A stretch of 64,000 nucleotides of DNA from Brooklawnia cerclae (GTDB lineage: Bacteria; Actinomycetota; Actinomycetes; Propionibacteriales; Propionibacteriaceae): NCBI RefSeq assembly GCF_011758645.1, contig NZ_JAAMOZ010000001.1, positions 2,108,001-2,172,000 of the forward strand, in the 5' to 3' direction. Shown one piece after another: positions 1 to 64,000 of the stretch; positions within the stretch are counted from its first letter, which is position 1; each line of letters starts with the position of its first letter. The translations under genes and the position numbers were made by a program. The notes beneath the pieces were generated by a model. The model saw only the letters and a program-made list of their open reading frames with translations. It had not been told where the DNA came from and ran no database searches.

Positions 1-1
1 C

Positions 2-1276
2 ACCGCGAACCCGATCATCAAGCGCGGCCTCGCGCTGCGCGGGGCGTTCGTGTGGGGCGGCGGGGCGGCCATCACCGTCCGCGACACTCCAGACCAGGGG
101 CAGGACGTCGGAGCCGTCGTGCAGGCGTTCCTCGACGACCCGCAGAACCTCCCCGTGATCGTCGACACCGACGCCCGCATCGGGCTCGAACGCGACCTCG
201 GGATCGTCGGTGAGGTCGTGCTGTGCCTGCCGACCGATCCGGTCACCGGACGCGTCCGCGTCCGCAAGATCAAGCCCGACCAGATCACCGGCATCCGGGT
301 CGACCCCGAGGACGACGCCGCCGAGCAGCTGTATCTTCGCCAGTGGTCCACCGCGGGCACCGCCCAGCCGATGAAGGCATGGTACCCGGCGATCAACTAC
401 CATCCGTCCCAGCAGCCCGGCGAGATCGATGGCGCACCGGTCATGTGGGACCAGCCGATCAGATTCGTCCGTGTGAATCAGGTGGGAGACCGTGGCGTCG
501 GCGACGCGTTCGCCGCCGTGCCGTGGGCCGACGCCTACAAGCGCTTCCTGGAGGACTGGGCGCAACTCATGCGCTCACTGTCCCGCATCGCCGTCCAGCT
601 CCGCACCCGGGGCGACAAGACCGCGCAGGCTGCCGCCCGCCTCGCCAGATCCGCGCAGGGCGACGCCGGGCAGGGTGTAGCCCTCGACCCGACCAGCCAG
701 CTCGAAGCCGTCTCCACCTCAGGTGCCCGGTTCGACGCCGACTCCGGCCGCCCGCTCGCGGTTATGGCTGCCGCAGCCCTCGACCTGCCTGTCACCACGC
801 TGCTCGGCGATCCTGGCGTCACCGGTGCCCGGGCGGTTGCCGAGCAGGTGTCCGACGACTCCTGGGCGGCGTTCGACGTGCGCCGCGACCTGTGGCGCAA
901 CGTCCTGCGCGACATCTGCGGATACGTCATCGACTCAGCGGTGACCGCGCCTGCGGGACCGCTGCGCGGCACCGTCACCCGTGACGGGGACCGCCAGCGC
1001 ATCGAGCTTCCCGACGGCGACGGGTGCACCGTCGAGATCGAGTTCCCGAAGCGGGTCAGCGATTCGGTCCTTGACCGCATGAAGGCGATCCAGATCGCCG
1101 GACAGTCCGAGACGCTGCCGCCGCTGCACGAGCTGCGCATGTACCTCCAGGCCCTGGACGTCAAGGACGCCGACGAGATCATCGACGCCGTCACCGACGA
1201 GGACGGGAACTTCATCCCCCTCGACGTGCTCGACTCCCGCGTCCGCCAGATGATGACCGAGCGGGGCGAAGCGTGA
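2..1276 (+). CDS. Phage portal protein (5' end cut by window)
   Basis: The reading frame is open from the first complete codon and starts mid-protein, so the gene is partial; the GTG at 50 is internal. The visible 424 residues form the body of a portal protein, the dodecameric ring at the capsid vertex through which DNA is packaged. The N-terminal visible stretch (NPIIKRGLALRGAFVWGGG) and the acidic middle are typical of siphovirus portals, and the position just before a MuF-like gene and a protease/scaffold gene fits. Its TGA overlaps the GTG of the next gene by four bases, indicating translational coupling. The terminase should lie immediately upstream. Confidence 0.85.
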   Translation, partial: TANPIIKRGLALRGAFVWGGGAAITVRDTPDQGQDVGAVVQAFLDDPQNLPVIVDTDARIGLERDLGIVGEVVLCLPTDPVTGRVRVRKIKPDQITGIRVDPEDDAAEQLYLRQWSTAGTAQPMKAWYPAINYHPSQQPGEIDGAPVMWDQPIRFVRVNQVGDRGVGDAFAAVPWADAYKRFLEDWAQLMRSLSRIAVQLRTRGDKTAQAAARLARSAQGDAGQGVALDPTSQLEAVSTSGARFDADSGRPLAVMAAAALDLPVTTLLGDPGVTGARAVAEQVSDDSWAAFDVRRDLWRNVLRDICGYVIDSAVTAPAGPLRGTVTRDGDRQRIELPDGDGCTVEIEFPKRVSDSVLDRMKAIQIAGQSETLPPLHELRMYLQALDVKDADEIIDAVTDEDGNFIPLDVLDSRVRQMMTERGEA

Positions 1277-2307
1277 GCGTCAACGCCGCCACCGTCAGGC
1301 AGGCGCGCGCCGCCCGGATCGCCCTCGACGACACAGTCGACGCCGCCACCCGGGCGCTCGCCTCGGCGTGGGCGTCGGCATGGGAGGAGATCGTCGACGA
1401 GTGGTCGGCGGCTGTCGACGAGGCGATCGGAATGAGTGACGGCGGCTGGCCCGCACGCGGCCCGATCCTGCGGGCACGCCGCGCCACCCGCGCACTCCAG
1501 CACACCGCCGAGCAGCTCGAAGAACTCGCCCGGCAGAACAACGCGACCATCACCGGCGACCTGCGGGGCCTCGCGGACCTCGCCGACGAATGGGATCGCA
1601 AGCTCATCGTCACCCAACTGCCGGACTCCTCGGTGTCGGCCGTGTGGGAGCGTACGAACCCCAAGGCCCTCAGCACGATCGTCAAGCGCACCACCCAGCA
1701 GGTCGAAAGCCTCACCCGACCGCTGCCAGCCCAGCAGCGCGCCGTCATGAGGTCGACTCTCATCCGGGGTGTCGCGATCGGGCAGAACCCGCTCGACGCC
1801 GCCGACCTGATGTTGGAGCGCCTCCACGGATCGTTCCTCGGTGGGCTGCACCGGGCAGAGGTGATCGCCCGCACCGAGATGCTTGACGCCTGGCGCGCGT
1901 CCGGTACACAGTCCCGGCTCACGGTCGGCACCGACGTCCTGGATGCCGTCATGTGGTCCGCGCAGAAGTCAGGCAAGACGTGCCCGGCGTGCCTCGCGAT
2001 GGACGGCACCAGGTTCCCGATCGACACCGAAGGCCCGAACGACCACCAGTGCGGGCGCTGCTCTTTCATCCCGGTCACCAAGACGTGGGAGGAACTCGGA
2101 TTCCCGGGTCTCAAGGAGCCGACCGCCACCTATGTGACCGGCCGCGAGTGGTTCGACAAGCAGTCGGGCCGCACTCAGGAGCGAATCATGGGCGCCGAGC
2201 GTCTCCGCCGTCTCCGGTCCGGCGAACTCGACTGGGACGCGATGGCCGTGACCCGCCGCTCGGAGGCGTGGCGGGACTCGATCGGGGTCCGCCCTCTGGT
2301 GGCGTAA
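1273..2307 (+). CDS. MuF-like minor head protein
   Basis: A 344-residue protein with the Mu gpF-type head morphogenesis domain in its second half. The segment RAEVIARTEMLDAWRASG followed by a CPAC motif and HQCGRC (about residues 195-265) is the usual signature, with paired cysteines and a histidine that probably bind zinc. MuF proteins sit inside the capsid near the portal and are sometimes ejected with DNA. The first 130 residues are helical and alanine/arginine rich. The gene uses a GTG start that overlaps the portal stop, and belongs to the head operon. No toxin domain is fused to the C terminus, which ends in a short basic tail. Confidence 0.85.
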   Translation: MSVNAATVRQARAARIALDDTVDAATRALASAWASAWEEIVDEWSAAVDEAIGMSDGGWPARGPILRARRATRALQHTAEQLEELARQNNATITGDLRGLADLADEWDRKLIVTQLPDSSVSAVWERTNPKALSTIVKRTTQQVESLTRPLPAQQRAVMRSTLIRGVAIGQNPLDAADLMLERLHGSFLGGLHRAEVIARTEMLDAWRASGTQSRLTVGTDVLDAVMWSAQKSGKTCPACLAMDGTRFPIDTEGPNDHQCGRCSFIPVTKTWEELGFPGLKEPTATYVTGREWFDKQSGRTQERIMGAERLRRLRSGELDWDAMAVTRRSEAWRDSIGVRPLVA

Positions 2308-2410
2308 CCGTCCAGTCCCCGCACAACTCGCACTCGTACTCCTCCAGTGCGCCGTCCAGCCCGAGCGTGAGCGCGCGCAGCCGCCACATGTGCTCGTGGT
2401 CCACCCGCAC
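2186..2410 (-). CDS. Possible small CxxC protein antisense to the MuF gene end
   Basis: The plus strand has a 129-base gap between the MuF-like gene and the protease gene, unusual in this tightly packed operon. The gap is filled by the first 36 or so residues of a minus-strand frame with a GTG start at 2410. They read like a real small protein: DHEHMWRLRALTLGLDG, then EYECELCGDW with one CxxC. The rest of the frame overlaps the MuF gene and becomes proline, serine and arginine rich, as shadow frames do. Either a short zinc-ribbon-like protein is encoded here or only its start is preserved. No function is proposed. Confidence 0.35.
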   Translation of the reverse strand: MRVDHEHMWRLRALTLGLDGALEEYECELCGDWTVTPPEGGPRSSPATPPSGGSRPSRPSRVRRTGDGGDARRP

Positions 2411-2436
2411 ACCATAGCCCGAGAGGGGAAAGCCGC

Positions 2437-3645
2437 ATGCCGAAGTCCGCAGCCCTCAGCACAGTCTCCATCAGCGAGGCGGTCGGCAGCGTCGACGCCA
2501 GCAAGCCGGGCCGCCTGCTCATCCGCATCATCGACGAGGGTGAGGGAGCGTCCGGCTACTATCCGGCCGCCACCCTGGAGGCAGCCGCCACCGACCGGGT
2601 CTTTCCGAAGGGCACCCACGTCTACCTCGATCATGCGACCGCGATCCGGCGCGGCCCGAACGGCGAACGGAGCGTGCGCGACCTGGTGGGCACGCTCGCC
2701 GAAGACGCCCGCTACGTGCCGGAAGCGAAAGCGCTCGACGCCGAGGTGAGCGTGCGCCCGTCGTACCGGCAGATGGTCTCCGAGATCGCCCCCGACGTCG
2801 GCCTGTCGATCAGCGCGTCCGCACAGATCGGCGCACCCATGCCCGGCCAGACGGCCCGCACCATCACGCGCATCGTGGAGGCCGAGAGCGTCGACCTCGT
2901 CGTCGCCGCCGGACGTGGCGGGGCCGTCCTCCAGGTCATCGAGTCAGCGATCGCCGGAGCCACCGAGGCGACAGCCGACGACCGCAGGCGGCAGCTGGAG
3001 CAGGCCGTCGCCGCCGCCTATCGCGATCCAGAAAACGACGTCTGGGCCGGACTGCGCGACTTCGACCCGGATACGCAGGTCGCCTACATCTACATCTCCG
3101 ATCGCCTCTACGCCCAGCCCTACGAGGCCAGCGACGACGGCCTGACCGTCACCCTGACCGGCGAGCGAACCGAGGTCGCCGCCGTCACCACCTACGTCCC
3201 GGTCGCACCGGCTGGGCTCACAGAAACACAACCAACCAAGGAGGCAGCAATGCCCGAGATTCCCCAGGAGCGCCTCGACGCCCTGCTGGAAGCCGAAAAG
3301 CGGGTAGGCGCGCTGGAATCCGAGCACGCCGCCCTCGTCACCCGAGCCGAGACGGCCGAGACCGAGCGGGACTCCGCAAGGACCAAGCTGGCCGAGTCCG
3401 CCCGCCGAGCCGAGATCGAGAAGAAGGTCACCGCCGCGTGCGAAGGCAAGCCCGCCGCGATGCTCACCCGCGTCGCCGAGCGCATCCCCGCCGACGCCGA
3501 AGACCTCGACAAGGCGGTCGCCGAGGCTCTCGCCGCCGAACAGAAGTACCTCGCATCGCTCACCGAATCCCGCATCTCCGGATTCGGGCCGTCCACCACC
3601 ACCGACACCCCCAGCGGCAAGCATCGCACGCTCTGGGACAAGTGA
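2437..3645 (+). CDS. Prohead protease with C-terminal scaffold domain
   Basis: A 402-residue protein with two parts. Residues 1 to about 230 resemble phage capsid maturation proteases: an N-terminal beta-rich domain with HVYLDHATAI near residue 66 and SISASAQIGAPM near residue 126, where catalytic His and Ser would be expected. Residues 272-402 are a charged, alanine/glutamate-rich coiled coil ending in a basic tail, as in scaffolding domains. It would cleave itself and the scaffold after procapsid assembly. The linker is rich in Thr and Lys and contains an internal ribosome-binding site (see the nested frame at 3250). It lies between the MuF-like gene and the decoration/capsid genes. Catalytic residues are assigned by position only. 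Confidence 0.75.
   Translation: MPKSAALSTVSISEAVGSVDASKPGRLLIRIIDEGEGASGYYPAATLEAAATDRVFPKGTHVYLDHATAIRRGPNGERSVRDLVGTLAEDARYVPEAKALDAEVSVRPSYRQMVSEIAPDVGLSISASAQIGAPMPGQTARTITRIVEAESVDLVVAAGRGGAVLQVIESAIAGATEATADDRRRQLEQAVAAAYRDPENDVWAGLRDFDPDTQVAYIYISDRLYAQPYEASDDGLTVTLTGERTEVAAVTTYVPVAPAGLTETQPTKEAAMPEIPQERLDALLEAEKRVGALESEHAALVTRAETAETERDSARTKLAESARRAEIEKKVTAACEGKPAAMLTRVAERIPADAEDLDKAVAEALAAEQKYLASLTESRISGFGPSTTTDTPSGKHRTLWDK
3250..3645 (+). CDS. Nested in-frame scaffold protein (internal start in the protease gene)
   Basis: ATG 3250 is codon 272 of the protease frame and has a near-perfect Shine-Dalgarno sequence, AAGGAGG at 3238-3244, five bases upstream. A start here gives 131 residues made of the coiled-coil scaffold domain alone (MPEIPQERLDALLEAEKRVG onward). 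Several tailed phages make protease and scaffold from one gene in this way, lambda C/Nu3 being the best known, which supplies excess scaffold over protease. The internal start is inferred from sequence; a chance match inside a codon run is possible but unlikely given its exact position at the domain boundary. Confidence 0.6.
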   Translation: MPEIPQERLDALLEAEKRVGALESEHAALVTRAETAETERDSARTKLAESARRAEIEKKVTAACEGKPAAMLTRVAERIPADAEDLDKAVAEALAAEQKYLASLTESRISGFGPSTTTDTPSGKHRTLWDK

Positions 3646-3655
3646 GGAGCTGACC

Positions 3656-4087
3656 ATGGCCACCAACATCACTTTCAAGCCCGGCGACCACCAGTCGCTC
3701 CCTGTGCCCGCGGGCACCAAGTCCGGAGATCCGGTCCGCGTCGGCGTCCTAAACGGCGTTGCTGTGACCGACGTCGCAAAGACGGACGTGTCCCCGTTCA
3801 ACACCGACGGCACCCGCAACACCGCCTACAACGCGGGCGGTGGCAATCCTGACGGCTACGCGTCCGTCTGGCTCGTCGGCGCGCCCACCTTCAACGTCAC
3901 CGGGACGGGCATCACGCCCGGCGCCGCCATCTACTTCAACGCTGCGGCAGCCGCCGGAGCGCCGAAGCTGACCGCAACCGACCCCGGCGGCGTCGACGCG
4001 CTGCCCCGGTTCGGCGCAGCCCTCACAACGGGCGTCGCATCCGGCACCGCCGGCGTCCAGTCCGTCGTCGTCCGCATCGAGAACTGA
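3656..4087 (+). CDS. Capsid decoration (DUF2190-like) protein
   Basis: A 143-residue protein just before the major capsid gene. It opens with an ITFKPGDHQSLPVPAG stretch and continues with short glycine/alanine-rich beta repeats and a final strand VQSVVVRIEN. This arrangement is typical of the DUF2190 family of capsid cement proteins, which bind the outer shell and stabilise it after expansion. The start ATG at 3656 follows a GAGGAG ribosome-binding site, and the preceding stop is ten bases upstream. There is no signal peptide or membrane segment. The assignment rests on family resemblance and gene order. Confidence 0.7.
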   Translation: MATNITFKPGDHQSLPVPAGTKSGDPVRVGVLNGVAVTDVAKTDVSPFNTDGTRNTAYNAGGGNPDGYASVWLVGAPTFNVTGTGITPGAAIYFNAAAAAGAPKLTATDPGGVDALPRFGAALTTGVASGTAGVQSVVVRIEN

Positions 4088-4100
4088 GGAGCCGCACACC

Positions 4101-5249
4101 ATGAGCACCATTGAACTCATCAACGGCGCCGGATCCGAGAAGGCCGACGACAGCGCCTTCTTCGCCGGCTACCGGAAGCCCAGCCACTACGCCATCGGCG
4201 AGTCTGCCGTCGAGCGGGCGAATGACTTCCTCGTCCGCATCGCCGAGGGGCGGGCCGACCACCAGCAGATCCACGAGGCGTTCTCCACCTCGGACTTCAC
4301 CATGTCCGCGTTCGCTGCGATCGACACCCGCCTCCGGCAGGCGTACGCCGAGCTGCCGAGCGTGTGGCGGCAGTACACCGACACGCTGACCGTCAACGAC
4401 TTCCGGCCCACCCGGCTGCTCGACAAGTGGTCGAACATTCTCGGCCTCAAGCTCGTGCCCGAGGCCACCGAGTATCCGGCGGCGGCAGGTCAGGACTTCG
4501 ACCAGTGGTGGATCTCGGTCGTGAAGTACGGCCTGACCGATGGCATCACCTTCGAGTCGCGGATCAACAACGAGGCCATCGGTGAGATCGAGAACCTTCC
4601 CGGCAAGCTCGCCCGCGCCGCGCAGGAGACCGAGACCATCAACGCCCTGTCGAACCTCCTGACGATCGATCCGGAGACCAACCTGGCCTCCGACGTCAAC
4701 ACGTCCTTCTTCAAGGCCGGGAACGGCAACGCTCCCACGGCACTGCCGCTCACCGCCGAGAATCTGGACGCCGTCATCGACACGCTGCTCGCGAAGAAGT
4801 CGCGGCGTGGCCGGTTGATGGCCGCCCCGGCGCTCCAGGTGGTCATCCCGCGCGCCCTGGAGAACCAGGCGAACCGTATCCGCAACCTGAGGCAGATCGA
4901 GAAGACCACCGGCGACACCAAGGAGGTCTACGACAACTACCTCAAGACCGTCGACTTCGTGGTCGAGCCGATGCTCGACGCGATCCTCACCCACGCGAAC
5001 GCGGCCACCACGTGGTTCGTGCTGCCAAAGACCGGCTCGGTCCGCCCCGCCTCGTTCGCCGCGTTCCTGCGCGGCTACGAGACGGCCGACGTGCGGGTCA
5101 AGGCGGACGCCGGGCAGAGCGTCGGCGGCGGGGCTATCAGCCCGCTGGAGGGATCGTTCGACATCGACACCATCCAGTACCGCGCCCGCCACATCGTCGG
5201 CCATCAGGTCGGCGACCCGACCTTCACCTACGTGTCTCGCGGGGCCTGA
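4101..5249 (+). CDS. Major capsid protein
   Basis: A 382-residue protein in the position of the main shell protein, after protease/scaffold and decoration genes. Features include an extended N-terminal arm, an aromatic-rich segment around residues 88-125 (VWRQYTDTLTVNDFRPTRLL), a basic central helix with AAPALQVVIPRALENQANRIR near 235-255, and GSFDIDTIQYRARHIVGHQVG close to the C terminus, typical of the last P-domain strands of Mu gpT/HK97-fold capsids. It probably assembles into hexamers and pentamers around the scaffold. A ribosome-binding site (GAGGAG) precedes the ATG. The HK97 fold is inferred, not computed. Confidence 0.8.
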   Translation: MSTIELINGAGSEKADDSAFFAGYRKPSHYAIGESAVERANDFLVRIAEGRADHQQIHEAFSTSDFTMSAFAAIDTRLRQAYAELPSVWRQYTDTLTVNDFRPTRLLDKWSNILGLKLVPEATEYPAAAGQDFDQWWISVVKYGLTDGITFESRINNEAIGEIENLPGKLARAAQETETINALSNLLTIDPETNLASDVNTSFFKAGNGNAPTALPLTAENLDAVIDTLLAKKSRRGRLMAAPALQVVIPRALENQANRIRNLRQIEKTTGDTKEVYDNYLKTVDFVVEPMLDAILTHANAATTWFVLPKTGSVRPASFAAFLRGYETADVRVKADAGQSVGGGAISPLEGSFDIDTIQYRARHIVGHQVGDPTFTYVSRGA

Positions 5250-5268
5250 CTGAGGGAGGCGTGCGGAC

Positions 5269-5667
5269 GTGGACCAGGATGAGTACCTGCGCCGACAGGC
5301 GCTGATCGACGACGGGACCATCACCTACGTCCGCACGCTGATCTCCGACGACGGCGCCACGCAGATGTTCACCGACGACACGCTGGTGGACCTGGTGGCG
5401 AGGTCGCGGTGGTCCCCTCTGCTCGGCGCAGCGGCGGCACTGGACGCCATCGCCTCATCCGAGGCGCTGACGTCGAAGAAGATCACCACGCAGGACCTGT
5501 CCACCGACGGCCCGGCGGTCGCCGCTCAGCTCCGCAAGCATGCGGAGGCCCTGCGCCAGCAGTACAGGGACGAGCAGGAAGACGCCGCCTGGGGGATGGA
5601 CACCTTCGACATCGGACGCGGCCACCACCACCCGCCCGAGGCGACCGAATGGCCATGGCTATGGTGA
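5269..5667 (+). CDS. Head-tail connector (gp6/adaptor-like) protein
   Basis: A 132-residue acidic protein between the major capsid gene and a head-closure gene, where siphoviruses encode the adaptor that docks under the portal. It is largely helical, starts DQDEYLRRQALIDDG, and ends in a His/Pro/Trp-rich tail (GRGHHHPPEATEWPWLW). The GTG start at 5269 is preceded by GGGAGG about ten bases upstream. The 3' end overlaps the following gene by about 19 bases in another frame. Identification depends on size and gene order rather than a catalytic motif, so another connector role is possible. Confidence 0.6.
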   Translation: MDQDEYLRRQALIDDGTITYVRTLISDDGATQMFTDDTLVDLVARSRWSPLLGAAAALDAIASSEALTSKKITTQDLSTDGPAVAAQLRKHAEALRQQYRDEQEDAAWGMDTFDIGRGHHHPPEATEWPWLW

Positions 5668-6068
5668 GCGTCCCCGTCCTGCCACCCGGGTGGGTGGAGC
5701 ACCACCGGGCCGTCGTCGAGGGATTCTTCGAGGGCAACGAGATCCTCGTGGAACGCAAGACCGGACAGGTGAGCGTCGACGAGGCGACCGGCGCCCAGAC
5801 CCCGGAGTGGGCGGAGGTCTACCAGGGTCCCGGACTGATTGAGTTGTCAACAGCTAGCGTCCAGGATGCCGACTCGGCGGGTGTCGCCGTCGTCGTCAGC
5901 CGCTACGTGGGCCGCATGCCTATCGACGTCATCACCGCTGTCGGCGACCGGGTGACCAGCGTCAAGTCGCACGACTTGAAGATGGTCGGCCAGCGGTTCG
6001 CCGTCCGCACGGACGAGACCCAGGACCTGGCCGTCGACAGGCAGGTCACCCTGGAGCGCGTCTCATGA
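5649..6068 (+). CDS. Head-closure (DUF6093-like) protein
   Basis: The protein opens with VPVLPPGWVEHHRAVVEGFF, the typical start of the DUF6093 family found directly after the adaptor gene in actinobacterial siphoviruses. It continues as a small beta-barrel-like protein of about 139 residues with a YQGPGLIEL strand. Such proteins close the portal channel and carry the tail. Three methionines (5649, 5655, 5661) could serve as the start, all overlapping the preceding gene; 5649 is chosen because it gives the longest product, and the true start may be six or twelve bases later. The frame is open further upstream, but that part is a shadow of the previous gene. Confidence 0.65.
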   Translation: MAMAMVSVPVLPPGWVEHHRAVVEGFFEGNEILVERKTGQVSVDEATGAQTPEWAEVYQGPGLIELSTASVQDADSAGVAVVVSRYVGRMPIDVITAVGDRVTSVKSHDLKMVGQRFAVRTDETQDLAVDRQVTLERVS

Positions 6069-6424
6069 CCACCGTCAACTGGGACGCATCCGAGCTGAAC
6101 GCCCTTGCCGCCGACCTCGGGAAGGCCGGGTATGAGGCGACGCGGAAAGCACAGCTCGCCGTCGCCAAAGCCGCCTTCGACGTCGAGGCCCAGGCGAAAG
6201 AGATAGCTCCCGTCAAGACCGGCGCTCTCAAGGCCTCGATCGGCGTCGGCATCTCCAGCGACGGCCTGACCGCAGAGGTTGGCCCGACCGTCGAATACGG
6301 CCCCGAGGTCGAGTACGGCACGTCCCGGATGGCACCGCGCGCCTATCTCGGCCCGGCCCTCGACGTCGTGGGTCCGAGCTTCGCCGCCGCCATCGAGCAG
6401 ATCGGGGGCGAGATCCTGTCATGA
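6065..6424 (+). CDS. HK97 gp10-like head-tail/tail completion protein
   Basis: A 119-residue protein with the hallmark of the HK97 gp10 family: EAQAKEIAPVKTGALKASI near residues 40-60, then paired short strands ending YGPEVEYGTSRMAPRAYLGPAL. Members join the tail to the head or cap the tail tube. The ATG overlaps the preceding stop by four bases and its own TGA overlaps the next ATG, so the connector genes are translationally coupled. Length matches the family. Confidence is good because both the VKTGALKASI-type motif and the RPFL-like C-terminal motif are visible. Confidence 0.8.
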   Translation: MTTVNWDASELNALAADLGKAGYEATRKAQLAVAKAAFDVEAQAKEIAPVKTGALKASIGVGISSDGLTAEVGPTVEYGPEVEYGTSRMAPRAYLGPALDVVGPSFAAAIEQIGGEILS

Positions 6425-6819
6425 GCCAGGCAGCCGAGATTGAAGCGCTCCTGACCGCTGCGCTGCCCGAGGCGATATCCGTCTACGACGGGCGCATTCC
6501 CCGCAACGAGGATGGCACGCCGCGCAACGCCGACGGACCTTACGCCGTCATCTACGGCGGCGCCCAGAATCCGGAGAACCGCCGCTACGCCGCCACCTCT
6601 CAGACTCGCGGGAGCGTGTGGCAGACCGTATGCGTCAACAACTCTCCGGAGGGCGCACGGTTCGTCTCCGACCTTGTCGTGGCGGCCCTCGACACCGTCA
6701 TGCTCGGCGACTCGATGATCGCCTGCCGCAGCGTCTCGGACCCGCTGGAGAACCGCGAGGACCCCACCGAATGGCGCTGGTCCTGCACGGTCGAGTTCAC
6801 CCACCACAAGGAGCCCTGA
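6421..6819 (+). CDS. Tail terminator-like protein
   Basis: A 132-residue protein in the slot of the tail terminator, between the gp10-like gene and the tail tube. It has an N-terminal helix (AAEIEALLTAALPEAISVYDG), a glycine-rich turn, a central helix with ARFVSDLVVAALDTVM, and a final strand with paired tryptophans (EWRWSCTVEFTHHKEP). This alpha/beta pattern and size agree with terminators such as lambda gpU or DUF3168 proteins, which form the ring that stops tube growth. The start overlaps the previous stop (ATGA) and the end overlaps the next start (TGATG). Family membership is inferred from pattern and order. Confidence 0.6.
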   Translation: MSQAAEIEALLTAALPEAISVYDGRIPRNEDGTPRNADGPYAVIYGGAQNPENRRYAATSQTRGSVWQTVCVNNSPEGARFVSDLVVAALDTVMLGDSMIACRSVSDPLENREDPTEWRWSCTVEFTHHKEP

Positions 6820-7067
6820 TGGCAACCGTTTTCAAGCGATACCGCACGCCGACCGGCGCGCACGTGACCGTGTCCGAGACGTTCGGCACCAAGCGCGGCT
6901 GGACCGAGCTTCCGAAAGAGGCCGCCCTCGACGTGAACGGCAAGCCACGCCCGCCGATCCAGCCGGAACCGGTCAAGTCCAAGAAGAAGACGACGGGCGC
7001 ACAGGCCGCCGACACCAACACCAGCAACACGCCTGAGGCAGACGAGGGCGGCAAGGAGGAATCATGA
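6819..7067 (+). CDS. Small phage protein before the tail tube gene
   Basis: An 82-residue protein starting at ATG 6819, which overlaps the previous stop codon. The first 50 residues contain a beta hairpin-like region (FKRYRTPTGAHVTVSETFG) and the rest is a lysine, threonine and glutamate-rich disordered tail with a KSKKK patch. Similar short proteins occur just before the tube gene in many actinobacterial siphoviruses, with no assigned role. Its stop overlaps the ATG of the tail tube gene by four bases. It is real by spacing and coupling; its function is unknown. Confidence 0.65.
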   Translation: MATVFKRYRTPTGAHVTVSETFGTKRGWTELPKEAALDVNGKPRPPIQPEPVKSKKKTTGAQAADTNTSNTPEADEGGKEES

Positions 7068-7591
7068 GCGTCACCTACCCGATCCCCGTCGACCCGCCCG
7101 GCATCTCCGCGCGCGGAAAAGGGACCGTCCTGTTCGTCCCGTCGATCGCCAACCTCAGCGCGCCCACGGTCGCAGAGATCAGCGCGGGACTGAACCTGTC
7201 CTGCGCCATCTACGCCTTCAACGTGACTCCCACGCAGAACGCGGTCAGCAAGGCCAAGTACTGCTACGCCACCGAGGTCCAGCGGGCTGGGACACCGTCG
7301 TACGCCATCGATGCGATCGTCTACGACTACGACCCGCAGAACCTCGACGCCGGCGACTACGGCTACTACGCCGAGCTGGCCCCCGGCACCAATGGATACC
7401 TCATCGACCGGCGCGGACTGACCAGGGACGTGGCCGCAGCGGCAGGACAGAACGTCGACATCTACCCTGTCGAGCTCGGAATCCAGGGCCGTGTGGCCAT
7501 CGATCCGACCGCAGACGGCGAGACCCTGCGCGTCACCCAGGGCGTCTTCGTCATCGGAGATCCGGCTATCGACACGGTCATCGCCGCCTGA
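7064..7591 (+). CDS. Major tail tube protein
   Basis: A 175-residue beta-rich protein before the tail assembly chaperones, the invariant position of the tube protein. It has a hydrophobic, strand-forming pattern with a KAKYCYATEVQRAGTPSYAI segment and a tyrosine-rich turn (DYDPQNLDAGDYGYYAELAPG), typical of tube monomers that stack as hexameric rings. The final strand is VTQGVFVIGDPAIDTVIA. The start ATG overlaps the previous stop. There is no Ig-like C-terminal domain, so this is the short form. Confidence comes from gene order and fold pattern. Confidence 0.75.
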   Translation: MSVTYPIPVDPPGISARGKGTVLFVPSIANLSAPTVAEISAGLNLSCAIYAFNVTPTQNAVSKAKYCYATEVQRAGTPSYAIDAIVYDYDPQNLDAGDYGYYAELAPGTNGYLIDRRGLTRDVAAAAGQNVDIYPVELGIQGRVAIDPTADGETLRVTQGVFVIGDPAIDTVIAA

Positions 7592-7685
7592 CCCAGACCG
7601 GACGGGCCGCCGCTGTGAGGGTCGGCGGCCCGTCCACTCCCCCAGCCCTCACGCCCAGAATCACACGAACCAGGAGAACCCTCAC

Positions 7686-8207
7686 GTGACTACTGCCAAG
7701 CCCAGCTACGCCGATCTGCTCGCCAAGCGCGTCTCCACGGGAGCCCGGCAGATCATCCGCGAGAAGGTGTCCCTCGATCCCGCGCTGTTCGCCGACCTGG
7801 AGGACGCCCGCCAGGCCATGTACGCCGAGCAGCTCAAGGTCAAGGACGGCAAGCCGACCAAGGCGAACGGCGGCCCGCTCAACGCAGCCAAGGACCGCGT
7901 GGAGGCCATCGAGCAGCAGATCCGCGACTCGACCATCGTCGTCACCCTGCGCGCGCTGTCTGCCGACCAGCTCATCGCGGTGCAAGCGGGGGTCGTCGAC
8001 GAGACTCCGGTGGTCGACGTGTGGCGTGCCCGTCTCGCGGAGGCGTTCGCGGAGGCGAAGACCCCCAGCGGCGACGCGATTCCCGAGATCGGCAAGGGCG
8101 AATGGGCTCAGTTGCTCGCGACCGTCGCCACCGGAGAGTTGCAGAAGTGGCACAACGACCTGGAGAAGGCCGGTAACGCTCCCAGCTTCCCTACATTCGC
8201 GAAGTAG
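7686..8207 (+). CDS. Tail assembly chaperone (G-like)
   Basis: A 173-residue, highly charged helical protein between the tube and tape measure genes, where siphoviruses encode the G chaperone that coats the tape measure before tube assembly. The GTG start at 7686 follows GGAGAA; 94 bases separate it from the tube stop, the largest gap within the tail operon, so a promoter or processing site could lie there. The C-terminal segment (ATGELQKWHNDLEKAGNAPSF) ends at TAG 8205. A minus-one shift shortly before that stop would join it to the next frame, as in lambda G/GT (see finding). Confidence 0.7.
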   Translation: MTTAKPSYADLLAKRVSTGARQIIREKVSLDPALFADLEDARQAMYAEQLKVKDGKPTKANGGPLNAAKDRVEAIEQQIRDSTIVVTLRALSADQLIAVQAGVVDETPVVDVWRARLAEAFAEAKTPSGDAIPEIGKGEWAQLLATVATGELQKWHNDLEKAGNAPSFPTFAK

Positions 8208-8260
8208 TCGGAGGAGATCCGGCACTTCGCGCTGACATCGAGACCGCCCGCTCGCTCGGG

Positions 8261-8623
8261 GTGAGCCTGCGACGCTTCCTCGGCTGGGAGCAGCGCACCG
8301 TCACCGTCGAGCGGGACGGCCGGACCGTCACCACCGCCGAGCCCGAGTACGACGACTGGGAGCGCGCGATCCAGATCGCCTACGACGACTGGCGAGGCGA
8401 CGTCTGCCCCGACTGCGGCCAGCCCCTCAGTGTCTCCCTGCTCGACCGTGAGCATCCGGATGGCCACCGCTGGGTGGCCGGATTCCAGGAGTGCCGATCC
8501 TGTGCGGCCCTGGAGGAGGCCCGGCATAAGCAGTCCGAGACGGACGAGCAGCGCCGCAAAGTCTTCAAGGGAGTATTCATCCCCACCGGCCATCGCAGAT
8601 GGCATGTGAAGCGCATCGACTGA
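8261..8623 (+). CDS. Tail assembly chaperone T part (zinc-ribbon, probable frameshift product)
   Basis: The frame encodes SLRRFLGWEQRTVTVE, then DWERAIQIAYDDW, and two CxxC pairs (CPDCGQ and ECRSCAALEEARHK) that look like a zinc ribbon. Related frames sit between G and tape measure genes in many actinobacterial phages. The frame is open back to 8177, in the minus-one frame relative to the G gene, and overlaps its end. The only start codon in the usual place is GTG 8261, which lacks a well-placed ribosome-binding site, so production as a G-T fusion is more likely than independent translation. The coordinates given are for the part beginning at GTG. Confidence 0.6.
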   Translation: MSLRRFLGWEQRTVTVERDGRTVTTAEPEYDDWERAIQIAYDDWRGDVCPDCGQPLSVSLLDREHPDGHRWVAGFQECRSCAALEEARHKQSETDEQRRKVFKGVFIPTGHRRWHVKRID

Positions 8624-8648
8624 CAACTACATCGCGGGGGGTGGGCTC

Positions 8649-11558
8649 ATGGCCGGAGCGACCTCTGTCGGCGGGCGCACCGTCACTGTCAGGCTCGCCG
8701 CGAACGTCGACGGCTTCACCGCCGGGATGGCCAAGGCGAAGAAGTCCGCCGACGAGTTCGCCAAGGCCACCTCCACCGCTTCACAGACGCAGGAGTGGAA
8801 GACCGCATCCACGACCATGATCGCCACCGGTGCGGCCATGGTCGGGGCGTTCGCTGCCGCCACCGCCAAGGCGAGCGAGTTCGACTCGTCCATGTCGAAG
8901 GTCGCCGCGACCGGCGACGACGCACGCGGCAACCTCGACGGCCTGCGCGCCGCCGCGATGGAGTGGGGGGCGGCCACCAAGTATTCGGCCGACGAGGCGG
9001 CGGGCGGCATCGAGTCTCTGCTCAAGGCGGGCGTCTCGGCCACCGACGTGATCGGCGGGGGCCTGGAGGGCGCTCTCAACCTGGCCGCTACCGGCAACCT
9101 CAGCGTCGCCGACTCGGCGGAGGTCGCCGCCACCGCGATGACCCAATTCGGGCTCGCAGGGTCCGACGTCCCCCACATTGCCGACCTGATCGCTGCCGGT
9201 GCCGGGAAGGCCCAGGGCGAGGTCTCCGACATGTCGGCGGCCCTCAACCAATCCGGGCTGGTGGCGAGCCAATTCGGCTTGTCGATCGAGGAGACGACAG
9301 GCTCACTGGCCGCGTTCGCATCGGCGGGATTGGTCGGCTCCGACGCGGGCACCTCGTTCAAGAGCATGCTCCTCCAGCTGGCCGCCCCGTCCGGCAAGGC
9401 CGCGACGCTCATGTCCGACCTGGGGATCGCCGCCTACGACGCCAACGGGAACTTCGTCGGCATGTCCGCACTGGCCGGTCAGCTCCAGGACAAGCTCGGC
9501 GGACTCGACCAGGCGAGCCGCGACTCGGCGCTCGGCATCATCTTCGGAACCGATGCGATCCGCGCCGCCAACGTCCTCTATCAGCAGGGCGCCGACGGAA
9601 TCGACGAGTGGACGAGCAAGGTCGACGACGCCGGGTACGCCGCAGAGTCCGCCGCGATCCAGCAGGACAACCTCTCTGGCGACATCGAGAAGCTGTCCGG
9701 CTCCTTCGACACTCTGCTGATCTCCGCCGGCGAGGCGTCGAGCAATGGGCTCCGGCCGATCGTGCAGGATCTCACTGGCTTCGTTGACCTCCTCGGGCGT
9801 CACGGCGACGCTGTCGGGACCATTCTCGGCATCACCGGGGCGCTCGGCGGCTTCCTGATCGCCGCCGGGTCGGTGATGAAGGCCGTCACCGCCGTGTCGG
9901 AGTTCCGCTCAGCCATGGAGACGCTGCCGAAGTACGTGCAGACGGGCGTCGGCTCGCTCGGGCGGCTGTCTGTGGCTGCCGGGCTGACTGCCGCCGGGAT
10001 CGGCGTCATGAGCGCGATCGGCAGCCGCATCCAGGACAGCATGGATTCGTCCCGGATGTCGGTCGACCAGATGACCACCGCGCTGGAGATCTACGCCCGC
10101 ACCACTGACCAGGCCGCCATCGACCACGGCTTCGAGCAAGCCCTCGCCGGATCGTCGTACGCCGTCAAGGACATGTCGACCGCCATGCGCATGCTGCGCG
10201 AGGACGGCGGCGGAGCCATGGAGGGCTTCGAGACGTGGGTGATGGGCATTGCCGGGATGAAGGGCAACTTCGCGATGGTCCGGGAGGAGCTGGACAAGCT
10301 CGACCAAGGGCTTGCTCAGCTCGATCCTGACACCGCCGCGCGCGCGTTCATCACCCTCCGGTCGAGCTTCGAGGGCTATTCCGACGCCGACATTGTCGAA
10401 GCCCTTCCGGAATACGCCGATTCGCTGCGGCAAGTGGCGCTGGAGGCCGGGGTAGCGAGCGTCTCGAACGAGGAACTCGTGCGCTGGATGGGCGGCGTCA
10501 AGCCCGAATCCGTGATCGCCGCCGAGGCCCTGTCCGAACTCGGATACGCCCACGTGGACGCCGGAGCCTCCGCCGAGGAGCAGGCCGACGCTCTTGAGCA
10601 GCTCATGCAGACCCAGGAGGAGATGGCCGACGCCGCGATCGCCGCGTCGAACTCCCAGATCGGGTACGCCAAGGCACTGGAGGACGCGGCTTCGGCGGCA
10701 GAGGCCGAAGGAATCACCATCGACCAGAGCACCGGCAAGATCAACGTCTTCGCCAACGAGGCCAGCCGTGACGCCCAATCAGCACTGAACGACCTGGCCG
10801 ACGCCGCGTTCGCCAACCGCGACGCCATGCAGCAGAACGGCGCGAGCGTCGAGGATCTGACCGCCTACACACAGAAGGCCCGAGACGAGTTCATCAACGC
10901 CGCGACCCAGATGGGTCTCACCGGCGACCAGGCCGCCGCGCTCGCTGACTCCTACGGCCTCATCCCCGGGCAGGTGACCACGAACGTCTCGACGCCCGGC
11001 GCCGAGGCGAGCCAGTCACAGGTGGACACGCTGCACCGCAAGCTGGACGAGCTTCCGCCGAACACGGCCGCCTACATCCAGTCGATCTGGGACTCGCAGG
11101 GGTACGGCGCGGCTCTCGACGCGCTGTACAACATCACCAGCACGCCGTGGGTCGTCACCGTCCAGACGGCATTCTCGGAGACCAACCGGGCCGCCTACAA
11201 CATTGGTGCGCCCGGGCGTGCCGGTGGCGGCGCCGTCTGGGGGCCAGGGACGGCAACGTCCGACTCGATCCACGCCCTGCTGTCCAACGGCGAGTATGTG
11301 ATGCGCACATGGGCGGCCGAGCGAATCGGCTACGACCGCCTGGCGCACATGAACGCGACCGGCGACATGCCCGCGTTCGCCGACGGCGGGCGGGCGTCGC
11401 TGGCGAAGGCAGCTCCCTACATGGCGCCGATCACGGGACAGTCCGCACAGCCCGGCACGCCGACGACGGTCAGCAAGGTCTTCCAGATCAACCAGGTCGA
11501 TGACCCGGCCGCGACCGCCGCAGCGATCGACCGTCGCGACACCGCCTATCGGGTCTAG
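8649..11558 (+). CDS. Tail tape measure protein
   Basis: At 969 residues this is the longest protein of the phage. It is helical and alanine rich, with a TP901-1/phage-minor-tail-type core (SKVAATGDDARGNLDGLRAA, then EWGAATKYSADEAAGGIESL near residues 80-125), hydrophobic segments near residues 55-75 and 390-415, and coiled coils through the middle. Near residues 855-920 it has a glycine-rich GRAGGGAVWGPGTATSDSI stretch common at tape measure ends. Tape measures set tail length and are ejected during infection; at about 1.5 angstrom per residue this predicts a tail near 145 nm. No lysozyme or peptidase domain is evident. ATG 8649 follows a GGGGGGTGGG ribosome-binding region. Confidence 0.9.
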   Translation: MAGATSVGGRTVTVRLAANVDGFTAGMAKAKKSADEFAKATSTASQTQEWKTASTTMIATGAAMVGAFAAATAKASEFDSSMSKVAATGDDARGNLDGLRAAAMEWGAATKYSADEAAGGIESLLKAGVSATDVIGGGLEGALNLAATGNLSVADSAEVAATAMTQFGLAGSDVPHIADLIAAGAGKAQGEVSDMSAALNQSGLVASQFGLSIEETTGSLAAFASAGLVGSDAGTSFKSMLLQLAAPSGKAATLMSDLGIAAYDANGNFVGMSALAGQLQDKLGGLDQASRDSALGIIFGTDAIRAANVLYQQGADGIDEWTSKVDDAGYAAESAAIQQDNLSGDIEKLSGSFDTLLISAGEASSNGLRPIVQDLTGFVDLLGRHGDAVGTILGITGALGGFLIAAGSVMKAVTAVSEFRSAMETLPKYVQTGVGSLGRLSVAAGLTAAGIGVMSAIGSRIQDSMDSSRMSVDQMTTALEIYARTTDQAAIDHGFEQALAGSSYAVKDMSTAMRMLREDGGGAMEGFETWVMGIAGMKGNFAMVREELDKLDQGLAQLDPDTAARAFITLRSSFEGYSDADIVEALPEYADSLRQVALEAGVASVSNEELVRWMGGVKPESVIAAEALSELGYAHVDAGASAEEQADALEQLMQTQEEMADAAIAASNSQIGYAKALEDAASAAEAEGITIDQSTGKINVFANEASRDAQSALNDLADAAFANRDAMQQNGASVEDLTAYTQKARDEFINAATQMGLTGDQAAALADSYGLIPGQVTTNVSTPGAEASQSQVDTLHRKLDELPPNTAAYIQSIWDSQGYGAALDALYNITSTPWVVTVQTAFSETNRAAYNIGAPGRAGGGAVWGPGTATSDSIHALLSNGEYVMRTWAAERIGYDRLAHMNATGDMPAFADGGRASLAKAAPYMAPITGQSAQPGTPTTVSKVFQINQVDDPAATAAAIDRRDTAYRV

Positions 11559-11567
11559 GAGGGGCGC

Positions 11568-12425
11568 ATGTCGAATCCTGGCTTGAGTCTGAACGGCCTG
11601 TCCCTCATCGGCGTCGACGCGCAGGGTGTCGTCTGGCACGAGCCGGAGATCAACTGGTGGGATGCACCCGCTCCGAGCTACTCGTCTGGCAAGCGCCCGA
11701 GAGCGAACGGCGTGTGGGCCGGGGACGCCTGGCTGGCAGGCCGGACCGTCACCGTCAAGGGGTCGCTGACCGCTCCGTCGCACGACGCGGCGGTCGCCGC
11801 CCTCGACCAGCTTCACGCGGCGAGCAGGCTCACCCTCACGCCGCTGGTGATGACCGACGCAGGCCGCGTGCAGACGGTGCAGGTGCGCCGCTCCGACGAG
11901 ACCCTGGTCGACTGGTCCTCCCAGCTCAGCCCGTCGTACTCGTCCCAGTTCCTCGCGCCCGACCCTCGCAAGCTCGGCACCGCGCTGACCGCCACCACGG
12001 GCCTGCCCTCGGTGACCGGCGGCCTGACCGTCGGTGCGAGCGAGACTCTCGGCACGCTGCCGCTGATCATCGACGCGCAGGTCGTGTCCGGATTCGTCCG
12101 GCTCGCCAATCCCGGCACCATGTCCGGTCCGGTCGTCGTCCGTATCGACGGACCGATCGAGGGGCCGATCGTGACGCATCTCAACTCGGGGCGCCAGCTC
12201 GTCTTCGCATCGTCGCTGACTCTCGGGGCGGGCGAGTACGTCGTGGTCGACATGGACGCTCACACCGTTCTCGCGCAGGGCCAGGAGACGGCATCTCGTG
12301 CCCGCTGGGTCACCGGTCGCGGCTGGTCGGCGTTCGAGCCCGGCATCAACACGTGGGCGCTGTCCCAGGCGGGCGACGCCGCAGGCGGACTGCTGACCGT
12401 GACCACTCAACCGGCGTGGCTGTGA
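11568..12425 (+). CDS. Distal tail-like minor tail protein
   Basis: A 285-residue protein directly after the tape measure gene, the place of the distal tail (Dit) hub. It is beta rich with few cysteines. The N-terminal part (residues 1-130) contains ANGVWAGDAWLAGRTVTVKG and a YSSQFLAPDPRKLG motif, both like the siphovirus Dit barrel; the second half (about 140-285) resembles a galectin-like or carbohydrate-contacting barrel with PLIIDAQVVSGFVRLANPG. The ATG lies nine bases after the tape measure stop behind GGAGGGG. Dit rings connect the tube to the baseplate and receptor-binding proteins. Confidence 0.7.
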   Translation: MSNPGLSLNGLSLIGVDAQGVVWHEPEINWWDAPAPSYSSGKRPRANGVWAGDAWLAGRTVTVKGSLTAPSHDAAVAALDQLHAASRLTLTPLVMTDAGRVQTVQVRRSDETLVDWSSQLSPSYSSQFLAPDPRKLGTALTATTGLPSVTGGLTVGASETLGTLPLIIDAQVVSGFVRLANPGTMSGPVVVRIDGPIEGPIVTHLNSGRQLVFASSLTLGAGEYVVVDMDAHTVLAQGQETASRARWVTGRGWSAFEPGINTWALSQAGDAAGGLLTVTTQPAWL

Positions 12426-12434
12426 GGTGACCTG

Positions 12435-13565
12435 ATGGCACTGGCGTGGATCGCGTGCGAATCGACGACCGGGGAGCCGATCTGCGACCTGCCAGACCTG
12501 AGCATCGACGAGATCGGCTCCACACTGTGCGGCTACTGGTCCGGGCCCGGATCGCTCCCGATTCCCGGAGCGCCAGCGGACTGGCGGCGCGCCATCGCCC
12601 CGTGGGCCAGCTATCTCGTCCTCCTCGACGACGACACTCCCGTCTGGGGGGGATGGACGACGTCCAGCAAGCTGACCGAGGACGACGAGGCGACATTCGG
12701 GGTCGCATCGTGGGAGGCGCACCTCGCCAAGCGCTACTGCGGAAACACCGCCTACAATGCCGTCGCCGAGACCCAGATCGTCGCCGGAGTCCTCGCCTCC
12801 TATGTCGCCGACGGCGGCCCGGCGATGCTCGTCGAGGTGCTGTCCGACTCGGCGGCAGGTGACCTCAACGTTTCCGACGCCGATGACCGAACCGTTCTGT
12901 CGGTGCTCTCCGAGATATCCGGCCGGGAGGGCGGCCCGGAGTGGACCGTGACATGGCGGCATCTGACCGGCCCGGAGCGCTACATCCCCGTCGTGCAGGT
13001 CGCGCCACGCATCGGGCAGACGGTACCCTCCGGGTTCGCCCCGTCGGCTGTCTTCGACATGCCCGGATGCCTGTCCAGCTTCGAGCGCGGCGAGGACTGG
13101 GCGGACGGCAAGGGCGCTAACGACGTGATGGCGACGGCTGTCGCCGACGGAAACGACCGTCTCACCTCCGGCCATTTCGCTTTCAACGATCCCGACCGGC
13201 CGAAACTCGAATACCGGTGGACGCCGTCGACCTCGATCACCGAGGAGTCCACGCTCCGGTCGCACGCCGCGTCCAAGCTGGCCGTCGCCAAGGACGGCGC
13301 GACCACATGGTCGCTGTCCGCTGCCGTCGAGTCCGCCCCCCGGCTCGGCGTCGACTGGAGCGTCGGCGACGATATCGGCTACTCCATCGCTCATCCGTCG
13401 GTGTCCGATCCGCTCCGCGACACGTCCGGGGCACAGGTCGCCGACTCCGAAGGCCGCCCGCTGTGGCAGCCGGTCACCGGCACCGCCCGCTGCATCGGCT
13501 GGAAGCTCACCCTGTCCGGAGTCCAGACGGTCACCCCGATCCTGCACGACGCCGAGGAGGTCTGA
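12435..13565 (+). CDS. Minor tail protein, baseplate hub-like
   Basis: A 376-residue protein after the Dit-like gene, in the position of the Gp37/tail-lysin hub of actinobacterial siphoviruses. It opens with a strand-rich region holding two cysteines, then WASYLVLLDDDTPVWGGW near residues 53-73 (a common feature of hub proteins that reads as a strand-turn-strand) and FGVASWEAHLAKRY. The C-terminal third has GVDWSVGDDIGYSIAHPSVSD and ends in a final VQTVTPIL strand. No catalytic peptidase motif is visible. It probably forms the trimeric hub below the Dit ring. Role inferred from order and pattern. Confidence 0.65.
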   Translation: MALAWIACESTTGEPICDLPDLSIDEIGSTLCGYWSGPGSLPIPGAPADWRRAIAPWASYLVLLDDDTPVWGGWTTSSKLTEDDEATFGVASWEAHLAKRYCGNTAYNAVAETQIVAGVLASYVADGGPAMLVEVLSDSAAGDLNVSDADDRTVLSVLSEISGREGGPEWTVTWRHLTGPERYIPVVQVAPRIGQTVPSGFAPSAVFDMPGCLSSFERGEDWADGKGANDVMATAVADGNDRLTSGHFAFNDPDRPKLEYRWTPSTSITEESTLRSHAASKLAVAKDGATTWSLSAAVESAPRLGVDWSVGDDIGYSIAHPSVSDPLRDTSGAQVADSEGRPLWQPVTGTARCIGWKLTLSGVQTVTPILHDAEEV

Positions 13566-13567
13566 CA

Positions 13568-14194
13568 GTGGCGAATCTCGCCGACGTGATGCCGTCCGGA
13601 GACGGATGGATGGTCCAGGACATCGCCAAAATGAAGACCGACCAGGCCGAGGCGCTCGCGGCGATCCGCAGCAGCTTCGCAGGGCCTATCGACTTCTTGC
13701 TTCACCAGACCCAGTTCTCCGAGGCGTCGCCGGGATCAGCGACCGCGCTGACCTTCGACCCGCTCACCGCCGACATCCCCCTGACGTGGGTAGCCTTCGA
13801 CGCCGCAGCCGACGCGACACTGGAGGTGACGACGTCGTCGACGGGGAGCATCTCCTACCAGTGCGGAGGGATGCTGATCGCCGGATCGCGCTATGGAGCC
13901 ACGACGATCGCCACGATCGGCATGGAGGTGATGGATGAGAACGGCATCCAGCTTCGCCCGCCGCAAAACGGGGATGGGAACTACAGCCACGTCTTCGTCG
14001 GCACCTCGGAGCTTGTGCGGGTCGCGAACGCCGGATCAGGTCACATGCACCGGCTGGACATGATGCCGCACACGACATACGTGCTGCGATGCCGACGTGG
14101 CTATCAGGCGACCCCGTACAGCGGCATTACCACTGGCGGCGCGCAAGTGATCTTCCAGGGCACGGCGCTGACCGTCACCAAGCTCGGAATCTGA
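13568..14194 (+). CDS. Minor tail protein, unknown fold
   Basis: A 208-residue protein; the GTG at 13568, three bases after the previous stop, is the start because the upstream part of the frame only shadows the hub gene. The N-terminal 45 residues are helical (VMPSGDGWMVQDIAKMKTDQ), probably a trimerising stalk, followed by beta-rich sequence with repeated Gly/Thr turns. This short-helix plus beta-sandwich layout is common in lower baseplate or receptor-binding proteins. It lies between the hub and the longer tail fibre gene. Function beyond a virion role cannot be read from sequence. Confidence 0.6.
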   Translation: MANLADVMPSGDGWMVQDIAKMKTDQAEALAAIRSSFAGPIDFLLHQTQFSEASPGSATALTFDPLTADIPLTWVAFDAAADATLEVTTSSTGSISYQCGGMLIAGSRYGATTIATIGMEVMDENGIQLRPPQNGDGNYSHVFVGTSELVRVANAGSGHMHRLDMMPHTTYVLRCRRGYQATPYSGITTGGAQVIFQGTALTVTKLGI

Positions 14195-14203
14195 GGAGGA
14201 CGC

Positions 14204-15196
14204 ATGACAATCCACGCGTGGCCGCTCGACGCGGTCGACGGCTCCCCGGCCTATCACGGCCGGAGTCTGCGTCTGGCCGGTCTGGCCCCGCTGATGCCGG
14301 GTGCGACGGCGACTCGCCCGCTGGGCGGGGTGTCGTGTGTGCGGCCTGGGACCCCCGACAGCGTGCTGGCAGCGTCGAGCACGCAGGTGACGCTCCATCC
14401 GCACGCCGGGCAGATCGATATCGGGCTGGGCCTGTCGGGGCCGTACGGGTATGCGGTGGAGGCCGACGAACAGGTGGCGTTGTCGGCGGCGCACGCGTCG
14501 TACACCCGCTGGGATCTCGCCTATCTGACCCTCAACGATCCGGCGGAGGGCGGCACCGGCTCGGCTCCGGAGGTGACGTTCCATGTGGCGGTCGGCACGG
14601 CCGCCGCGTCTCCTGCCGATCCGGCGGTCCCGTCGGACGCGCATCTGGTGCTGGGCCGTGTCGTGGTGCCGCCTGCCGGGACCGGCGATCCGTCGGTGGT
14701 GTGGCTGGCTCCGCGTATGGCGGGCGCTGACGGCGTCCCCCACTTCGCCACCGCGTCCGCCCGTGACGCCGCGGTCCCGTCCCCGTGGGCCGGGCAGGCG
14801 GCGACGACCGGCAGCGGATCGGGATTGTCGTGGTGGGTGCATGACGGCAGCCAGTGGGAGCAACTTGCTCGACTGTGGAGGGCTGCGGGTGACGGCGACG
14901 ATGTGGTGGCCGGTGGCCCGTGGCCGTCTGGCTCTCCGCTGCTGCTCCAGGTCGGCTCTGCGGTCATCTCACTCGATGTCAATGGTTACGGGTCGATCAC
15001 CTGGCCGCGTGCGTTCCCTAGCGGCCTCATCGGGTTCGTGGCCTTCAACGGAGACGGTGCTGCGCGGCCGAACGGCTATATCGTCCCGGGAACTGCGACC
15101 TCTGGCAGCGTGCAGGGTCACATCCGGATGATGGTCGGCGCTGCTGCTGTCGGGTCAGGCCAGGCGAGGGTGAACTACATTGCGGCGGGGTGGTGA
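14204..15196 (+). CDS. Tail fibre / receptor-binding-like protein
   Basis: A 330-residue beta-rich protein, the last large tail gene before lysis. The N-terminal two thirds contains WDLAYLTLNDPAEGG and a strand-rich TEVT-type barrel as in baseplate upper proteins (BppU-like). Around residues 175-240 it has the PHFATASARDAAVPSPWAG and GSGLSWWVHDGSQWEQL segments often seen at the neck of phage fibres. The C terminus (from about 250) forms a small Gly/Ser-rich head that could contact the receptor. ATG 14204 follows GAGGAGG. Codon use near 14,250-15,190 is richer in TCG/GTG than upstream, hinting at a modular origin. Confidence 0.6.
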   Translation: MTIHAWPLDAVDGSPAYHGRSLRLAGLAPLMPGATATRPLGGVSCVRPGTPDSVLAASSTQVTLHPHAGQIDIGLGLSGPYGYAVEADEQVALSAAHASYTRWDLAYLTLNDPAEGGTGSAPEVTFHVAVGTAAASPADPAVPSDAHLVLGRVVVPPAGTGDPSVVWLAPRMAGADGVPHFATASARDAAVPSPWAGQAATTGSGSGLSWWVHDGSQWEQLARLWRAAGDGDDVVAGGPWPSGSPLLLQVGSAVISLDVNGYGSITWPRAFPSGLIGFVAFNGDGAARPNGYIVPGTATSGSVQGHIRMMVGAAAVGSGQARVNYIAAGW

Positions 15197-15270
15197 GGGT
15201 GAACATGCCCGAGGAGCGCACCTCCGGCTGGTGCACCTGCAACCTGCCCTACATCACCGACGAGGACTGA
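15193..15270 (+). CDS. Possible 25-residue peptide between fibre and membrane protein genes
   Basis: A short frame from GTG 15193, overlapping the fibre stop, or from ATG 15205, ending at TGA 15268. From ATG it reads MPEERTSGWCTCNLPYITDE plus one residue, with a CTC cysteine pair. It fills the gap between the fibre gene and the next gene, whose start (MPEEHAEPW) repeats the MPEE opening, so a small duplication or start-site remnant is also possible. Short peptides in this slot are known in other phage groups. Supported by position only. Confidence 0.35.
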   Translation: MRVNMPEERTSGWCTCNLPYITDED

Positions 15271-15274
15271 GCCC

Positions 15275-15577
15275 ATGCCCGAGGAGCACGCCGAACCGTG
15301 GACGATGGGCGAGCTCGCCCGCTCCTACGAACGGTTAGCGGCGTCGGTCGAGAAGATCAACGACAAGCTCGACTCGGATCGCTTCGTGACCCGCGCCGAG
15401 TGGGAGCAGCGCATCACAGCCGTCGACGAGACGACGGCGCAGCTCCGGGCCGGACTGGAGGCCGTCAAGCCCGCGAAGACCCCCATCTGGCAGGTCGTGA
15501 CGGTCGGGATCTCGCTGGCCATGATGATGATCTCCCTCGTCGGGATGATCATCGCGCTGATCAACCTCGCGCCCTGA
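15275..15577 (+). CDS. Coiled-coil protein with C-terminal membrane segment (holin/haemolysin-XhlA-like)
   Basis: A 100-residue protein with a helical, charged N-terminal 70 residues (ELARSYERLAASVEKINDKL and later) and one strongly hydrophobic segment near residues 73-97 (VVTVGISLAMMMISLVGMII). The layout of coiled coil then C-terminal membrane helix resembles XhlA and DUF2746-type lysis-associated proteins. It lies directly before the endolysin gene, so it probably helps anchor or activate lysis together with the holin at 16.6 kb. A hairpin terminator follows. The ATG at 15275 is four bases after the small peptide frame. Confidence 0.65.
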   Translation: MPEEHAEPWTMGELARSYERLAASVEKINDKLDSDRFVTRAEWEQRITAVDETTAQLRAGLEAVKPAKTPIWQVVTVGISLAMMMISLVGMIIALINLAP

Positions 15578-15600
15578 GCCCACCCCCAGAACCACCTGCA

Positions 15601-15628
15601 AGCCCTCGCCATCCGGTGAGGGCTTTTC
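15601..15628 (+). terminator. Rho-independent terminator before the endolysin gene
   Basis: An inverted repeat, AGCCCTC, eight-base loop, then GAGGGCT followed by TTT, lies in the 77-base gap between the membrane protein gene and the endolysin gene. It would end or attenuate the tail transcript and may give the lysis genes lower or separate expression. No strong promoter is visible between it and ATG 15655. Confidence 0.7.
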
Positions 15629-15654
15629 TCGCGCCCGAAACCCAGGAGTGAAGC

Positions 15655-16626
15655 ATGAAGGACTGGGACAGTCTCATCGCCGACGTCGACAAGATCATCG
15701 GCGTCCACTACACCGCTGGCCGCGAGGGCAAGGCGATCAGCAAGATCGTCCTGCACCACAACGCCGGAACCCTGACCGTCGACCAGTGCTACGACGTGTG
15801 GCAGACCCGCGAGGCGTCCGCGCACTATCAGGTCGAGACCTCCGGCCGTATCGGCCAACTCGTCAACGATGTCGACACCGCCTGGCACGCCGGGGACTGG
15901 GCGACCAACCTCACCTCGATCGGCATCGAGCACGCCAACAACGCTCTTGCACCCGGCTGGACGATCAGCGAGGCGACCCTCGACAACGGGGCTCATCTCG
16001 TGGCCGCACTCTGCCGCCACTACGGGCTGGGGCGGCCGGCGTGGGGAATCAACGTCTTCCCCCACTCGCGGTTCTCCTCGACCTCATGTCCCGGCGCGAT
16101 CGCCGGGGCACAGAACACCGCCTACATGGCCCGCGCGCAGGCCTACTACGACGGCACCCAAACCACAACTCAGGAGGATGACGACATGGACGCAGAAACG
16201 AAGACGTGGATCAAGGAGACTCGGGACAGAGTCCTCGGTCTGGGCGTGCAGCGCTACGGCGCAGACGGCAGCCCCAACAGGGTCCTCGACACCGGCGACG
16301 GAGAGTACATCCTCAACGCGATCGGCAACGCCGTCACCGAGGTCTTCGAGCGGAGCTTCGACCGGGCGGGCGGGCCGACCGGCACCACCAATTTGCACCA
16401 GACCGTGGCCTGGCTGGACGCCAATCTCAACTCGATCCGGGATCTCATCAACGGCTTCCAGGCCCGGATTGCCGGGCTGGAGGAGGCCCTCAAGCAGGTC
16501 GGCGGCGGGACCGTCGACACCGACACCATCGTCGCGGCCGTCACCAAGGCCGTGTCCGATGCGATCGACGCCGAGATCGACTCGGCGACCGTCACCCTCA
16601 GCACCACACAGGAGGCACAGTCATGA
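15655..16626 (+). CDS. Endolysin, N-acetylmuramoyl-L-alanine amidase (Amidase_2)
   Basis: A 323-residue lysis enzyme. Residues 1 to about 165 form an Amidase_2/PGRP domain that cuts the amide bond between muramic acid and the stem peptide: IVLHHNAG (about 37-44) supplies one zinc His, SAHYQVETSGRIGQLV a strand, and FPHSRFSSTSCPG (about 137-149) the second His and the Cys ligand. Residues 178-323 are a helical, charged region unlike known wall-binding repeats. ATG 16186 inside the gene has a perfect AGGAGG ribosome-binding site (see the nested feature). The gene precedes the holin and its stop overlaps the holin start. Confidence 0.88.
   Translation: MKDWDSLIADVDKIIGVHYTAGREGKAISKIVLHHNAGTLTVDQCYDVWQTREASAHYQVETSGRIGQLVNDVDTAWHAGDWATNLTSIGIEHANNALAPGWTISEATLDNGAHLVAALCRHYGLGRPAWGINVFPHSRFSSTSCPGAIAGAQNTAYMARAQAYYDGTQTTTQEDDDMDAETKTWIKETRDRVLGLGVQRYGADGSPNRVLDTGDGEYILNAIGNAVTEVFERSFDRAGGPTGTTNLHQTVAWLDANLNSIRDLINGFQARIAGLEEALKQVGGGTVDTDTIVAAVTKAVSDAIDAEIDSATVTLSTTQEAQS
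16186..16626 (+). CDS. Nested in-frame C-terminal endolysin fragment (internal start)
   Basis: ATG 16186 is codon 178 of the endolysin, placed exactly where the amidase domain ends. AGGAGG at 16172-16177 lies eight bases upstream, an ideal spacing. The 146-residue product would be the C-terminal helical region alone (MDAETKTWIKETRDRVLGLG onward). Some endolysins are known to form complexes of full-length enzyme with extra wall-binding domains made from an internal start. The case here is inferred from the strong signal and its location at a domain border. Confidence 0.55.
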   Translation: MDAETKTWIKETRDRVLGLGVQRYGADGSPNRVLDTGDGEYILNAIGNAVTEVFERSFDRAGGPTGTTNLHQTVAWLDANLNSIRDLINGFQARIAGLEEALKQVGGGTVDTDTIVAAVTKAVSDAIDAEIDSATVTLSTTQEAQS

Positions 16627-17027
16627 TCTCCCGCATCTCCGCATGGCTGACCGCCGCCCGCCGTCAGGCGATCCAGGCGGCCGTCGCTACGATCGTGGTC
16701 GCCCTCCAGGGGCTCGGCCTGATCACCAGCCCCCAGGGCGACGCGGTCACCAACCTGGCCGCAGGCATCCTGTCCACGGCGGTCGCGCTCCTGGCGCTGG
16801 CCAACCTCGACGGCTCGCAGAAGGCCACGTGGCTGGCCACCCAGCTGCGTGCGACCCTCTACACCCTGGCTGGTGGCGTCGGTGTCGCTTTGGTCGCGTT
16901 CTCGATCGCCTCCGATGCGCAGGTGACGCAGGTCCTCGCGGTGATCTCGGCGGCTCTGACGGTCGCGCAGGCACTCGTGGCCGTCGTCAACGCGCCCATC
17001 ACTGTGGCCGCCACCACCCAGGAGTAG
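16623..17027 (+). CDS. Holin
   Basis: A 134-residue membrane protein starting at ATG 16623, whose first bases overlap the endolysin stop (ATGA). It has a short basic N terminus (SAWLTAARRQ) and three to four hydrophobic stretches (about residues 19-35, 44-60, 72-92 and 98-120), consistent with a small holin that forms holes in the membrane so the amidase can reach the wall. Genes of this size after an amidase are the standard lysis cassette in actinobacterial phages. The part of the frame upstream of the ATG is a shadow of the endolysin gene. Confidence 0.75.
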   Translation: MISRISAWLTAARRQAIQAAVATIVVALQGLGLITSPQGDAVTNLAAGILSTAVALLALANLDGSQKATWLATQLRATLYTLAGGVGVALVAFSIASDAQVTQVLAVISAALTVAQALVAVVNAPITVAATTQE

Positions 17028-17030
17028 CCC

Positions 17031-17864
17031 GTGACCACCCTGCCGGAGCCGATGGGGCCGTCCCTGACGGTCACGCTCGCCGGGCTCGCATCCGTGCTCG
17101 GCGGGGTGCCCGAGGGCACCGAGCCCACAGCCGTCTCCCGGACCGCCACCATCCTCATCACCCCGCTGGTGGCGGCCGGGACCGTCATCCGCTACGGCGG
17201 CATCGGGTATGTCCCCGAGCCCGTCTCGTGGCTCGTCGGCCCCGACGGCGACGACTGGCCATTCAGCGCCCACGTGCTCAACCTCGCCGACCCCGACGTG
17301 GACACCGACGCCACCCAGTACCGCATCCGCATCACCCTGCCAGCCACCGCCGAGCTGCCCGCCCTGACTCTGTCGGGTGTCCTGACATGCCCGGTCGAGG
17401 GTGGCACGGTCGACCTGCTGGACTGCCTGTCCCTGGCCGCCGCGTCACCCACGTCGCCGGTAGTACGCGGCGATCCTGGCCCGATCGGCCCGCCTGGCCC
17501 GGATGGCACGGTGGTCACAGGCCTGTCGTGGTCGGGGCCGGTGGCCCTGGATGCGGTGACTGGTGCCGCGCGGACTGGGTGTGTGCTGCATGCCACGCTG
17601 ACCGGCAATGTCGTCCTGACGCTGCCGACACTCGCGGCCGGGACGCCCGCATTCACCGTCGAGGTCAACGCGACGCAGGACGGCACGGGTGGCCGCACGC
17701 TGACGGTGCAGGGAGCGATGGTCTCCTATGGAGCGTCGGCTGCGCCGGTGCTCTCGTCGGCTGCGGGCGCGATCGACAAGTGGATGCTGGAATGGGACGG
17801 CGTCCGCTGGTGGGTCCTCGTGTCGGGTCAGGCTGGTGCCGTCCCGAGTGCGTGGGCTGTCTGA
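17031..17864 (+). CDS. Accessory virion-like protein with a short collagen-like stretch
   Basis: A 277-residue protein with a GTG start three bases after the holin stop. Residues 1-140 are a beta-rich domain (WLVGPDGDDWPFSAHVLNL, then a TQYRIRITLPATAELPAL strand). Residues about 144-157 hold four Gly-X-Y triplets (GDPGPIGPPGPDG), a short collagen-like trimerising stalk. Residues 160-277 form a second domain with LDAVTGAARTGCVLHATLTG and a final strand DKWMLEWDGVRWWVLVSG, typical of phage tail-tip head domains. It lies after the lysis genes yet looks like a fibre; a receptor-binding or host-surface role is possible. Its stop overlaps the next start (TGATG). Confidence 0.6.
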   Translation: MTTLPEPMGPSLTVTLAGLASVLGGVPEGTEPTAVSRTATILITPLVAAGTVIRYGGIGYVPEPVSWLVGPDGDDWPFSAHVLNLADPDVDTDATQYRIRITLPATAELPALTLSGVLTCPVEGGTVDLLDCLSLAAASPTSPVVRGDPGPIGPPGPDGTVVTGLSWSGPVALDAVTGAARTGCVLHATLTGNVVLTLPTLAAGTPAFTVEVNATQDGTGGRTLTVQGAMVSYGASAAPVLSSAAGAIDKWMLEWDGVRWWVLVSGQAGAVPSAWAV

Positions 17865-18471
17865 TGCGGGCCGCGCTCACGGATCGTCGTCTGGAGGCGA
17901 TCGCTGGGCCGCCTGCCTGGCAGATCGAGGGGCGGGGGTCGCAGGAGTCTGCGCTGTGGGGGCAGGCGGTGACGGCTGTCGTCGTCGCCGACCTCGACGC
18001 GCAGGTGTCCAGTGAGGTCGTGCTGCTCGACACGAATCCTGCCGCGGCCGATCGGGTGTTCATATCGTGGACGGGCGCATCCCAGTCGTCTCGGCTGGTC
18101 CTCTCGCAGGGTGGCGGCACGGGTGTGTCAGCGACGGTGTCGAGTGTGGCGGCTGGACGCCGGGTGCTGACCGCCCGCGTGAGCACTGCTCAGCCGCTCG
18201 GTCTGCTGGTGGATGGCCTGCCACGCTGGCAGGCGTCGGCCGATGGCTGGCGGCTGAGCACGGCGGGTGTGCAGAGGATCTTCGTCGGCCAGGACAGGAC
18301 GGGTGCGCGCCTGTCGCAGACGGTGGCGGCTGCGGTGTGGCCGCGTGTGCTCACGGATCGGGAGGTCCTCATGGTCTCGCAGTGGATGATGGCTCGCTGG
18401 CAGGACGAGGCAAGCTCTCTCTCTCTCTCTCTCGTAGCGCGTCTCTGCCCGTCCTGGAGCTGGCGGCATGA
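17864..18471 (+). CDS. Lectin-like (LamG/concanavalin-type) phage protein, frame broken at a CT repeat
   Basis: From ATG 17864 the frame encodes about 185 residues that look like a concanavalin A-type jelly roll: DRVFISWTGASQSSRLVLSQ, GLLVDGLPRWQASADGWRLS, and the closing AAVWPRVLTDREVLMVSQWM motif typical of LamG-like domains. A run of nine and a half CT units (18415-18433) follows. In the present sequence the starting frame runs on to 18985 as arginine-rich shadow sequence through the next gene. One CT unit fewer, or a minus-one slip, would end the protein at TGA 18469-18471, overlapping the next ATG as every other gene here does. One unit more stops at TAG 18435. The coordinates assume the short form. 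Confidence 0.6.
18415..18433 (+). repeat. CT dinucleotide tract (9.5 units) near the lectin-like gene end
   Basis: Nineteen bases of uninterrupted CT repeats inside a coding region in otherwise complex high-GC sequence. Tracts like this slip during replication and act as on/off switches in contingency genes. Here the three possible lengths modulo three give a run-on frame, a coupled stop at 18471, or an immediate stop at 18435. A sequencing or assembly miscount is the main alternative. Confidence 0.9.
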
Positions 18472-18968
18472 GGGCCGCAGCGCTGGACCGCAGGCTGATC
18501 AATGTCGGCGGGGTGTGGGGACTCGACCTGCTCGGTGCGGCCGGACTGCTCACCTCACCGGATGGGTGGGTGGCCGGACAACTGGGGACGGGGCCTCTGC
18601 TCGACCCGTCGCTGCTGATCAGCACCGAGCATGGTGGGGGGATCACGCTGGCCCCGTCCGACACCTACACGCCGCTGGCCACACGGGCGATCAGTCTGCC
18701 GCTGCGGACCAGTCAGCCTCCGGCACGCGTCCGCGCCGAGGCGTGGGCCCGGCTCGTGTCGGCCGAGACCCGGACCGTCTACCTCACGCTGGCCACCCGG
18801 GCGGGCGCGGCGAACGCCGTCGCCCGCACGATCTCGGGCACGGGCTGGGTGCATCTGGTGGGTGTGGCCACGCCCACCGCAGACACCTGGTGGACGTTCC
18901 GGGTCGTCGGGTCGGTCGGCGGGCCCACGATGGAGGTCGCCGGGCTGCGGGCCGCGATCATCGCCTGA
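18468..18968 (+). CDS. Jelly-roll (carbohydrate-binding-like) phage accessory protein
   Basis: A 166-residue protein whose ATG overlaps the inferred stop of the lectin-like gene. It starts MRAAALDRR, the same opening as the genes on either side (MRAALTDRR and VRAAHLDAR). After residue 40 it has a strand-rich pattern: TPLATRAISLPLR, VRAEAWARLVSAETRTVYLT, GTGWVHLVGVATPTADTWWT. This resembles CBM4/9-type jelly rolls that bind sugars. It may be a virion fibre tip, or a lysogeny-expressed surface factor, since these genes follow the lysis cassette. No catalytic residues are evident. Fold inferred by eye. Confidence 0.55.
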   Translation: MRAAALDRRLINVGGVWGLDLLGAAGLLTSPDGWVAGQLGTGPLLDPSLLISTEHGGGITLAPSDTYTPLATRAISLPLRTSQPPARVRAEAWARLVSAETRTVYLTLATRAGAANAVARTISGTGWVHLVGVATPTADTWWTFRVVGSVGGPTMEVAGLRAAIIA

Positions 18969-18981
18969 CGGGAGCGGTCCG

Positions 18982-19527
18982 GTGAGGGCCGCACACCTGG
19001 ATGCCAGATGGCAGCCACGTGCGAATCCCGCCTACGGCAGAGGCTTCGGCTACTTGTCTGGCACCGGTGGCGCGTCGACCAACGCGCCGGTCGCGGACCG
19101 CCCAGCCGGATACAGCGCGGCCGAGACACGGCGCATCACCTGGACCACCGCACCGGCCGCGGGCGCCACGTGCGGGCTCTTCGTGCAAAACATTCCGTGG
19201 CCGCAGGGCATGCCGGGTGCGGTGTCGATCCTCGCCCGCTCATCCCGCACCACACGGGTCATGGTCACACCTGAGCGGACCTCCGGTCGGCCCCCGGATC
19301 CCGGCACCGACCTGACAGCAGGAGTGTGGACGCCGGTCGGCCGGATCTTCGGTGCGCTGCTGGCCACGGCTACCACGACCACGGTCACCTGCTACATCAG
19401 CAGCTCGGTCGGAGGGGCGCCCGTGCAGGTGGGCGACACCCTCGACCTGTGCGGCTGCCTCATCATCCCCGGCCTCATCCCCGCCGCCCCCACCCCGGGA
19501 CCCATCGTGTGGCCACGGCCACTCTGA
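18982..19527 (+). CDS. Jelly-roll-like phage accessory protein, third MRAA-type gene
   Basis: A 181-residue protein from GTG 18982, preceded by GGGAG. It begins VRAAHLDARWQPRANPAYG, sharing the short N-terminal tag with the two genes upstream. The rest is a beta-rich domain with ETRRITWTTAPAAGATCGLF, SILARSSRTTRVMVTP and VWTPVGRIFGALLATATTTT, again like a carbohydrate-binding jelly roll. It is the last plus-strand gene of the phage and a strong bidirectional terminator follows. The frame upstream of the GTG overlaps the previous gene and is ignored. Function unknown; likely virion surface or receptor binding. Confidence 0.55.
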   Translation: MRAAHLDARWQPRANPAYGRGFGYLSGTGGASTNAPVADRPAGYSAAETRRITWTTAPAAGATCGLFVQNIPWPQGMPGAVSILARSSRTTRVMVTPERTSGRPPDPGTDLTAGVWTPVGRIFGALLATATTTTVTCYISSSVGGAPVQVGDTLDLCGCLIIPGLIPAAPTPGPIVWPRPL

Positions 19528-19534
19528 CACACCA

Positions 19535-19573
19535 CGGCCCCGGCCCCTCACACGAGGGAGCCGGGGCCGCTTT
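19535..19573. terminator. Bidirectional terminator at the end of the phage late operon
   Basis: A perfect ten-base GC-rich inverted repeat (CGGCCCCGGC at 19535-19544, GCCGGGGCCG at 19560-19569), extended by CCCTC/GAGGG in the loop and followed by CTTT, sits between the convergent late operon and the minus-strand regulatory genes. It should stop both transcripts. Confidence 0.85.
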
Positions 19574-19580
19574 CTGCGTC

Positions 19581-20117
19581 TCAGTGGCTCGTCTCGGCCC
19601 ACTCATGGTCCTGCTCGATCCAGCGGAGGACGTGCCCGCCGATCACAGCCACGTCGGAGCGGAAGCCGGGGTCGAGGGCGGCGGTCGCCTCGTCGTCGTA
19701 GCCGGTGGCGGTGAGGATGAGATCCTGCCAAATGTTGTCGCCGCCGTAGGCGTTGAGGTCGGCGAGCAGCGCGGTGATGCCGGTGGCCGCGTCGAGGCGA
19801 GCCGCGGCAGCGTCCTGTACTGCCTGCCAGGCGCGCTGCGTGATCTCGGCGTCATCCTCGCCGGGAGTCGCCGCGTACGCCTCGGGCGAGCCGTAGGAGG
19901 CGTAGACGATCTCGATCGTGATGCCGAGTTCGCGGGACACGCCCTCGCGGACAGCCTCGACCGCCGCCTCGAAGTCGGCGACAGCCTTGTCGCGGGCGGC
20001 CTCGGCGGCCTCGTACTCGTCGCCGCTCACAGTGTGCAGGTCAGGCAGCAAACCGGCCATGTTGAGGTCGTAGGCCGCGTCAATGACGATGGTGATGGTC
20101 CTGGTCTCAGTGCTCAT
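19581..20117 (-). CDS. Acidic phage protein of unknown function
   Basis: A 178-residue acidic protein. The start at 20117 (MSTETRTITIVIDAAYDLNM) is preferred to a longer upstream frame because AAAGGA lies just before it. Residues 1-30 form a hydrophobic strand region, residues 35-60 an alanine/glutamate-rich helix (DEYEAAEAARDKAVADFEAA), followed by an EIVYASYGSPEAY segment and a long helix with AWQAVQDAAAARLDAATG. The C terminus ends in DPGFRSDVAVIGGHVLRWIEQDHEW. This kind of protein is seen in actinobacterial prophages, but no function is known to me. It is the last gene of the minus-strand block. Confidence 0.6.
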   Translation of the reverse strand: MSTETRTITIVIDAAYDLNMAGLLPDLHTVSGDEYEAAEAARDKAVADFEAAVEAVREGVSRELGITIEIVYASYGSPEAYAATPGEDDAEITQRAWQAVQDAAAARLDAATGITALLADLNAYGGDNIWQDLILTATGYDDEATAALDPGFRSDVAVIGGHVLRWIEQDHEWAETSH

Positions 20118-20154
20118 GTCAGGGGTCCTTTCAGATGCTGGGTTCAAGTGTGGG

Positions 20155-20182
20155 GGCCGGGGCAGACAATCCCGCCCCGGCC
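20155..20182 (-). terminator. GC-rich hairpin between two small phage genes
   Basis: A perfect nine-base inverted repeat (GGCCGGGGC / GCCCCGGCC, ten-base loop) lies between the 56-residue gene and the 178-residue gene on the minus strand. There is no T run after it in the direction of transcription, so it may be an attenuator or mRNA-stabilising hairpin and not a full terminator. Confidence 0.5.
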
Positions 20183-20189
20183 GGGCTGG

Positions 20190-20360
20190 TCAGTGGCGGG
20201 CGAGTTCCGCGTCGGCGCGGACCCTGAGGGCCTCGCGGATGCCGGGTGCCTGCTCGGCCAGCTCGTCGCGTTTGGCGCCGAGCCGGAAGGCCCAGCCCTG
20301 GCGGCCCTGGAGGCTGGCCCGGTAGGCGTCGTATTCGGCGAGTGCCTCTTCGGTGGTCAT
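20190..20360 (-). CDS. Small phage protein under an operator-bearing promoter
   Basis: A 56-residue helical protein starting MTTEEALAEYDAYRASLQG at ATG 20360, with GAGGAGA as the ribosome-binding site. It is basic in the middle (FRLGAKRDELAEQ) and ends IREALRVRADAELARH. Upstream frame sequence is not needed, since a clean promoter with a palindromic operator sits 49-78 bases before the start (20409-20438). The 48-base leader is shared almost exactly with the gene at 20.9-21.2 kb. Its size fits a small regulatory or antitoxin-like protein, but no family is recognised. Confidence 0.6.
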   Translation of the reverse strand: MTTEEALAEYDAYRASLQGRQGWAFRLGAKRDELAEQAPGIREALRVRADAELARH

Positions 20361-20399
20361 GTCTTCTTCTCCTCTTCCGGGTCGGCCCCTCGCCGTCCC
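20352..20399 (-). repeat. 48-base duplicated leader, copy 1
   Basis: This stretch covers the 5' leader, ribosome-binding site and start codon of the 56-residue gene. It matches 21241-21288 at 47 of 48 positions, although the proteins that follow differ from the second or third codon on. Such a shared leader points to common control or to a recombination cassette that swaps coding sequences behind a fixed promoter. Confidence 0.85.
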
Positions 20400-20408
20400 T
20401 CTGCTTAT

Positions 20409-20438
20409 ATTATGGCCTAGCATCTAGGCCACTGTCAA
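20409..20438 (-). promoter_or_regulatory. Promoter with palindromic operator for the 56-residue phage gene
   Basis: On the minus strand, TTGACA (20433-20438) and CATAAT (20409-20414) are 18 bases apart. The space between is filled by a perfect palindrome, TGGCCTAG-ATG-CTAGGCCA (20413-20431), placed to block RNA polymerase when bound. The site overlaps the last codons of the upstream XRE-type gene. The same half-site recurs at 21302-21320. Confidence 0.75.
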
Positions 20439-20838
20439 GTGGGTTGGGGGAAAAATATTCCACATCGACCGCGACCCCCATGCCGAGCAGCGCCGCCCGC
20501 GCGACGCCGATCGCACGGGAATGCACCGCATACGGGACGGTCCCGGCATCCGGACTCGCGTCCGCGTAGTCCCTCGGGCTGGCCCAGCGGGTCAGCGTGA
20601 CGACCTGGCCGGGATGGCGTCCCGCATCGGCCACGGCACTGGCCACCGTGGCATCGATCCACGCCTCCAGCCGGTCGACCAGCGCCCACACATAGTCGGG
20701 GACGCCACGCGCCCCACGCTCATAGCGCTGATAGCTCGCCTCCGAGCCCGGGCCCTCGTAGCCGAGGGCCCGGGCCATGTCGGCCAGCGACGCCCCGGTC
20801 ATCTCCCGGCGCGTCTTCAACTCCGCCGCGTCACTCAT
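20410..20838 (-). CDS. XRE-type helix-turn-helix protein
   Basis: A 142-residue protein with an N-terminal helix-turn-helix of the XRE/YdiL type: ELKTRREMTGASLADMARAL (about residues 6-25) then EASYQRYERGARGVPDYV, in which the recognition helix and following wing are visible. The rest is a helical and strand-containing domain (AWIDATVASAVADAGRHPGQ, then PYAVHSRAIGVARAALLGMG) that may bind a ligand or dimerise. It is the best candidate in the window for the regulator that binds the TGGCCTAG palindromes next to it. ATG 20838 is used. The gene's 3' end overlaps the promoter of the downstream gene. Confidence 0.7.
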   Translation of the reverse strand: MSDAAELKTRREMTGASLADMARALGYEGPGSEASYQRYERGARGVPDYVWALVDRLEAWIDATVASAVADAGRHPGQVVTLTRWASPRDYADASPDAGTVPYAVHSRAIGVARAALLGMGVAVDVEYFSPNPLDSGLDARP

Positions 20839-20895
20839 GCGGCCCCTTTCCCTGGTAGTGGCCCAGCCCCGGAGGGCCGGGCCGTATCGGTGTTG

Positions 20896-21249
20896 TCAGC
20901 AGAAACTCAGGGTGCCCTCCTCGCGCTTGCAGCGCGGGCACACATCACCAGCGATCCCCGACAGGTCGTATGCCAGGACCAGATTGCGGGAGTAGCGTCC
21001 GCACTCGTCGCAGGTGCCACCATGCTGGCTGGCGCTGTGCGAAGTCCGGGAGGCGGTCGAGGATGCCACGGTCGCGATCGACACGCCGTCGTCGCTGGTC
21101 CACAGGACCTTGCCGACCGTCGCGGACTTCGTCTCGCCGCTGCGCTTGGTGACGGTCACCGTCTCACCCGAGACGAGGCCGTGGCCCTTGATGCCCCAGG
21201 AGCCGCTGCGGAGCTTGGTCCAGGTGATCGTTGCGGTGGTGGTGGTCAT
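20896..21249 (-). CDS. Phage protein with SH3-like N terminus and zinc ribbon
   Basis: A 117-residue protein common in actinobacterial prophages. Residues 5-55 (ATITWTKLRSGSWGIKGHGL, then ETVTVTKRSGETKSATVGK) form a small beta barrel resembling an SH3-like or KOW-type fold, and residues 58-78 are a serine-rich linker. The C-terminal 40 residues carry CDECGRYSRN and CPRCKREEG, a four-cysteine zinc ribbon. Such proteins may bind nucleic acid or another protein; no function is established. Its promoter has the same operator and leader as the 56-residue gene, so the two should be co-regulated. Confidence 0.65.
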   Translation of the reverse strand: MTTTTATITWTKLRSGSWGIKGHGLVSGETVTVTKRSGETKSATVGKVLWTSDDGVSIATVASSTASRTSHSASQHGGTCDECGRYSRNLVLAYDLSGIAGDVCPRCKREEGTLSFC

Positions 21250-21288
21250 GTCTTCTTCTCCTCTTCCAGGTCGGCCCCTCGCCGTCCC
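21241..21288 (-). repeat. 48-base duplicated leader, copy 2
   Basis: Leader, ribosome-binding site and start codon of the zinc-ribbon gene. One base differs from copy 1 at 20352-20399. The two genes downstream are unrelated past the first residues. Confidence 0.85.
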
Positions 21289-21297
21289 GATGTCTTA

Positions 21298-21327
21298 ATT
21301 ATGGCATAGATCCTAGGCCAGTGTCAA
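21298..21327 (-). promoter_or_regulatory. Promoter with palindromic operator for the zinc-ribbon phage gene
   Basis: TTGACA (21322-21327) and CATAAT (21298-21303) are 18 bases apart on the minus strand, and the spacer holds TGGCCTAG-GAT-CTATGCCA (21302-21320), an imperfect version of the palindrome at 20413-20431 (one changed base in the right arm). Both promoters should respond to the same repressor, with this one probably bound less tightly. Confidence 0.75.
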
Positions 21328-21340
21328 GCGGAATCCGCGG

Positions 21341-22126
21341 CTATTTTCCTCCGCGGGGGTAGCGCCTGCTCATCCATGCCGGGCCATGCCCGAGCGCCTC
21401 GCCGATCGACGCCGACGTGTACCCGGCGGCCTGCAACCGCCGCACCTCGGCGTCGAGGGCCTCGCCGGTCGCACGCCGCAGCGTTCCGACCTGATCGTCG
21501 TCGAGCTGGGGCACCGCCTCGGCCTGCCGCCGGCGGCCACGCCGCCACAACTCGCGCGCGCACTCATCGGAGCACGACTTGTCCCGGCCGGTGTAGGTGC
21601 GCCCGCACACCGGGCACGTCTTCTCCGCTGCCGGGCGGTGCAGATCCAGACGCCCATCAGTCGCGCCTTCGGCATGGATCGCCGACCCGGCCGGAGCACG
21701 GAATACGTCAGGGGTGCGCGCGTCGGCCGCCGCCTGCGGATCTCTCGCAGCCTCCAGCCGCCGCCACGCCGACGACCCGACCATCCCGGACGCCCGCTCG
21801 GACTGGCGCGCCGCATACGACAGCGCGGTCAGCGGCTGCGTGCGCTTGAGCCCGTGCGCCCGGCGGTAGTCGTCGGCCGTCATGTCGTGCGCCAGCCGCA
21901 CGTGAGCGCCGACCGACACATACCAGCCGCCACACTCATGACACAGGGCAGCATCGTCGTGGCGCTCCAGGACGCCGTAGCGGCCGTGACCGTCCGGCTC
22001 GCCGACCTGCCGTCCCGCGACAGGGATCTCACCCGTGCGGCGCCACTGCTTGTAGTGCTGCATGCACCAGCCCCGGGCGACAGCTTTCTGCCCGCAGCCC
22101 GAGACGGTGCACAGCCCGGCAGTCAT
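21341..22126 (-). CDS. MucR/Ros-type zinc-finger regulator with extra zinc modules
   Basis: A 261-residue putative DNA-binding protein in four parts: an N-terminal C-x4-C-x8-C-x2-H zinc finger (residues 6-24, CTVSGCGQKAVARGWCMQHY), a Ros/MucR-like domain (about 62-95: CHECGGWYVSVGAHVRLAH then DDYRRAHGL), a second zinc ribbon near 170-190 (CPVCGRTYTGRDKSCSDEC), and a C-terminal helix-turn-helix-like segment (LQAAGYTSASIGEALGHG). MucR-like domains in actinobacteria are found in phage and plasmid genes. Its start overlaps the stop of the HTH gene upstream by four bases, so they are co-translated. Target and ligand are unknown. Confidence 0.65.
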   Translation of the reverse strand: MTAGLCTVSGCGQKAVARGWCMQHYKQWRRTGEIPVAGRQVGEPDGHGRYGVLERHDDAALCHECGGWYVSVGAHVRLAHDMTADDYRRAHGLKRTQPLTALSYAARQSERASGMVGSSAWRRLEAARDPQAAADARTPDVFRAPAGSAIHAEGATDGRLDLHRPAAEKTCPVCGRTYTGRDKSCSDECARELWRRGRRRQAEAVPQLDDDQVGTLRRATGEALDAEVRRLQAAGYTSASIGEALGHGPAWMSRRYPRGGK

Positions 22127-22488
22127 TTCCCGAGCACCCGCCGCACCGTCTGACGATTCACGCCAGCCTGCCGCGCGATCTCCATCTCCGGAACGCCAGT
22201 CTCGGACGCCGCAATGATCCCGCCCTGCACCGCCGCCATCGCCACCCGCTCCGCCGACCGCGCGAGATCCAGGGCCCGGCCCAGATCAGTCAGGCTCGTC
22301 TCCCGGAGCATCACCTGCATCGCCGCCGACAGCGCAGCATCCCACTCCGCACGATCCTCGACCTCGTCGGGAAACAGCCGGGTCACCTCATCGGCGTAGC
22401 CGGTGATCGCGCCCATCTGCCCCTCGGTCAGCGAGCCCAGGGCCTCGCCCAGCCACGCCTCAATCCCGGTGCGTCCGAAATTGTCCAT
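22123..22488 (-). CDS. Small protein with C-terminal helix-turn-helix
   Basis: A 121-residue helical protein. The last 25 residues (EMEIARQAGVNRQTVRRVLG) form a clear helix-turn-helix like those of resolvase/Hin or replication-initiation regulators, with GVNRQTVRRVL as the recognition helix. The first 95 residues are acidic helices (DEVTRLFPDEVEDRAEWDAA) that may dimerise. Its stop overlaps the start of the MucR-like gene. The ATG at 22488 is used. It probably regulates phage genes or acts on DNA structure; no more can be said. Confidence 0.6.
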   Translation of the reverse strand: MDNFGRTGIEAWLGEALGSLTEGQMGAITGYADEVTRLFPDEVEDRAEWDAALSAAMQVMLRETSLTDLGRALDLARSAERVAMAAVQGGIIAASETGVPEMEIARQAGVNRQTVRRVLGK

Positions 22489-22518
22489 GATGTGATCCTC
22501 TCGTGTGTGATGTGCCGG

Positions 22519-22860
22519 TCACCAGCCGAGGCGCTCGTTGACGCCGTCGAAGAACCCGGCTGTCTCGGCGTCGATGACCTCGACGATGCGAGTGGGGAAG
22601 ATCAGCCGCTCGCCGAGCTGCGCGTCCAGCGGCTCGTCGTCGGACAGCTCGCCCTCCATGACCACGATGACCGGATCATCGCCGATCAGGACCGGAGCCT
22701 GCACGTAGTAGTCCATGAGGGACTCCAAATCGTCGCAGCAGGACACCCCGCGGCGGGCGCTCTCGTCGCTCATCGACATCCCGAACGACAGCCGCTCAGG
22801 GTCGAACAGACCATCGGTGCCATACTTGCGGTCCTGGATCCTGACGTAGGTGGCGGTCAT
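22519..22860 (-). CDS. Acidic phage protein of unknown function
   Basis: A 113-residue acidic protein, the first gene of the minus-strand block, with ATG 22860 behind GGAAGG. It opens TATYVRIQDRKYGTDGLFDP and has VIVVMEGELSDDEPL and RIVEVIDAETAGFF strands and turns. No membrane segment or known domain is visible. A promoter with a perfect palindrome lies 36-64 bases upstream. The gene could be an immunity or anti-defence factor by position next to the attachment site, but this is only a guess from context. Confidence 0.55.
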   Translation of the reverse strand: MTATYVRIQDRKYGTDGLFDPERLSFGMSMSDESARRGVSCCDDLESLMDYYVQAPVLIGDDPVIVVMEGELSDDEPLDAQLGERLIFPTRIVEVIDAETAGFFDGVNERLGW

Positions 22861-22895
22861 CTCAAGGCTTCCTTCCCTCGCTCCATCTGTCTACG

Positions 22896-22924
22896 ACTAT
22901 ACACCCGTGTATAGAGATAGACAA
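22896..22924 (-). promoter_or_regulatory. Promoter with CTATACAC palindrome upstream of the first minus-strand phage gene
   Basis: On the minus strand TTGTCT (22919-22924) and TATAGT (22896-22901) are 17 bases apart. A perfect palindrome CTATACAC-GG-GTGTATAG (22897-22914) covers the minus-10 box and much of the spacer. Bound protein here would block the promoter. The sequence differs from the TGGCCTAG sites, so another regulator is implied. Confidence 0.7.
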
Positions 22925-23016
22925 GTGGGAGGGGCGAGAAATCTCACCGACTTTCCGCCCTCACACCCCCGCGCACCAGCCACACTCAGGGAGCGAGAGG
23001 GAGGGCGGAGGCGACG

Positions 23017-23082
23017 TTTACCCGGTAAAAATCGGCCGAGACGAGCGCGGCGTCTCCCCTAGTCACGGGTTTACCCGGTAAA
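23017..23082. promoter_or_regulatory. Two copies of a TTTACC-C-GGTAAA palindrome, 53 bp apart
   Basis: Identical 13-base inverted repeats with a one-base centre lie at 23017-23029 and 23070-23082 in the non-coding stretch next to tRNA-Pro. The 53-base step is five helical turns, so both sites face the same way. They may bind a dimeric regulator or excision/recombination factor. This 325-base stretch (22861-23185) has no gene. Confidence 0.7.
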
Positions 23083-23093
23083 CGGCACCCGGC

Positions 23094-23122
23094 GGCACGA
23101 ACGGGCACAAAGAGGCACAAAT
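23094..23122 (+). repeat. Three GGCAC direct repeats with 10-bp period (possible integrase arm sites)
   Basis: GGCACGAAC (23094), GGCACAAAG (23104) and GGCACAAAT (23114) repeat every ten bases, one helical turn, 64 bases before the 3' end of tRNA-Pro. Short direct repeats at this spacing near an attachment core are how tyrosine-integrase arm sites look. The integrase gene itself is not in the window. Confidence 0.6.
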
Positions 23123-23185
23123 TCGAGGGCAGCGCAGACTACTAACCAGACATCCACAAGGCGCGATACCAGCCTGACAAGCGGG

Positions 23186-23258
23186 TCGGGGCGACAGGAC
23201 TCGAACCTGCGGTCTCCTGCTCCCAAAGCAGGCGCGCTAGCCACTACGCTACGCCCCG
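23186..23258 (-). tRNA. tRNA-Pro (anticodon TGG)
   Basis: The minus strand gives a complete 73-base cloverleaf: acceptor arms CGGGGCG / CGCCCCG, anticodon stem CCTGC / GCAGG around the loop TTTGGGA (anticodon TGG), and T-stem GCAGG / CCTGT. Its 3' end faces the prophage, so phage DNA joins the host at the tRNA's 3' half and the tRNA is kept intact. No CCA is encoded. Confidence 0.95.
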
Positions 23259-23357
23259 GATGGCGTCCCCAAGAGGACAGCCGGGCTCAAGTGTACTGGA
23301 GTCCCTTCGTCCCGGCGAACCACCCGGCACGCGAAACCGATGCTGGGCCAACGGCGC

Positions 23358-23825
23358 TCAGGCCTCGATCGACCCGTGATCCTCGTAGTCGGCGATCAGC
23401 TGCAGTCGGCGAGCATGACGCTGCTCACCGGTGAACTCCGTAGCCAGGAACACGCGAGCGATCTCGAGGCCCTCCTCGGGAGTCACGAACCTGCCGCCGA
23501 GGGCCAAGCAGTTCGCATTGTTGTGCTCCCGCCCGAGCTGGGCCAGCTCCGGGCGATCGGCGAGCACCGCCCGCACGCCCTTCACCTTGTTGGCCGCGAT
23601 CTGCTCGCCATTGCCGGACCCACCGAGCACGATCCCGAGCACCCCCTGGTCGGCCTCCGCGATGACGGCCTCCGCGGTCGGGATGATGTACACGGGGTAG
23701 TCGTCATTCGCGTCGTAAGCCGCCGCGCCGTGGTCGACGACGTCGTGGCCGTCGGCGCGCAAGTGCTCGACAAGGTATTCCTTCAGTTCGAAAGCGGCAT
23801 GGTCTGTTCCGATGTGAACACGCAT
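23358..23825 (-). CDS. rpiB: Ribose-5-phosphate isomerase B
   Basis: A 155-residue RpiB/LacB-family sugar phosphate isomerase that interconverts ribose 5-phosphate and ribulose 5-phosphate in the pentose phosphate pathway. The N-terminal strand with VHIGTDHAAFELKEYL supplies the phosphate-binding Asp-His, and LGGSGNGEQIAANKV (about residues 67-81) is the conserved glycine-rich loop; in actinobacteria this position has Ser where some others have Cys, matching GGSGNG here. REHNNANCLALGGRF follows. Length is typical. It is the first clear host gene after the prophage and lies 62 bases from ligA on the same strand. Confidence 0.9.
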   Translation of the reverse strand: MRVHIGTDHAAFELKEYLVEHLRADGHDVVDHGAAAYDANDDYPVYIIPTAEAVIAEADQGVLGIVLGGSGNGEQIAANKVKGVRAVLADRPELAQLGREHNNANCLALGGRFVTPEEGLEIARVFLATEFTGEQRHARRLQLIADYEDHGSIEA

Positions 23826-23886
23826 GGTCTCATCGTTCCAGACCCCGCAACCCGCACGCGAGCGGTACCCCGAGATTCCGGGCGCG

Positions 23887-26070
<2,184 letters not shown>

Positions 26071-26125
26071 TCAGCCAGGCCACCCAGCCGTTCGCCGGTG
26101 GCCGTGGCGAGCACCGCCCACGGGG

Positions 26126-26878
26126 TCAGACGGCGAACCTCGGAATCCACAAGGTGGCGTCGCGGGCGGCGCTGAAAGCGTCCATCACCTGCCGCTTCCC
26201 CAGTTGCTCGGGGCGGTTGACCAGCCAGTTGGCCACGTCGATCTGGTCGAGCACGGCCACGTCGTCCGGGAACTGCTCGACGACCAGCTTCCGGTCGTTG
26301 AACGGGACGATCACCCCGGTGACCCCGATCTCCCACTGCGCCGACATCGAGATCTTGCCGGCGCTACGACGTGCCTCCCCGCGGATCTCGGGGACGAAGG
26401 GCTGCTCCAGGCCGTCGACGAGGAAGCGATCGCCGGCGACATACAAGCGGGAACCCGGCAGATGCTTCGCGTTCAACAGGTACACGCCACCAGGGCCGAT
26501 CGCCCAGTGGTCGAGTTCGGTGCCGTCGCCCACCTGCCGCGCCGACTGCAAGAACCCCCATCGCGGATCGAGACCCGACAGGCGGATGAGCTCCGCGGCC
26601 AGTTGCTCGTCCGGATCGACGATCGCCCGGCGCGCACGCCCCTCACGCCCCAGCAGCAACCGGTCGAGCAGCGCTCGCATGGGAGCGCTGCGCCGCGGAT
26701 GCTCGCGCACCATGGGCACGCTCAGACCGGGCACGAGAAGACCGGGCTCTACCGCGTTGATGATCATGGCGCGACGAGGTGCTACCTGTAGGTGGACGGC
26801 GGTCTCCTCGTCGGCGACGAACCCGCGCCGCGCTCTCGTGAAAGCCATATCAGGCTCGGCACGCATCGCCACTGACAT
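26126..26878 (-). CDS. NERD-domain protein
   Basis: A 250-residue protein with a NERD (nuclease-related) domain in the middle: DELDHWAIGPGG-type core GDGTELDHWAIGPGGVYLLN (about residues 117-136) with the Asp, Glu/Lys pattern (LNAKHLPG) characteristic of restriction endonuclease-like folds. The N-terminal 80 residues are basic and include a GLLVPGLSVP hydrophobic strand. NERD proteins are common in actinobacteria and are suspected nucleases, but the substrate is unknown. It sits just upstream of ligA on the same strand (73-base gap), so it may be co-transcribed. Its activity is not established. Confidence 0.7.
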   Translation of the reverse strand: MSVAMRAEPDMAFTRARRGFVADEETAVHLQVAPRRAMIINAVEPGLLVPGLSVPMVREHPRRSAPMRALLDRLLLGREGRARRAIVDPDEQLAAELIRLSGLDPRWGFLQSARQVGDGTELDHWAIGPGGVYLLNAKHLPGSRLYVAGDRFLVDGLEQPFVPEIRGEARRSAGKISMSAQWEIGVTGVIVPFNDRKLVVEQFPDDVAVLDQIDVANWLVNRPEQLGKRQVMDAFSAARDATLWIPRFAV

Positions 26879-27031
26879 CCCCCGTCACCCCGTTTCGCTG
26901 GGTATCGCCATATGGTCGTACCCAGACTAGGAAGCCGTGAAGGGCCGACGCGAAACGCCACGCGGGCCGGGGCACGATTCACTGACAATTCTGCGCCCGG
27001 CCCGCAAACACCGCCTTTCGTGTGGTATTGG

Positions 27032-27646
27032 TCAGTCGAAGATCGGGTCCCGGTCGCGCGAGCGCTTGAGCTCGAAGAATCCATCGGCGGCCGTCACTTT
27101 CGACACCCCGTCGAACAGATCGCCCGCAGCCTCCCCCTTCGGTGCCGGCGAGATCACCGGGCCGAACATGGCCTTGCCGTTGAGGTGGATGACCGGGGTG
27201 CCGACGTCGTAGCCCACGGGGTCCATGCCCTCGTGGTGGGACGCGCGGACCTGCTCGTCCCACTGCCTGGCGGCGGCGCGGTCGGCGATCGACTCGTCGA
27301 GGCCGCACTCGCGCAGCGCCGCGCGCACCACCTCGATGTCGCCCACTGGCTCGCCGCCGGGGTGGTAGCGGGTGCCCAACGCGGTGTAGAAGGCCCGCAG
27401 GCCTTCCTGCCCGGCTGCCAACTCGACGCCGATCGCCGCGTTGACGCCGATCCAGCCCTTCTCGAGCAGGCGCTTGTACCCCTCGTCCAGGTCTCGGCCC
27501 TCGTTGAGCACCGAGAGGCTCATGACGTGGAACACCGTCCGGACCGGTCGCACGGTCTCCACCTCGAGCATCCATCGCGACGCCATCCACGCCCAGGGGC
27601 ACAGGGGGTCGAACCAGAAGTCAACGATCTGCAAGTCTTCGCTCAT
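27032..27646 (-). CDS. DsbA-family mycothiol-dependent reductase (Rv2466c-like)
   Basis: A 204-residue thioredoxin-fold protein with an inserted helical domain. The motif [20 protein letters not shown] (residues about 9-28) matches the CPWA active site of the Rv2466c group, mycothiol-dependent nitroreductases or oxidoreductases of actinobacteria. The cis-Pro loop GTPVIHLNG (about 149-157) is present. Such proteins protect against oxidative stress in cells that use mycothiol, supporting an actinobacterial host. The gene is divergent from pepN, with 171 bases between the start codons. Substrate is not known. Confidence 0.8.
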
Positions 27647-27817
27647 AGCTCAAGCCAAGCAGATATATCCTCAAGTGGCGTGCCCCGGGGCTAGAGTTTG
27701 GTGCGCCGAGGGTGAACCCGTAACCTTGCACCCTCACCCGCCGCCCCACCGGTGCGTCGCGGCCCGGTGTTCGTTGGCACGGGTCCGCGCGAGCCGCATG
27801 ACGATTGGAAGAGAACC

Positions 27818-30436
27818 ATGACGACAACAGTGAACATCACTCGCGCAGAGGCGCAGCAGCGTTCACACCTCATCGTCAGCCATACGTGCCGGGTCACCGT
27901 CGACTTGACCGGCCGAGGTCTCGACGACAACCCGCTGGACGATCCGGATGCCACCTTCATCTCCACCAGCACCGTCAGATTCTCGAGCGGTACGGGGCAA
28001 TCATGGCTCGACTTCATCGCCGACGAGTTGCTGGACGCCTGGCTCGACGGTGTGCAACTCCCGCGCGAAGCCCATGACGGTACTCGGCTCACACTCGACC
28101 TCGAGGAGGGCGAGCACCAGCTGACCGTCACCGGGCTGTGCCGCTACTCCCGCACCGGCGAGGGACTTCACCGGTTCGTCGATCCGGCCGACCAGAAGAT
28201 CTACCTCTACACGCAGTTCGAGACCGCCGATGCCAGGCGCATGTACGCCTGCTTCGACCAGCCCGACCTCAAGGCGAGTTTCGAGCTGACCGTCGTGGCC
28301 CCGCAGGACTGGAAGATCTACTCGAATTCCCCGACGCCGACACCGACCCCGGGGCCCGACGGATTCGCGATGTGGGAATTCGCCGCCACACCGCCCATCG
28401 CGTCCTACATCACCGCGCTGGTGGCCGGCGAGTTCCATGTGCACTCGGGCACCGTGCACTCCGCCAAGGGCGACCTCGGCGCCGACCTCGTGTGTCGCGA
28501 GTCGATGGCACCCCATCTCGACATCGAGCGGATCCGGACCACGACGCAGCGGGGCTTCGAGGTCTATGAGCAGGCGTTCGGCCGGCCCTACCCGTTCGAC
28601 AAGTACGACCAGCTGTTCCTGCCCGAGTACAACGCCGGGGCGATGGAGAACGCGGGCTGCGTGACCTTCCGGGACGAGTACCTCTTCCGGTCGCGCGTCA
28701 CCGAGGCCGACTACGCCAAGCGCGACAACACGATCCTCCACGAGCTTGCCCACATGTGGTTCGGCGACCTCGTGACCATGCGCTGGTGGGACGATCTGTG
28801 GCTCAACGAGAGCTTCGCCGAGTGGGCCGCCTACTACTGCCAGGGCGAGATCGCCAAGCGCTACGACGGCGACGACCCGTGGACCAGCTTCGCCAACATG
28901 CGCAAGCTGTGGGCCTACCGGCAGGACCAGCTCCCGACCACGCACCCGATCGCGGCCGACATGGTCGATCTGGCCACCGTCGACCAGAGCTTCGACGGCA
29001 TCACCTACGCCAAGGGCGCCAGCGTCCTCAAGCAACTGGTCGCCTACGTGGGCGAGCCGCAGTTCCTCGACGGCGTGCGGGCCTACTTCGACGCGCACGA
29101 ATGGGGCAACACCCAGTTCTCCGACCTTCTCGGCGCCCTGGAGCAGGCCAGCGGGCGTGACCTGTCCGAGTTCTCCGCCCAATGGCTGGAGTCGACGGGT
29201 GTCAACCTCGTCCGGCCCGAGGTCGAGGTGGACGAGGAGGGCCGCTTCACCAAGTTCGATGTCATCCAGACCGGGGCCGGGGCCGACCCCGTCCTGCGCA
29301 CCCACCGGATGGCCGTCAGCCAGTACGACCTGCACCCCGACGACCTGGTCTTCCGTGACTCCCACGAGATCGACATCAGCGGCGAGCGCACGACCGTGGA
29401 GGCCCTGGTCGGCCAGAAGCGGCCCGATCTCGTCCTGCTCAACGACCGCGACCTCAGCTACGTCAAGGTCAGGTTGGACGATCGGTCGCTGGCCACGGTC
29501 AAGGAGCACCTGGCCGACATCTCCGACCCCCTCGCCCGGGCCGTCGTCTGGACGAGTGCCTGGGACGCCTGGCGGGACGCGGAGATGTCGTCCGCCGATT
29601 ACGTCGATCTCGTGTTGCGGGGGCTGCGCACCGAGGACGACCCCACGGCGATCCTCAACCAGCTCCGGCAGGCCCATCTCGCGGTCACCGGCTACAGCGC
29701 CCCCGAGCAGCGTCCGGCGCTGCGGGCCAAGCTGGTCGCGGGGCTGGCGGAACTGCTCAAGGGAGCCCGGCCCGGCTCCGACCTGCAGCTCGCGCTCGCC
29801 GACGCCATGATCGCGGCCGTCGACTCCCCTGCCGGCGCCGAGTTGCTCGCCGGCTGGCTCCGGGGTGAGGAAGTGCCGCCGGAGTTGCCCATCGACGCCG
29901 ATCGGCGCTGGGGCATCATCACCTCGCTCGCCCGCCTCGGCATCATCGGCTCCGGCGAGATCGACGCCGAGGCCGCGCGCGACCAGACGATCTCGGGGGC
30001 CGAGTCCGCCGCGGGTGCCCGCGCCGCACTCGCCGACCCGGAGGCGAAAGCGGAAGCCTGGCGCCTGGCCACCGACGATCCCGACGTGCCCAACGGCACG
30101 CACCTCGCGGTCGCGGCCAACTTCTGGAAGTACGGCCAGGAGGAACTGCTGCGCGACTACCCGGACGCCTACCTGCGGCTGTGCGAACAGATCGCGGACT
30201 CGTCCGGTTCCTGGGCCCAGCGCGGCCACGTCGCCCGCCAGACCGCACTGCTCTACCTGTGGCCCACGATGCTCGCCGATCGCGAGTGGCTGGCCAAGGT
30301 GGACGAGTGGCGAGAGGGCCGGGAACTGCCCGAGCAGGTCAGCCGGGTGCTACGCGAGTCGTACGACAACGCCGAGCGCGCGCTCCGCGTGCAGGAGTTC
30401 GGCCTGACCTCCTCCGCCCCGGCACAGTCGAACTGA
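27818..30436 (+). CDS. pepN: Aminopeptidase N (M1 family)
   Basis: An 872-residue zinc aminopeptidase that removes N-terminal residues from peptides. GAMENAG (about residue 274) is the exopeptidase motif and HELAHMWFGD at residues 308-312 is the HEXXH zinc site, with the third ligand Glu in NESFAEW 18 residues on. The ERAP1-like C-terminal domain follows to the end. Length matches actinobacterial PepN. ATG 27818 is chosen because a clean GAAGAG ribosome-binding site precedes it and the upstream 22 codons look non-coding. The next gene starts ten bases after its stop. Confidence 0.95.
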   Translation: MTTTVNITRAEAQQRSHLIVSHTCRVTVDLTGRGLDDNPLDDPDATFISTSTVRFSSGTGQSWLDFIADELLDAWLDGVQLPREAHDGTRLTLDLEEGEHQLTVTGLCRYSRTGEGLHRFVDPADQKIYLYTQFETADARRMYACFDQPDLKASFELTVVAPQDWKIYSNSPTPTPTPGPDGFAMWEFAATPPIASYITALVAGEFHVHSGTVHSAKGDLGADLVCRESMAPHLDIERIRTTTQRGFEVYEQAFGRPYPFDKYDQLFLPEYNAGAMENAGCVTFRDEYLFRSRVTEADYAKRDNTILHELAHMWFGDLVTMRWWDDLWLNESFAEWAAYYCQGEIAKRYDGDDPWTSFANMRKLWAYRQDQLPTTHPIAADMVDLATVDQSFDGITYAKGASVLKQLVAYVGEPQFLDGVRAYFDAHEWGNTQFSDLLGALEQASGRDLSEFSAQWLESTGVNLVRPEVEVDEEGRFTKFDVIQTGAGADPVLRTHRMAVSQYDLHPDDLVFRDSHEIDISGERTTVEALVGQKRPDLVLLNDRDLSYVKVRLDDRSLATVKEHLADISDPLARAVVWTSAWDAWRDAEMSSADYVDLVLRGLRTEDDPTAILNQLRQAHLAVTGYSAPEQRPALRAKLVAGLAELLKGARPGSDLQLALADAMIAAVDSPAGAELLAGWLRGEEVPPELPIDADRRWGIITSLARLGIIGSGEIDAEAARDQTISGAESAAGARAALADPEAKAEAWRLATDDPDVPNGTHLAVAANFWKYGQEELLRDYPDAYLRLCEQIADSSGSWAQRGHVARQTALLYLWPTMLADREWLAKVDEWREGRELPEQVSRVLRESYDNAERALRVQEFGLTSSAPAQSN

Positions 30437-30446
30437 GGCCGGGCCG

Positions 30447-31715
30447 TTGACCGACTACATCATCCGCGGGGCACGCTCGGCGGACGGGCAGACGCGCGAC
30501 CTGTTCGTCCACGACGGGGTGCTCGTCGACACACCGACGCCCTCGGCCAGAGTGGTGGACGCCGACGGCCTCGTCGTCCTGCCCGGGCTCGTCGATCTGC
30601 ACACCCACCTGCGGGAACCGGGCTTCGAGTCGGCCGAGACCGTGGCCTCGGGAACCGAGTGCGCGGCACGCGGCGGGTTCACGGCCGTGTTCGCCATGGC
30701 AAACACCCTTCCGGTGACCGACTCGGTCGATCGTGCGCGTCACGTCGCCGAACTCGGTTGCCAAGCGGGCTTCGTCGAGGTGCATCCGATCGGGGCCATC
30801 ACCGTGGGCCTCGGGGGCGAGCGTCTCGCTCCGATGGCAGACATGGCCGCGTCCGGGGTGAGCGTGTTCAGCGACGACGGCAAGTGTGTGATGGACGCCC
30901 AGCTGATGCGTGAAGCCCTGGAACAGGCGGCCGCCAGCGGTGCGGTCGTGGCCCAACACAGCCAGGACCACTCGCTGGCCGGGCCGCACGCCTGTGCGGA
31001 CGAGCGCACCATCGCGGGCGATCTGGGCCTCCCCGGCTGGCCCTGGGCCGCCGAGTCCGTGATCATCGCCCGGGATGTACAACTGGCCGAGCTCACGGGA
31101 GCCAGGCTGCACTGCTGCCACGTCACCACCGCCGAGAGCCTCGAGGTCGTCCGCTGGGCCAAAGCACGGGGAATCCGGGTGACGGCCGAGGTCACCCCCC
31201 ACCATCTGTTGCTCGACTCGTCGCTGCTGGGCGGGTTGGACACGACGTTCAAGGTCAACCCGCCGCTGCGCGGGGACGAGGACATCGAGGCCCTGCGCAC
31301 GGGCCTGGCCGACGGGACGATCGACATCGTCGGAACCGACCACGCCCCCCATGACCCGACCGCCAAGTCCGGTGCCTTCCCGGACGCCAAACCCGGGATG
31401 CTGGGTCTGGAACAGGCGCTCGCGGTCGTCATCGAGACCATGGTGAACACCGGGCGTCTCGGTTGGGACGATGTTGCCCGCGTCCTGTCGGTCACACCGG
31501 CACACATCGGCGGCGCCTCTCAGCAGGGACGCCCTCTGGCCCCCGGCGAACCCGCCAACCTCGTGCTCGTCGATCCGGCCCGGCGCGGAGTCGTGGATCG
31601 CGACCGCACAGCCTCCCGCTCGCGCAACAACCCTTACCACGGGCTGGATCTGCCCGACCCGGTCGAGCTGACCATGTGCGCCGGACGCGTCACGTACTCC
31701 CGCTCCGACGGGTGA
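30447..31715 (+). CDS. pyrC: Dihydroorotase-like amidohydrolase
   Basis: A 422-residue class I dihydroorotase, which closes carbamoyl-aspartate to dihydroorotate in pyrimidine synthesis. GLVDLHTHLREPGFE (residues 47-61) carries the two metal His (52 and 54), a downstream HPIGAIT-type motif and CHVTTAESL give further ligands, and GTDHAPH (about 290-296) is the catalytic Asp signature. The start is TTG 30447. It is unusual that it follows pepN rather than other pyr genes; a hydantoinase or allantoinase role is possible, but the DHOase motifs are complete. Confidence 0.82.
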   Translation: MTDYIIRGARSADGQTRDLFVHDGVLVDTPTPSARVVDADGLVVLPGLVDLHTHLREPGFESAETVASGTECAARGGFTAVFAMANTLPVTDSVDRARHVAELGCQAGFVEVHPIGAITVGLGGERLAPMADMAASGVSVFSDDGKCVMDAQLMREALEQAAASGAVVAQHSQDHSLAGPHACADERTIAGDLGLPGWPWAAESVIIARDVQLAELTGARLHCCHVTTAESLEVVRWAKARGIRVTAEVTPHHLLLDSSLLGGLDTTFKVNPPLRGDEDIEALRTGLADGTIDIVGTDHAPHDPTAKSGAFPDAKPGMLGLEQALAVVIETMVNTGRLGWDDVARVLSVTPAHIGGASQQGRPLAPGEPANLVLVDPARRGVVDRDRTASRSRNNPYHGLDLPDPVELTMCAGRVTYSRSDG

Positions 31716-31726
31716 TGGCTTTCCGG

Positions 31727-31754
31727 GGTGGGGTCAGAGTTCCCTGACCCCACC
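31727..31754. terminator. Bidirectional terminator between pyrC and uxuB
   Basis: A perfect eleven-base inverted repeat (GGTGGGGTCAG / CTGACCCCACC, six-base loop) lies between the convergent pyrC and uxuB genes. It lacks a long T run but should stop transcription in both directions given stem strength. Confidence 0.7.
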
Positions 31755-31775
31755 CATCGGCATGTCGAGGGTCGC

Positions 31776-33167
31776 TCAGGCCCTCGACGCCTCCAGCTCC
31801 TCGGCATGCTCCAGCACCGCGGCGACGACTCGATCGTCGTCCAACCCGAGCCACCCGCACACCCCGCGTACGGACGAGGCCAGGTCACCTGCCACCAAAG
31901 GCAGCACCGGGGCGGCACCGGCGTCGTCCACCGGCGCGCCGAGCCCGCGCAGGTGCAGCACCCAGCCCGCCACGGCACGGGTGGCCCCCTTCGCCACAAT
32001 CCCCTGCCCCAGGAGCGCCTTGATCGTCGGCACGATGCGGATCGGCAACTTCTGCGACCCGTCCATCGCGATGCGCGCCAACTGGTCCTTCATCCGCGGG
32101 TTGCCGAAGCGCTCCAGCAGCGAGGCCCGGTAGGCGTCCAGTTCCTCGGCGGGAAGCGGCACCTGGGTGACGGCGTCGTCCCACCACTGTTCGACCCAGC
32201 CCCGCACACGCGGGTCGCTGATGGCCTCGTAGACGGTGGTGCGCCCGATGACGGACGCGCAGTAGGCCATCAGGGAGTGGGATCCGTTGAGCAGGTAGAG
32301 CTTGCGGAGCTCGTGCGGGACGATGTCGTCGACGAACGCGGCTCCCATCGACTCCCAGTGGGGGCGTCCCGCCTTGAACTCGCCGGCCAGCACCCATTCG
32401 GTGAACGGCTCGGTGACGACAAGACCCGGGTCCTCGATGCCGGTGGCGGCCTCGACGCGCTCACGGTCGTCGTCGGTCGCACGCGGCGTGATGCGATCGA
32501 CCATGGTGGTGACGAAACCGACGTTGGCGTCGATCCAGTCGAGCAGAGTGGCATCGACGTACTCCGCGCCCTGCCGGATGACCCGCTCGGCCATCTCGCC
32601 GTTGTTGGGGATGTTGTCGCAGGGCACGAACGTGATCGGCCCAGCCTCCGCCTGCCTGCGCGCGAGCAGTCCGCGCACGAACTTCGCGGGCCCGGTGAAG
32701 ACCGGCACGTCGAGGCGGCCGGCCCGCAGCTTGTCGAGGTCGGCGATCACGTCGGGGTTCCCGAGATCGAGGTTTCCGTCCTTGTCACGGCAGTACCCGG
32801 CCTCGGTGATGGTCGAGGTGACGATGGCAACGTTGGGGTCGGCGAACAGTTCGACCCAGCTGGTGATGTCGTGCGAACGGAACGTGGCGCTCACCGAACT
32901 GATCACCTCGACCTGGTCACCCTCGGCGTTCTTGATGACCAACTGGTACAGCCCGTCCTGGGCGTCCAGGGCATCGTCGCGGGGCGAGGGCCTCGGCACC
33001 AGGGTCGTGCGCCCCGGGAATCCCGCGATCCCCCACTCGTCCGCGTCGGACGCGTGCTCGGTGTACCAGGCCTGATGGGCACGGGTGAAGTTGCCGATGC
33101 CCAGATGGATGATGCGGATGGGCGCGGCGGGGCGTCCGTACTCGGCTCTGTTGAGGGTTGCACTCAC
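31776..33167 (-). CDS. uxuB: D-mannonate oxidoreductase (fructuronate reductase)
   Basis: A 463-residue member of the mannitol dehydrogenase family, which reduces D-fructuronate to D-mannonate with NADH. The Rossmann region has IIHLGIGNFTRAHQAWYT (about residues 19-36), and later ITEAGYC and FVPCDNIPNNG motifs are conserved. A Lys of the catalytic centre lies in RKLYLLNGSHSLMAY. The family also includes tagaturonate reductase and mannitol dehydrogenase; here the neighbouring uxaC gene, whose start overlaps this gene's upstream partner, supports the uronate role. Start ATG 33167 overlaps the uxaC stop by four bases. Confidence 0.85.
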   Translation of the reverse strand: MSATLNRAEYGRPAAPIRIIHLGIGNFTRAHQAWYTEHASDADEWGIAGFPGRTTLVPRPSPRDDALDAQDGLYQLVIKNAEGDQVEVISSVSATFRSHDITSWVELFADPNVAIVTSTITEAGYCRDKDGNLDLGNPDVIADLDKLRAGRLDVPVFTGPAKFVRGLLARRQAEAGPITFVPCDNIPNNGEMAERVIRQGAEYVDATLLDWIDANVGFVTTMVDRITPRATDDDRERVEAATGIEDPGLVVTEPFTEWVLAGEFKAGRPHWESMGAAFVDDIVPHELRKLYLLNGSHSLMAYCASVIGRTTVYEAISDPRVRGWVEQWWDDAVTQVPLPAEELDAYRASLLERFGNPRMKDQLARIAMDGSQKLPIRIVPTIKALLGQGIVAKGATRAVAGWVLHLRGLGAPVDDAGAAPVLPLVAGDLASSVRGVCGWLGLDDDRVVAAVLEHAEELEASRA

Positions 33168-34579
33168 AGCTTGAACACTTTCTTGGGATTGTCGACGACG
33201 AGCTTGCCGGCCTGCTCGATCGCCTCGTCCTCGTCCAGACGATGGACGGCGACGAGACCTGCCAGGTGCACCGCGTCGAGGCGTCGCATCATGTCGTGGC
33301 GGGCCGGGATCGAGCAGAACGCACGCGTGTCATCGATCATGCCAGACACGCGGCTGAACCCGCCCATCTCGGTGATCGCCTGCTTGAACCGCAGGATCGA
33401 CTCGGGGGCGTCGATGAACCACCATGGGACGCCGATGTAGACCGACCGGTAGAACCCCGCCAGTGGGGCGATCTCGCGGCTGTACACATCCTCGTCGAGC
33501 GTGAAGATCACCAGGTTGAGGTTGGGATGGTTGCCGAAGGCGTTGAGCATCTCCCTCGTCGAACGCGTGACCTCGATGGCGTAGGGGATGTCGCAGCCGA
33601 CGTCCTGCCCGTACTTCTCGAAGGTGGCCCGGTCGTGGTCGCGCAGCGCCCCCGGATGCAGGGTCATGGTGAGGCCGTCCTCGGTCGCCATGCGCACCTG
33701 GTCCATGAGCAGGTGGCGCCGCAGCGCCGTGGCTTCCTCCGGGGCGATGCCGCCGCCGCGCGCCTTGCCGAACAGGCGCTCCGCCTCCTGCGCGTCGAGG
33801 TACCCGGCCTCCAGGTCGGTCAGGCCATGGTCGGTGCTGACCGCACCGTGCTGCTTGAAGTAGGCACGCCGGCTCTCCAGCGCGGCGGTGAAGCCCGCGA
33901 GGGTGCCGGTGTCGATGCCGGTCACCTGGGCCAGTCGGTCGGCCCGCTCGTTCCAGTCGGCGCGATCGGGCTCCAGATACTTGTCGGGACGAAACGTCGG
34001 CGCCACCCGGTGCGTCGCCGAGAACGCCGCGTCCGCGGCCAGCTTCTCGTGATCGTGCAGGTCATCGCAGGGATCGTCGGTGGTCGCGATGAACTCGATC
34101 CTGAACTGGTCCATGAGGGCGCGCGGACGGTGGGTCTCGTCGTCGATCCAGGCCTGGATGGTGTCGTAGATCGCGTCCGCGGTCTCGGCACTGGGACGCT
34201 GCGTCACGCCGAACAGGCCGACGAGCTGATCGGTCAGCCAATAGCGCATCGCGGTGCCGTTGAAGTCGGACCAGTGCTCGCACAGCAGGCGGAAGGCGCG
34301 GCGGTTGTCGGCCTCGTCCATGTCCTCGCGTCCCACACCGAGTTCCGACAGTTCGGCACCGTTGGCGTGCAGCACTCGGTTGATGTAGTGGTCGGGGGTC
34401 AGCAGGAGCTTGGTCGGATTCTCGAACGACAGGTTGTCCGCGATCCAGGCCGGGGGCACGTGCCCGTGGGGAGAGATGATCGGAAGGTCACGGGTTTCGG
34501 CGTAGATCCGCCTCGCGATCCCGCGGACTTTGTCGTCCGCGGGGAAGAGGCGATCGTCGTGCATTGACAATTGGGCCAT
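33164..34579 (-). CDS. uxaC: Glucuronate/galacturonate isomerase
   Basis: A 471-residue uronate isomerase, first step of hexuronate breakdown: D-glucuronate to D-fructuronate. The N-terminal PIISPHGHVPP (residues 33-43) gives the metal-binding His pair of this amidohydrolase-fold family, and conserved segments such as DGLTMTLHPGALR follow. Length fits the E. coli enzyme. The start at 34579 (MAQLSMHDDRLFPADD) is chosen; upstream in-frame codons are unlike the family. It forms an operon with uxuB and is divergent from the LarA-like gene. A galacturonate role is possible, since UxaC acts on both. Confidence 0.88.
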   Translation of the reverse strand: MAQLSMHDDRLFPADDKVRGIARRIYAETRDLPIISPHGHVPPAWIADNLSFENPTKLLLTPDHYINRVLHANGAELSELGVGREDMDEADNRRAFRLLCEHWSDFNGTAMRYWLTDQLVGLFGVTQRPSAETADAIYDTIQAWIDDETHRPRALMDQFRIEFIATTDDPCDDLHDHEKLAADAAFSATHRVAPTFRPDKYLEPDRADWNERADRLAQVTGIDTGTLAGFTAALESRRAYFKQHGAVSTDHGLTDLEAGYLDAQEAERLFGKARGGGIAPEEATALRRHLLMDQVRMATEDGLTMTLHPGALRDHDRATFEKYGQDVGCDIPYAIEVTRSTREMLNAFGNHPNLNLVIFTLDEDVYSREIAPLAGFYRSVYIGVPWWFIDAPESILRFKQAITEMGGFSRVSGMIDDTRAFCSIPARHDMMRRLDAVHLAGLVAVHRLDEDEAIEQAGKLVVDNPKKVFKL

Positions 34580-34742
34580 GGGGCCAATTCTGAGACAACG
34601 CCCCCGCAGCCGCTTCCCGGGTTGCCAGGAGTTGCCACGTCCGGCCCCCAGTGGACGCCACATCAGGGCCGACCGGCGCTAGCCTTGGGGCAACCGACTG
34701 CACCTGTCGCAGTCATGACCGCAGCCCCGGATGAGGAGTCCC

Positions 34743-36029
34743 ATGTCCCTGCCCACCACCTGTCCGCCCAACATCGGCGGCCCCGGCTATCACATCGGGG
34801 ACGAGGAGTTCGAGGGCTTCGTGGCCGACGCGATCGGCCAGGTGGACCTGGAGGGCAAGAGCCTGTGCCTGATCATCCCGGACGACACGCGCGGCTGCCC
34901 GATGCCGCGCATCCTGCACGCCGTCCACAAGGCCGTGATCGGCCGGGCGGCGAGCGTGACCGCGGTCATCGCGCTCGGGACGCACGAGTACATGGAACCG
35001 GACGAGATCGCCCTGTGGACCGCCGGCGACGCCAATGCCGACCTCGACGAGGTGTACCCCGGCATGCCGATCGTCAACCACCTGTGGAAGGACCCCGAAC
35101 AGCTGGTCAGCGTCGGCACCATCTCCGCCGAGCGCATCCACGAGTTGTCCGGGGGGCGCCTGCGACAGGGCTCCGACGTGCTCATCAACCGCACGGTGGT
35201 GGACGCGGACGTGAAGATCATCGTCGGCCCGATCCTGCCCCACGAGGTCGTGGGCATCTCGGGCGGCAACAAGTACTTCATCCCCGGCTGCGCGGCGCAC
35301 GATCTCATCGACATGACGCACTGGGTCGGCGCGCTCATCACCTCCGCCAAGATGATCGGCACCCCCGGCATCACACCCGTGCGGGCGATGATCAACGAGG
35401 GCGCCCACCTCATTCCCGGCGAGAAGTACTGCCTCGCCTTCGTGGTGAAGGCCTACAGCATGGACCTCGAGTCGGCCGCCTTCGGCAGCCCCGAGGACGC
35501 CTGGGCCAACCAGGCCCAGGTCACCGCACAGACCCACATCACCTACGTGGACGAGCCCTTCACCAATGTGATCGCTCAGATCCCCGAGCGCTACCACGAC
35601 ATCTGGACGGCTGCCAAGGGGTTCTACAAGACCGAGCCCGCGGTCGCCGACGGCGGCGAGGTGATCATCTACGCCCCGCACATCGACACCGTGTCCGAGG
35701 CTCACAAGGAGATCTACGAGATCGGCTACCACTGCCGCGACTACTTCGTGAAGCAGTGGGACACCTTCAAGGACGTGCCATGGGGTGTGCTGGCGCACTC
35801 GACGCACGCGCGCGGTGCGGGCACCTTCGACCCGGCGACGGGCGTGGAGGACTGCCGTCTGCGGGTGACGTTCGCCACCCGTATCCCACCCGAGGTGTGC
35901 GCGTCCATCAATGTCGGCTACCGCGACCCGGCGACCATTCCGGCCCTCATGGACGACCCGGCGTTCCACGTCGTCCGCGACGCGGGTGAGGTGCTCTTCC
36001 GCCTGGCATCGGAACGTCCCCAGCAGTGA
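34743..36029 (+). CDS. LarA-like nickel-pincer racemase/epimerase
   Basis: A 428-residue member of the LarA (lactate racemase) superfamily, which uses a nickel-pincer nucleotide cofactor to racemise 2-hydroxy acids. Residues that match L. plantarum LarA in order and spacing: Asp47 and Arg50 in PDDTRG, His81 in GTHEY, His167 in ILPHE, Lys177 in GGNKYFIPG (cofactor anchor, ten residues after the His as in LarA), and His193 sixteen residues later. A basic residue near 292 also fits. Start ATG 34743 has GAGGAG upstream. The family includes lactate racemase and a D-gluconate 2-epimerase; the neighbouring uronate genes favour an aldonate substrate (see finding). Confidence 0.85.
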   Translation: MSLPTTCPPNIGGPGYHIGDEEFEGFVADAIGQVDLEGKSLCLIIPDDTRGCPMPRILHAVHKAVIGRAASVTAVIALGTHEYMEPDEIALWTAGDANADLDEVYPGMPIVNHLWKDPEQLVSVGTISAERIHELSGGRLRQGSDVLINRTVVDADVKIIVGPILPHEVVGISGGNKYFIPGCAAHDLIDMTHWVGALITSAKMIGTPGITPVRAMINEGAHLIPGEKYCLAFVVKAYSMDLESAAFGSPEDAWANQAQVTAQTHITYVDEPFTNVIAQIPERYHDIWTAAKGFYKTEPAVADGGEVIIYAPHIDTVSEAHKEIYEIGYHCRDYFVKQWDTFKDVPWGVLAHSTHARGAGTFDPATGVEDCRLRVTFATRIPPEVCASINVGYRDPATIPALMDDPAFHVVRDAGEVLFRLASERPQQ

Positions 36030-36085
36030 GCGGGCCCGCCCCGTCCGGGCGGCCGGAAAAGCGATCGATCGATCCGACCGGGGGC

Positions 36086-37090
36086 TCAGGCCTTGGGAGC
36101 CGGTCCGGTCGACTCGCGGATGATGAGCCGCATCGGCAGTATGGACGGCTTTTCGGGGGTCGTCTCGGGAGGCTGGCGGTTCACCAGGGCGATGACGGTA
36201 CGCGCCCCGCGTTCCCCCAGGAGACTCAACGGGGAGGCCACCGTCGTCAAACCCGGTGTGACCAGGTCGGACGCGAAGATGTTGTCGAAGCCGACCACCG
36301 ACAGGTCACCGGGGATCGACAGCCCCTGTGCCTTGGCCGCACGCATGATCCCGATGCTGATGAGGTCGTTGTAACAGACCACGGCGGTCACACGGCGGTC
36401 GCGGATGTGCGGCAGGATGCCCATGCCGCCGCGAACCGTCGGCGGCGTCGGGCCGATCCGATGCTCCACCAGGTCGAGTTCGTAACAGCCCTCGCGGAAT
36501 GCCCGCCATCGTGCGCCGTCCGACCAGGACGCCGTGGGGCCCGACACGTAGGCGACCTGCCGGTGCCCGAACTCCGCGAGATGCTCGAGCGCCCGGCGCA
36601 TGCCGCGGGCCATGTCGGTGATGACGCAGGGCAGCCCGGGCACCAGGCGGTTGAGGACGACGGTCGGCGTCGACTTCGCCGCAGCGCGAAGGGCCGCGTC
36701 CGACAGCCTGGACGCGGCGATGATCATGCCGTCGAGCAGTGGCATCGTCCGCTCGAGGAGTTGCCGCTCGTAGTCGTCGGTCTCCTCGGAGTCCGAGAGC
36801 ATCATCTGGTAGCCCTCGGCAACGGCGACGTGCTCGGCACCGCGGATGATGCTGAAGAAGTACGGATTCGTGATGTCGGTGAGCCCGATGCCCAGCATCT
36901 TCGACTGCCGGCCGACCTCCTCGCGCACGACGCGGGGGGCGCGATATCCCAGCTCCGTGGCCACCTGCTGGATGCGCGCGGCGGTTCGCGAACTCACCCG
37001 TCCGGGGCGCGAGAACGCCCGCGAGACGGTGGAGGGGCTCACTCCGGCAGCGGCGGCGACATCGTAGATCGTCGCTGGTTTGTCCGACAC
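36086..37090 (-). CDS. LacI-family transcriptional regulator
   Basis: A 334-residue LacI/GalR repressor. The N-terminal DNA-binding helix-turn-helix is clear (ATIYDVAAAAGVSPSTVSRA, residues 6-25, then PGRVSSRTAARI), with hinge, followed by a periplasmic-binding-like ligand domain (TDITNPYFFSIIRGAEHVAV). The start GTG 37090 (VSDKPATIYDV) is chosen; the longer upstream frame is not LacI-like. It lies between the LarA-like gene and gnd and is divergent from gnd, so it probably controls the sugar-acid cluster with a uronate or gluconate-related inducer. Operator sites were not identified with confidence. Confidence 0.88.
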   Translation of the reverse strand: MSDKPATIYDVAAAAGVSPSTVSRAFSRPGRVSSRTAARIQQVATELGYRAPRVVREEVGRQSKMLGIGLTDITNPYFFSIIRGAEHVAVAEGYQMMLSDSEETDDYERQLLERTMPLLDGMIIAASRLSDAALRAAAKSTPTVVLNRLVPGLPCVITDMARGMRRALEHLAEFGHRQVAYVSGPTASWSDGARWRAFREGCYELDLVEHRIGPTPPTVRGGMGILPHIRDRRVTAVVCYNDLISIGIMRAAKAQGLSIPGDLSVVGFDNIFASDLVTPGLTTVASPLSLLGERGARTVIALVNRQPPETTPEKPSILPMRLIIRESTGPAPKA

Positions 37091-37384
37091 CGAAGGTTCT
37101 CCCACCCGACAAACTGTATCCGACCTCTCCCAGAGGGGGTCCGGTACCAACTGGCGAGCCCGCTTGACAAACCGCCCATTTTCGACGACTCGGGCTGTCG
37201 GCTCGCTCGATTGGCCGTAGCGTTGGAGGTCGGGGACACCACGGGGCCGAGCACAGGAGGAGCCGGATCAACACCCCGGGGCATCCACGGGCAGGCGTCC
37301 CCGAAGCCCCCGATCCCACCACGGTGGTGCACGAAGTAACCAACAGGGAGCACCTGCTCACCACACAACAAGGAGAATGAACCA
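37091..37384. promoter_or_regulatory. Divergent promoter region between the LacI regulator and gnd
   Basis: A 294-base gap. A TTGACA-like minus-35 at about 37164 points toward gnd, but no convincing minus-10 follows. AAGGAGAAT lies just before the gnd ATG (37385). No obvious perfect LacI palindrome was found, so control elements here remain to be mapped. Confidence 0.4.
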
Positions 37385-38830
37385 ATGTCAGATGAGAAGG
37401 CCAACATCGGCGTCGTCGGCATGGCGGTGATGGGCTCGAACCTGGCCCGGAACCTCGCCCACCACGGGTACGCGGTTGCCATCTACAACCGCACCTTCGC
37501 CAAGACCCAGGCGGTCATGGACGAGCACGGCAGCGAGGGAACGTTCATTCCTGGTGCGACCGTCGAGGAGTTCGTCGCCTCGATCGCGCACCCGCGGTCG
37601 ATCATCCTCATGGTCAAGGCGGGCGCCGCCACCGACGCGACGATCGAGGAGCTGCTCCCCTACCTGGAACCGGGCGACATTATCGTGGACGCCGGCAACT
37701 CGTTCTTCCGCGACACCATCCGCCGCGAGAAGGAGATCTCGGAGAAGGGCTTCCACTTCGTCGGCACCGGCGTGTCCGGCGGCGAGTACGGCGCCCTGAC
37801 CGGCCCGTCGATCATGCCCGGCGGCACCCCCGAGAGCTACACGGTGCTCGGGCCCATGCTGGAGGCGATCTCCGCGCACGTGGGCGACGAGCCCTGCTGC
37901 ACCTGGATCGGCCCCAACGGTGCCGGACACTTCGTCAAGATGATCCACAACGGCATCGAATACTCCGACATGCAGGTGATCGGCGAGGCCTACGAACTCC
38001 TCAAGGCCGCGGGCATCGGCACCGACGAGGCCGCCGCGATCTTCAAGACGTGGAACCAGGGCGAACTGTCCAGCTACCTCATCGAGATCACAGCCGATCT
38101 CCTCCAGCAGGCCGATCCGCAGACCGGTGCCCCGCTGGTCGACGTCATCAAGGACCGCGCGGGCATGAAGGGCACCGGCACGTGGACCGTCACGACCGCC
38201 CTGGAGCTCGGCGTGCCCGTCAACGGGATCGCCGAGTCGGTCTTCGCACGCGCCGAATCGAGCCACGACGACCTGCGCAGGGTCGCCCAGACGAGCCTCC
38301 AGGGCCCCGACCGCACCCTGCAGGTGCCCGACAAGGACGCCTTCGTCGAGGACGTGCGCCGGGCGCTGTGGGCCTCCAAGGTCGTCGCCTACTCCCAGGG
38401 CTTCGACGAGATCCGCACCGGTGGGCAGGAGTTCGGCTGGAACATCAACGTCGCCGACTGCGCCAAGATCTGGCGTGACGGCTGCATCATCCGCGCGAAG
38501 CTCCTGGAGAACATCCGTCAGGAGTACTCGGCCAGCCCCGACCTCGTGTCGCTGATGTGCGCACCGTCCATCGCCCCGCAACTGGCCGACTACCAGGACG
38601 CGTGGCGTCGCGTCGTCGCGGCAGCGGCCCAGGCGGGAGTTCCCGCGCCGGTGTTCTCGAGCTCGCTGGCCTACTACGACATGGCACGTGCCCCGCGGAA
38701 CAACGCCGCGGTCACCCAGGGCCTGCGCGACTACTTCGGATCGCACACCTACGAACGCGTCGACGCCGCCGGTCACTATCACCTCGAGTGGTCGGGTGAT
38801 CGTTCGGAGATCAAGACCTCCGACAACTGA
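37385..38830 (+). CDS. gnd: 6-phosphogluconate dehydrogenase (decarboxylating)
   Basis: A 481-residue oxidative pentose phosphate enzyme, converting 6-phosphogluconate to ribulose 5-phosphate with reduction of NADP. The N-terminal Rossmann motif GVVGMAVMGSNLARNL (residues 9-24) and NRT (36-38) bind the coenzyme; VSGGEYGALTGPSIMPGG is the substrate signature, and KMIHNGIEY carries the catalytic Lys185 and Glu192 plus Asn189. The GxGxxG is GxxGxxG as in this family. It is preceded by a strong ribosome-binding site and followed by a hairpin terminator. It is the likely sink for gluconate derived from uronates in this cluster. Confidence 0.95.
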   Translation: MSDEKANIGVVGMAVMGSNLARNLAHHGYAVAIYNRTFAKTQAVMDEHGSEGTFIPGATVEEFVASIAHPRSIILMVKAGAATDATIEELLPYLEPGDIIVDAGNSFFRDTIRREKEISEKGFHFVGTGVSGGEYGALTGPSIMPGGTPESYTVLGPMLEAISAHVGDEPCCTWIGPNGAGHFVKMIHNGIEYSDMQVIGEAYELLKAAGIGTDEAAAIFKTWNQGELSSYLIEITADLLQQADPQTGAPLVDVIKDRAGMKGTGTWTVTTALELGVPVNGIAESVFARAESSHDDLRRVAQTSLQGPDRTLQVPDKDAFVEDVRRALWASKVVAYSQGFDEIRTGGQEFGWNINVADCAKIWRDGCIIRAKLLENIRQEYSASPDLVSLMCAPSIAPQLADYQDAWRRVVAAAAQAGVPAPVFSSSLAYYDMARAPRNNAAVTQGLRDYFGSHTYERVDAAGHYHLEWSGDRSEIKTSDN

Positions 38831-38840
38831 GATCAGCCCG

Positions 38841-38894
38841 GATCGGGGTGGATCGTCGGTCGAGTTCGACCCACGATCCACCCCGATCTTTTTT
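38841..38894 (+). terminator. Rho-independent terminator after gnd (member of a hairpin family)
   Basis: A 21-base inverted repeat with one mismatch (38841-38861 and 38868-38888, loop GAGTTC) followed by six T. Its core GGGGT-GATCGT-GGTC recurs in the hairpin at 47503-47550, so this terminator belongs to a dispersed family. Confidence 0.85.
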
Positions 38895-38900
38895 CCGGTC

Positions 38901-39761
38901 TCAGGTGCCGACGAGCAACGCCTCGAGCGCGGCACGCGCGGAGCCCGGAAGCAGACGCTTGCTCCCCTGCTCGTCGGCGCACACGAGCACCGATCGGGCC
39001 CGTGCGCAGACCGTGCCGTCGTCCGGATCGATGATCTCGGAGGTCAGGCTGATCGACGTCGATCCGAGCGCGAACGGAGCAGTGAGGACGCGGTGCGGTG
39101 TGAGCCGGTAGCGCAGCTGGGCGAGGTAGTCGATGTCCTGACGCGCGATCAACCACCTCACGGCATCCGGGTTGTCCATGCCGACACGGGCCATGGACGC
39201 GTCCGCCCGCGAGGTCATGTCGACGCGCCCGGCCAGCGCGAAATCGAGGAACCGGACGTTGTTGACGTGCCCGTAGCGATCGGGATCCGACCAGCGGGTG
39301 TACACGTCCAACGGTGTGCCCCGCCCGTTCAGCACAGGGGCCGCCAGGGGACGCAACGGTTCGGCGTCGACCCGCCACTCCGCGAGAAAGGCGTGCTCGT
39401 CAGCGGTCAGGCGGCGAGGTGTCTGCCGGACGAGGTCGAAGGGGCACATCGTGGTGCGCGCCTCGACGGCCGTCCTGCCCGATTGCTCCACCCGGTAGGC
39501 GACCGCGAACCGCGCCGCTCCGAGCTCACTGACCGCCACCTCGACCCGCAGAGGCTCGTTGTCGAACATGATCGGTGACCGGTAGGCGATCTGGTGACCG
39601 ACCACCACACACCCGTTGTCGAGCAACGTGCCCGCCGGCCCCGGCAGCAGGAACCGCACGCGCGCCTCTTGCAGATACTCGGCCACCATCACGTTGTTGA
39701 CGTGTCCCTGGGCGTCCAGGTCCGTCCACCGGATCTGGACCTCGGTGACGAATGGGGTCAT
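38901..39761 (-). CDS. Acyl-CoA thioesterase with two hotdog domains
   Basis: A 286-residue protein built of two 4HBT hotdog folds. The first has RWTDLDAQGHVNNVMVAEYL (residues about 11-30), the second RWSDPDRYGHVNNVRFLDF (about 160-178); both keep the Asp and the GHVNN catalytic loop. It would hydrolyse acyl-CoA or acyl-ACP, releasing free fatty acid, like FAT/YbgC relatives. Its start overlaps the stop of the upstream acyl-CoA synthetase by four bases, so the two opposite activities are co-translated. The physiological acyl chain is unknown. Confidence 0.8.
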   Translation of the reverse strand: MTPFVTEVQIRWTDLDAQGHVNNVMVAEYLQEARVRFLLPGPAGTLLDNGCVVVGHQIAYRSPIMFDNEPLRVEVAVSELGAARFAVAYRVEQSGRTAVEARTTMCPFDLVRQTPRRLTADEHAFLAEWRVDAEPLRPLAAPVLNGRGTPLDVYTRWSDPDRYGHVNNVRFLDFALAGRVDMTSRADASMARVGMDNPDAVRWLIARQDIDYLAQLRYRLTPHRVLTAPFALGSTSISLTSEIIDPDDGTVCARARSVLVCADEQGSKRLLPGSARAALEALLVGT

Positions 39762-41626
39762 TCACTCACCAGGTCGGAGGTCGACTCGTCGGCGTACATC
39801 GCCTCGATGACGTCCTCGTACTTCTGACGGACGGGTTCGCGGCGCACCTTGAGGTTCGGCGTGAGCGTCCCGTCGGCCAGGCTCAGTTCGTGATCGAGGA
39901 TCGCGTAGCGCTTGATCTGTTCCCAGCGTTCGAGACGGCCGTTCACCCTGCGCATGAACCGGTCGATGGAGCGACGGATCTCGGGCAGCTGCGTCAGTTC
40001 CGCGTAGCCGAGCCCGGCCCTGTCGCGGCGCTCCGCCCATTTCTGGAGAGCCGCCGGATCGAGCGCGACCAGGGCGGTCACATACTTGCGGTCGTTGCCG
40101 ATCGCCACCACCTGGCTCACATAGGGGATGTTCGCCATGACGGCGTTCTCCACCTTCTGCGGTGCCACGAACTTGCCGTTGGACGTCTTGAACAGATCGT
40201 TCTTGCGGTCGGTGATCGTCAGGAACCCGTCGGGGTCGAAGACGCCGATGTCACCGGTGTGGAACCACCCGTCCTCGAACGCCTCCGCGGAGTCCTCCGG
40301 CAGGTTGTGGTACCCACGCGCGATCGGCGGGCCCTTGACGAGCACCTCGCCGTCGTCGGCCAACCGGGTGTCGAGCCCCGGGATCACCGGGCCGACCGTC
40401 CCGAAGCGTGGTTCGTCGGGCAGGTTGAGGAAGGTGATGGCCGCCGTCTCGGTGGAACCGTAGCCCTCGATGATGGTGATGCCCGCGCTGTAGAACCACT
40501 GCTGTACCTGCCGCGACAGCTTCGCCGAGCCCGAGATCATGAACCGCATGCGCCCACCGAGTCTCGTCTTCAGCTTGCTGAACACGAGCCGGTCGGCCAC
40601 GGCGTACTGCACCGCCAGCAGCCTGGGCAGCGGCTTGCCCGCCAGGCGATAGGGCCGCGAGTCACGGCCGATCTTGAACGCCCACCGCGAGACGCGTCCC
40701 TTGAAGCCGTTCTGCGGATACATCGTCATCACCGCGGCGCGCACCTTCTCGAAGATGCGCGGTACGCCGATGAAGACCGTCGGATGGGTCTCGCCCAGCC
40801 CCTGGACGATCCGATCGATGCGCCCGTCCAGCACCGCACGCATCCCGATAGCAAGCTGGCAAGCCACGATGCACCGCCCATAGACGTGGGCGAGAGGCAG
40901 CCACAGATAGATCACGTCGTCGGCGTCCACGAACCGCGAGTAGCGCATCGCAGCGCCCTCGTAGGTCCAGCTGCGGTGGGCCAGTTCCACGCCCTTGGGG
41001 CGCCCGGTCGTGCCCGAGGTGTAGATGAGGGTGGCCAGGCTGTCGGGCCGAATGCCGGCGATGGCATCGTCCAGGCAGGACGGGTTGGCGGCGAGATGCT
41101 CGCGCCCGAGGTCGCGCAGTCCCTGCCAGGTGACCACACGCCCGTCCGCAGGAGCGTCGGCGGGCCGGTCGTCGTCGAACACGATGATGTGGCTCAGCTG
41201 CCCGAGCATCTCGGGGATGCCCTGCAGCTTGGTCAGCTGCGCATTGTTCTCGACCACCGCCATGGCCGAACCCGAGTCGATGAGGATGTGGGCCTCGTCC
41301 TCCGCGTGGGTGTTGGGGTAGATCGTCGTGGTGGCGCCGGCGGCACAGGCGATGCCGAGGTCGGCCAGGATCCACTCCAGGCGGGTGGCCGAGGCTATCG
41401 CGACACGCTGTTCGGGACGCAGGCCGAGCGCGACGAGACCGGCCGCGACCTCGTCGACAGCCTCACGGATCTCACGCCAGGGCACGTCGCGCCATCCCTG
41501 GCCGTCGGGCACGGTGTAGGCGATCTTCTCCGGGCTGGCCGCCACCCGCTCACGAAACATCAGCGGGTAGTTCGGTGGGACGGACGCGAGAATGCGTTCG
41601 GCCACCTGCTGCGGCGTATCGGTCAT
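39758..41626 (-). CDS. Long-chain acyl-CoA synthetase (AMP-forming)
   Basis: A 622-residue adenylate-forming enzyme that activates fatty acids with ATP and CoA. The P-loop motif LIYTSGTTGRPKGVELAH (about residues 178-195) binds ATP; the EGYGSTE motif (ITIIEGYGSTETAAI) and the later KNDLFKTSNGKFVAP with catalytic Lys are complete. The sequence resembles FadD15-type synthetases of actinobacteria. Start 41626 is chosen from the AGGAGAG ribosome-binding site. It is divergent from the MarR gene at 41795 and co-translated with the thioesterase. Confidence 0.9.
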   Translation of the reverse strand: MTDTPQQVAERILASVPPNYPLMFRERVAASPEKIAYTVPDGQGWRDVPWREIREAVDEVAAGLVALGLRPEQRVAIASATRLEWILADLGIACAAGATTTIYPNTHAEDEAHILIDSGSAMAVVENNAQLTKLQGIPEMLGQLSHIIVFDDDRPADAPADGRVVTWQGLRDLGREHLAANPSCLDDAIAGIRPDSLATLIYTSGTTGRPKGVELAHRSWTYEGAAMRYSRFVDADDVIYLWLPLAHVYGRCIVACQLAIGMRAVLDGRIDRIVQGLGETHPTVFIGVPRIFEKVRAAVMTMYPQNGFKGRVSRWAFKIGRDSRPYRLAGKPLPRLLAVQYAVADRLVFSKLKTRLGGRMRFMISGSAKLSRQVQQWFYSAGITIIEGYGSTETAAITFLNLPDEPRFGTVGPVIPGLDTRLADDGEVLVKGPPIARGYHNLPEDSAEAFEDGWFHTGDIGVFDPDGFLTITDRKNDLFKTSNGKFVAPQKVENAVMANIPYVSQVVAIGNDRKYVTALVALDPAALQKWAERRDRAGLGYAELTQLPEIRRSIDRFMRRVNGRLERWEQIKRYAILDHELSLADGTLTPNLKVRREPVRQKYEDVIEAMYADESTSDLVSE

Positions 41627-41794
41627 GGCTCTCCTGTGCACGCTGATCACTCGCCCGCATACGGGGCCGAGCCGACGGCGGTCCACGGTGCCGGGCTCAG
41701 GCAGCATCCTAACCGCTACCCGGCGCTGGCCACTCCCTTCGAGTGGGGTACCCCCCTCGTTCATGCTTCAACCGTCTTCACTACACTATCCGTC

Positions 41795-42259
41795 ATGTCG
41801 GACAAGGAACCACGGTGGCTCTCGGCGGAGCAGCAGACCGTGTGGCGGGACTGGCTCTCCGCGGTCGCCCGCATCAACGAGCAGCTCGATGCTGACCTGC
41901 GCCCACACAATCTCGATCTCAACGAATACGAAGTCCTCGTCGTCCTCTCCGAATCCCCTGATCACCAGGCGCGCATGTCGCAGCTGGCGGAGGCGTCCAA
42001 CCAATCGCGGTCGCGGTTGACCCACACGGTGGGACGCATGGAGGCCGCCGGCCTCATCAAGCGCCAGACGGCTGCCGACGACAGGCGAGGCGTCGTGGCC
42101 CTGCTGACCACCAAGGGATTCGACCTGCTGAAGACGGCCGCTCCCGACCATGTCGAGTCCGTGCGGCGCGTGTTGGTCGACCGGATCGATCCGGCTGACT
42201 GGGAATCGCTCGGTCGTGCCATGAAGGCTGTGCTCGAGGGGGCGGAATCGTCCAGATGA
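41795..42259 (+). CDS. MarR-family regulator
   Basis: A 154-residue winged-helix regulator. The wHTH is clear in RMSQLAEASNQSRSRLTHTV (about residues 60-79) and the wing ADDRRGVVALLTTKG follows, with dimerising helices at both ends. Start ATG 41795 gives the family length; upstream codons of the same frame are non-coding. The last bases overlap the start of the D-lactate dehydrogenase-like gene (ATGA). It lies divergent from the acyl-CoA synthetase gene, so it may regulate both sides, probably in response to a small carboxylic acid or aromatic compound. Confidence 0.88.
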   Translation: MSDKEPRWLSAEQQTVWRDWLSAVARINEQLDADLRPHNLDLNEYEVLVVLSESPDHQARMSQLAEASNQSRSRLTHTVGRMEAAGLIKRQTAADDRRGVVALLTTKGFDLLKTAAPDHVESVRRVLVDRIDPADWESLGRAMKAVLEGAESSR

Positions 42260-45066
42260 CGACCACGGTCACGACGTCGCAGACCCTGGCGTCCTTCCGG
42301 GATCTCCTGCCGGACGATTCCTGCCTCGACGAGTCCACGCTGGCGCGCGCCCTCTACTCGTCCGACGCATCGATCTATCGCGTGGTCCCGCAGGTCGTCG
42401 CCCGTCCCCGGTCGACCGACGAACTCATCACGGTGGTGCGGGCCGCGCTGAAGGCGGGTCTGCCGATCACCGGTAGAGGTGCCGGCACGTCCTGCGCGGG
42501 TAACGCCGTCGGGCCCGGGCTCGTCATCGACATGGGACGCTACCTCGGCCACGTGCTGTCGGTGGATGCCGAGGCCGGCACCGCAGTGGTCGAACCCGGT
42601 GTCGTCCAGAGCTCTCTGCAGGCGGCCGTCCAACCGCACGGCTGGCGCTACGGGCCCGATCCGTCCACCAGCAACCGCTGCACGATCGGCGGGATGATCG
42701 GGAACAACGCCTGCGGGCCGCGGGCCCTCGGCTACGGCCGAAGCGCCGACAACATCGTCGAACTGGAGGTCGTGACCGGCACAGGTGAGCTCGTCACGCT
42801 GCGTCCGGGCTTGCGGGGCGGGGTCTTCGATCAGCTGCGCACCCTCGTGGACGCCAACCTCGCGACGATACGCAAGGAGTTCGGGCAGTTCTCGCGACAG
42901 GTCTCGGGGTACAGCCTCGAGCACCTGCTCCCCGAGCACGGCTTCGACGTCGCGAGCTTCTTCGCGGGCACCGAGGGCACCCTGGGCATCATCACCAGGG
43001 CCACCGTCCGCCTCGTCCGGGACGCCCCGCTCAAGACCACCGTCGCCCTCGGCTACCCGACCATGGCCGACGGGGCCGATGCGATGCCCCGGCTGCTGCC
43101 GTTCAAGCCCACCGCCTGCGAGGGCATGGACCGGCGCCTGTCGAATGTCGTGGCGGAGCGGCTCGGCCCGCGGTCCGTGCCCGATCTTCCCGTCGGTGAC
43201 GCCTGGCTGTTCATCGAGTTGGTGGGCGACGACGCGTCCGAGATCGCGGGACGCGCCCAGGGGCTCGTCGAGGCCTCCGGGGCCACCGAGGGGTGGGTCG
43301 TGGACGATCCGGCCCAGGCCGCGCGGCTGTGGGGCATCCGCAGCGACGCCGCGGGGCTCGCCGCCGTCGCGCTCGAGAAGCGCGCCCACGCGGGCTGGGA
43401 GGACTCAGCCGTTCCGCCCGCCCGGCTGGGCGCCTACCTTCGCGATTTCGAGGCCAACCTGGAGCGCTTCGGCCTGCACGGCCTGCCCTACGGGCACTTC
43501 GGCGACGGGTGCGTCCACTGCCGTATCGACTTTCCTCTGGACTCCGAGGGCGGCACCAAGGTGCTGCACGACTTCATGGTCGAGGCGGGCAAGCTCGCCG
43601 CGAAGTACGGCGGGTCGATGTCGGGCGAGCACGGGGACGGGCGCGCGCGCAGCGAGTTGTTGCCGCTGATGTACTCCCCCGGTGCGCTGCGTCTCTTCGG
43701 CGCGGTCAAACAGCTCTTTGACCCGGGCAATCTGCTCAACCCGGGCGTGCTCGTCGATCCCGATCCGCTCGCCGAGCGGGTGCGCATCGCCGACGCACGG
43801 TTGTCTCCGCTGTCACTGGCGGCACCCGGCTTCGCGAGCGACGTTCACCGGTGCACGGGCGTCGGCAAGTGTCTGGCGAACACCACTCGCTCGGGGGCGG
43901 TCATGTGCCCCAGTTTCCAGGCGACGCGCAACGAGAAGGACTCGACCCGCGGCCGGTCCCGCGTCCTGCAGGAGATGGTCAACGGAACGCTGGTCTCGGG
44001 GGGCTGGCGCTCGCCCGAGGTCGCTGAAGCGCTGGAGCTCTGCCTGGCGTGCAAGGGATGTCGCCATGACTGCCCCACGGGCACCGACATGGCCGCGTAC
44101 AAGTCCCGCGTCCTCTACGAGCGCCACAAGGGACGCCCACGCCCGCTCTCGCACTACGCGCTCGGCTGGCTGCCGCGCTGGGGGCGGCTGCTGACGAAGC
44201 TTCGCCTCGGCTGGCTCGCCAACCTCGGCACCCAGACGCCGGGCCTCAAGCACGTGATCCGCGCCGTCGCCGGGGTCGACCAGCGGCGACCGATGCCACG
44301 GTTCCGGTCGGGTCGGGCGGCGAGTCACGAGCACGGCGAACGGCCGCGGACGTCGCCCACCCGCGGACCGGTCGCGGTATGGGTCGACTCGTTCACGGAC
44401 GCGTTCGCCGGCGGGCAGCTCGCCGCCCTGGTGAAACTGCTCGTCAGTGTCGGGTACGACCCTCGCATCATCACACAGGACGCGTGCTGCGGCCTCACCT
44501 GGATCACGACCGGCCAACTCGACGGCGCACGGCGACAGCTGCGGCACGCCCTCGATGTGCTGACCCCGATCGCCACCGAGGGCATTCCGATCGTCGGCAT
44601 GGAGCCGAGCTGCATGGCCGTGTGGCGCAGCGACGCCGCCGAACTGCTGCCGGACGACTCCCGCGTCCAGCTTGTCGCCGGGGGCATCCACACCCTGGCC
44701 GAGCTGCTCGGCTCGTTGGACGACTGGACGCCCCCGGACCTCGCCGGGCACACGATCGTGGCCCAGCCGCACTGCCACCACTCGTCGGTGCTCGGTTGGG
44801 ACGCGGACGCCCGTCTGCTCGCCCGAACGGGCGCCGACGTCGTCACCCTGGGCGGCTGCTGCGGCCTGGCCGGCAACTTCGGCGTCGAGCGAGGTCACTA
44901 CGAGGTGTCGGTGAAGGTGGCCGAGCACGACCTGCTGCCGGCGATCCGTGCCGCGGGGCCGGATGCGATTGTCCTGGCCGACGGGTTCAGCTGCCGCAAG
45001 CAGGTGGCCGATCTCGAGGGACGCCAGGCCATCACCCTGGCGCAGTTGCTCGCGTCCCACTACTGA
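42256..45066 (+). CDS. FAD/Fe-S D-lactate dehydrogenase-like oxidoreductase (Dld-III type)
   Basis: A 936-residue fused protein. The N-terminal half is a GlcD/Dld-type FAD domain (GRGAGTSCAGNAVGPG near 73-88, then PHGWRYGPDPSTSNRCTIGG) and FAD-linked oxidase C domain. The second half has ferredoxin-type Cys motifs (CTGVGKCLAN near 532 and CLACKGCRHDCPTG near 595) and two CCG repeats (QDACCGL and LGGCCGLAG) as in heterodisulfide reductase/GlpC-like subunits. Such proteins oxidise D-lactate or related 2-hydroxy acids and pass electrons to quinone. D-lactate is the best guess; D-2-hydroxyglutarate or glycolate are alternatives. Confidence 0.82.
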   Translation: MTTTVTTSQTLASFRDLLPDDSCLDESTLARALYSSDASIYRVVPQVVARPRSTDELITVVRAALKAGLPITGRGAGTSCAGNAVGPGLVIDMGRYLGHVLSVDAEAGTAVVEPGVVQSSLQAAVQPHGWRYGPDPSTSNRCTIGGMIGNNACGPRALGYGRSADNIVELEVVTGTGELVTLRPGLRGGVFDQLRTLVDANLATIRKEFGQFSRQVSGYSLEHLLPEHGFDVASFFAGTEGTLGIITRATVRLVRDAPLKTTVALGYPTMADGADAMPRLLPFKPTACEGMDRRLSNVVAERLGPRSVPDLPVGDAWLFIELVGDDASEIAGRAQGLVEASGATEGWVVDDPAQAARLWGIRSDAAGLAAVALEKRAHAGWEDSAVPPARLGAYLRDFEANLERFGLHGLPYGHFGDGCVHCRIDFPLDSEGGTKVLHDFMVEAGKLAAKYGGSMSGEHGDGRARSELLPLMYSPGALRLFGAVKQLFDPGNLLNPGVLVDPDPLAERVRIADARLSPLSLAAPGFASDVHRCTGVGKCLANTTRSGAVMCPSFQATRNEKDSTRGRSRVLQEMVNGTLVSGGWRSPEVAEALELCLACKGCRHDCPTGTDMAAYKSRVLYERHKGRPRPLSHYALGWLPRWGRLLTKLRLGWLANLGTQTPGLKHVIRAVAGVDQRRPMPRFRSGRAASHEHGERPRTSPTRGPVAVWVDSFTDAFAGGQLAALVKLLVSVGYDPRIITQDACCGLTWITTGQLDGARRQLRHALDVLTPIATEGIPIVGMEPSCMAVWRSDAAELLPDDSRVQLVAGGIHTLAELLGSLDDWTPPDLAGHTIVAQPHCHHSSVLGWDADARLLARTGADVVTLGGCCGLAGNFGVERGHYEVSVKVAEHDLLPAIRAAGPDAIVLADGFSCRKQVADLEGRQAITLAQLLASHY

Positions 45067-45287
45067 TTCTCTCCCTGCTGGTTCTCCCTCTGCCGATCCT
45101 CGCCGGACGACGCCCGATGTCGGTCGCGGGTGCGTCCTGCGGGTCAGCGCCCTGATTCCTGCACATCGACACGCCAGAGCAAGCGCTTTCCGTTGCCTGT
45201 TGAGGGTACTGGTGCGCATCCAGCAGGGTTGCCGTCGAGGACGCACCCTCGTCCCCGTCGGCCGTTCGCGTCCTGCCCGTCTCCGGC

Positions 45288-45341
45288 TTGACCTCCGGGT
45301 CCGGTCCGTCCATACTGTTCATATCGTCCATATACAGTATG
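45288..45341 (+). promoter_or_regulatory. Autoregulated promoter and operator of the YtrA-type gene
   Basis: TTGACC (45288-45293) and CATACT (45311-45316) are 17 bases apart. An inverted repeat CATACTGT ... ACAGTATG (45311-45318 and 45334-45341) covers the minus-10 box and start region, as expected for a GntR/YtrA repressor binding its own promoter. Confidence 0.65.
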
Positions 45342-45368
45342 AACATCAACAGTGCGGAGGGGGAGTCG

Positions 45369-45776
45369 ATGGCGCTGCACGTGGTCCTGTCCACCTCGTC
45401 GGGCGTGCCCATCTACGAGCAGATCGAACAACAGGTGCGCGCCGCGATCCTGTCGGGTGAACTCGCCGAGGGCGAGGCGCTGCCGTCGATCCGCGGTCTG
45501 GCCCGAGACCTTCAGATCAGCGTGATCACCACCACCCGCGCCTACTCCGACCTCGCGCAACAGGGCTACGTCGCCAACGTGCCGGGGAAGGGAAGCTTCG
45601 TGCTTCCACGGAACACCGAGCTCATGCGTGAGCAGGTGCTCCGCCAGATCGAGGGCCACCTCTCGGACGCGGCCCACATGGCCCGGCTGGGCGGCGTGGA
45701 CGACGCCGAACTCCACACAATGCTCGACCTCGTCCTCGGGTTGGGTGCGGACGATCAGGAGACATCCCATGAATGA
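45369..45776 (+). CDS. YtrA-subfamily GntR regulator
   Basis: A 135-residue regulator with an N-terminal GntR winged helix: IYEQIEQQVRAAILSGELAE then LPSIRGLARDLQISVITTTR and the wing VANVPGKGSFVLPR. It lacks the large ligand-binding domain of other GntR groups, as YtrA members do; these usually control linked ABC transporters that respond to cell-wall stress. Start ATG 45369 has GGAGGGGGAG. The ABC ATPase gene starts inside its last codons (ATGA). A promoter with an inverted repeat precedes it. Confidence 0.88.
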   Translation: MALHVVLSTSSGVPIYEQIEQQVRAAILSGELAEGEALPSIRGLARDLQISVITTTRAYSDLAQQGYVANVPGKGSFVLPRNTELMREQVLRQIEGHLSDAAHMARLGGVDDAELHTMLDLVLGLGADDQETSHE

Positions 45777-46593
45777 CACGGCGGTGCGCGTCGCGGGGCT
45801 CGAGAAGCACTACCCCACCTTCACCCTCGGCCCACTCGACCTGACCGTTCCCCGGGGCTTCGTCACCGGACTCGTCGGGGCGAACGGCTCCGGCAAGACC
45901 ACAACGCTCAAGTCGATCCTCGGCATGGTACGACCCGATGCCGGACGCGTCGAAGCCCCTGGCCGCGACCGCATCGGCGTCGTCCTCGACACGCCCACCT
46001 ACGTGCGGGAATGGCGGGCGCGCGAGGTCGGCCGGGCGCTGGCCACCTTCTACCCCACCTGGTCGGCAGCCCGATTCGGCAAGTTGCTGGACGAGTTCGG
46101 CATCCCCGGACAGACCAAGGTCAGTGCACTGTCGCGCGGGATGGGCATGAAGCTCCAGGTGGCCGTGGCGTTGTCCCACGAGACCGACCTGCTGGCGTTC
46201 GACGAGCCCACCAGCGGGCTGGACCCTCTGGCCCGCAGCGAGCTCATGGACCTCGTGGCCGACTACATGACCGACGAAACACACTCGGTGCTCTTCAGCA
46301 CCCACATCACCACCGATCTCGATCGCATCGCCGACTACGTCGTCGTGCTCGACAAGGGGCGGGTCGCGGCGGCAATGCCCCGGGACGAGCTCATCGGCAG
46401 CTACCGCATCGTCCGCGGGGGCGCCGATCCCCTGCCCGACGACCTGCGCCCGGTGGCCCTGGGACTGCGCAGCCACCAGACCGGCTGGGATGCCCTGCTG
46501 CCCGCCGACCGGGCCACGGCTCTCGGACGCACCGCCGTGGTCGAGCCACCCACCCTCGACGACATCGTCGTCCGATTCGCCAAAGGACACTGA
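45769..46593 (+). CDS. ABC transporter ATP-binding protein
   Basis: A 274-residue ABC ATPase of the exporter type linked to YtrA regulators. Walker A GANGSGKTT (about residues 36-44), the signature LSRGMGMKLQ (about 122-131) and Walker B LLAFDEPTSGLD (about 140-151) are complete; the D-loop and H-loop (STHITTDLD) follow. The signature differs from the usual LSGGQ. ATG 45769 overlaps the regulator's stop. It works with the downstream permease, probably exporting a peptide or lipid-active molecule. Confidence 0.9.
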   Translation: MNDTAVRVAGLEKHYPTFTLGPLDLTVPRGFVTGLVGANGSGKTTTLKSILGMVRPDAGRVEAPGRDRIGVVLDTPTYVREWRAREVGRALATFYPTWSAARFGKLLDEFGIPGQTKVSALSRGMGMKLQVAVALSHETDLLAFDEPTSGLDPLARSELMDLVADYMTDETHSVLFSTHITTDLDRIADYVVVLDKGRVAAAMPRDELIGSYRIVRGGADPLPDDLRPVALGLRSHQTGWDALLPADRATALGRTAVVEPPTLDDIVVRFAKGH

Positions 46594-46594
46594 C

Positions 46595-47236
46595 ATGGAC
46601 CACGCCATCCCCAACCTCGTCGGCCTCAACATCAGGACGCTGCGCCCCATGGCCCGCATCGTCATCCTGTTCGTCGTGATCGCGGCACTCATGATCGCCG
46701 CCACCCGCGACACCAGCATGGCCTGGACCTTCGTGCTCATGCTTCCCCTCGTGCTGGCCCTGCGCATCATGCCGAACGAGGGAAACACCGCAGTGACCAG
46801 GCTGTTCGGCACCCTGCCGGTGACCCGGGACCAGACGGTCGTGGCCCAGTTCATCACAATGGGCCTGCTGTGCCTCATCGCCGTCGTCCTCCCGCTACCG
46901 TTGGGAGCCATCGGACGATCCCCGCTCCCCATCGAGGTCTCCGCCCTGATGGGAGGGGCTCTCGGCGCCGCCCTGGCGCTCACCCTGGCGATCACCGCAC
47001 CGTTCGCATACCACGGCGGATTCGGGCCGTTCGCGATGTACGCGCCCATGATGGTGTTCGCCGCCGGCGCAGCCGTAGTCGTCGCGGTCGGCAACGTCGA
47101 TGCACTCCCCCGTGTCCTGGATACGGTCATGCGCCACGCCTGGCCGACCGCGGCGCTACTGGTCATCGGCGGGGTGGTGGCGCTGACGATCTCATGCCTG
47201 ATCTCGTGCAGAGTCTTCGCCCGACGGGATCTGTGA
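46595..47236 (+). CDS. ABC-2 type permease
   Basis: A 213-residue membrane protein with about six hydrophobic segments (for example ARIVILFVVIAALMIAATRD, then VLMLPLVLALRIM, FITMGLLCLIAVVLPLPLG, and AALLVIGGVVALTISCLISC at the end). It is coded from ATG 46595, one base after the ATPase stop. Permeases of this size pair with YtrA-linked ATPases. The substrate is unknown. A 537-base non-coding gap and the small secreted peptide follow. Confidence 0.8.
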   Translation: MDHAIPNLVGLNIRTLRPMARIVILFVVIAALMIAATRDTSMAWTFVLMLPLVLALRIMPNEGNTAVTRLFGTLPVTRDQTVVAQFITMGLLCLIAVVLPLPLGAIGRSPLPIEVSALMGGALGAALALTLAITAPFAYHGGFGPFAMYAPMMVFAAGAAVVVAVGNVDALPRVLDTVMRHAWPTAALLVIGGVVALTISCLISCRVFARRDL

Positions 47237-47773
47237 ACCGGAACACTGCTTGTGCGGTTCGAGGAAGACCGCAGCACGAAGCGCCCGGGCCAACCCGCGC
47301 GGTACCGCTCTCAAACTGCCGGAGTTGTGCGACTGCCCCGAGTCCGCTGACAAGCGAGTACACGCTTTGATGGAGCCAGAGCCTCCACCAGACCAGACGT
47401 GTCTTCCAGACTTGAAGTTCAACCGGTATGGAGACACATCCGACACAAACAGGAAGGGCTCGGCGGCCCTGCGTGCCGTGCCTCGGTGACGCGTTCACGG
47501 CGTATTGGGGTTGATCGTGGGTCATACTCGACCCACGATCAACCCCAATACCGTCTCCGGCTACCGGCGTGCGACCGGGGCAACAGCCGATCGCCGGGGA
47601 GAGTGGCCGACGCCCGTCCCCGGGACCTTGCGCGCCAAGCGGGGACTCGGGCCACCTATCTGGTCGTGGTCAGGGCCGCACAAGACGACGATCCACGATG
47701 ACCGCAGCTGCGATGGGCGCCAACGCGACGACCCGGACCGGCCACGGACTCCCCTTTCGAACAAGGCGTTCAT
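47237..47773. other. Gene-poor stretch with a perfect 21-bp hairpin
   Basis: No convincing gene is visible here. Short frames in this stretch have no good ribosome-binding site and their sequence is shadow-like. The only clear element is the perfect hairpin at 47503-47550 (see separate entry). Composition is a little less GC rich than flanking genes, so remnants of a lost gene or insertion are possible. Confidence 0.6.
47503..47550. repeat. Perfect 21-bp hairpin of the same family as the gnd terminator
   Basis: Arms at 47503-47523 and 47530-47550 pair perfectly over 21 bases with a six-base loop. The core (GGGGT-GATCGT-GGTC) and loop length match the gnd terminator at 38841-38888, but no T run follows. 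This looks like a REP/BIME-type or terminator-derived mobile hairpin. Confidence 0.85.
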
Positions 47774-47926
47774 ATGCCCATCAGGACCACCGTGTTCGCA
47801 TGTCTCGCGGCTTTCATGATCGGCATACTCGGAACTCCCAACACGCAGCCCGAGTCTCCGGGCTCCACCCGGCCCGCCGACATCTGCTGGTTCTGGCCCA
47901 GCGCACCGGGCTGCCCGAAAGCCTAG
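47774..47926 (+). CDS. Small secreted or membrane peptide (50 residues)
   Basis: A frame too short for usual gene finding, from ATG 47774, with an AAGG ribosome-binding site. Residues 1-20 (MPIRTTVFACLAAFMIGILG) look like a signal peptide or membrane anchor; residues 21-35 are Pro/Ser/Thr rich; the end DICWFWPSAPGCPKA has two Cys that could form a loop with aromatic residues. It lies between the YtrA-ABC operon and ettA, converging with ettA. It may be an exported peptide handled by the nearby transporter, but that is inference. A chance open frame is also possible. Confidence 0.45.
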   Translation: MPIRTTVFACLAAFMIGILGTPNTQPESPGSTRPADICWFWPSAPGCPKA

Positions 47927-47969
47927 TGAACCTGCTCCGAGCCCGCGGACGCGGCGCGATATCCCCCGC

Positions 47970-49658
47970 TCAGTCCCGGGTGAGCCTCCGGTGCTTGCTG
48001 GCGTGCGGACGGGCCGCGTCCTCACCGAGCCGGGCGATCTTGTTCTGCTCGTAGTCGGCGTAGTTGCCCTCGAACCAGAACCACTGCGGCGAATCGCCGT
48101 CCTCGCCCTCACCCTCCCAGGCGAGGATGTGGGTGGCCACCCGGTCGAGGAACCAGCGATCGTGGGAGATCACCACGGCGCAGCCTGGGAACTCCAGCAG
48201 CGCGTCCTCAAGGCTCTGCAGGGTCTCGACATCGAGGTCGTTGGTCGGTTCGTCCAGGAGCAGGAGGTTGCCGCCCTGCTTCAGGGTGAGCGCGAGGTTC
48301 AGTCGGTTGCGCTCGCCACCCGACAGCACACCCGAGGGCTTCTGCTGATCGGGGCCCTTGAAGCCGAAGGACGCGACGTATGCACGGCTGGGCACCTCGA
48401 AACTGCCCACCTTGATGAAGTCGAGACCGTCGCTGACGACCTCCCACACGTTGCTGTCGGGATCGAGGCCGGCACGGCCCTGATCGACGTAGCTGATCTT
48501 CACGGTCTCACCCAGCCGGATGGAACCCGCGTCGGGCTCCTCCTGCCCGACGATCATCTTGAACAGCGTCGACTTTCCAACCCCGTTGGGGCCGATGATG
48601 CCGACGATGCCCGCCCGAGGCAAGTCGAAGGACAACCCGTCGAAGAGGACGCGGTCATCGAAGCCCTTGTGCAGGTCCGCGGCCTCCAGCACCAGGCTGC
48701 CCAGGCGGGGGCCCGGCGGGATGTTGATCTCGCTCGTGTCGAGCTTGCGATCGCGCTCCGCCTCGGCGGCAAGTTCCTCGTACCGTGCGAGACGTGCCTT
48801 GTTCTTCGCCTGCCGAGCTTTGGGACTCGACCTCACCCACTCGAGCTCCCGCTCGAGGATCTTGGCACGCTTGGCGTCCCTCTGTCCCTCGATGGACAGG
48901 CGCTTACGCTTGGTCTCCAGGTACGTGGAGTAGTTGCCCTCGTAAGGGTAGAGGCGCCCGCGGTCGACCTCACAGATCCAGCCGACCACGTGATCGAGGA
49001 AGTACCGGTCGTGCGTGACACACAGCACGGCACCCGGGTAGTTCTTCAAATGGCCCTCGAGCCAGTTCACGCTCTCGGCATCCAGGTGGTTGGTCGGCTC
49101 GTCCAGCAGCAGCAGGTCGGGCTGCTCGAGCAGGAGCTTGCACAAGGCCACACGGCGGCGCTCGCCGCCGGACAGCACGTTCACGGGGGTGTCACCGGGT
49201 GGGCACTGCAGCGCGTCCATGGCCTGCGCGAGCTGGGAGTCGACGTCCCAGGCGTTGCGGTGGTCGAGCTCGGTCTGCAACTCCCCCATCTCTGCCAGCA
49301 GGGTGTCGAAGTCCGCATCCGGATCGGCCATGGCCTCCGACACCTCGTTGAACCTGGTGAGCAGCGCCTTGGTCTCGGCGACCGCCTCCTCCACGTTCTC
49401 GAGCACGGTCTTGTCCTCGGTCAGCGGAGGCTCCTGCAGAAGGATGCCGACCGACGCGCCCTTCGCCAGCATCGCGTCGCCGTTGTTGATCGGCTCGATT
49501 CCGGCCATCACCTTGAGCAGCGTCGACTTGCCGGCTCCGTTGGGACCTACCACGCCGATCTTGGCGTCCGGCAGGAAGGACAGGGTGACGTTGTCGAGAA
49601 TCACCTTGTCGCCGATCGTCTTGCGGACGTTGTGCATGGTGTAGATGTACTCGGCCAT
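47970..49658 (-). CDS. ettA: Energy-dependent translational throttle protein EttA (ABC-F)
   Basis: A 562-residue ABC-F protein with two ATPase domains and no membrane segments. It binds the ribosomal E site and modulates the first elongation steps according to energy charge. Walker A motifs GPNGAGKST (about 40) and GPNGVGKST (about 357), signatures LSGGERRR and LSGGERNR, and the arm/linker region rich in Arg/Lys (ETKRKRLSIEGQRDAKRAKI) are present. Start MAEYIYTMHNVRKTIG at 49658 is chosen; upstream codons are unlike the family. Length fits EttA, so an antibiotic resistance ABC-F is less likely. Confidence 0.92.
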   Translation of the reverse strand: MAEYIYTMHNVRKTIGDKVILDNVTLSFLPDAKIGVVGPNGAGKSTLLKVMAGIEPINNGDAMLAKGASVGILLQEPPLTEDKTVLENVEEAVAETKALLTRFNEVSEAMADPDADFDTLLAEMGELQTELDHRNAWDVDSQLAQAMDALQCPPGDTPVNVLSGGERRRVALCKLLLEQPDLLLLDEPTNHLDAESVNWLEGHLKNYPGAVLCVTHDRYFLDHVVGWICEVDRGRLYPYEGNYSTYLETKRKRLSIEGQRDAKRAKILERELEWVRSSPKARQAKNKARLARYEELAAEAERDRKLDTSEINIPPGPRLGSLVLEAADLHKGFDDRVLFDGLSFDLPRAGIVGIIGPNGVGKSTLFKMIVGQEEPDAGSIRLGETVKISYVDQGRAGLDPDSNVWEVVSDGLDFIKVGSFEVPSRAYVASFGFKGPDQQKPSGVLSGGERNRLNLALTLKQGGNLLLLDEPTNDLDVETLQSLEDALLEFPGCAVVISHDRWFLDRVATHILAWEGEGEDGDSPQWFWFEGNYADYEQNKIARLGEDAARPHASKHRRLTRD

Positions 49659-49779
49659 GGCGGCGTGCGTGTCCTCTTCGTTCGCAGGCGGAAACCCCGG
49701 GATCACCGGGCGGTCGTGGGATGCGGGGTGGCGACCTCCACCATTATGCCGCACCTCCCGAGCGCCTTCTTCCGCCCTG

Positions 49780-50235
49780 TCAGCCGGCCAGCCGCTCCTC
49801 CATCTCTCCCTGCGTCTCCGCGGGGTCGGGCTGCTGCCATCGGTCGTCCTGCTCGGCCGGTTCGGGGCGCGGCACCTGACTGCGCGTGAACCGGGTGGTC
49901 CCCCGGCCCAGATCGTGCCCGATGGAGGATGCCTCGACGACCAGTCGCTCGTGTCGGGTGTCGTCGGTCGTCCACGTCTGGGTGCGTAGCCTGCCGGTGA
50001 CGATCACGGGGTCTCCCTTACCCAGGCTTGCCGACACGTTGTCGGCAAGGCGATTGGTGCATACGACAGTCACCCACGTGGTGGTGCCGTCGACCCAGTC
50101 GTTGCCACGGCGGTAGCGGGGCGTGCACGCGAGCCGGAACTCGGCGCGGGTGAAGATCTCGGAGTTCTTCTGCTCGAATGTCTTGCGATCGACCTCGGTG
50201 CCGAGGTTTCCGGTGAGTGTGATGAGCGCGTCCAT
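49780..50235 (-). CDS. ssb: Single-stranded DNA-binding protein (second-type Ssb)
   Basis: A 151-residue OB-fold protein. The start MDALITLTGNLGTEVD and the core FRLACTPRYRRG, DWVDGTTTWVTVVCTNRLAD, GDPVIVTGRLRTQTW are the usual Ssb pattern. The C-terminal tail is acidic and proline-containing (QGEMEERLAG) but lacks the usual DDxPF end, so it may be a specialised paralogue (as SsbB in actinobacteria, linked to competence or stress) rather than the essential replication Ssb. It lies alone between ettA and the dynamin-like pair. Confidence 0.85.
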   Translation of the reverse strand: MDALITLTGNLGTEVDRKTFEQKNSEIFTRAEFRLACTPRYRRGNDWVDGTTTWVTVVCTNRLADNVSASLGKGDPVIVTGRLRTQTWTTDDTRHERLVVEASSIGHDLGRGTTRFTRSQVPRPEPAEQDDRWQQPDPAETQGEMEERLAG

Positions 50236-50324
50236 GTGGGACTCCTTTCGGTCGTCCGAATCATGGGTGTGTCGCAGGCGTGCGCGTCAGATTCGTTCCA
50301 CCTGTGGAAAACTCCACCGGCCCC

Positions 50325-51962
50325 TCAGCCGATCGCCTTCGTCACCTCGTCGCGCGCAGTGGTGAACCGCTTGAGTTCCAGATTCACCGGCCCGACCACG
50401 AGTTCGTCGGCGACCCTGGCCACCGACCGCGTGAGCACACGCTCGGCGCGTGCGGCCCTCGACCGGGCGCCCAGTTCGACGCCGACTCGCGCCACCAGCC
50501 CGACCAGCACGCCTGCCGCCACCCCACCCAGCAGAAGCACGGTCGGCAGAGGCAGACGTCCGACCGCGACGCGGGGGATCGTGGGCAACTGCAGGTAGGC
50601 CAGCACCACATCGGCCAGCAACCACAGGCCGCCGACGAGTGCCACCACGAAGATGATCCACTGGACGACACTGACCGCCCGCCACCAGCCGAGCCCCTGA
50701 TCCATCCCGAGGTCTGTGGTGGCCACGGCCCGATCGAGGCGATCGGGCAGATCACCCCGGCGTGAGGTCGTGGTTTCCCGCACCGCACGCGCCCACGAGT
50801 CCGGCAGGCCCTGGGAAGCCGCCCCCGCCACGTCCCGCAGGGCGGAGTCGACGCGAGCCATCTGTACCCCGCCCGCGGAAGGAAGACTCGTCCGTTGTAC
50901 GGTGACCGGCTCCGGCTCGAGCGCCCGTCTCGAGCGCCCGCGCCCCGAACCGCCCCGATCGAGGTGCAGCAGTCTCAGCGGGTCGGGCCGGAACCTGCCC
51001 AACCATGCGATCACGGGCCAACCGGTCGCGATCGACCCGCGATGCCGCGTCGCCTTGAGCACCGCCTCCTGGACCATGTCCACTCCGGCAGCCACTGCCA
51101 GCGAGTCGCTCAGCTGCCGGACGCGCGCGTCCGGTACCTGCTCGGGCACGCGTCCGTCGCCGAGCGTCGCCCGAAGCCGGCGTCCCGCACCCACGACATC
51201 GGCGGTGAGCCGCTGCGCAGCCACCTGTTTGTCCCTCACCGACGCGGCGATGGTCTTCCGCAGTGCCTCGACGCCCATGCCCGTGAGCGCGGATGCGGCC
51301 ACGCAGGGAGTCGCGGACAATCCCTCGGAGTCCAGCAGCCGCCGCAGGTCACGCATCGTCGTGCGCAACTGGTCGGGAGTCAGCCGGTCGGCCTGATTCA
51401 GCACGACCAGCATCACGTCGGCGTGATCGGCGAGAGGCTTCAGGTAGTTGTTGTGCAGAGCGGCATCCGCGTACTTCTGGGGATCGACCACCCACACGAA
51501 CATGTCGACCAGCCGAACGAGCCGGTCGACCTCGGCGCGGTGGGTGAGTTCGGTCGAGTCGTGATCCGGCAGATCCATGAGGAGCAGCCCGTTGAACGCG
51601 GAATCGTCGCCTCGTACGACGTGACGACGCGGCACGTCCAACCAGTCGAGCAGCTTGTTCGGCAGTTCGGTGCCCCAGTACGCGGCCATCGACCTGCTCG
51701 TCGTCGGGCGTCGCAGCCCGGTCTCGGCGAGCCTGGTGCCCGAGATCGCGTTGAACAGGCTCGACTTGCCCGAGCCTGTGGCTCCCGCCAGTGCGATCAC
51801 CGTGTCGCCGCCCGCGAAGGCCAGGCGGGCATCCGCCTGCTGCGTCACGCGCCGAGCCTCGGCCACGGCAACGTCGTCGACGCGCCCCTCGGCCAGGTCC
51901 GCGGCCGCAGCCAGGCTGTGCACACGCATGGCAAGGTTGGACGCCGGGTCACGTTTGGCCAT
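50325..51962 (-). CDS. Dynamin-like GTPase with C-terminal membrane segments
   Basis: A 545-residue membrane GTPase. The P-loop GATGSGKSSL (about residues 59-68), the switch Thr region (RRPTTSRSM), the DLPDHDS G3 motif and the NQAD G4 motif are complete. Two membrane helices follow near residues 420-450 and 470-495 (VVQWIIFVVALVGGLW and TVLLLGGVAAGVLVGLV), then a basic tail. It is four bases downstream of the second GTPase gene, so they act together. The pair resembles bacterial dynamin-like pairs (DynA/DynB, IniA/IniC) that remodel membranes. Exact role unknown. Confidence 0.8.
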   Translation of the reverse strand: MAKRDPASNLAMRVHSLAAAADLAEGRVDDVAVAEARRVTQQADARLAFAGGDTVIALAGATGSGKSSLFNAISGTRLAETGLRRPTTSRSMAAYWGTELPNKLLDWLDVPRRHVVRGDDSAFNGLLLMDLPDHDSTELTHRAEVDRLVRLVDMFVWVVDPQKYADAALHNNYLKPLADHADVMLVVLNQADRLTPDQLRTTMRDLRRLLDSEGLSATPCVAASALTGMGVEALRKTIAASVRDKQVAAQRLTADVVGAGRRLRATLGDGRVPEQVPDARVRQLSDSLAVAAGVDMVQEAVLKATRHRGSIATGWPVIAWLGRFRPDPLRLLHLDRGGSGRGRSRRALEPEPVTVQRTSLPSAGGVQMARVDSALRDVAGAASQGLPDSWARAVRETTTSRRGDLPDRLDRAVATTDLGMDQGLGWWRAVSVVQWIIFVVALVGGLWLLADVVLAYLQLPTIPRVAVGRLPLPTVLLLGGVAAGVLVGLVARVGVELGARSRAARAERVLTRSVARVADELVVGPVNLELKRFTTARDEVTKAIG

Positions 51963-51966
51963 CAGC

Positions 51967-53823
51967 TCATCCTCGCTCTTCTTCGTCGTTCACCAGCTCC
52001 GCTTCCACGTACTCCGCGCCTTGTGCATCGGCCACGGAGTTGAGCTGGACCCTCGTCTGCGGTGCCGCCAGCTGAGGGGGTTCCTCGCGCCCCACGAGCT
52101 CGGGCCGAGTGCCCGCGCCCCCCGAGGACGCACCGGGCGCCGAGGCGAGATGCGCCGCCTCCACGCCCGCTATCGCCGAGCGAAGGACAACCGCCTGCTC
52201 GCGGTCGATGGGCAGCGCATCAAGTGCACGAGAATACCGGACGAGCTCGGAGGCCATGAGCCCCTCGACCCGGGCGTCGAGCTCGCTCTTGGCGGTCCTC
52301 GCGAGGCGGCGCACCGCTTCGTCCCCGAAGACCGACTCCAGCAAGCGCTGCGCGAGCACCGACGTGCCGATCGCCACCCCGCCCTCGGCTCCTGTGAGCC
52401 CACCGGTCTGGAAGAAGATGACGAGCATCAGCGCCGCGCCCAGTCCGTTGACGCCATATGCCGCGATGCGTGCCGCCGAGCGCTTTCCTTTGCCCTCTTC
52501 CCCGACGAGGTGCAGCACATCGGACTGCCATTCGCGGATCGTCCGCGCGGCGGCCTCGGCGAACACCTCGCTCGGCCGGGTCAACTCGGGGTGCGTGCGC
52601 AGGATCTGGCGTCCGGCGGGATTCCCCTGCCAGGCGGAGGTCGCTCGTTCGGCCGCAGCGGTGCCCTCTTCGAGGATGAGAGCCTCCAGCCCGCCGGCCG
52701 CCGCCACACCCACCTGCTCCCCACGCTGGACGCTGCCGGTGAGAAAGCCCTGGATCCGATCGCGTATCCGGCTCACCTGGCTGTCCAGAGAGCGCAGGAG
52801 ATCGCTCGAGCCCACGTAGTCGTGCCAACGCGACAGCACCTCACCGCGTAGAAGGGTGCCGTCGGCCGACTGCACCGACACGGCCCGGCTGGCCTCGGCG
52901 AACGACTTGGTCGCGTCGCTCGCCAACTGATCACGCACGTCGGCCTGTGCGTCCACGGCGTCGGCGACCTGTGGTGCACGCCCGGCCACCGACGAGACGG
53001 CCCCGTCGAGAGTCCGCAGGACGACCCTCTCCCTGGCGCTCTTGTCGGCGGCGAGGGTCGCAAGATAGGTACGGATGGCCGCGACCGCCGCGTCCGGCAG
53101 CAGGCCCAGATCATCGACGACGGTCTCGGGCACCGCGAACAGCGGGGCCTCCGCGAGCCCCCGCTCGGTCATCATCTTCCCGAGATCCGTCGGGACGACG
53201 CCCACCGCGGCGGGCGGGACACGATCGAGGACGACCGCGACCGAGGCGCCACGATCGGCGGCGGTCTGCAGGAACTCCCACGGCACCGCGTCCGCATAGC
53301 GCGCGGCCGAAGTGATGAACAGCCACAGATCGGCGGCATCCAGCAGCTGGCTGGCCAGGGCGCGGTTCTCCTCCACGACCGAGTCGATGTCGGGTGCGTC
53401 CAGAATCGCCAGGCCAGGAGGCAGGGTCGGCTCGGCGACAAGGTGAAGCGCCTGGTCGGCGTTGCTGGCCACCCGCGAGCGCACCAGACCCGGCAGGATC
53501 CGGTCGTTCGCGAACCACCGCTCGTCCTCGGGGTTGTGAACCAGGACAGGTGATCTGGTCGTGGGCCGGATCACCCCGGGTTGGGAGACCACCCGGCCGA
53601 TGAGCGAGTTGACCAACGTCGACTTCCCGGCTCCGGTCGAGCCCCCGACCACCGCCAGCAGAGGAGCGTCCAGGTCGACCAGGCGTGGAAGGACGTAGTC
53701 GTCCAACTGGGCGACGATCTGACGCGCGGACGCGGTCGCCTGCGCCGCGTCCGGGAGATCCAGCGGAAGCCGCACATCGTCGAGAGCCGAGCGTAGAGCC
53801 GTCAGCGAACCGGCCAGATCCAT
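51967..53823 (-). CDS. Dynamin-like GTPase, partner gene
   Basis: A 618-residue GTPase. The P-loop is [13 protein letters not shown] (about residues 59-71), the switch is IRPTTRSPV, and G3 is LDAPDIDS. The G4 motif is not the usual NKxD but LDRVPP, so nucleotide selectivity may be altered. Long helices and a membrane-like segment ([16 protein letters not shown]) near residue 460 and a paddle-like region lie in the second half. It starts the two-gene unit with the 545-residue GTPase. PrsW lies 89 bases upstream on the same strand, so all three may be an operon. Confidence 0.8.
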
Positions 53824-53912
53824 GGGCTCACCCCTCCCGTCGCGCTGCCCCTCTTGTCACACTCTGGCACCTTGACCCCACTCGAGGCACCATCCCCGCC
53901 GGTGAGGCGCCA

Positions 53913-55448
53913 TCAACGGGTGGGAGCCGGCCAGTTTCCGGCCCCGACAGGCGTCGCGGACTGAGGCGGAGGCGCCCACTGCCCGTTCTTCTCCCGCCGT
54001 GCGGTCCGGACCTGGCGCCGACGCTCACGGAACGCGGCCCAACGCTGACCCCACTCCGGCGGGACGATGCGCAGTCCCTCGTTGCGGTCGAGGCCCCAGA
54101 CCCGGGCGGCGTCGACGTCGAGGATGAGCTCACGCTCGCGCTCCACCGCCATCGCGTCGATCGTCCCGCGCAACTCGGCGTCCCTCACATAGGCCAGTTC
54201 CGTCAGGTCGCGCTGCAGACGCAACGTGTTCGCCAGCACCCGCGGCCCACGCAGGGACGCCGCCAGGGTGAGACGCCAGCGGCCGAAGAAGCTGCTGAAC
54301 ACCTTCGGGTCGTCCGGGGTCAGCCACCCCGCCTGGACGAACTCGGAAAGCCTGGCCCCGATGGTACGGACCTGGTGAACATAGCGGAAGCCCAAGTAGA
54401 CCAGGATGGCCGCGACCGCGACCCAGCCACCGATCAGAAGGGGCGCGATGCTGTCGGACATCGAGGACAGCCCGTTGAACGCCATGTGCCCGAAGGCCGC
54501 CGTCAGGTATCCGGCGGCGGGCGCGAGGACCCGCACGAGCTTGCTGCGGTTAACGATCGCCACGGTCATCCCCAGCGCGGTCATGGAGGTGAACAGCGGA
54601 TGCCCGAACGACAGCACCACACCTCGCAGGCTGACGATGCTGGAGAGTTCCTGATCGGGATCCACCTGGTAGATCGTGCTCGCGTACAGGAAGGTACGGA
54701 GGTAGTAGACGACGTTCTCGGTGAACGCGAAGCCGACCGCCGACAGTCCCGCCAGCGTGAATACCTGATGGACGCCCACCATGCGCCGCCGCATGAGGAT
54801 CGCCAGGAAGAACAGGATGGTCGCCTTGGCGGCCTCTTCGACGAACGGTGCCGAGAAGATGGCCGCCCGGGTGCCCTGTGCGGCGTCGACCGGCCCCTCG
54901 GCGCGCATGAGTTCCCCGGCCCAGGTGTTGAGGTGCAGCGAGATGAGGACGGCCATGCATGCGCCCCAGCCGAGCGCCAGCAGCTTCATCGTCCAGGTGG
55001 TCGGGCGCAGTCGATCGATGAGGACGAACAGCACCACGTAGGCCAGCAGGGTCAACGCGGCCGGCCGGATCACGATGCCGTACGCCTCGTTGACCTGCGC
55101 CCAGGTGAGGATCGTGGGCTGCCCGTAAGCGTCCTGGGTGACCGCGGCGACTTCCTGGATGACGCCGCTGCCGATCGTCCGGTAGACGCTGAACAGCGCC
55201 AGCGTGTACACCATGACCAGCACGATCGTCGCCCACACGTAGTGGGGGTAGCGATCGAGCACTCCCCGGCGCTGACCGACACGGGCCAGCAGACCGTTGC
55301 GCCGCCGCCGGTACCGGGACGCGTGATCGAGCCCGGCCTGCCCCAGACCCTCAGGAGCCTTCGTGACGCGATCCGCGGCGCCACGACCGGTCGCACGGAC
55401 GGGTGCCGCCGAGGCCGGTGGGCGCCAGGTGTTGGCGTCAGCAGTCAT
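53913..55448 (-). CDS. PrsW-family intramembrane protease
   Basis: A 511-residue protein with a disordered N terminus (residues 1-65), then about eight membrane segments and a soluble C-terminal domain (from about 380). PrsW signature residues are visible: FVEEAAKA (EExxK-type motif, about 200), [23 protein letters not shown] and FGHMAFNG. In Bacillus, PrsW cuts an anti-sigma factor in stress signalling; actinobacterial relatives are less known. The long C-terminal tail rich in Arg is unusual. ATG 55448 is used. Neighbour genes are dynamin-like GTPases, hinting at an envelope-stress function. Confidence 0.8.
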
Positions 55449-55571
55449 GGCCGCAAGACTACCGCGCCCCACTGGCAGGAATCCGTTCCTCGGTCGCGGC
55501 GGGAACCGCCACGGGGTTCAATGGATACGAGACGGGCGACTGGGACGAGCGCTCGCCGGAAAGGCCGGACC

Positions 55572-56330
55572 GTGATCCAGACCGACGCCGCCAGCACTAG
55601 CAGGACGATCCTCGAGGTGCGAGACCTGCGCAAGAACTTCGGCGACGAGCAGGTGCTGCGAGGCATCGACACCCGCGTGGCAGAGGGTGAGGTGGTGTGC
55701 GTGATCGGCCCGTCGGGCTCGGGCAAGTCGACGTTCCTGCGGTGCCTCAACCGACTGGAGGTGCCCACCAGCGGCCAGGTGCTTCTCGACGGACGCGACA
55801 TCGGTGCCGCGAACGTCGATCTCCCCACGATCCGCCAGGCGATCGGCATGGTGTTCCAGCACCTGTTCCTGTTCCCGAACCTGACCGTCGCCGAGAACAT
55901 CATGCTCGCGCCCGTGGAGCTGAAACGCATGACCAGGGACGAGGCCCGGCGCACCGCCGAGGATCTGCTGGTGCGCGTCCATCTGGCCGACAAGGCCGAT
56001 CACCGACCGGCCGATCTGTCGGGTGGGCAGCAGCAACGAGTCGCCATCGCCCGGGCGCTGGCCCTGGAGCCGCAGGTGATGCTGTTCGACGAGGCCACCA
56101 GCGCCCTGGACCCCGCGATGGCCGGCGAGGTGCTCGACACCGTCAAGGAACTGGCCCACCAGGGCATGACGATGATCCTCGTGACGCACGAGATGGGGTT
56201 CGCCCGCGAGGTCAGCGACCGCGTGCTCTTCTTGGCCGGCGGCGTCATCGTCGAGGAGGGCACACCGGCCCAGGTGCTGGAAAGACCCGTGCAGGCGCGG
56301 ACCAGGGACTTCTTGTCCAAGGTGCTGTGA
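55572..56330 (+). CDS. Amino-acid-type ABC transporter ATP-binding protein (GlnQ-like)
   Basis: A 252-residue ABC ATPase of the polar amino acid family. Walker [10 protein letters not shown] (about residues 44-52), [16 protein letters not shown], signature LSGGQQQR and Walker [14 protein letters not shown] are complete. The start GTG 55572 is chosen because upstream sequence in the frame is a shadow of the PrsW gene. No permease or binding protein is nearby, so it must act with parts encoded elsewhere, or replace a lost partner. Its codons and GC are like the host. Confidence 0.85.
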
Positions 56331-56355
56331 ACGCTCGGGGATTCCCGCGACCGCC

Positions 56356-57756
56356 TCACCGGGCGACCCGGTCACCGTCCATCAGGTGGACGAGCCAGTT
56401 CCTCGCGTCGCCGTCCAGCTTGGTGCCGATCAGGGCGTAGCGGCGTGGGACGCCGCCGAGCCCGCCGCCCGGGCGACCGTGGAGGGTCACGATGACCTCC
56501 TCGCCGTCACGCCATTTCTCGAGGTCGTAGGTGCCCGCGTCCCAGATCGTCACCCGTCCCGCGCCGTACTGGCCGTCCGGGATGACGCCCTCGAAGGAGC
56601 CGTACTCGACGGGATGGTCCTCGGTCTGCACCGCGAGGTGATTGTCGCCGGGATCGAGCGGCAGGCCCTTGGGCAGTGCCCACGACACCAGGACGCCCGC
56701 GTGCTCCAACCGGAAGTCCCAGTGGAGACGCCGGGCGTGGTGCTCCTGAACGACGAAGACAGGTGTCACGTGTGAGCCAGGCGTCTCCCCTGCGACCGGG
56801 ACGGGCTCCGGGGTGCGGGCGGCGTCCCGCTTCGAGCGATAGGCGGCCAGACGGTCCCGGCTGAAGGCCCCGTCCGGCAGGAGCACTGCCATCGGGTCCC
56901 CGATGGTGTTCAGTCGCTCGATCACCTCGGGGAACTCGAGTTGTGCCAGACCGGGGCGCAGTTCCTCCCACGTGCGGGGCGCGGCGACCGTGGGATGGTG
57001 ACGCCCGCGCAACGAGTAGGGCGCGATCGTCGTCTTGCTGCCGTTGTTCTGGCTCCAGTCGACGAGCACCTTGCCGACTCGCAGTGCCTTGGTCATCGTG
57101 CTGGTCACCAGGTCGGGACGGGCGGCCTCGAGCGCTCCGGCGAGTTCGCGGGCGACCTCGGTCGCCTGCGCGGCGGTCTGTGTGCCGCCGAGGCCGGCAT
57201 AGATGTGTATCCCCTTGCTGCCGCTGGTGACCGGAACACTCACGAGCCCCATGCCGTCGAGGATCTCGTGGGCGAGGTGAGCCGTCTCCACGCACTCGGG
57301 CAGCGCCGCACCCTCGCCTGGGTCCAGATCCAGTACCAGCCGATCGGGGTTGTGGACGCCACCGCGCGGACCAAAGCGCCACTGTGGGGTATGGATCTCG
57401 AGCGCGGCCAACTGAGCCAGCCAGACGAGTGTGGCCGCGTCGTCCACCAGCGGGTAGGTCGACGTGCCGTCCTTGTGCTCGATCGGGCGCGTGTGAACCC
57501 ACTCGGGGGTGGCACCGGGCTCCAGGTTCTTGTGGAAGAACACTTCGCCGGGGCGCTCCGCCGTCCCCACGCCGTTCACCCACCGTTTGCGCGTCGCCGG
57601 TCTGCCGTGTGCATGGGGGACGAACCACGGCGCCACTCCGCGGTAGTAGGCGATGACCTCACCCTTGGTGGTGCCCGTGGCCGGGTACATCACCTTGTCG
57701 AGGTTCGTCACCTCGATGAGCCGACCGTCCACCTCCACCTGTGTGCGCAGGGCCAT
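56356..57756 (-). CDS. LigD-like polymerase plus phosphoesterase protein without ligase domain
   Basis: A 466-residue protein with a LigD polymerase domain (residues 1 to about 290: DKVMYPATG, then DLDPGEG catalytic Asp pair and SGSKGIHIYAGL, WSQNN) followed by a LigD 3'-phosphoesterase domain (from about 330: FVVQEHHARRLHWDFRLEHA, then DHPVEYGSFEG). The ATP-dependent ligase domain of full LigD is absent, and Ku is not in the window. It probably fills in and trims ends during non-homologous end joining with a separate ligase. Start 57756 is chosen. Domain order Pol-PE matches mycobacterial LigD minus the C-terminal ligase. Confidence 0.85.
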   Translation of the reverse strand: MALRTQVEVDGRLIEVTNLDKVMYPATGTTKGEVIAYYRGVAPWFVPHAHGRPATRKRWVNGVGTAERPGEVFFHKNLEPGATPEWVHTRPIEHKDGTSTYPLVDDAATLVWLAQLAALEIHTPQWRFGPRGGVHNPDRLVLDLDPGEGAALPECVETAHLAHEILDGMGLVSVPVTSGSKGIHIYAGLGGTQTAAQATEVARELAGALEAARPDLVTSTMTKALRVGKVLVDWSQNNGSKTTIAPYSLRGRHHPTVAAPRTWEELRPGLAQLEFPEVIERLNTIGDPMAVLLPDGAFSRDRLAAYRSKRDAARTPEPVPVAGETPGSHVTPVFVVQEHHARRLHWDFRLEHAGVLVSWALPKGLPLDPGDNHLAVQTEDHPVEYGSFEGVIPDGQYGAGRVTIWDAGTYDLEKWRDGEEVIVTLHGRPGGGLGGVPRRYALIGTKLDGDARNWLVHLMDGDRVAR

Positions 57757-57835
57757 GGCGACAGTGTGACACCCGTGGCAGGCGGACGCGGGCACTCCGC
57801 GGTTTCACACACCGATCCGGCTCCCGGGAATGGGG

Positions 57836-57908
57836 CGCCTCCGGCGGGGATCGAACCCGCGGCCAGCCGCTTAGAAGGCGGATGCTCTGTCCACTGAGCT
57901 ACGGAGGC
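57836..57908 (-). tRNA. tRNA-Arg (anticodon TCT)
   Basis: The minus strand gives a complete 73-base cloverleaf with acceptor GCCTCCG / CGGAGGC, discriminator G and T arm GCGGG TTCGATC CCCGC. The anticodon loop CTTCTAA reads arginine AGA/AGG codons. The top base pair of the anticodon stem is a T-C mismatch (27-43). It lies between the ligD-like gene and the NifX-like gene. Confidence 0.93.
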
Positions 57909-57987
57909 AGCACAAGCCTAATGCCAGCGTCCTGTTCAGCCCCAGCCGCATCGAGCCCGGCGGACACTCGGTGGGAAGCCGGGACGC

Positions 57988-58332
57988 CTACTGGTCCAGG
58001 CGCGCCGCCGCCAGGACGGCCTCGCGCGCATCCATCCGGGGCACCTGCACCAGGCTCAGGCCCAGCTTGTCCAGCGTCCGCAGCATTCCGGGGCCCGCCC
58101 CCATGAGCAGCACTCGCTCCACCTTGTTGTCACGCATGAAACGCACGACACGCGCGTGGTGCTGTCCCTCGCTCCCCTCGTCGTGGAGGACGTCCCAACC
58201 CACCTCGTGCACCTGCCATTCGGCGACGACGCCGTCTTCCACGGTGGCGACCGCCATCGCCGGAGCACGCCCGAACCGGGGGTCGACATCGCCCTCGGGA
58301 GTAACAGGAACTGTAAGAATCATGCTTTCCAT
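57988..58332 (-). CDS. NifX/NifB-family (Fe-Mo cofactor-binding) domain protein
   Basis: A 114-residue protein of the dinitrogenase Fe-Mo cofactor domain family (NifX, NafY and many uncharacterised proteins outside nitrogen fixers). The core VPVTPEGDVDPRFGRAPAMA (near residues 9-28) and VERVLLMGAGPGMLRTLDKL are conserved, with basic/aromatic residues between. No nif genes are near. Such proteins are thought to bind metal clusters or act in redox sensing in anaerobes. Start 58332 (MESMILT) is used; a second ATG at 58323 has a GGAAAG ribosome-binding site and is equally possible. Transcribed in the same direction as dprA, 92 bases downstream. Confidence 0.7.
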   Translation of the reverse strand: MESMILTVPVTPEGDVDPRFGRAPAMAVATVEDGVVAEWQVHEVGWDVLHDEGSEGQHHARVVRFMRDNKVERVLLMGAGPGMLRTLDKLGLSLVQVPRMDAREAVLAAARLDQ

Positions 58333-58424
58333 TTCAACCCATCGCGCAACCCTTTGCATACCTCCTTGTCCAACCCGATTGACGGCTGTCAACCTCCGCT
58401 GCTGGTGCTCTCGGATCCGGCAGT

Positions 58425-59570
58425 TCAGCCCCGGATCCGGTCGACCGGACGACGCAGCCGCCACATCCCCGACTCGTCGCGTCTCACCAACCCGAGCACC
58501 TCGAGTTCCGTGAGCGCACCCATCACGTCCGCGATCGACAGCCCGCAGCGTGCCGCGATCTCCCCCGAAGCCACCGCGCCGCCGCCCGGCAGCGCCTCCC
58601 GTACGCGCAGCAATCTCGGATCGACCAGGTCGAGCGGCCGGTCGGGTCCCCGGTCGAGCGGCTCGGGGACGGTGCCGAGCGGAGCCAACAGGGCCATGAC
58701 ATCGACGGCGTCCGTGACAAGGCTGGCCTGCCCATCGGTGACCATCCGATGGCAACCGGCCGACATCGCGGAATGCACCGACCCCGGCACCGCCATCACC
58801 ACACGTCCCAAGGAGGCCGCCCAGGAGGCGGTGTTGCGAGCGCCTGAGCGCAATGCGGCCTCGACCACGAGGGTCCCTCCGGACAACGCGGCGATCAGCC
58901 GGTTGCGAGCGAGGAAACCGGCACGGGTCGGGCGGACATCGGGCGGCACTTCCGAAACCACGAGCTGGTCGCACGCGAGTTGTTCGAACAGGCGACTGTT
59001 CCCGCGCGGATAGGGCTCGTCCAGCCCGCCGGCGTACACCGCGATGGTTCGTCCGCCGACGGCCAGGGCGCCGCGGTGGGCTGCCGCATCGATTCCGTAG
59101 GCTCCTCCGGACAGGATCGTCACAGCCTCGTCCTCCGGGGCCGAGAGCCGGGCGGACAGGTCCGTCGCGACCGCCTCACCGTACGGGGTAGCAGCGCGGG
59201 CTCCGACGACGGCCAGGCTGACGTCCACCCAGGCGTCCAAGCGACCCCGCCCCCTCACCCACAGCCCCAGGGGTGCACCTCCCATGCCGCCGACGGGCTC
59301 CGAAACATCGAGGTCGGACAGGACGCCCGGCCATTCCTCGTCGCCCGGGACGAGGAAGCGCAGTCCGACAGCGTCCGAGCGGTCGGCCAGCGCGTGGTCG
59401 TCGATGCCCGTCGCGCGTCTGCCCCAGGTGCTCTCCGCCACCGCCCGGATGGCGGCGAGAGTCTCCACGGCCCCATGGGCCGCCACCAGTGGGCCGATAC
59501 GCGGATCGCCGGGCCCCACCACGTGGGCGAGCACCGCACGGGCGAGTCTCTGATCATCCCACCTGGTCAT
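58425..59570 (-). CDS. dprA: DNA processing protein DprA
   Basis: A 381-residue DprA/Smf protein that protects incoming single-stranded DNA and loads RecA. A helical N-terminal SAM-like domain (about 1-80), then the Rossmann-like core with VVGARAATPYGEAVA and SGGAYGIDAAAHRGAL (about 155-220), and a C-terminal winged helix (GEIAARCGLSIADVMGALTE). Length fits. ATG 59570 overlaps the yifB stop. DprA is widespread in bacteria without known natural competence, so its presence does not prove competence. Confidence 0.9.
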   Translation of the reverse strand: MTRWDDQRLARAVLAHVVGPGDPRIGPLVAAHGAVETLAAIRAVAESTWGRRATGIDDHALADRSDAVGLRFLVPGDEEWPGVLSDLDVSEPVGGMGGAPLGLWVRGRGRLDAWVDVSLAVVGARAATPYGEAVATDLSARLSAPEDEAVTILSGGAYGIDAAAHRGALAVGGRTIAVYAGGLDEPYPRGNSRLFEQLACDQLVVSEVPPDVRPTRAGFLARNRLIAALSGGTLVVEAALRSGARNTASWAASLGRVVMAVPGSVHSAMSAGCHRMVTDGQASLVTDAVDVMALLAPLGTVPEPLDRGPDRPLDLVDPRLLRVREALPGGGAVASGEIAARCGLSIADVMGALTELEVLGLVRRDESGMWRLRRPVDRIRG

Positions 59571-61090
59571 GCTGCACACCCCCAGGCTCCCTGCCGCAGA
59601 CCCAGAGCCATGGCGAGGTCGGTTCGGGTCACCTTCCCGCCGCCGCGAAGGTCTGCCACCGTCCAGGCGATCCTCATCACCTTGTCGACGCCGCGCGCGC
59701 TGAGCCTGGCATGCGACACCGCTTCGTCCAACAGCGACATCCCCTGGGGAGCCGGCAGTGTGCGGAGGAAGTAGCCGGGGACCTCGGCGTTCGACCGCCA
59801 GGGAGTGTCTGCCAGGCGTTGCTGCTGGCGGAGCCTGGCCTCGCTGACCCGGCCCGCCACCGTGGCTGTCGGATCCCCCGGGGACGACTGCGACAGTGCC
59901 GCGATGGCGGGCAGCATCTGATGGTGGATGTCGATTCGGTCGAGCACCGGGCCCGACAGCCGCTCGTTGTAGCGGCGGATGCTCATGGGGGTGCACGAAC
60001 AGGCGCCACGCACCCCGGTCATGCCACAAGGGCATGGGTTGGCCGCCAGGACGAGTTGGAATCGCGCCGGATACCGCACCTGCCCACTCGACCGGGCGAT
60101 GGTCACCTCACCGGTCTCCATGGGCGTGCGCAACGCGTCCAGCACCCGTGCACTGAACTCAGGGGCCTCGTCGAGGAACAGGATCCCGCGATGCGCCAGC
60201 GAGATTGCACCCGGTCGGGCCAACCTCGCCCCTCCCCCGATGAGCGCCGCCATGGACGCGTTGTGGTGGGGGCTGGCAAACGGGGGACGACGGATCAGAC
60301 CCGCATGAAGCACCGCCCCCGCCAAGGAGTGGACCGCGGAGACCTCCAGCGCTTGGTCGTCGGTCAGGTCGGGAAGCAGGCCCGGCAGCCGTTCGGCCAA
60401 CATCGACTTGCCGACGCCGGGCGAGCCGTGCAGGAAAAGGTGATGTCCGCCCGCGGCGGCGACCTCGAGCGCCCAGCACGCCTCCGGCTGCCCACGGACA
60501 TCCGCCAGGTCGGGCTCGGGCCCGACAGGCCCAGCGCATTCCCGGGACGCCGCCGGTGTCTCCTGTCCGAGGACGGGCCGTCCGTGCAGCACCTCGACGA
60601 GATCGTCCAGGCAGGAGACGCCCCATACGGTCATGCCTGTCACCAGGCGTGCCTCGTTCACTTGCCGGGAGGGGACGATGGCAGTCGCCAGCCCCGCCGT
60701 CCGCGCGGCCATCATGGCCGGCAGGATGCCACGCACCGGACGCACCCGCCCGTCCAGACCGAGTTCTCCCAGCATGACCGAGGTCGACATGACCTGGCCG
60801 GGAACGACTCCGGAGCATCCGAGCACCGCGGCCACGATCGCCAGGTCGTAGTGACTGCCCGCCTTCGGCAGACTGGCGGGAGTCAGGTTTATCGTCAGCA
60901 ACTGGTTCGGCCAGCTGAGCCCCGCCCCGGCCACTGCGGCCCGGCATCGATCACGCGCCTCGTAGAGTGCCGCGTCCGGAAGACCGACCAGGACGGTACG
61001 CGGAAGGCCCGCGCCGACCGCCGCCTCGACCTCGACCAGCGTGCCGTCCATGCCCAGCAGGGCGACCGACCATGCGCTCGCCATGGTCAT
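59567..61090 (-). CDS. YifB/ComM-family AAA ATPase
   Basis: A 507-residue Mg-chelatase-like ATPase. The N-terminal domain (1 to about 180) is Lon-protease-like; the ATPase has Walker A GSPGVGKSML (about 207-216) and Walker B LFLDEAPEF (about 275-283); a cysteine motif NPCPCGMTGVRGACSC (about 330-345) and C-terminal Mg-chelatase helices follow. ComM relatives are DNA branch-migration motors in transformation. It overlaps dprA and yraN at both ends (four bases each), as in other actinobacteria. Confidence 0.9.
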   Translation of the reverse strand: MTMASAWSVALLGMDGTLVEVEAAVGAGLPRTVLVGLPDAALYEARDRCRAAVAGAGLSWPNQLLTINLTPASLPKAGSHYDLAIVAAVLGCSGVVPGQVMSTSVMLGELGLDGRVRPVRGILPAMMAARTAGLATAIVPSRQVNEARLVTGMTVWGVSCLDDLVEVLHGRPVLGQETPAASRECAGPVGPEPDLADVRGQPEACWALEVAAAGGHHLFLHGSPGVGKSMLAERLPGLLPDLTDDQALEVSAVHSLAGAVLHAGLIRRPPFASPHHNASMAALIGGGARLARPGAISLAHRGILFLDEAPEFSARVLDALRTPMETGEVTIARSSGQVRYPARFQLVLAANPCPCGMTGVRGACSCTPMSIRRYNERLSGPVLDRIDIHHQMLPAIAALSQSSPGDPTATVAGRVSEARLRQQQRLADTPWRSNAEVPGYFLRTLPAPQGMSLLDEAVSHARLSARGVDKVMRIAWTVADLRGGGKVTRTDLAMALGLRQGAWGCAA

Positions 61091-61470
61091 GCGATGCCCC
61101 TCACGTGCCGCAACCGGGAAACCTCGCCTCGCACCTTCACGATGCCGATGGCGTCGATCCGCAACCCACCGAGCCTCAGCCCGCATTGCTGCCGCCAGGA
61201 CGCCGCCAGGCGGCGCAGACGAGCGAGCTTCTGCTCCGTGATGGCCTCCAGGGGATCACCGAAACCGGTGCCCGCACGGCACTTGACCTCCACCACCACC
61301 CCGGTCGGCGCGCCATCCGGGTTCGGCTCCAGGGCCAGGATGTCCAACTCTCCCAGCGGGCACCGCCAGTTACGGTCCACCACCCGCCACCCCAACCGTT
61401 CCAGGTGCTCCGCCGCTCGCCGTTCACCCCAAGCACCCAGGCCACCGCGGCCGTCATCGATTCCGGTCAT
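61087..61470 (-). CDS. YraN-family (UPF0102) protein
   Basis: A 127-residue predicted endonuclease-like protein with RRAAEHLERLGWRVVDRNWR, then GELDILALE and VVVEVKCRAG, the PD-(D/E)XK core. Its function is unknown but it is co-conserved with yifB and dprA. The start at 61470 (MTGIDDG) is used; its ribosome-binding site lies within a perfect hairpin (61477-61495; see finding). It lies downstream of DUF2469 and rnhB. Confidence 0.88.
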   Translation of the reverse strand: MTGIDDGRGGLGAWGERRAAEHLERLGWRVVDRNWRCPLGELDILALEPNPDGAPTGVVVEVKCRAGTGFGDPLEAITEQKLARLRRLAASWRQQCGLRLGGLRIDAIGIVKVRGEVSRLRHVRGIA

Positions 61471-61476
61471 GCAGAC

Positions 61477-61495
61477 CCCTCCTTTCACAGGAGGG
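61477..61495 (-). promoter_or_regulatory. Hairpin enclosing the yraN ribosome-binding site
   Basis: On the minus strand CCCTCCT, a five-base loop, then AGGAGGG, seven base pairs, with the AGGAGG Shine-Dalgarno in the downstream arm just before the start codon. It could lower translation of yraN until opened. Confidence 0.6.
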
Positions 61496-61524
61496 TTGTG
61501 GGCGAGTTTCCGGGGTGGGGCTCA

Positions 61525-61548
61525 CTATCCACAGGCCCGTTGTCCACA
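61525..61548. other. Pair of DnaA-box-like sequences
   Basis: CTATCCACA (61525-61533) and TTGTCCACA (61540-61548) lie in the 132-base gap between yraN and the DUF2469 gene. TTGTCCACA is the common actinobacterial DnaA box. A third copy, inverted, is at 63596-63604. They could titrate DnaA or regulate this operon. Confidence 0.5.
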
Positions 61549-61602
61549 GGCACTTCTCACACGGTCATACGCCGGGTGACTGTCCCGGACGACCGGAAGA
61601 GT

Positions 61603-61914
61603 TCAGTTGCGGTCCGGGATCTCAAGGTCGCGGTGCTGGATCTCCTCGATCGACACGTCGCGGAACGTCAGCACCTTCGCCGACTTCACGAACCGGGCGG
61701 GACGATACATGTCCCACACCCAGGCGTCCCCCATGGACACCTCGTAGTACACGTCGCCACCCTCGGTGCGCACCTTCAGGTCTACGGCGTTGCACAGGTA
61801 GAAGCGTCGCTCGGTCTCCACCGCGTAGGTGAAGATGTCAACCACGTCCTTGTACTCGCGGTACAAGTCGAGCTCAAGCTTGCTCTCGTAGTCCTCTAGG
61901 TCGTCGGCGCTCAT
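61603..61914 (-). CDS. DUF2469-family protein
   Basis: A 103-residue acidic protein conserved in actinobacteria and always near rnhB and yraN. It reads MSADDLEDYESKLELDLYRE and later VETERRFYLCNAVDLKV with VWDMYRPARFVKSAKVLTF. Function unknown. It starts 12 bases after rnhB ends, so it is in the same operon, and its own stop is followed by the yraN leader. Confidence 0.88.
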   Translation of the reverse strand: MSADDLEDYESKLELDLYREYKDVVDIFTYAVETERRFYLCNAVDLKVRTEGGDVYYEVSMGDAWVWDMYRPARFVKSAKVLTFRDVSIEEIQHRDLEIPDRN

Positions 61915-61926
61915 GGTGAAGCTACT

Positions 61927-62565
61927 CTAGTCCCTCGTCCGACCCGTTGCGTGCGCCCGCGTTCCCGCCGCTCGCCGAACGTTGTCGTACCGCATCCGAT
62001 GAATCGGGCACGGGCCCAGCGCCTCCAGGCGCCGCTGATGGTCGGCAGTGCAATATCCCTTGTGAACCGCGAATCCATAGCCGGGAAACCGCTCATCGAG
62101 GGCATCCATCATCCGGTCACGGGTAACCTTCGCCACGATGGACGCCGCTGCGACGCAGGCGGCCACCTGATCGCCCTTCCACACCGCCAGCCCGGGGCAC
62201 CCGAGGCCCGCCACCGGGAAGCCGTCCGTCAGCGCGAACGCGGGAGAGGCGTCGAGACGCAGCAGCGCTCGACGCAAACCCTGCAGGTCAGCCTCGTGCA
62301 TGCCGAGTTCATCGCACTCGGCAGGGGCCACGGCAACGACCGCCCATGACACGGCCTTGTCCGTGATCTGGTCGTACAGACGATCCCGCGCAAGAGGGGT
62401 CAGCAGCTTGGAATCCCGCAGCCCCTCTATCCTCCGGGAGGTCGTGTCGTCCAGGATGACCGCTGCGGCCACCAACGGGCCGGCGCACGCTCCCCGGCCG
62501 GCCTCGTCCGCACCGGCGACAGGCGAGAACCCTGCCCTCACCAGCGCGCGCTCGTAGCCGTACAT
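61927..62565 (-). CDS. rnhB: Ribonuclease HII
   Basis: A 212-residue RNase HII that cleaves RNA in RNA-DNA hybrids and removes single ribonucleotides. GADEAGRGACAGPLVAAAV (about residues 18-36) carries the catalytic Asp-Glu pair, and AASIVAKVTRDRMMDAL with later Asp/Glu completes the site. The start MYGYERALV at 62565 is used; the upstream frame is a shadow. It lies between lepB and DUF2469. Confidence 0.92.
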   Translation of the reverse strand: MYGYERALVRAGFSPVAGADEAGRGACAGPLVAAAVILDDTTSRRIEGLRDSKLLTPLARDRLYDQITDKAVSWAVVAVAPAECDELGMHEADLQGLRRALLRLDASPAFALTDGFPVAGLGCPGLAVWKGDQVAACVAAASIVAKVTRDRMMDALDERFPGYGFAVHKGYCTADHQRRLEALGPCPIHRMRYDNVRRAAGTRAHATGRTRD

Positions 62566-62621
62566 GCCCTTGCCCGGGCGGATCGTCCGCCCCGGGGACC
62601 GCGGTTCCGCGCTCCCGGAAC

Positions 62622-63488
62622 TCAGCCCTGCTGGCATGTGCCCGCCCCGAGCACGGGATCGGCGGGTGGCGACTGCGCCGCCGCGGGAATCGCGGCGAAC
62701 GTGGCCGGGGTCGAGAACGCGGTCATCCGGTTCAGCGGCAGGACGATCGCCTTCGCCGGACCCACCACGTTCTCGATCGGAACGAAGCCGTTCATACCGG
62801 CCGGCACACCCGAACTCGTCTGCTCGCACAGATGGATACGCGAGTCACCCGACCGGTCGCGGTGGTCCCCCATGACGAACAGGTGATCGGCGGGGACGAT
62901 GACGTCGAACGTCGTCGCGGACGGTTCCACGGTCTGACCCGACGCGTCGGTGTAGAGATAGGACTCCTCGTCCAGCGCCACGCCGTTCACCGTGACCCGG
63001 CCCTGCTGGTCACAGCAGGTCACGCGGTCACCGGGCATCCCGATGACCCGCTTGACCAGGTAGGCCTGCGTGCTGTCGGGAAGCAGGTAGAGATTCTCCA
63101 TCGCGCGCCGTACGGGGTTGGTCGCCTCGGGCTGCTTGCCCATCCACCCGCTCGGCGGGTCCTCGAAGACGACGACATCGCCGCGGGAGAAACCCTCCAC
63201 ACGCACCGCGACGATGCGGTCCTGTTCTTCCAGCGTGTGCTCCATGGACCCGCTGGGAACCTCGAAGACCTGGAAGACGAACACGCGCAACAGCGCCGTG
63301 AGCACCAGGGCGACGACGATGGCCAGAGCGGCCTCGATCAGGAACGCACCTACCTGACGTGCGGCGCCCGGACGAGTCCGCGTCTCTCCGAGATCATCCT
63401 CGCTGGAAGTGTCCGTGGCCCCGGTGGCGGGATCCGTGGAACTCGAGCCCCGGGCGGTACCCGCCGTCCGGCGTTTGCGCACACTCAC
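62622..63488 (-). CDS. lepB: Signal peptidase I
   Basis: A 288-residue membrane protease removing signal peptides. The N-terminal 50 residues are disordered and basic (VSVRKRRTAG), followed by one membrane helix (IEAALAIVVALVLTALLRVF). Catalytic Ser is in PSGSMEHTL (about 87-95) and Lys in YLVKRVIGMPGDRV; the GDHRDRSGDSR motif is also present. GTG 63488 is chosen, behind GGAGGG. Size and order (after rplS) are typical of actinobacteria. Confidence 0.92.
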   Translation of the reverse strand: MSVRKRRTAGTARGSSSTDPATGATDTSSEDDLGETRTRPGAARQVGAFLIEAALAIVVALVLTALLRVFVFQVFEVPSGSMEHTLEEQDRIVAVRVEGFSRGDVVVFEDPPSGWMGKQPEATNPVRRAMENLYLLPDSTQAYLVKRVIGMPGDRVTCCDQQGRVTVNGVALDEESYLYTDASGQTVEPSATTFDVIVPADHLFVMGDHRDRSGDSRIHLCEQTSSGVPAGMNGFVPIENVVGPAKAIVLPLNRMTAFSTPATFAAIPAAAQSPPADPVLGAGTCQQG

Positions 63489-63615
63489 CTGTTGCCCTCC
63501 TGGGGATCGCAATCGCGTCCCATCCTAGTGCCGCCCGGAACCTCGCTCCGCACGCACAGATCCCGGCCGTACGCTCACGCGCACCGGCCGGGATCTGTGG
63601 ACAACGGGATGGGGA

Positions 63616-63966
63616 TCAGGCGTCGCGACGCTCCTTGATCTTGGCGGCCTTGCCACGACGCTCCCGCAGGTAGTACAGCTTGGCCCGGCGGACATCGCCA
63701 CGACGCTCGACCTCGATCCGGTCGATGATCGGCGAGTGCAGCGGGAAGGTCCGCTCGACGCCGGTGCCGTAGGACACCTTGCGCACGGTGAACGCCTCCT
63801 GCACGCCGTCCCCGGTTCGCGCGATGACGACACCTGCGAAGACCTGGATACGGGACTTGTTGCCCTCGACGACCTTGACGTGCACGCGCACGGAGTCACC
63901 GGGACGGAACTCCGGGACGTCCTGACGGATCGAGACCTTGTCGAGTGCGGAGATGAGCTGGTTCAT
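63616..63966 (-). CDS. rplS: 50S ribosomal protein L19
   Basis: A 116-residue ribosomal protein L19. It begins [20 protein letters not shown], includes [20 protein letters not shown] and [14 protein letters not shown], and ends [20 protein letters not shown], the conserved basic tail. Start ATG 63966 matches the family N terminus. It leads the lepB-rnhB group here. Confidence 0.95.
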
Positions 63967-64000
63967 GATTGAGTCCTCGTCGGTGCCACAGGTCACCTCG

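Follow-up and report, generated by a model that had tools for sequence, protein, structure and literature searches.

A LarA-superfamily nickel-pincer enzyme is encoded within a cluster that otherwise comprises genes for a uronate isomerase, a fructuronate reductase-like protein, a LacI-family regulator and a 6-phosphogluconate dehydrogenase, which raises the question of what such an enzyme contributes to the use of glucuronate. The cluster lies in a 64-kb stretch of DNA, here referred to as the window. A preliminary description had suggested that uronates are channelled by this enzyme into the pentose phosphate pathway. We regard a route from glucuronate via mannonate and gluconate to 6-phosphogluconate and Gnd, with the nickel enzyme acting as epimerase, as the best reading of the locus, and assign it, together with the view of the cluster as a glucuronate-use module, a probability of about 0.72.

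The cluster and its LarA-like enzyme

All five genes were recovered in the window at the positions first described, by open reading frames as well as by profile searches, and the agreement of coordinates and profile matches confirms the cluster as real (Table 1). The start of UxaC was placed at the ATG that is kept in four aligned relatives; uxaC overlaps uxuB by 4 bases, and its product matches the uronate isomerase structure 2q01 (E 1.7e-111). The UxuB-like protein stays below every NCBIfam cut-off, including those for fructuronate reductase (249 bits, cut-off 603) and D-arabinitol dehydrogenase (272 bits, cut-off 600), and has mannitol dehydrogenase (1lj8) and YdfI (4im7) as PDB neighbours. 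The low NCBIfam scores were weighed against the best reading. Gnd is the sole PF00393 match in the genome, and the cluster gene is, thus, likely to serve ordinary metabolism as well.

Table 1. Features of the cluster (positions in the window).
Feature	Position	Strand	Evidence
UxuB-like long-chain polyol/fructuronate reductase (mannitol dehydrogenase family)	31776..33167	-	PF01232 and PF08125 over cut-off
UxaC, uronate (glucuronate) isomerase	33164..~34579	-	NCBIfam NF002794, 515 bits, cut-off 387
GTTGCCAGGAGTTGCCA, candidate operator formed by a direct repeat within the divergent promoter of uxaC and larA	34621..34637	+	
LarA-superfamily nickel-pincer enzyme, predicted GntE type	34743..36029	+	PDB 4nar, AlphaFold/Foldseek, residues
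LacI-family transcriptional regulator, candidate cluster regulator	36086..37090	-	PF00356 and PF13377 over cut-off
Gnd, decarboxylating 6-phosphogluconate dehydrogenase	37385..38830	+	NF006765, 695 bits, cut-off 413

Members of the UxaC family isomerise D-glucuronate to D-fructuronate, and the UxaC of the cluster would carry out this first step. Judging from its family, the UxuB-like reductase would then convert D-fructuronate to D-mannonate, which the LarA-like enzyme, by homology to the proven GntE enzymes, may invert at C2 by hydride transfer to yield D-gluconate. A kinase encoded outside the cluster would phosphorylate gluconate to 6-phosphogluconate, which Gnd would finally decarboxylate to ribulose 5-phosphate.

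The solved structure nearest in sequence to the LarA-like protein is 4nar, Thermotoga maritima GntE2 (E 1.1e-54), while the match to Mar2 is far weaker (E 1.5e-07). Accordingly, 4nar ranked first in a Foldseek search with the AlphaFold model (pLDDT 93.6), at a TM score of 0.86 and with 1.6e-40 versus 5.3e-23 for lactate racemase. The residues originally listed, Asp47, Arg50, His81, His167, Lys177 and His193, are all present when numbered from the ATG at 34743, and Lys292, the counterpart of LarA Lys298, is the seventh catalytic or cofactor residue. In an alignment of the window protein with those of 80 related loci, the seven catalytic/NPN-binding positions (LarA D72, R75, H108, H174, K184, H200 and K298) are invariant in all 81 proteins, as are E168 and V169 in the loop after the catalytic histidine and W288 in helix 11. 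A loop of Glu-Val/Ser together with the helix-11 Trp is described in passages of PMC7583248 as the signature of LarA groups 18-20, whereas lactate racemase has Phe-Phe in this loop, which counts in favour of the GntE type. The best NCBIfam match, NF052594 (NPN_18_hexonate, group 18), scores 142.2 bits, far below the curated cut-off of 500. By sequence and fold, the protein is thus predicted to be a GntE-type (D-gluconate/D-mannonate) 2-epimerase. The initial assignment as a LarA-type 2-epimerase therefore holds for the enzyme type, while activity on D-mannonate and D-gluconate is expected from homology.

A lactate or malate racemase placed beside uxaC by coincidence would have superfamily and fold in common with the protein, but is highly improbable given the low scores with the lactate racemase model NF033504 (64.1 bits, cut-off 460) and the malate racemase models (93 bits, cut-off 500; 79 bits, cut-off 462), a separate LarA in the genome (618 bits) and the conserved uronate neighbourhood. 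Identity as a lactate racemase was rejected on the model score, the Glu-Val loop and the separate LarA.

GntE activity has been proven in vitro (Desguin 2020, PMC7583248), and in passages of that study GntE1 and GntE2 both act on unphosphorylated D-mannonate. For the actinobacterial GntE1 a Km for D-mannonate of 120 mM is given, and owing to this high value the authors left its native substrate open. We count the high Km against a mannonate-to-gluconate reading.

Relatives, cofactor genes and a promoter repeat

Gene neighbourhoods were surveyed at the 80 loci with LarA-like homologues, with flanks of up to 10 kb; the counts are lower bounds, since at 25 of the loci one flank or both fall short of 5 kb. 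UxaC is encoded near the homologue at 55 loci, 43 times within 3 kb, and UxuB at 50, a linkage that is far beyond chance. A LacI-family match occurs at 49 loci (with at least 39% identity at 44), followed by LarE (29), LarC (27), LarB (26), Gnd (21), GH2 enzymes of the beta-glucuronidase type (17) and gluconokinase-like FGGY kinases (16), and at five loci UxaC, UxuB, GntE, FGGY kinase, Gnd, LarB, LarC and LarE are all found together. UxuA was found within the flanks at none of the 80 loci. None of the partner genes sought was seen at 12 loci, among them all four from Chloroflexota (L082-L085), which was counted against the best reading. One GH2 protein that was scanned is a beta-glucuronidase by score (891 bits, cut-off 544), and one GPH transporter is closest to glucuronide transporters. 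The comparison of homologues proposed at the outset thus bears out a conserved link to UxaC and UxuB, with gluconokinase-like kinases and Gnd in part of the relatives. Genes for KDG kinase and KDPG aldolase near the homologue at L012 and L013 were counted against the best reading.

These neighbourhoods also bear on two other readings. The LarA-like enzyme might act on another hexonate or aldarate, with mannonate passing to UxuA; a conversion of glucarate to mannarate was suggested for group 19 (Desguin 2020, passages of PMC7583248). The Km of GntE1 and its authors' remark are in line with this, as are UxuA and KDG-type genes in the host genome and the IolE-like and Gfo/Idh genes that accompany the homologue at 16 of the 80 loci, 11 of them in Actinoplanes-type genomes; however, some of the clusters contain Gnd, beta-glucuronidase and a gluconokinase-like kinase, and UxuA is lacking from all loci surveyed, which makes this reading quite improbable. 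Alternatively, a mannonate kinase might act first, so that the LarA-like enzyme would epimerise 6-phosphomannonate to 6-phosphogluconate. This order was measured in extracts of Lactobacillus suebicus, with the genes unidentified (passages of PMC6978723), and the kinases encoded near the homologues are of FGGY or PfkB types whose specificity is a prediction. Against this stand the use of unphosphorylated D-mannonate by GntE1 and GntE2 and the three FGGY kinases scanned, which score best against gluconokinase, albeit below its cut-off; we consider a kinase-first order unlikely.

Among 147 genomes of the family, 60 have both GntE and UxaC, 3 GntE only, 28 UxaC only and 56 neither, and UxaC lies within 2 kb of 39 of the 64 GntE matches. 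The 88 UxaC genomes divide into 48 with GntE only, 18 with UxuA only, 12 with both and 10 with neither (Fisher p 8e-5, uncorrected for kinship). This anticorrelation of GntE and UxuA appears only within the UxaC-positive genomes; over all 147 there is none (p 0.56), which was counted against the best reading. In the genus of the host, 7 of 8 sampled genomes have both GntE and UxuA, an observation that was counted against the best reading.

The nickel-pincer nucleotide for the epimerase would be supplied by LarE, LarB and LarC of the host, whose presence the preliminary description had asked about: larE, larB and larC were found in the genome at C1 ~2,077,595-2,080,472, over the NCBIfam cut-offs. 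Across the 147 genomes GntE and LarC occur together in 50, GntE only in 13, LarC only in 13 and neither in 71. LarC was not seen in 13 of the 63 GntE genomes, including 5 of 6 from one genus, and two of these are 97-98% complete; these genomes were counted against the best reading.

The direct repeat GTTGCCAGGAGTTGCCA is the single site of its form in the window. Upstream of the LarA-like gene, a GTTGCCA-N3-GTTGC-like site is present at 32 of 78 loci, compared to 42 of 1560 random windows. The LacI-family protein probably controls the divergent uxaC-uxuB/gntE promoter through this tandem GTTGCCA repeat. A near-palindrome with AATTGG where UxaC begins was inspected by eye and dismissed, since it overlaps the start codon. 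In a scan of the window and about 151 kb of the 3.79-Mb genome, with a pattern that more divergent repeats would escape, the repeat was not found around uxuA, the kdgK-like gene and eda, the second eda, larECB, zwf, the lactate racemase or the PfkB kinase gene. A regulator common to the cluster and to uxuA/KDG was rejected, as the repeat is missing from the stretches scanned there.

The UxuA/KDG pathway and the kinase step

The locus had been described as lacking UxuA, KDG kinase and KDG(P) aldolase. This is correct for the cluster, and neither the open reading frames nor profile searches revealed uxuA, kdgK or eda in the window; genome-wide, however, these genes or relatives sit elsewhere. 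uxuA is located at C1 2.5626 Mb, adjoined by genes for a GntR/FCD regulator and DctP and about 7 kb from a GntP-like permease gene (234 bits, below the cut-off of 293), genes for a KdgK-like protein and the KDPG aldolase Eda lie at C5 33-35 kb, and the genome has a second aldolase of the KDPG/KDPGal type. Absence of these enzymes was therefore rejected as an argument. The genomic uxuA, the KDG-kinase-like gene and the two aldolases were counted against the best reading.

It is conceivable that UxuA/KDG carries the flux in the host strain and that the LarA-like gene only admits D-gluconate, by conversion to mannonate. The genome has UxuA, a KDG-kinase-like gene, Eda and the GntP-like permease gene, while GntK is missing and the FGGY candidate interrupted (see below). 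However, the cluster repeat was not found at the UxuA/KDG loci scanned, uxuA has its own neighbouring regulator and DctP genes, and UxaC-positive relatives with GntE are mostly without UxuA (48 of 60). We hold this gluconate entry to be rather unlikely. The route from glucuronate through gluconate to Gnd would, in the host genome, exist alongside a separately placed UxuA/KDG pathway. The original proposal is supported in part, by enzyme type, cofactor genes, linkage and the repeat; its conclusion drawn from absent genes is not supported.

The kinase is the weak link of the proposed route. The preliminary description had placed the kinase elsewhere; a GntK-type gluconokinase was not found in the genome by profile search. 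An FGGY kinase gene in the pentose phosphate operon tal-zwf-opcA is interrupted by an in-frame TAG, and the best identity of the genome's FGGY kinases to the cluster FGGY kinase of L010 is 29%, so that there is no close orthologue. The host genome also encodes, at C1 904,137-905,210, a PfkB kinase with relatives at L027 and L067; it shares 63% identity with the PfkB kinase that occurs in five of the related clusters.

More tentatively, and with somewhat less than even confidence, it might be speculated that many Actinobacteria possess a self-contained glucuronide regulon which would bypass UxuA/KDG and lead into the pentose phosphate pathway. It would comprise beta-glucuronidase, a glucuronide transporter, UxaC, UxuB, an NPN-dependent GntE with its own LarBCE, a kinase, Gnd and LacI with the GTTGCCA repeat as switch; in a subset, the kinase would be a hitherto undescribed PfkB-type gluconate or mannonate kinase related to KDG kinase.

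If the route is true, it would provide a genetically defined path from uronates to ribulose 5-phosphate, of the kind wanted by Valk 2020 for metabolic engineering. It would also mean that nickel and NPN are needed for the use of glucuronides in Actinobacteria without UxuA, offer a DNA signature for finding the regulon, and bear on the cellular role of actinobacterial GntE enzymes such as GntE1.

Comparison with known systems

A mannonate-to-gluconate route was reportedly proposed for T. maritima by Rodionova in 2012, and GntE activity is published. The idea of the route is therefore not new; new here are the comparative evidence and the actinobacterial version. A literature search on the route yielded nothing beyond the studies cited here, and the word "mannonate" was not found in the passages of the T. 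maritima regulon paper PMC3750489.

T. maritima GntE2/LarAH20 (4NAR) has the fold, H174, K184, H200, K298, the loop Glu and the helix-11 Trp in common with the window protein, at 36% identity over 312 aligned positions. The loop reads Glu-Ser in GntE2 and Glu-Val in the window protein, and Asn348 of GntE2 is Gly348 in an alignment read by eye. GntE2 has been shown to epimerise D-mannonate (passages of PMC7583248), and its gene is located between those for fructuronate reductase and gluconate kinase (as cited in passages of PMC6978723). The T. maritima genome, used as a control, also matches the UxuA and PF01081 models. Compared by description in passages of PMC7583248, GntE1/LarAH19 of Corynebacterium glutamicum is likewise actinobacterial, with a uronic acid gene context and the same signature class. 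The C. glutamicum control genome has matches for the UxaC, LarC, 6PGD and GntK models (the GntK score relative to its cut-off is not stated) and none for UxuA or PF01081, a pattern taken in favour of the best reading. It also gave no match for the Lar_N model, which was counted against the best reading.

The pathway of L. suebicus likewise connects the upper isomerase steps with 6-phosphogluconate, but differs in that phosphorylation by a mannonate kinase comes first, followed by a 6-phosphomannonate 2-epimerase (passages of PMC6978723). Finally, the canonical UxaC-UxuB-UxuA-KdgK-Eda pathway has its first two steps in common with the cluster, in which the place of UxuA is taken by the putative epimerase, although uxuA is present elsewhere in the genome.

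A probable glucuronate cluster with a LarA-like protein

Profile matches placed the five genes named in the preliminary description, which encode a UxuB-like reductase, UxaC, a LarA-superfamily protein, a LacI regulator and Gnd, where it had put them. The uxuB and uxaC genes overlap by 4 bases, a spacer of ~163 bases separates uxaC from the divergently oriented LarA-like gene, and Gnd is a single-copy gene in this genome. With a probability of roughly 70%, this is a glucuronate cluster with a GntE-type epimerase and a full route to Gnd, in which glucuronate would pass through fructuronate, mannonate and gluconate to 6-phosphogluconate.

The LarA-like protein is above the cut-off of Pfam Lar_N (78.5 bits), and Pfam LarA_C gave no match in it. 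It is far under all NCBIfam LarA cut-offs shown, the top model being NF052594 (putative hexonate epimerase; 142 vs 500 bits) and the lactate racemase model reaching 64 bits (cut-off 460). The closest solved structure is 4NAR (E 1.1e-54), with malate racemase Mar2 at only 1.5e-07; in a Foldseek search with an AlphaFold model (pLDDT 93.6, from a 41-sequence alignment), 4NAR again ranked first (TM 0.86, E 1.6e-40), followed by lactate racemase (E 5.3e-23). According to PMC7583248, 4NAR is GntE2, experimentally shown to convert D-mannonate to D-gluconate, and the Glu-Val loop and helix 11 Trp of our protein agree with groups 18, 19 and 20 of that study. Proximity to 4NAR in sequence and predicted fold, together with these two features, strongly suggests that the LarA-like protein is a GntE-type 2-epimerase. 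The LarA-type residues assigned to it earlier (Asp47, Arg50, His81, His167, Lys177 and His193) are correct if numbered from the ATG at 34743; these positions, and Lys292 as well, are invariant in 81/81 aligned proteins.

Features in the window and elsewhere in the B. cerclae genome (C1, C5, contigs; L111, L113, stretches of the same genome)
Feature	Location	Strand	Remarks
Prophage genes	window 50-16626		portal, head morphogenesis, head maturation protease, major head/protease, tape measure, endolysin (PHROGs)
UxuB-like	window 31776-33167	-	
UxaC	window 33164-~34579	-	
Direct repeat	window 34621-34637		GTTGCCAGGAGTTGCCA
LarA-like	window 34743-36029	+	
LacI	window 36086-37090	-	
Gnd	window 37385-38830	+	
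936-residue protein	window 42256-45066		FAD-oxidase, 4Fe-4S and CCG domains
Lactate racemase LarA	C1 580 kb		618 bits (cut-off 460)
PfkB copy	C1 904,137-905,210 (L113:9138-10211)		full-length
larE, larB, larC	C1 ~2,077,595-2,080,472		above NCBIfam cut-offs
Split FGGY gene	L111:9286-10815		TAG near C1 2,278,679
UxuA	C1 2,562,626-2,563,681		above mannonate dehydratase cut-offs
KDPGal-type aldolase with KduI	C1 2.64 Mb		
KDG-kinase-like PfkB gene with KDPG aldolase	C5 33-35 kb		kinase under, aldolase above cut-off

The window also carries prophage structural and lysis genes, 6/7 scanned proteins having matched PHROGs.

Cofactor genes, neighbourhoods and co-occurrence

The larBCE genes for the nickel-pincer nucleotide (NPN), which the preliminary description had left to a genome search, are present in one run. 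The genome also encodes a distinct lactate racemase, and the window a 936-residue protein with a domain set that we take to be of the type found in D-lactate or D-2-hydroxyacid dehydrogenases.

A contig scan of genomes yielded 170 relatives. We kept the 80 best loci (mainly Actinobacteria by record title, with 4 Chloroflexota and 1 Nostoc; flanks of at least 5 kb on both sides in only 55) and counted partners in them by tblastn, taking the query proteins from the window, the own genome and the loci. The neighbourhood comparison favoured the preliminary description: among these best 80 of 170, UxaC was found in 55 (within 3 kb in 43), UxuB in 50, the LacI family in 49, LarE in 29, LarC in 27, LarB in 26, Gnd in 21, GH2 in 17, and FGGY kinase, IolE-like and Gfo/Idh-like genes in 16 each; the KDG-kinase query matched in 7, the aldolase in 2 and UxuA in none. 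The one GH2 representative scanned is identified as a beta-glucuronidase by 891 bits against a cut-off of 544, and the one GPH transporter scanned is above the GPH cut-off and nearest to glucuronide transporters. UxaC and UxuB occur together in 46 of the 80 loci, with FGGY or Gnd in 24 (both in 8) and at least one of larB, larC and larE in 19; five (L021, L023, L024, L030, L042) hold the complete set of UxaC, UxuB, GntE, FGGY, Gnd, LarB, LarC and LarE. Counting against the route, relatives of KdgK (73-74%) and of Eda (66-68%) lie a few kb off in L012 and L013. Twelve of the best 80 (L018, L043, L045, L059, L074, L076, L078, L079, L082-L085), including all 4 Chloroflexota, showed none of the partners sought; since several of these have full 10 kb flanks, the LarA-like gene also occurs in other settings.

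In ten Actinoplanes-type loci (L022, L032, L037, L041, L047, L052, L053, L055, L058, L065) the LarA-like gene lies downstream of Gfo/Idh- and IolE-like genes; UxaC is 8-9 kb off in these loci and carries GTTGCCA repeats in opposed pairs. In L054 the IolE/Gfo genes are present and UxaC had no match. This is a different cluster arrangement, perhaps for another substrate.

Across 147 genomes of the same family, with all statistics uncorrected for kinship, GntE and LarC occurred together in 50 (GntE alone 13, LarC alone 13, neither 71), and GntE and UxaC in 60 (GntE alone 3, UxaC alone 28, neither 56); UxaC lay within 2 kb of 39/64 GntE matches and within 12 kb of 46/64. The 88 UxaC genomes comprise 48 with GntE only, 18 with UxuA only, 12 with both and 10 with neither (Fisher p 8e-5), and over all 147 genomes GntE and UxuA were independent (p 0.56); in the window's genus, 7/8 sampled genomes have both. 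In one genus (g7), LarC was unmatched in 5/6 GntE genomes (G006, G030, G048, G064, G078; two of them 97-98% complete), which may reflect another cofactor source, a missed LarC or a non-NPN enzyme. In the C. glutamicum control, a species whose GntE1 proved active on D-mannonate (PMC7583248), UxaC, LarC, 6PGD and GntK were matched and UxuA and PF01081 were not, the gene set that the route predicts. The GntK model was above its cut-off in just 2/5 matching genomes, and the C. glutamicum match may lie under it; Lar_N gave no match in this control, perhaps for reasons of strain or sensitivity.

Competing genes, the promoter repeat and the kinase step

The proposed lack of uxuA, KDG kinase and KDG aldolase holds for the cluster but not genome-wide: uxuA, adjoined by genes for DctP and for a GntR/FCD regulator, a KDG-kinase-like gene and aldolases are encoded elsewhere. 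As to common regulation with these genes, the uxaC-larA spacer holds the sole RTTGC-N5-RTTGC site within the window, and the stretches of the genome around uxuA, kdgK-like/eda, the second eda, larECB, zwf, the PfkB kinase and lactate racemase gave no such site. Such sites lie upstream of the LarA-like gene in 32/78 loci, compared with 42/1560 random windows from the same loci; when all 5-base words were tested at this spacing, GTTGC came top (31/78) and the best unrelated word reached 5. In relatives the repeat also occurs near the starts of uxaC, uxuB, lacI, GH2 and gnd. From its position we guess that it is a candidate operator for the LacI protein, and a guess it stays because the repeat is direct, whereas LacI-family operators are usually palindromic.

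For the gluconate kinase foreseen by the preliminary description, the genome offers candidates at most. GntK (TIGR01313) had no match in the genome. Among nine FGGY kinases (eight scanned, one of them as two pieces) a gene upstream of transaldolase, zwf and opcA has gluconokinase as its best model and is split by an in-frame TAG, which may be a true loss, an assembly error or have another cause; the neighbouring OpcA scored 133 bits (cut-off 256). FGGY kinases of L010, L013 and L016 gave 347-349 bits for gluconokinase versus 261-277 for xylulokinase, both under cut-off. In L027, L048, L067, L071 and L072, a 357-residue PfkB protein, kin to KDG kinases (NCBIfam, under cut-offs), adjoins uxuB or separates gnd from the LarA-like gene; Gnd is present in 4/5 of these loci, and UxuA and Eda had no match in any of the five. 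We propose this protein as a candidate gluconate or mannonate kinase. The genome has a copy (63% identity) outside the cluster, next to an azoreductase-like gene and closest to PDB chains 4gm6 (PfkB kinase) and 2afb (KDG kinase); the surrounding 19.5 kb lacks the cluster repeat.

Relation to known systems

In the literature searched, no paper describing the route for Actinobacteria came up. The same coupling was proposed for T. maritima by Rodionova et al. 2012, as cited in PMC6978723, where gntE is described as lying between the fructuronate reductase and gluconate kinase genes; the same source reports a demonstrated kinase-first variant in L. suebicus, PMC7583248 proof of GntE1 and GntE2 activities, and PMC11770544 a eukaryotic GntE. 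Thus, the chemistry and the idea of the route are already known, and the present analysis adds the actinobacterial module, the repeat in its promoter and a candidate alternative kinase. PMC7583248 notes a uronic acid gene context for group 19 and a GntE1 Km of 120 mM, leaving the native substrate open; that question becomes testable, which lends moderate interest to a route known in concept.
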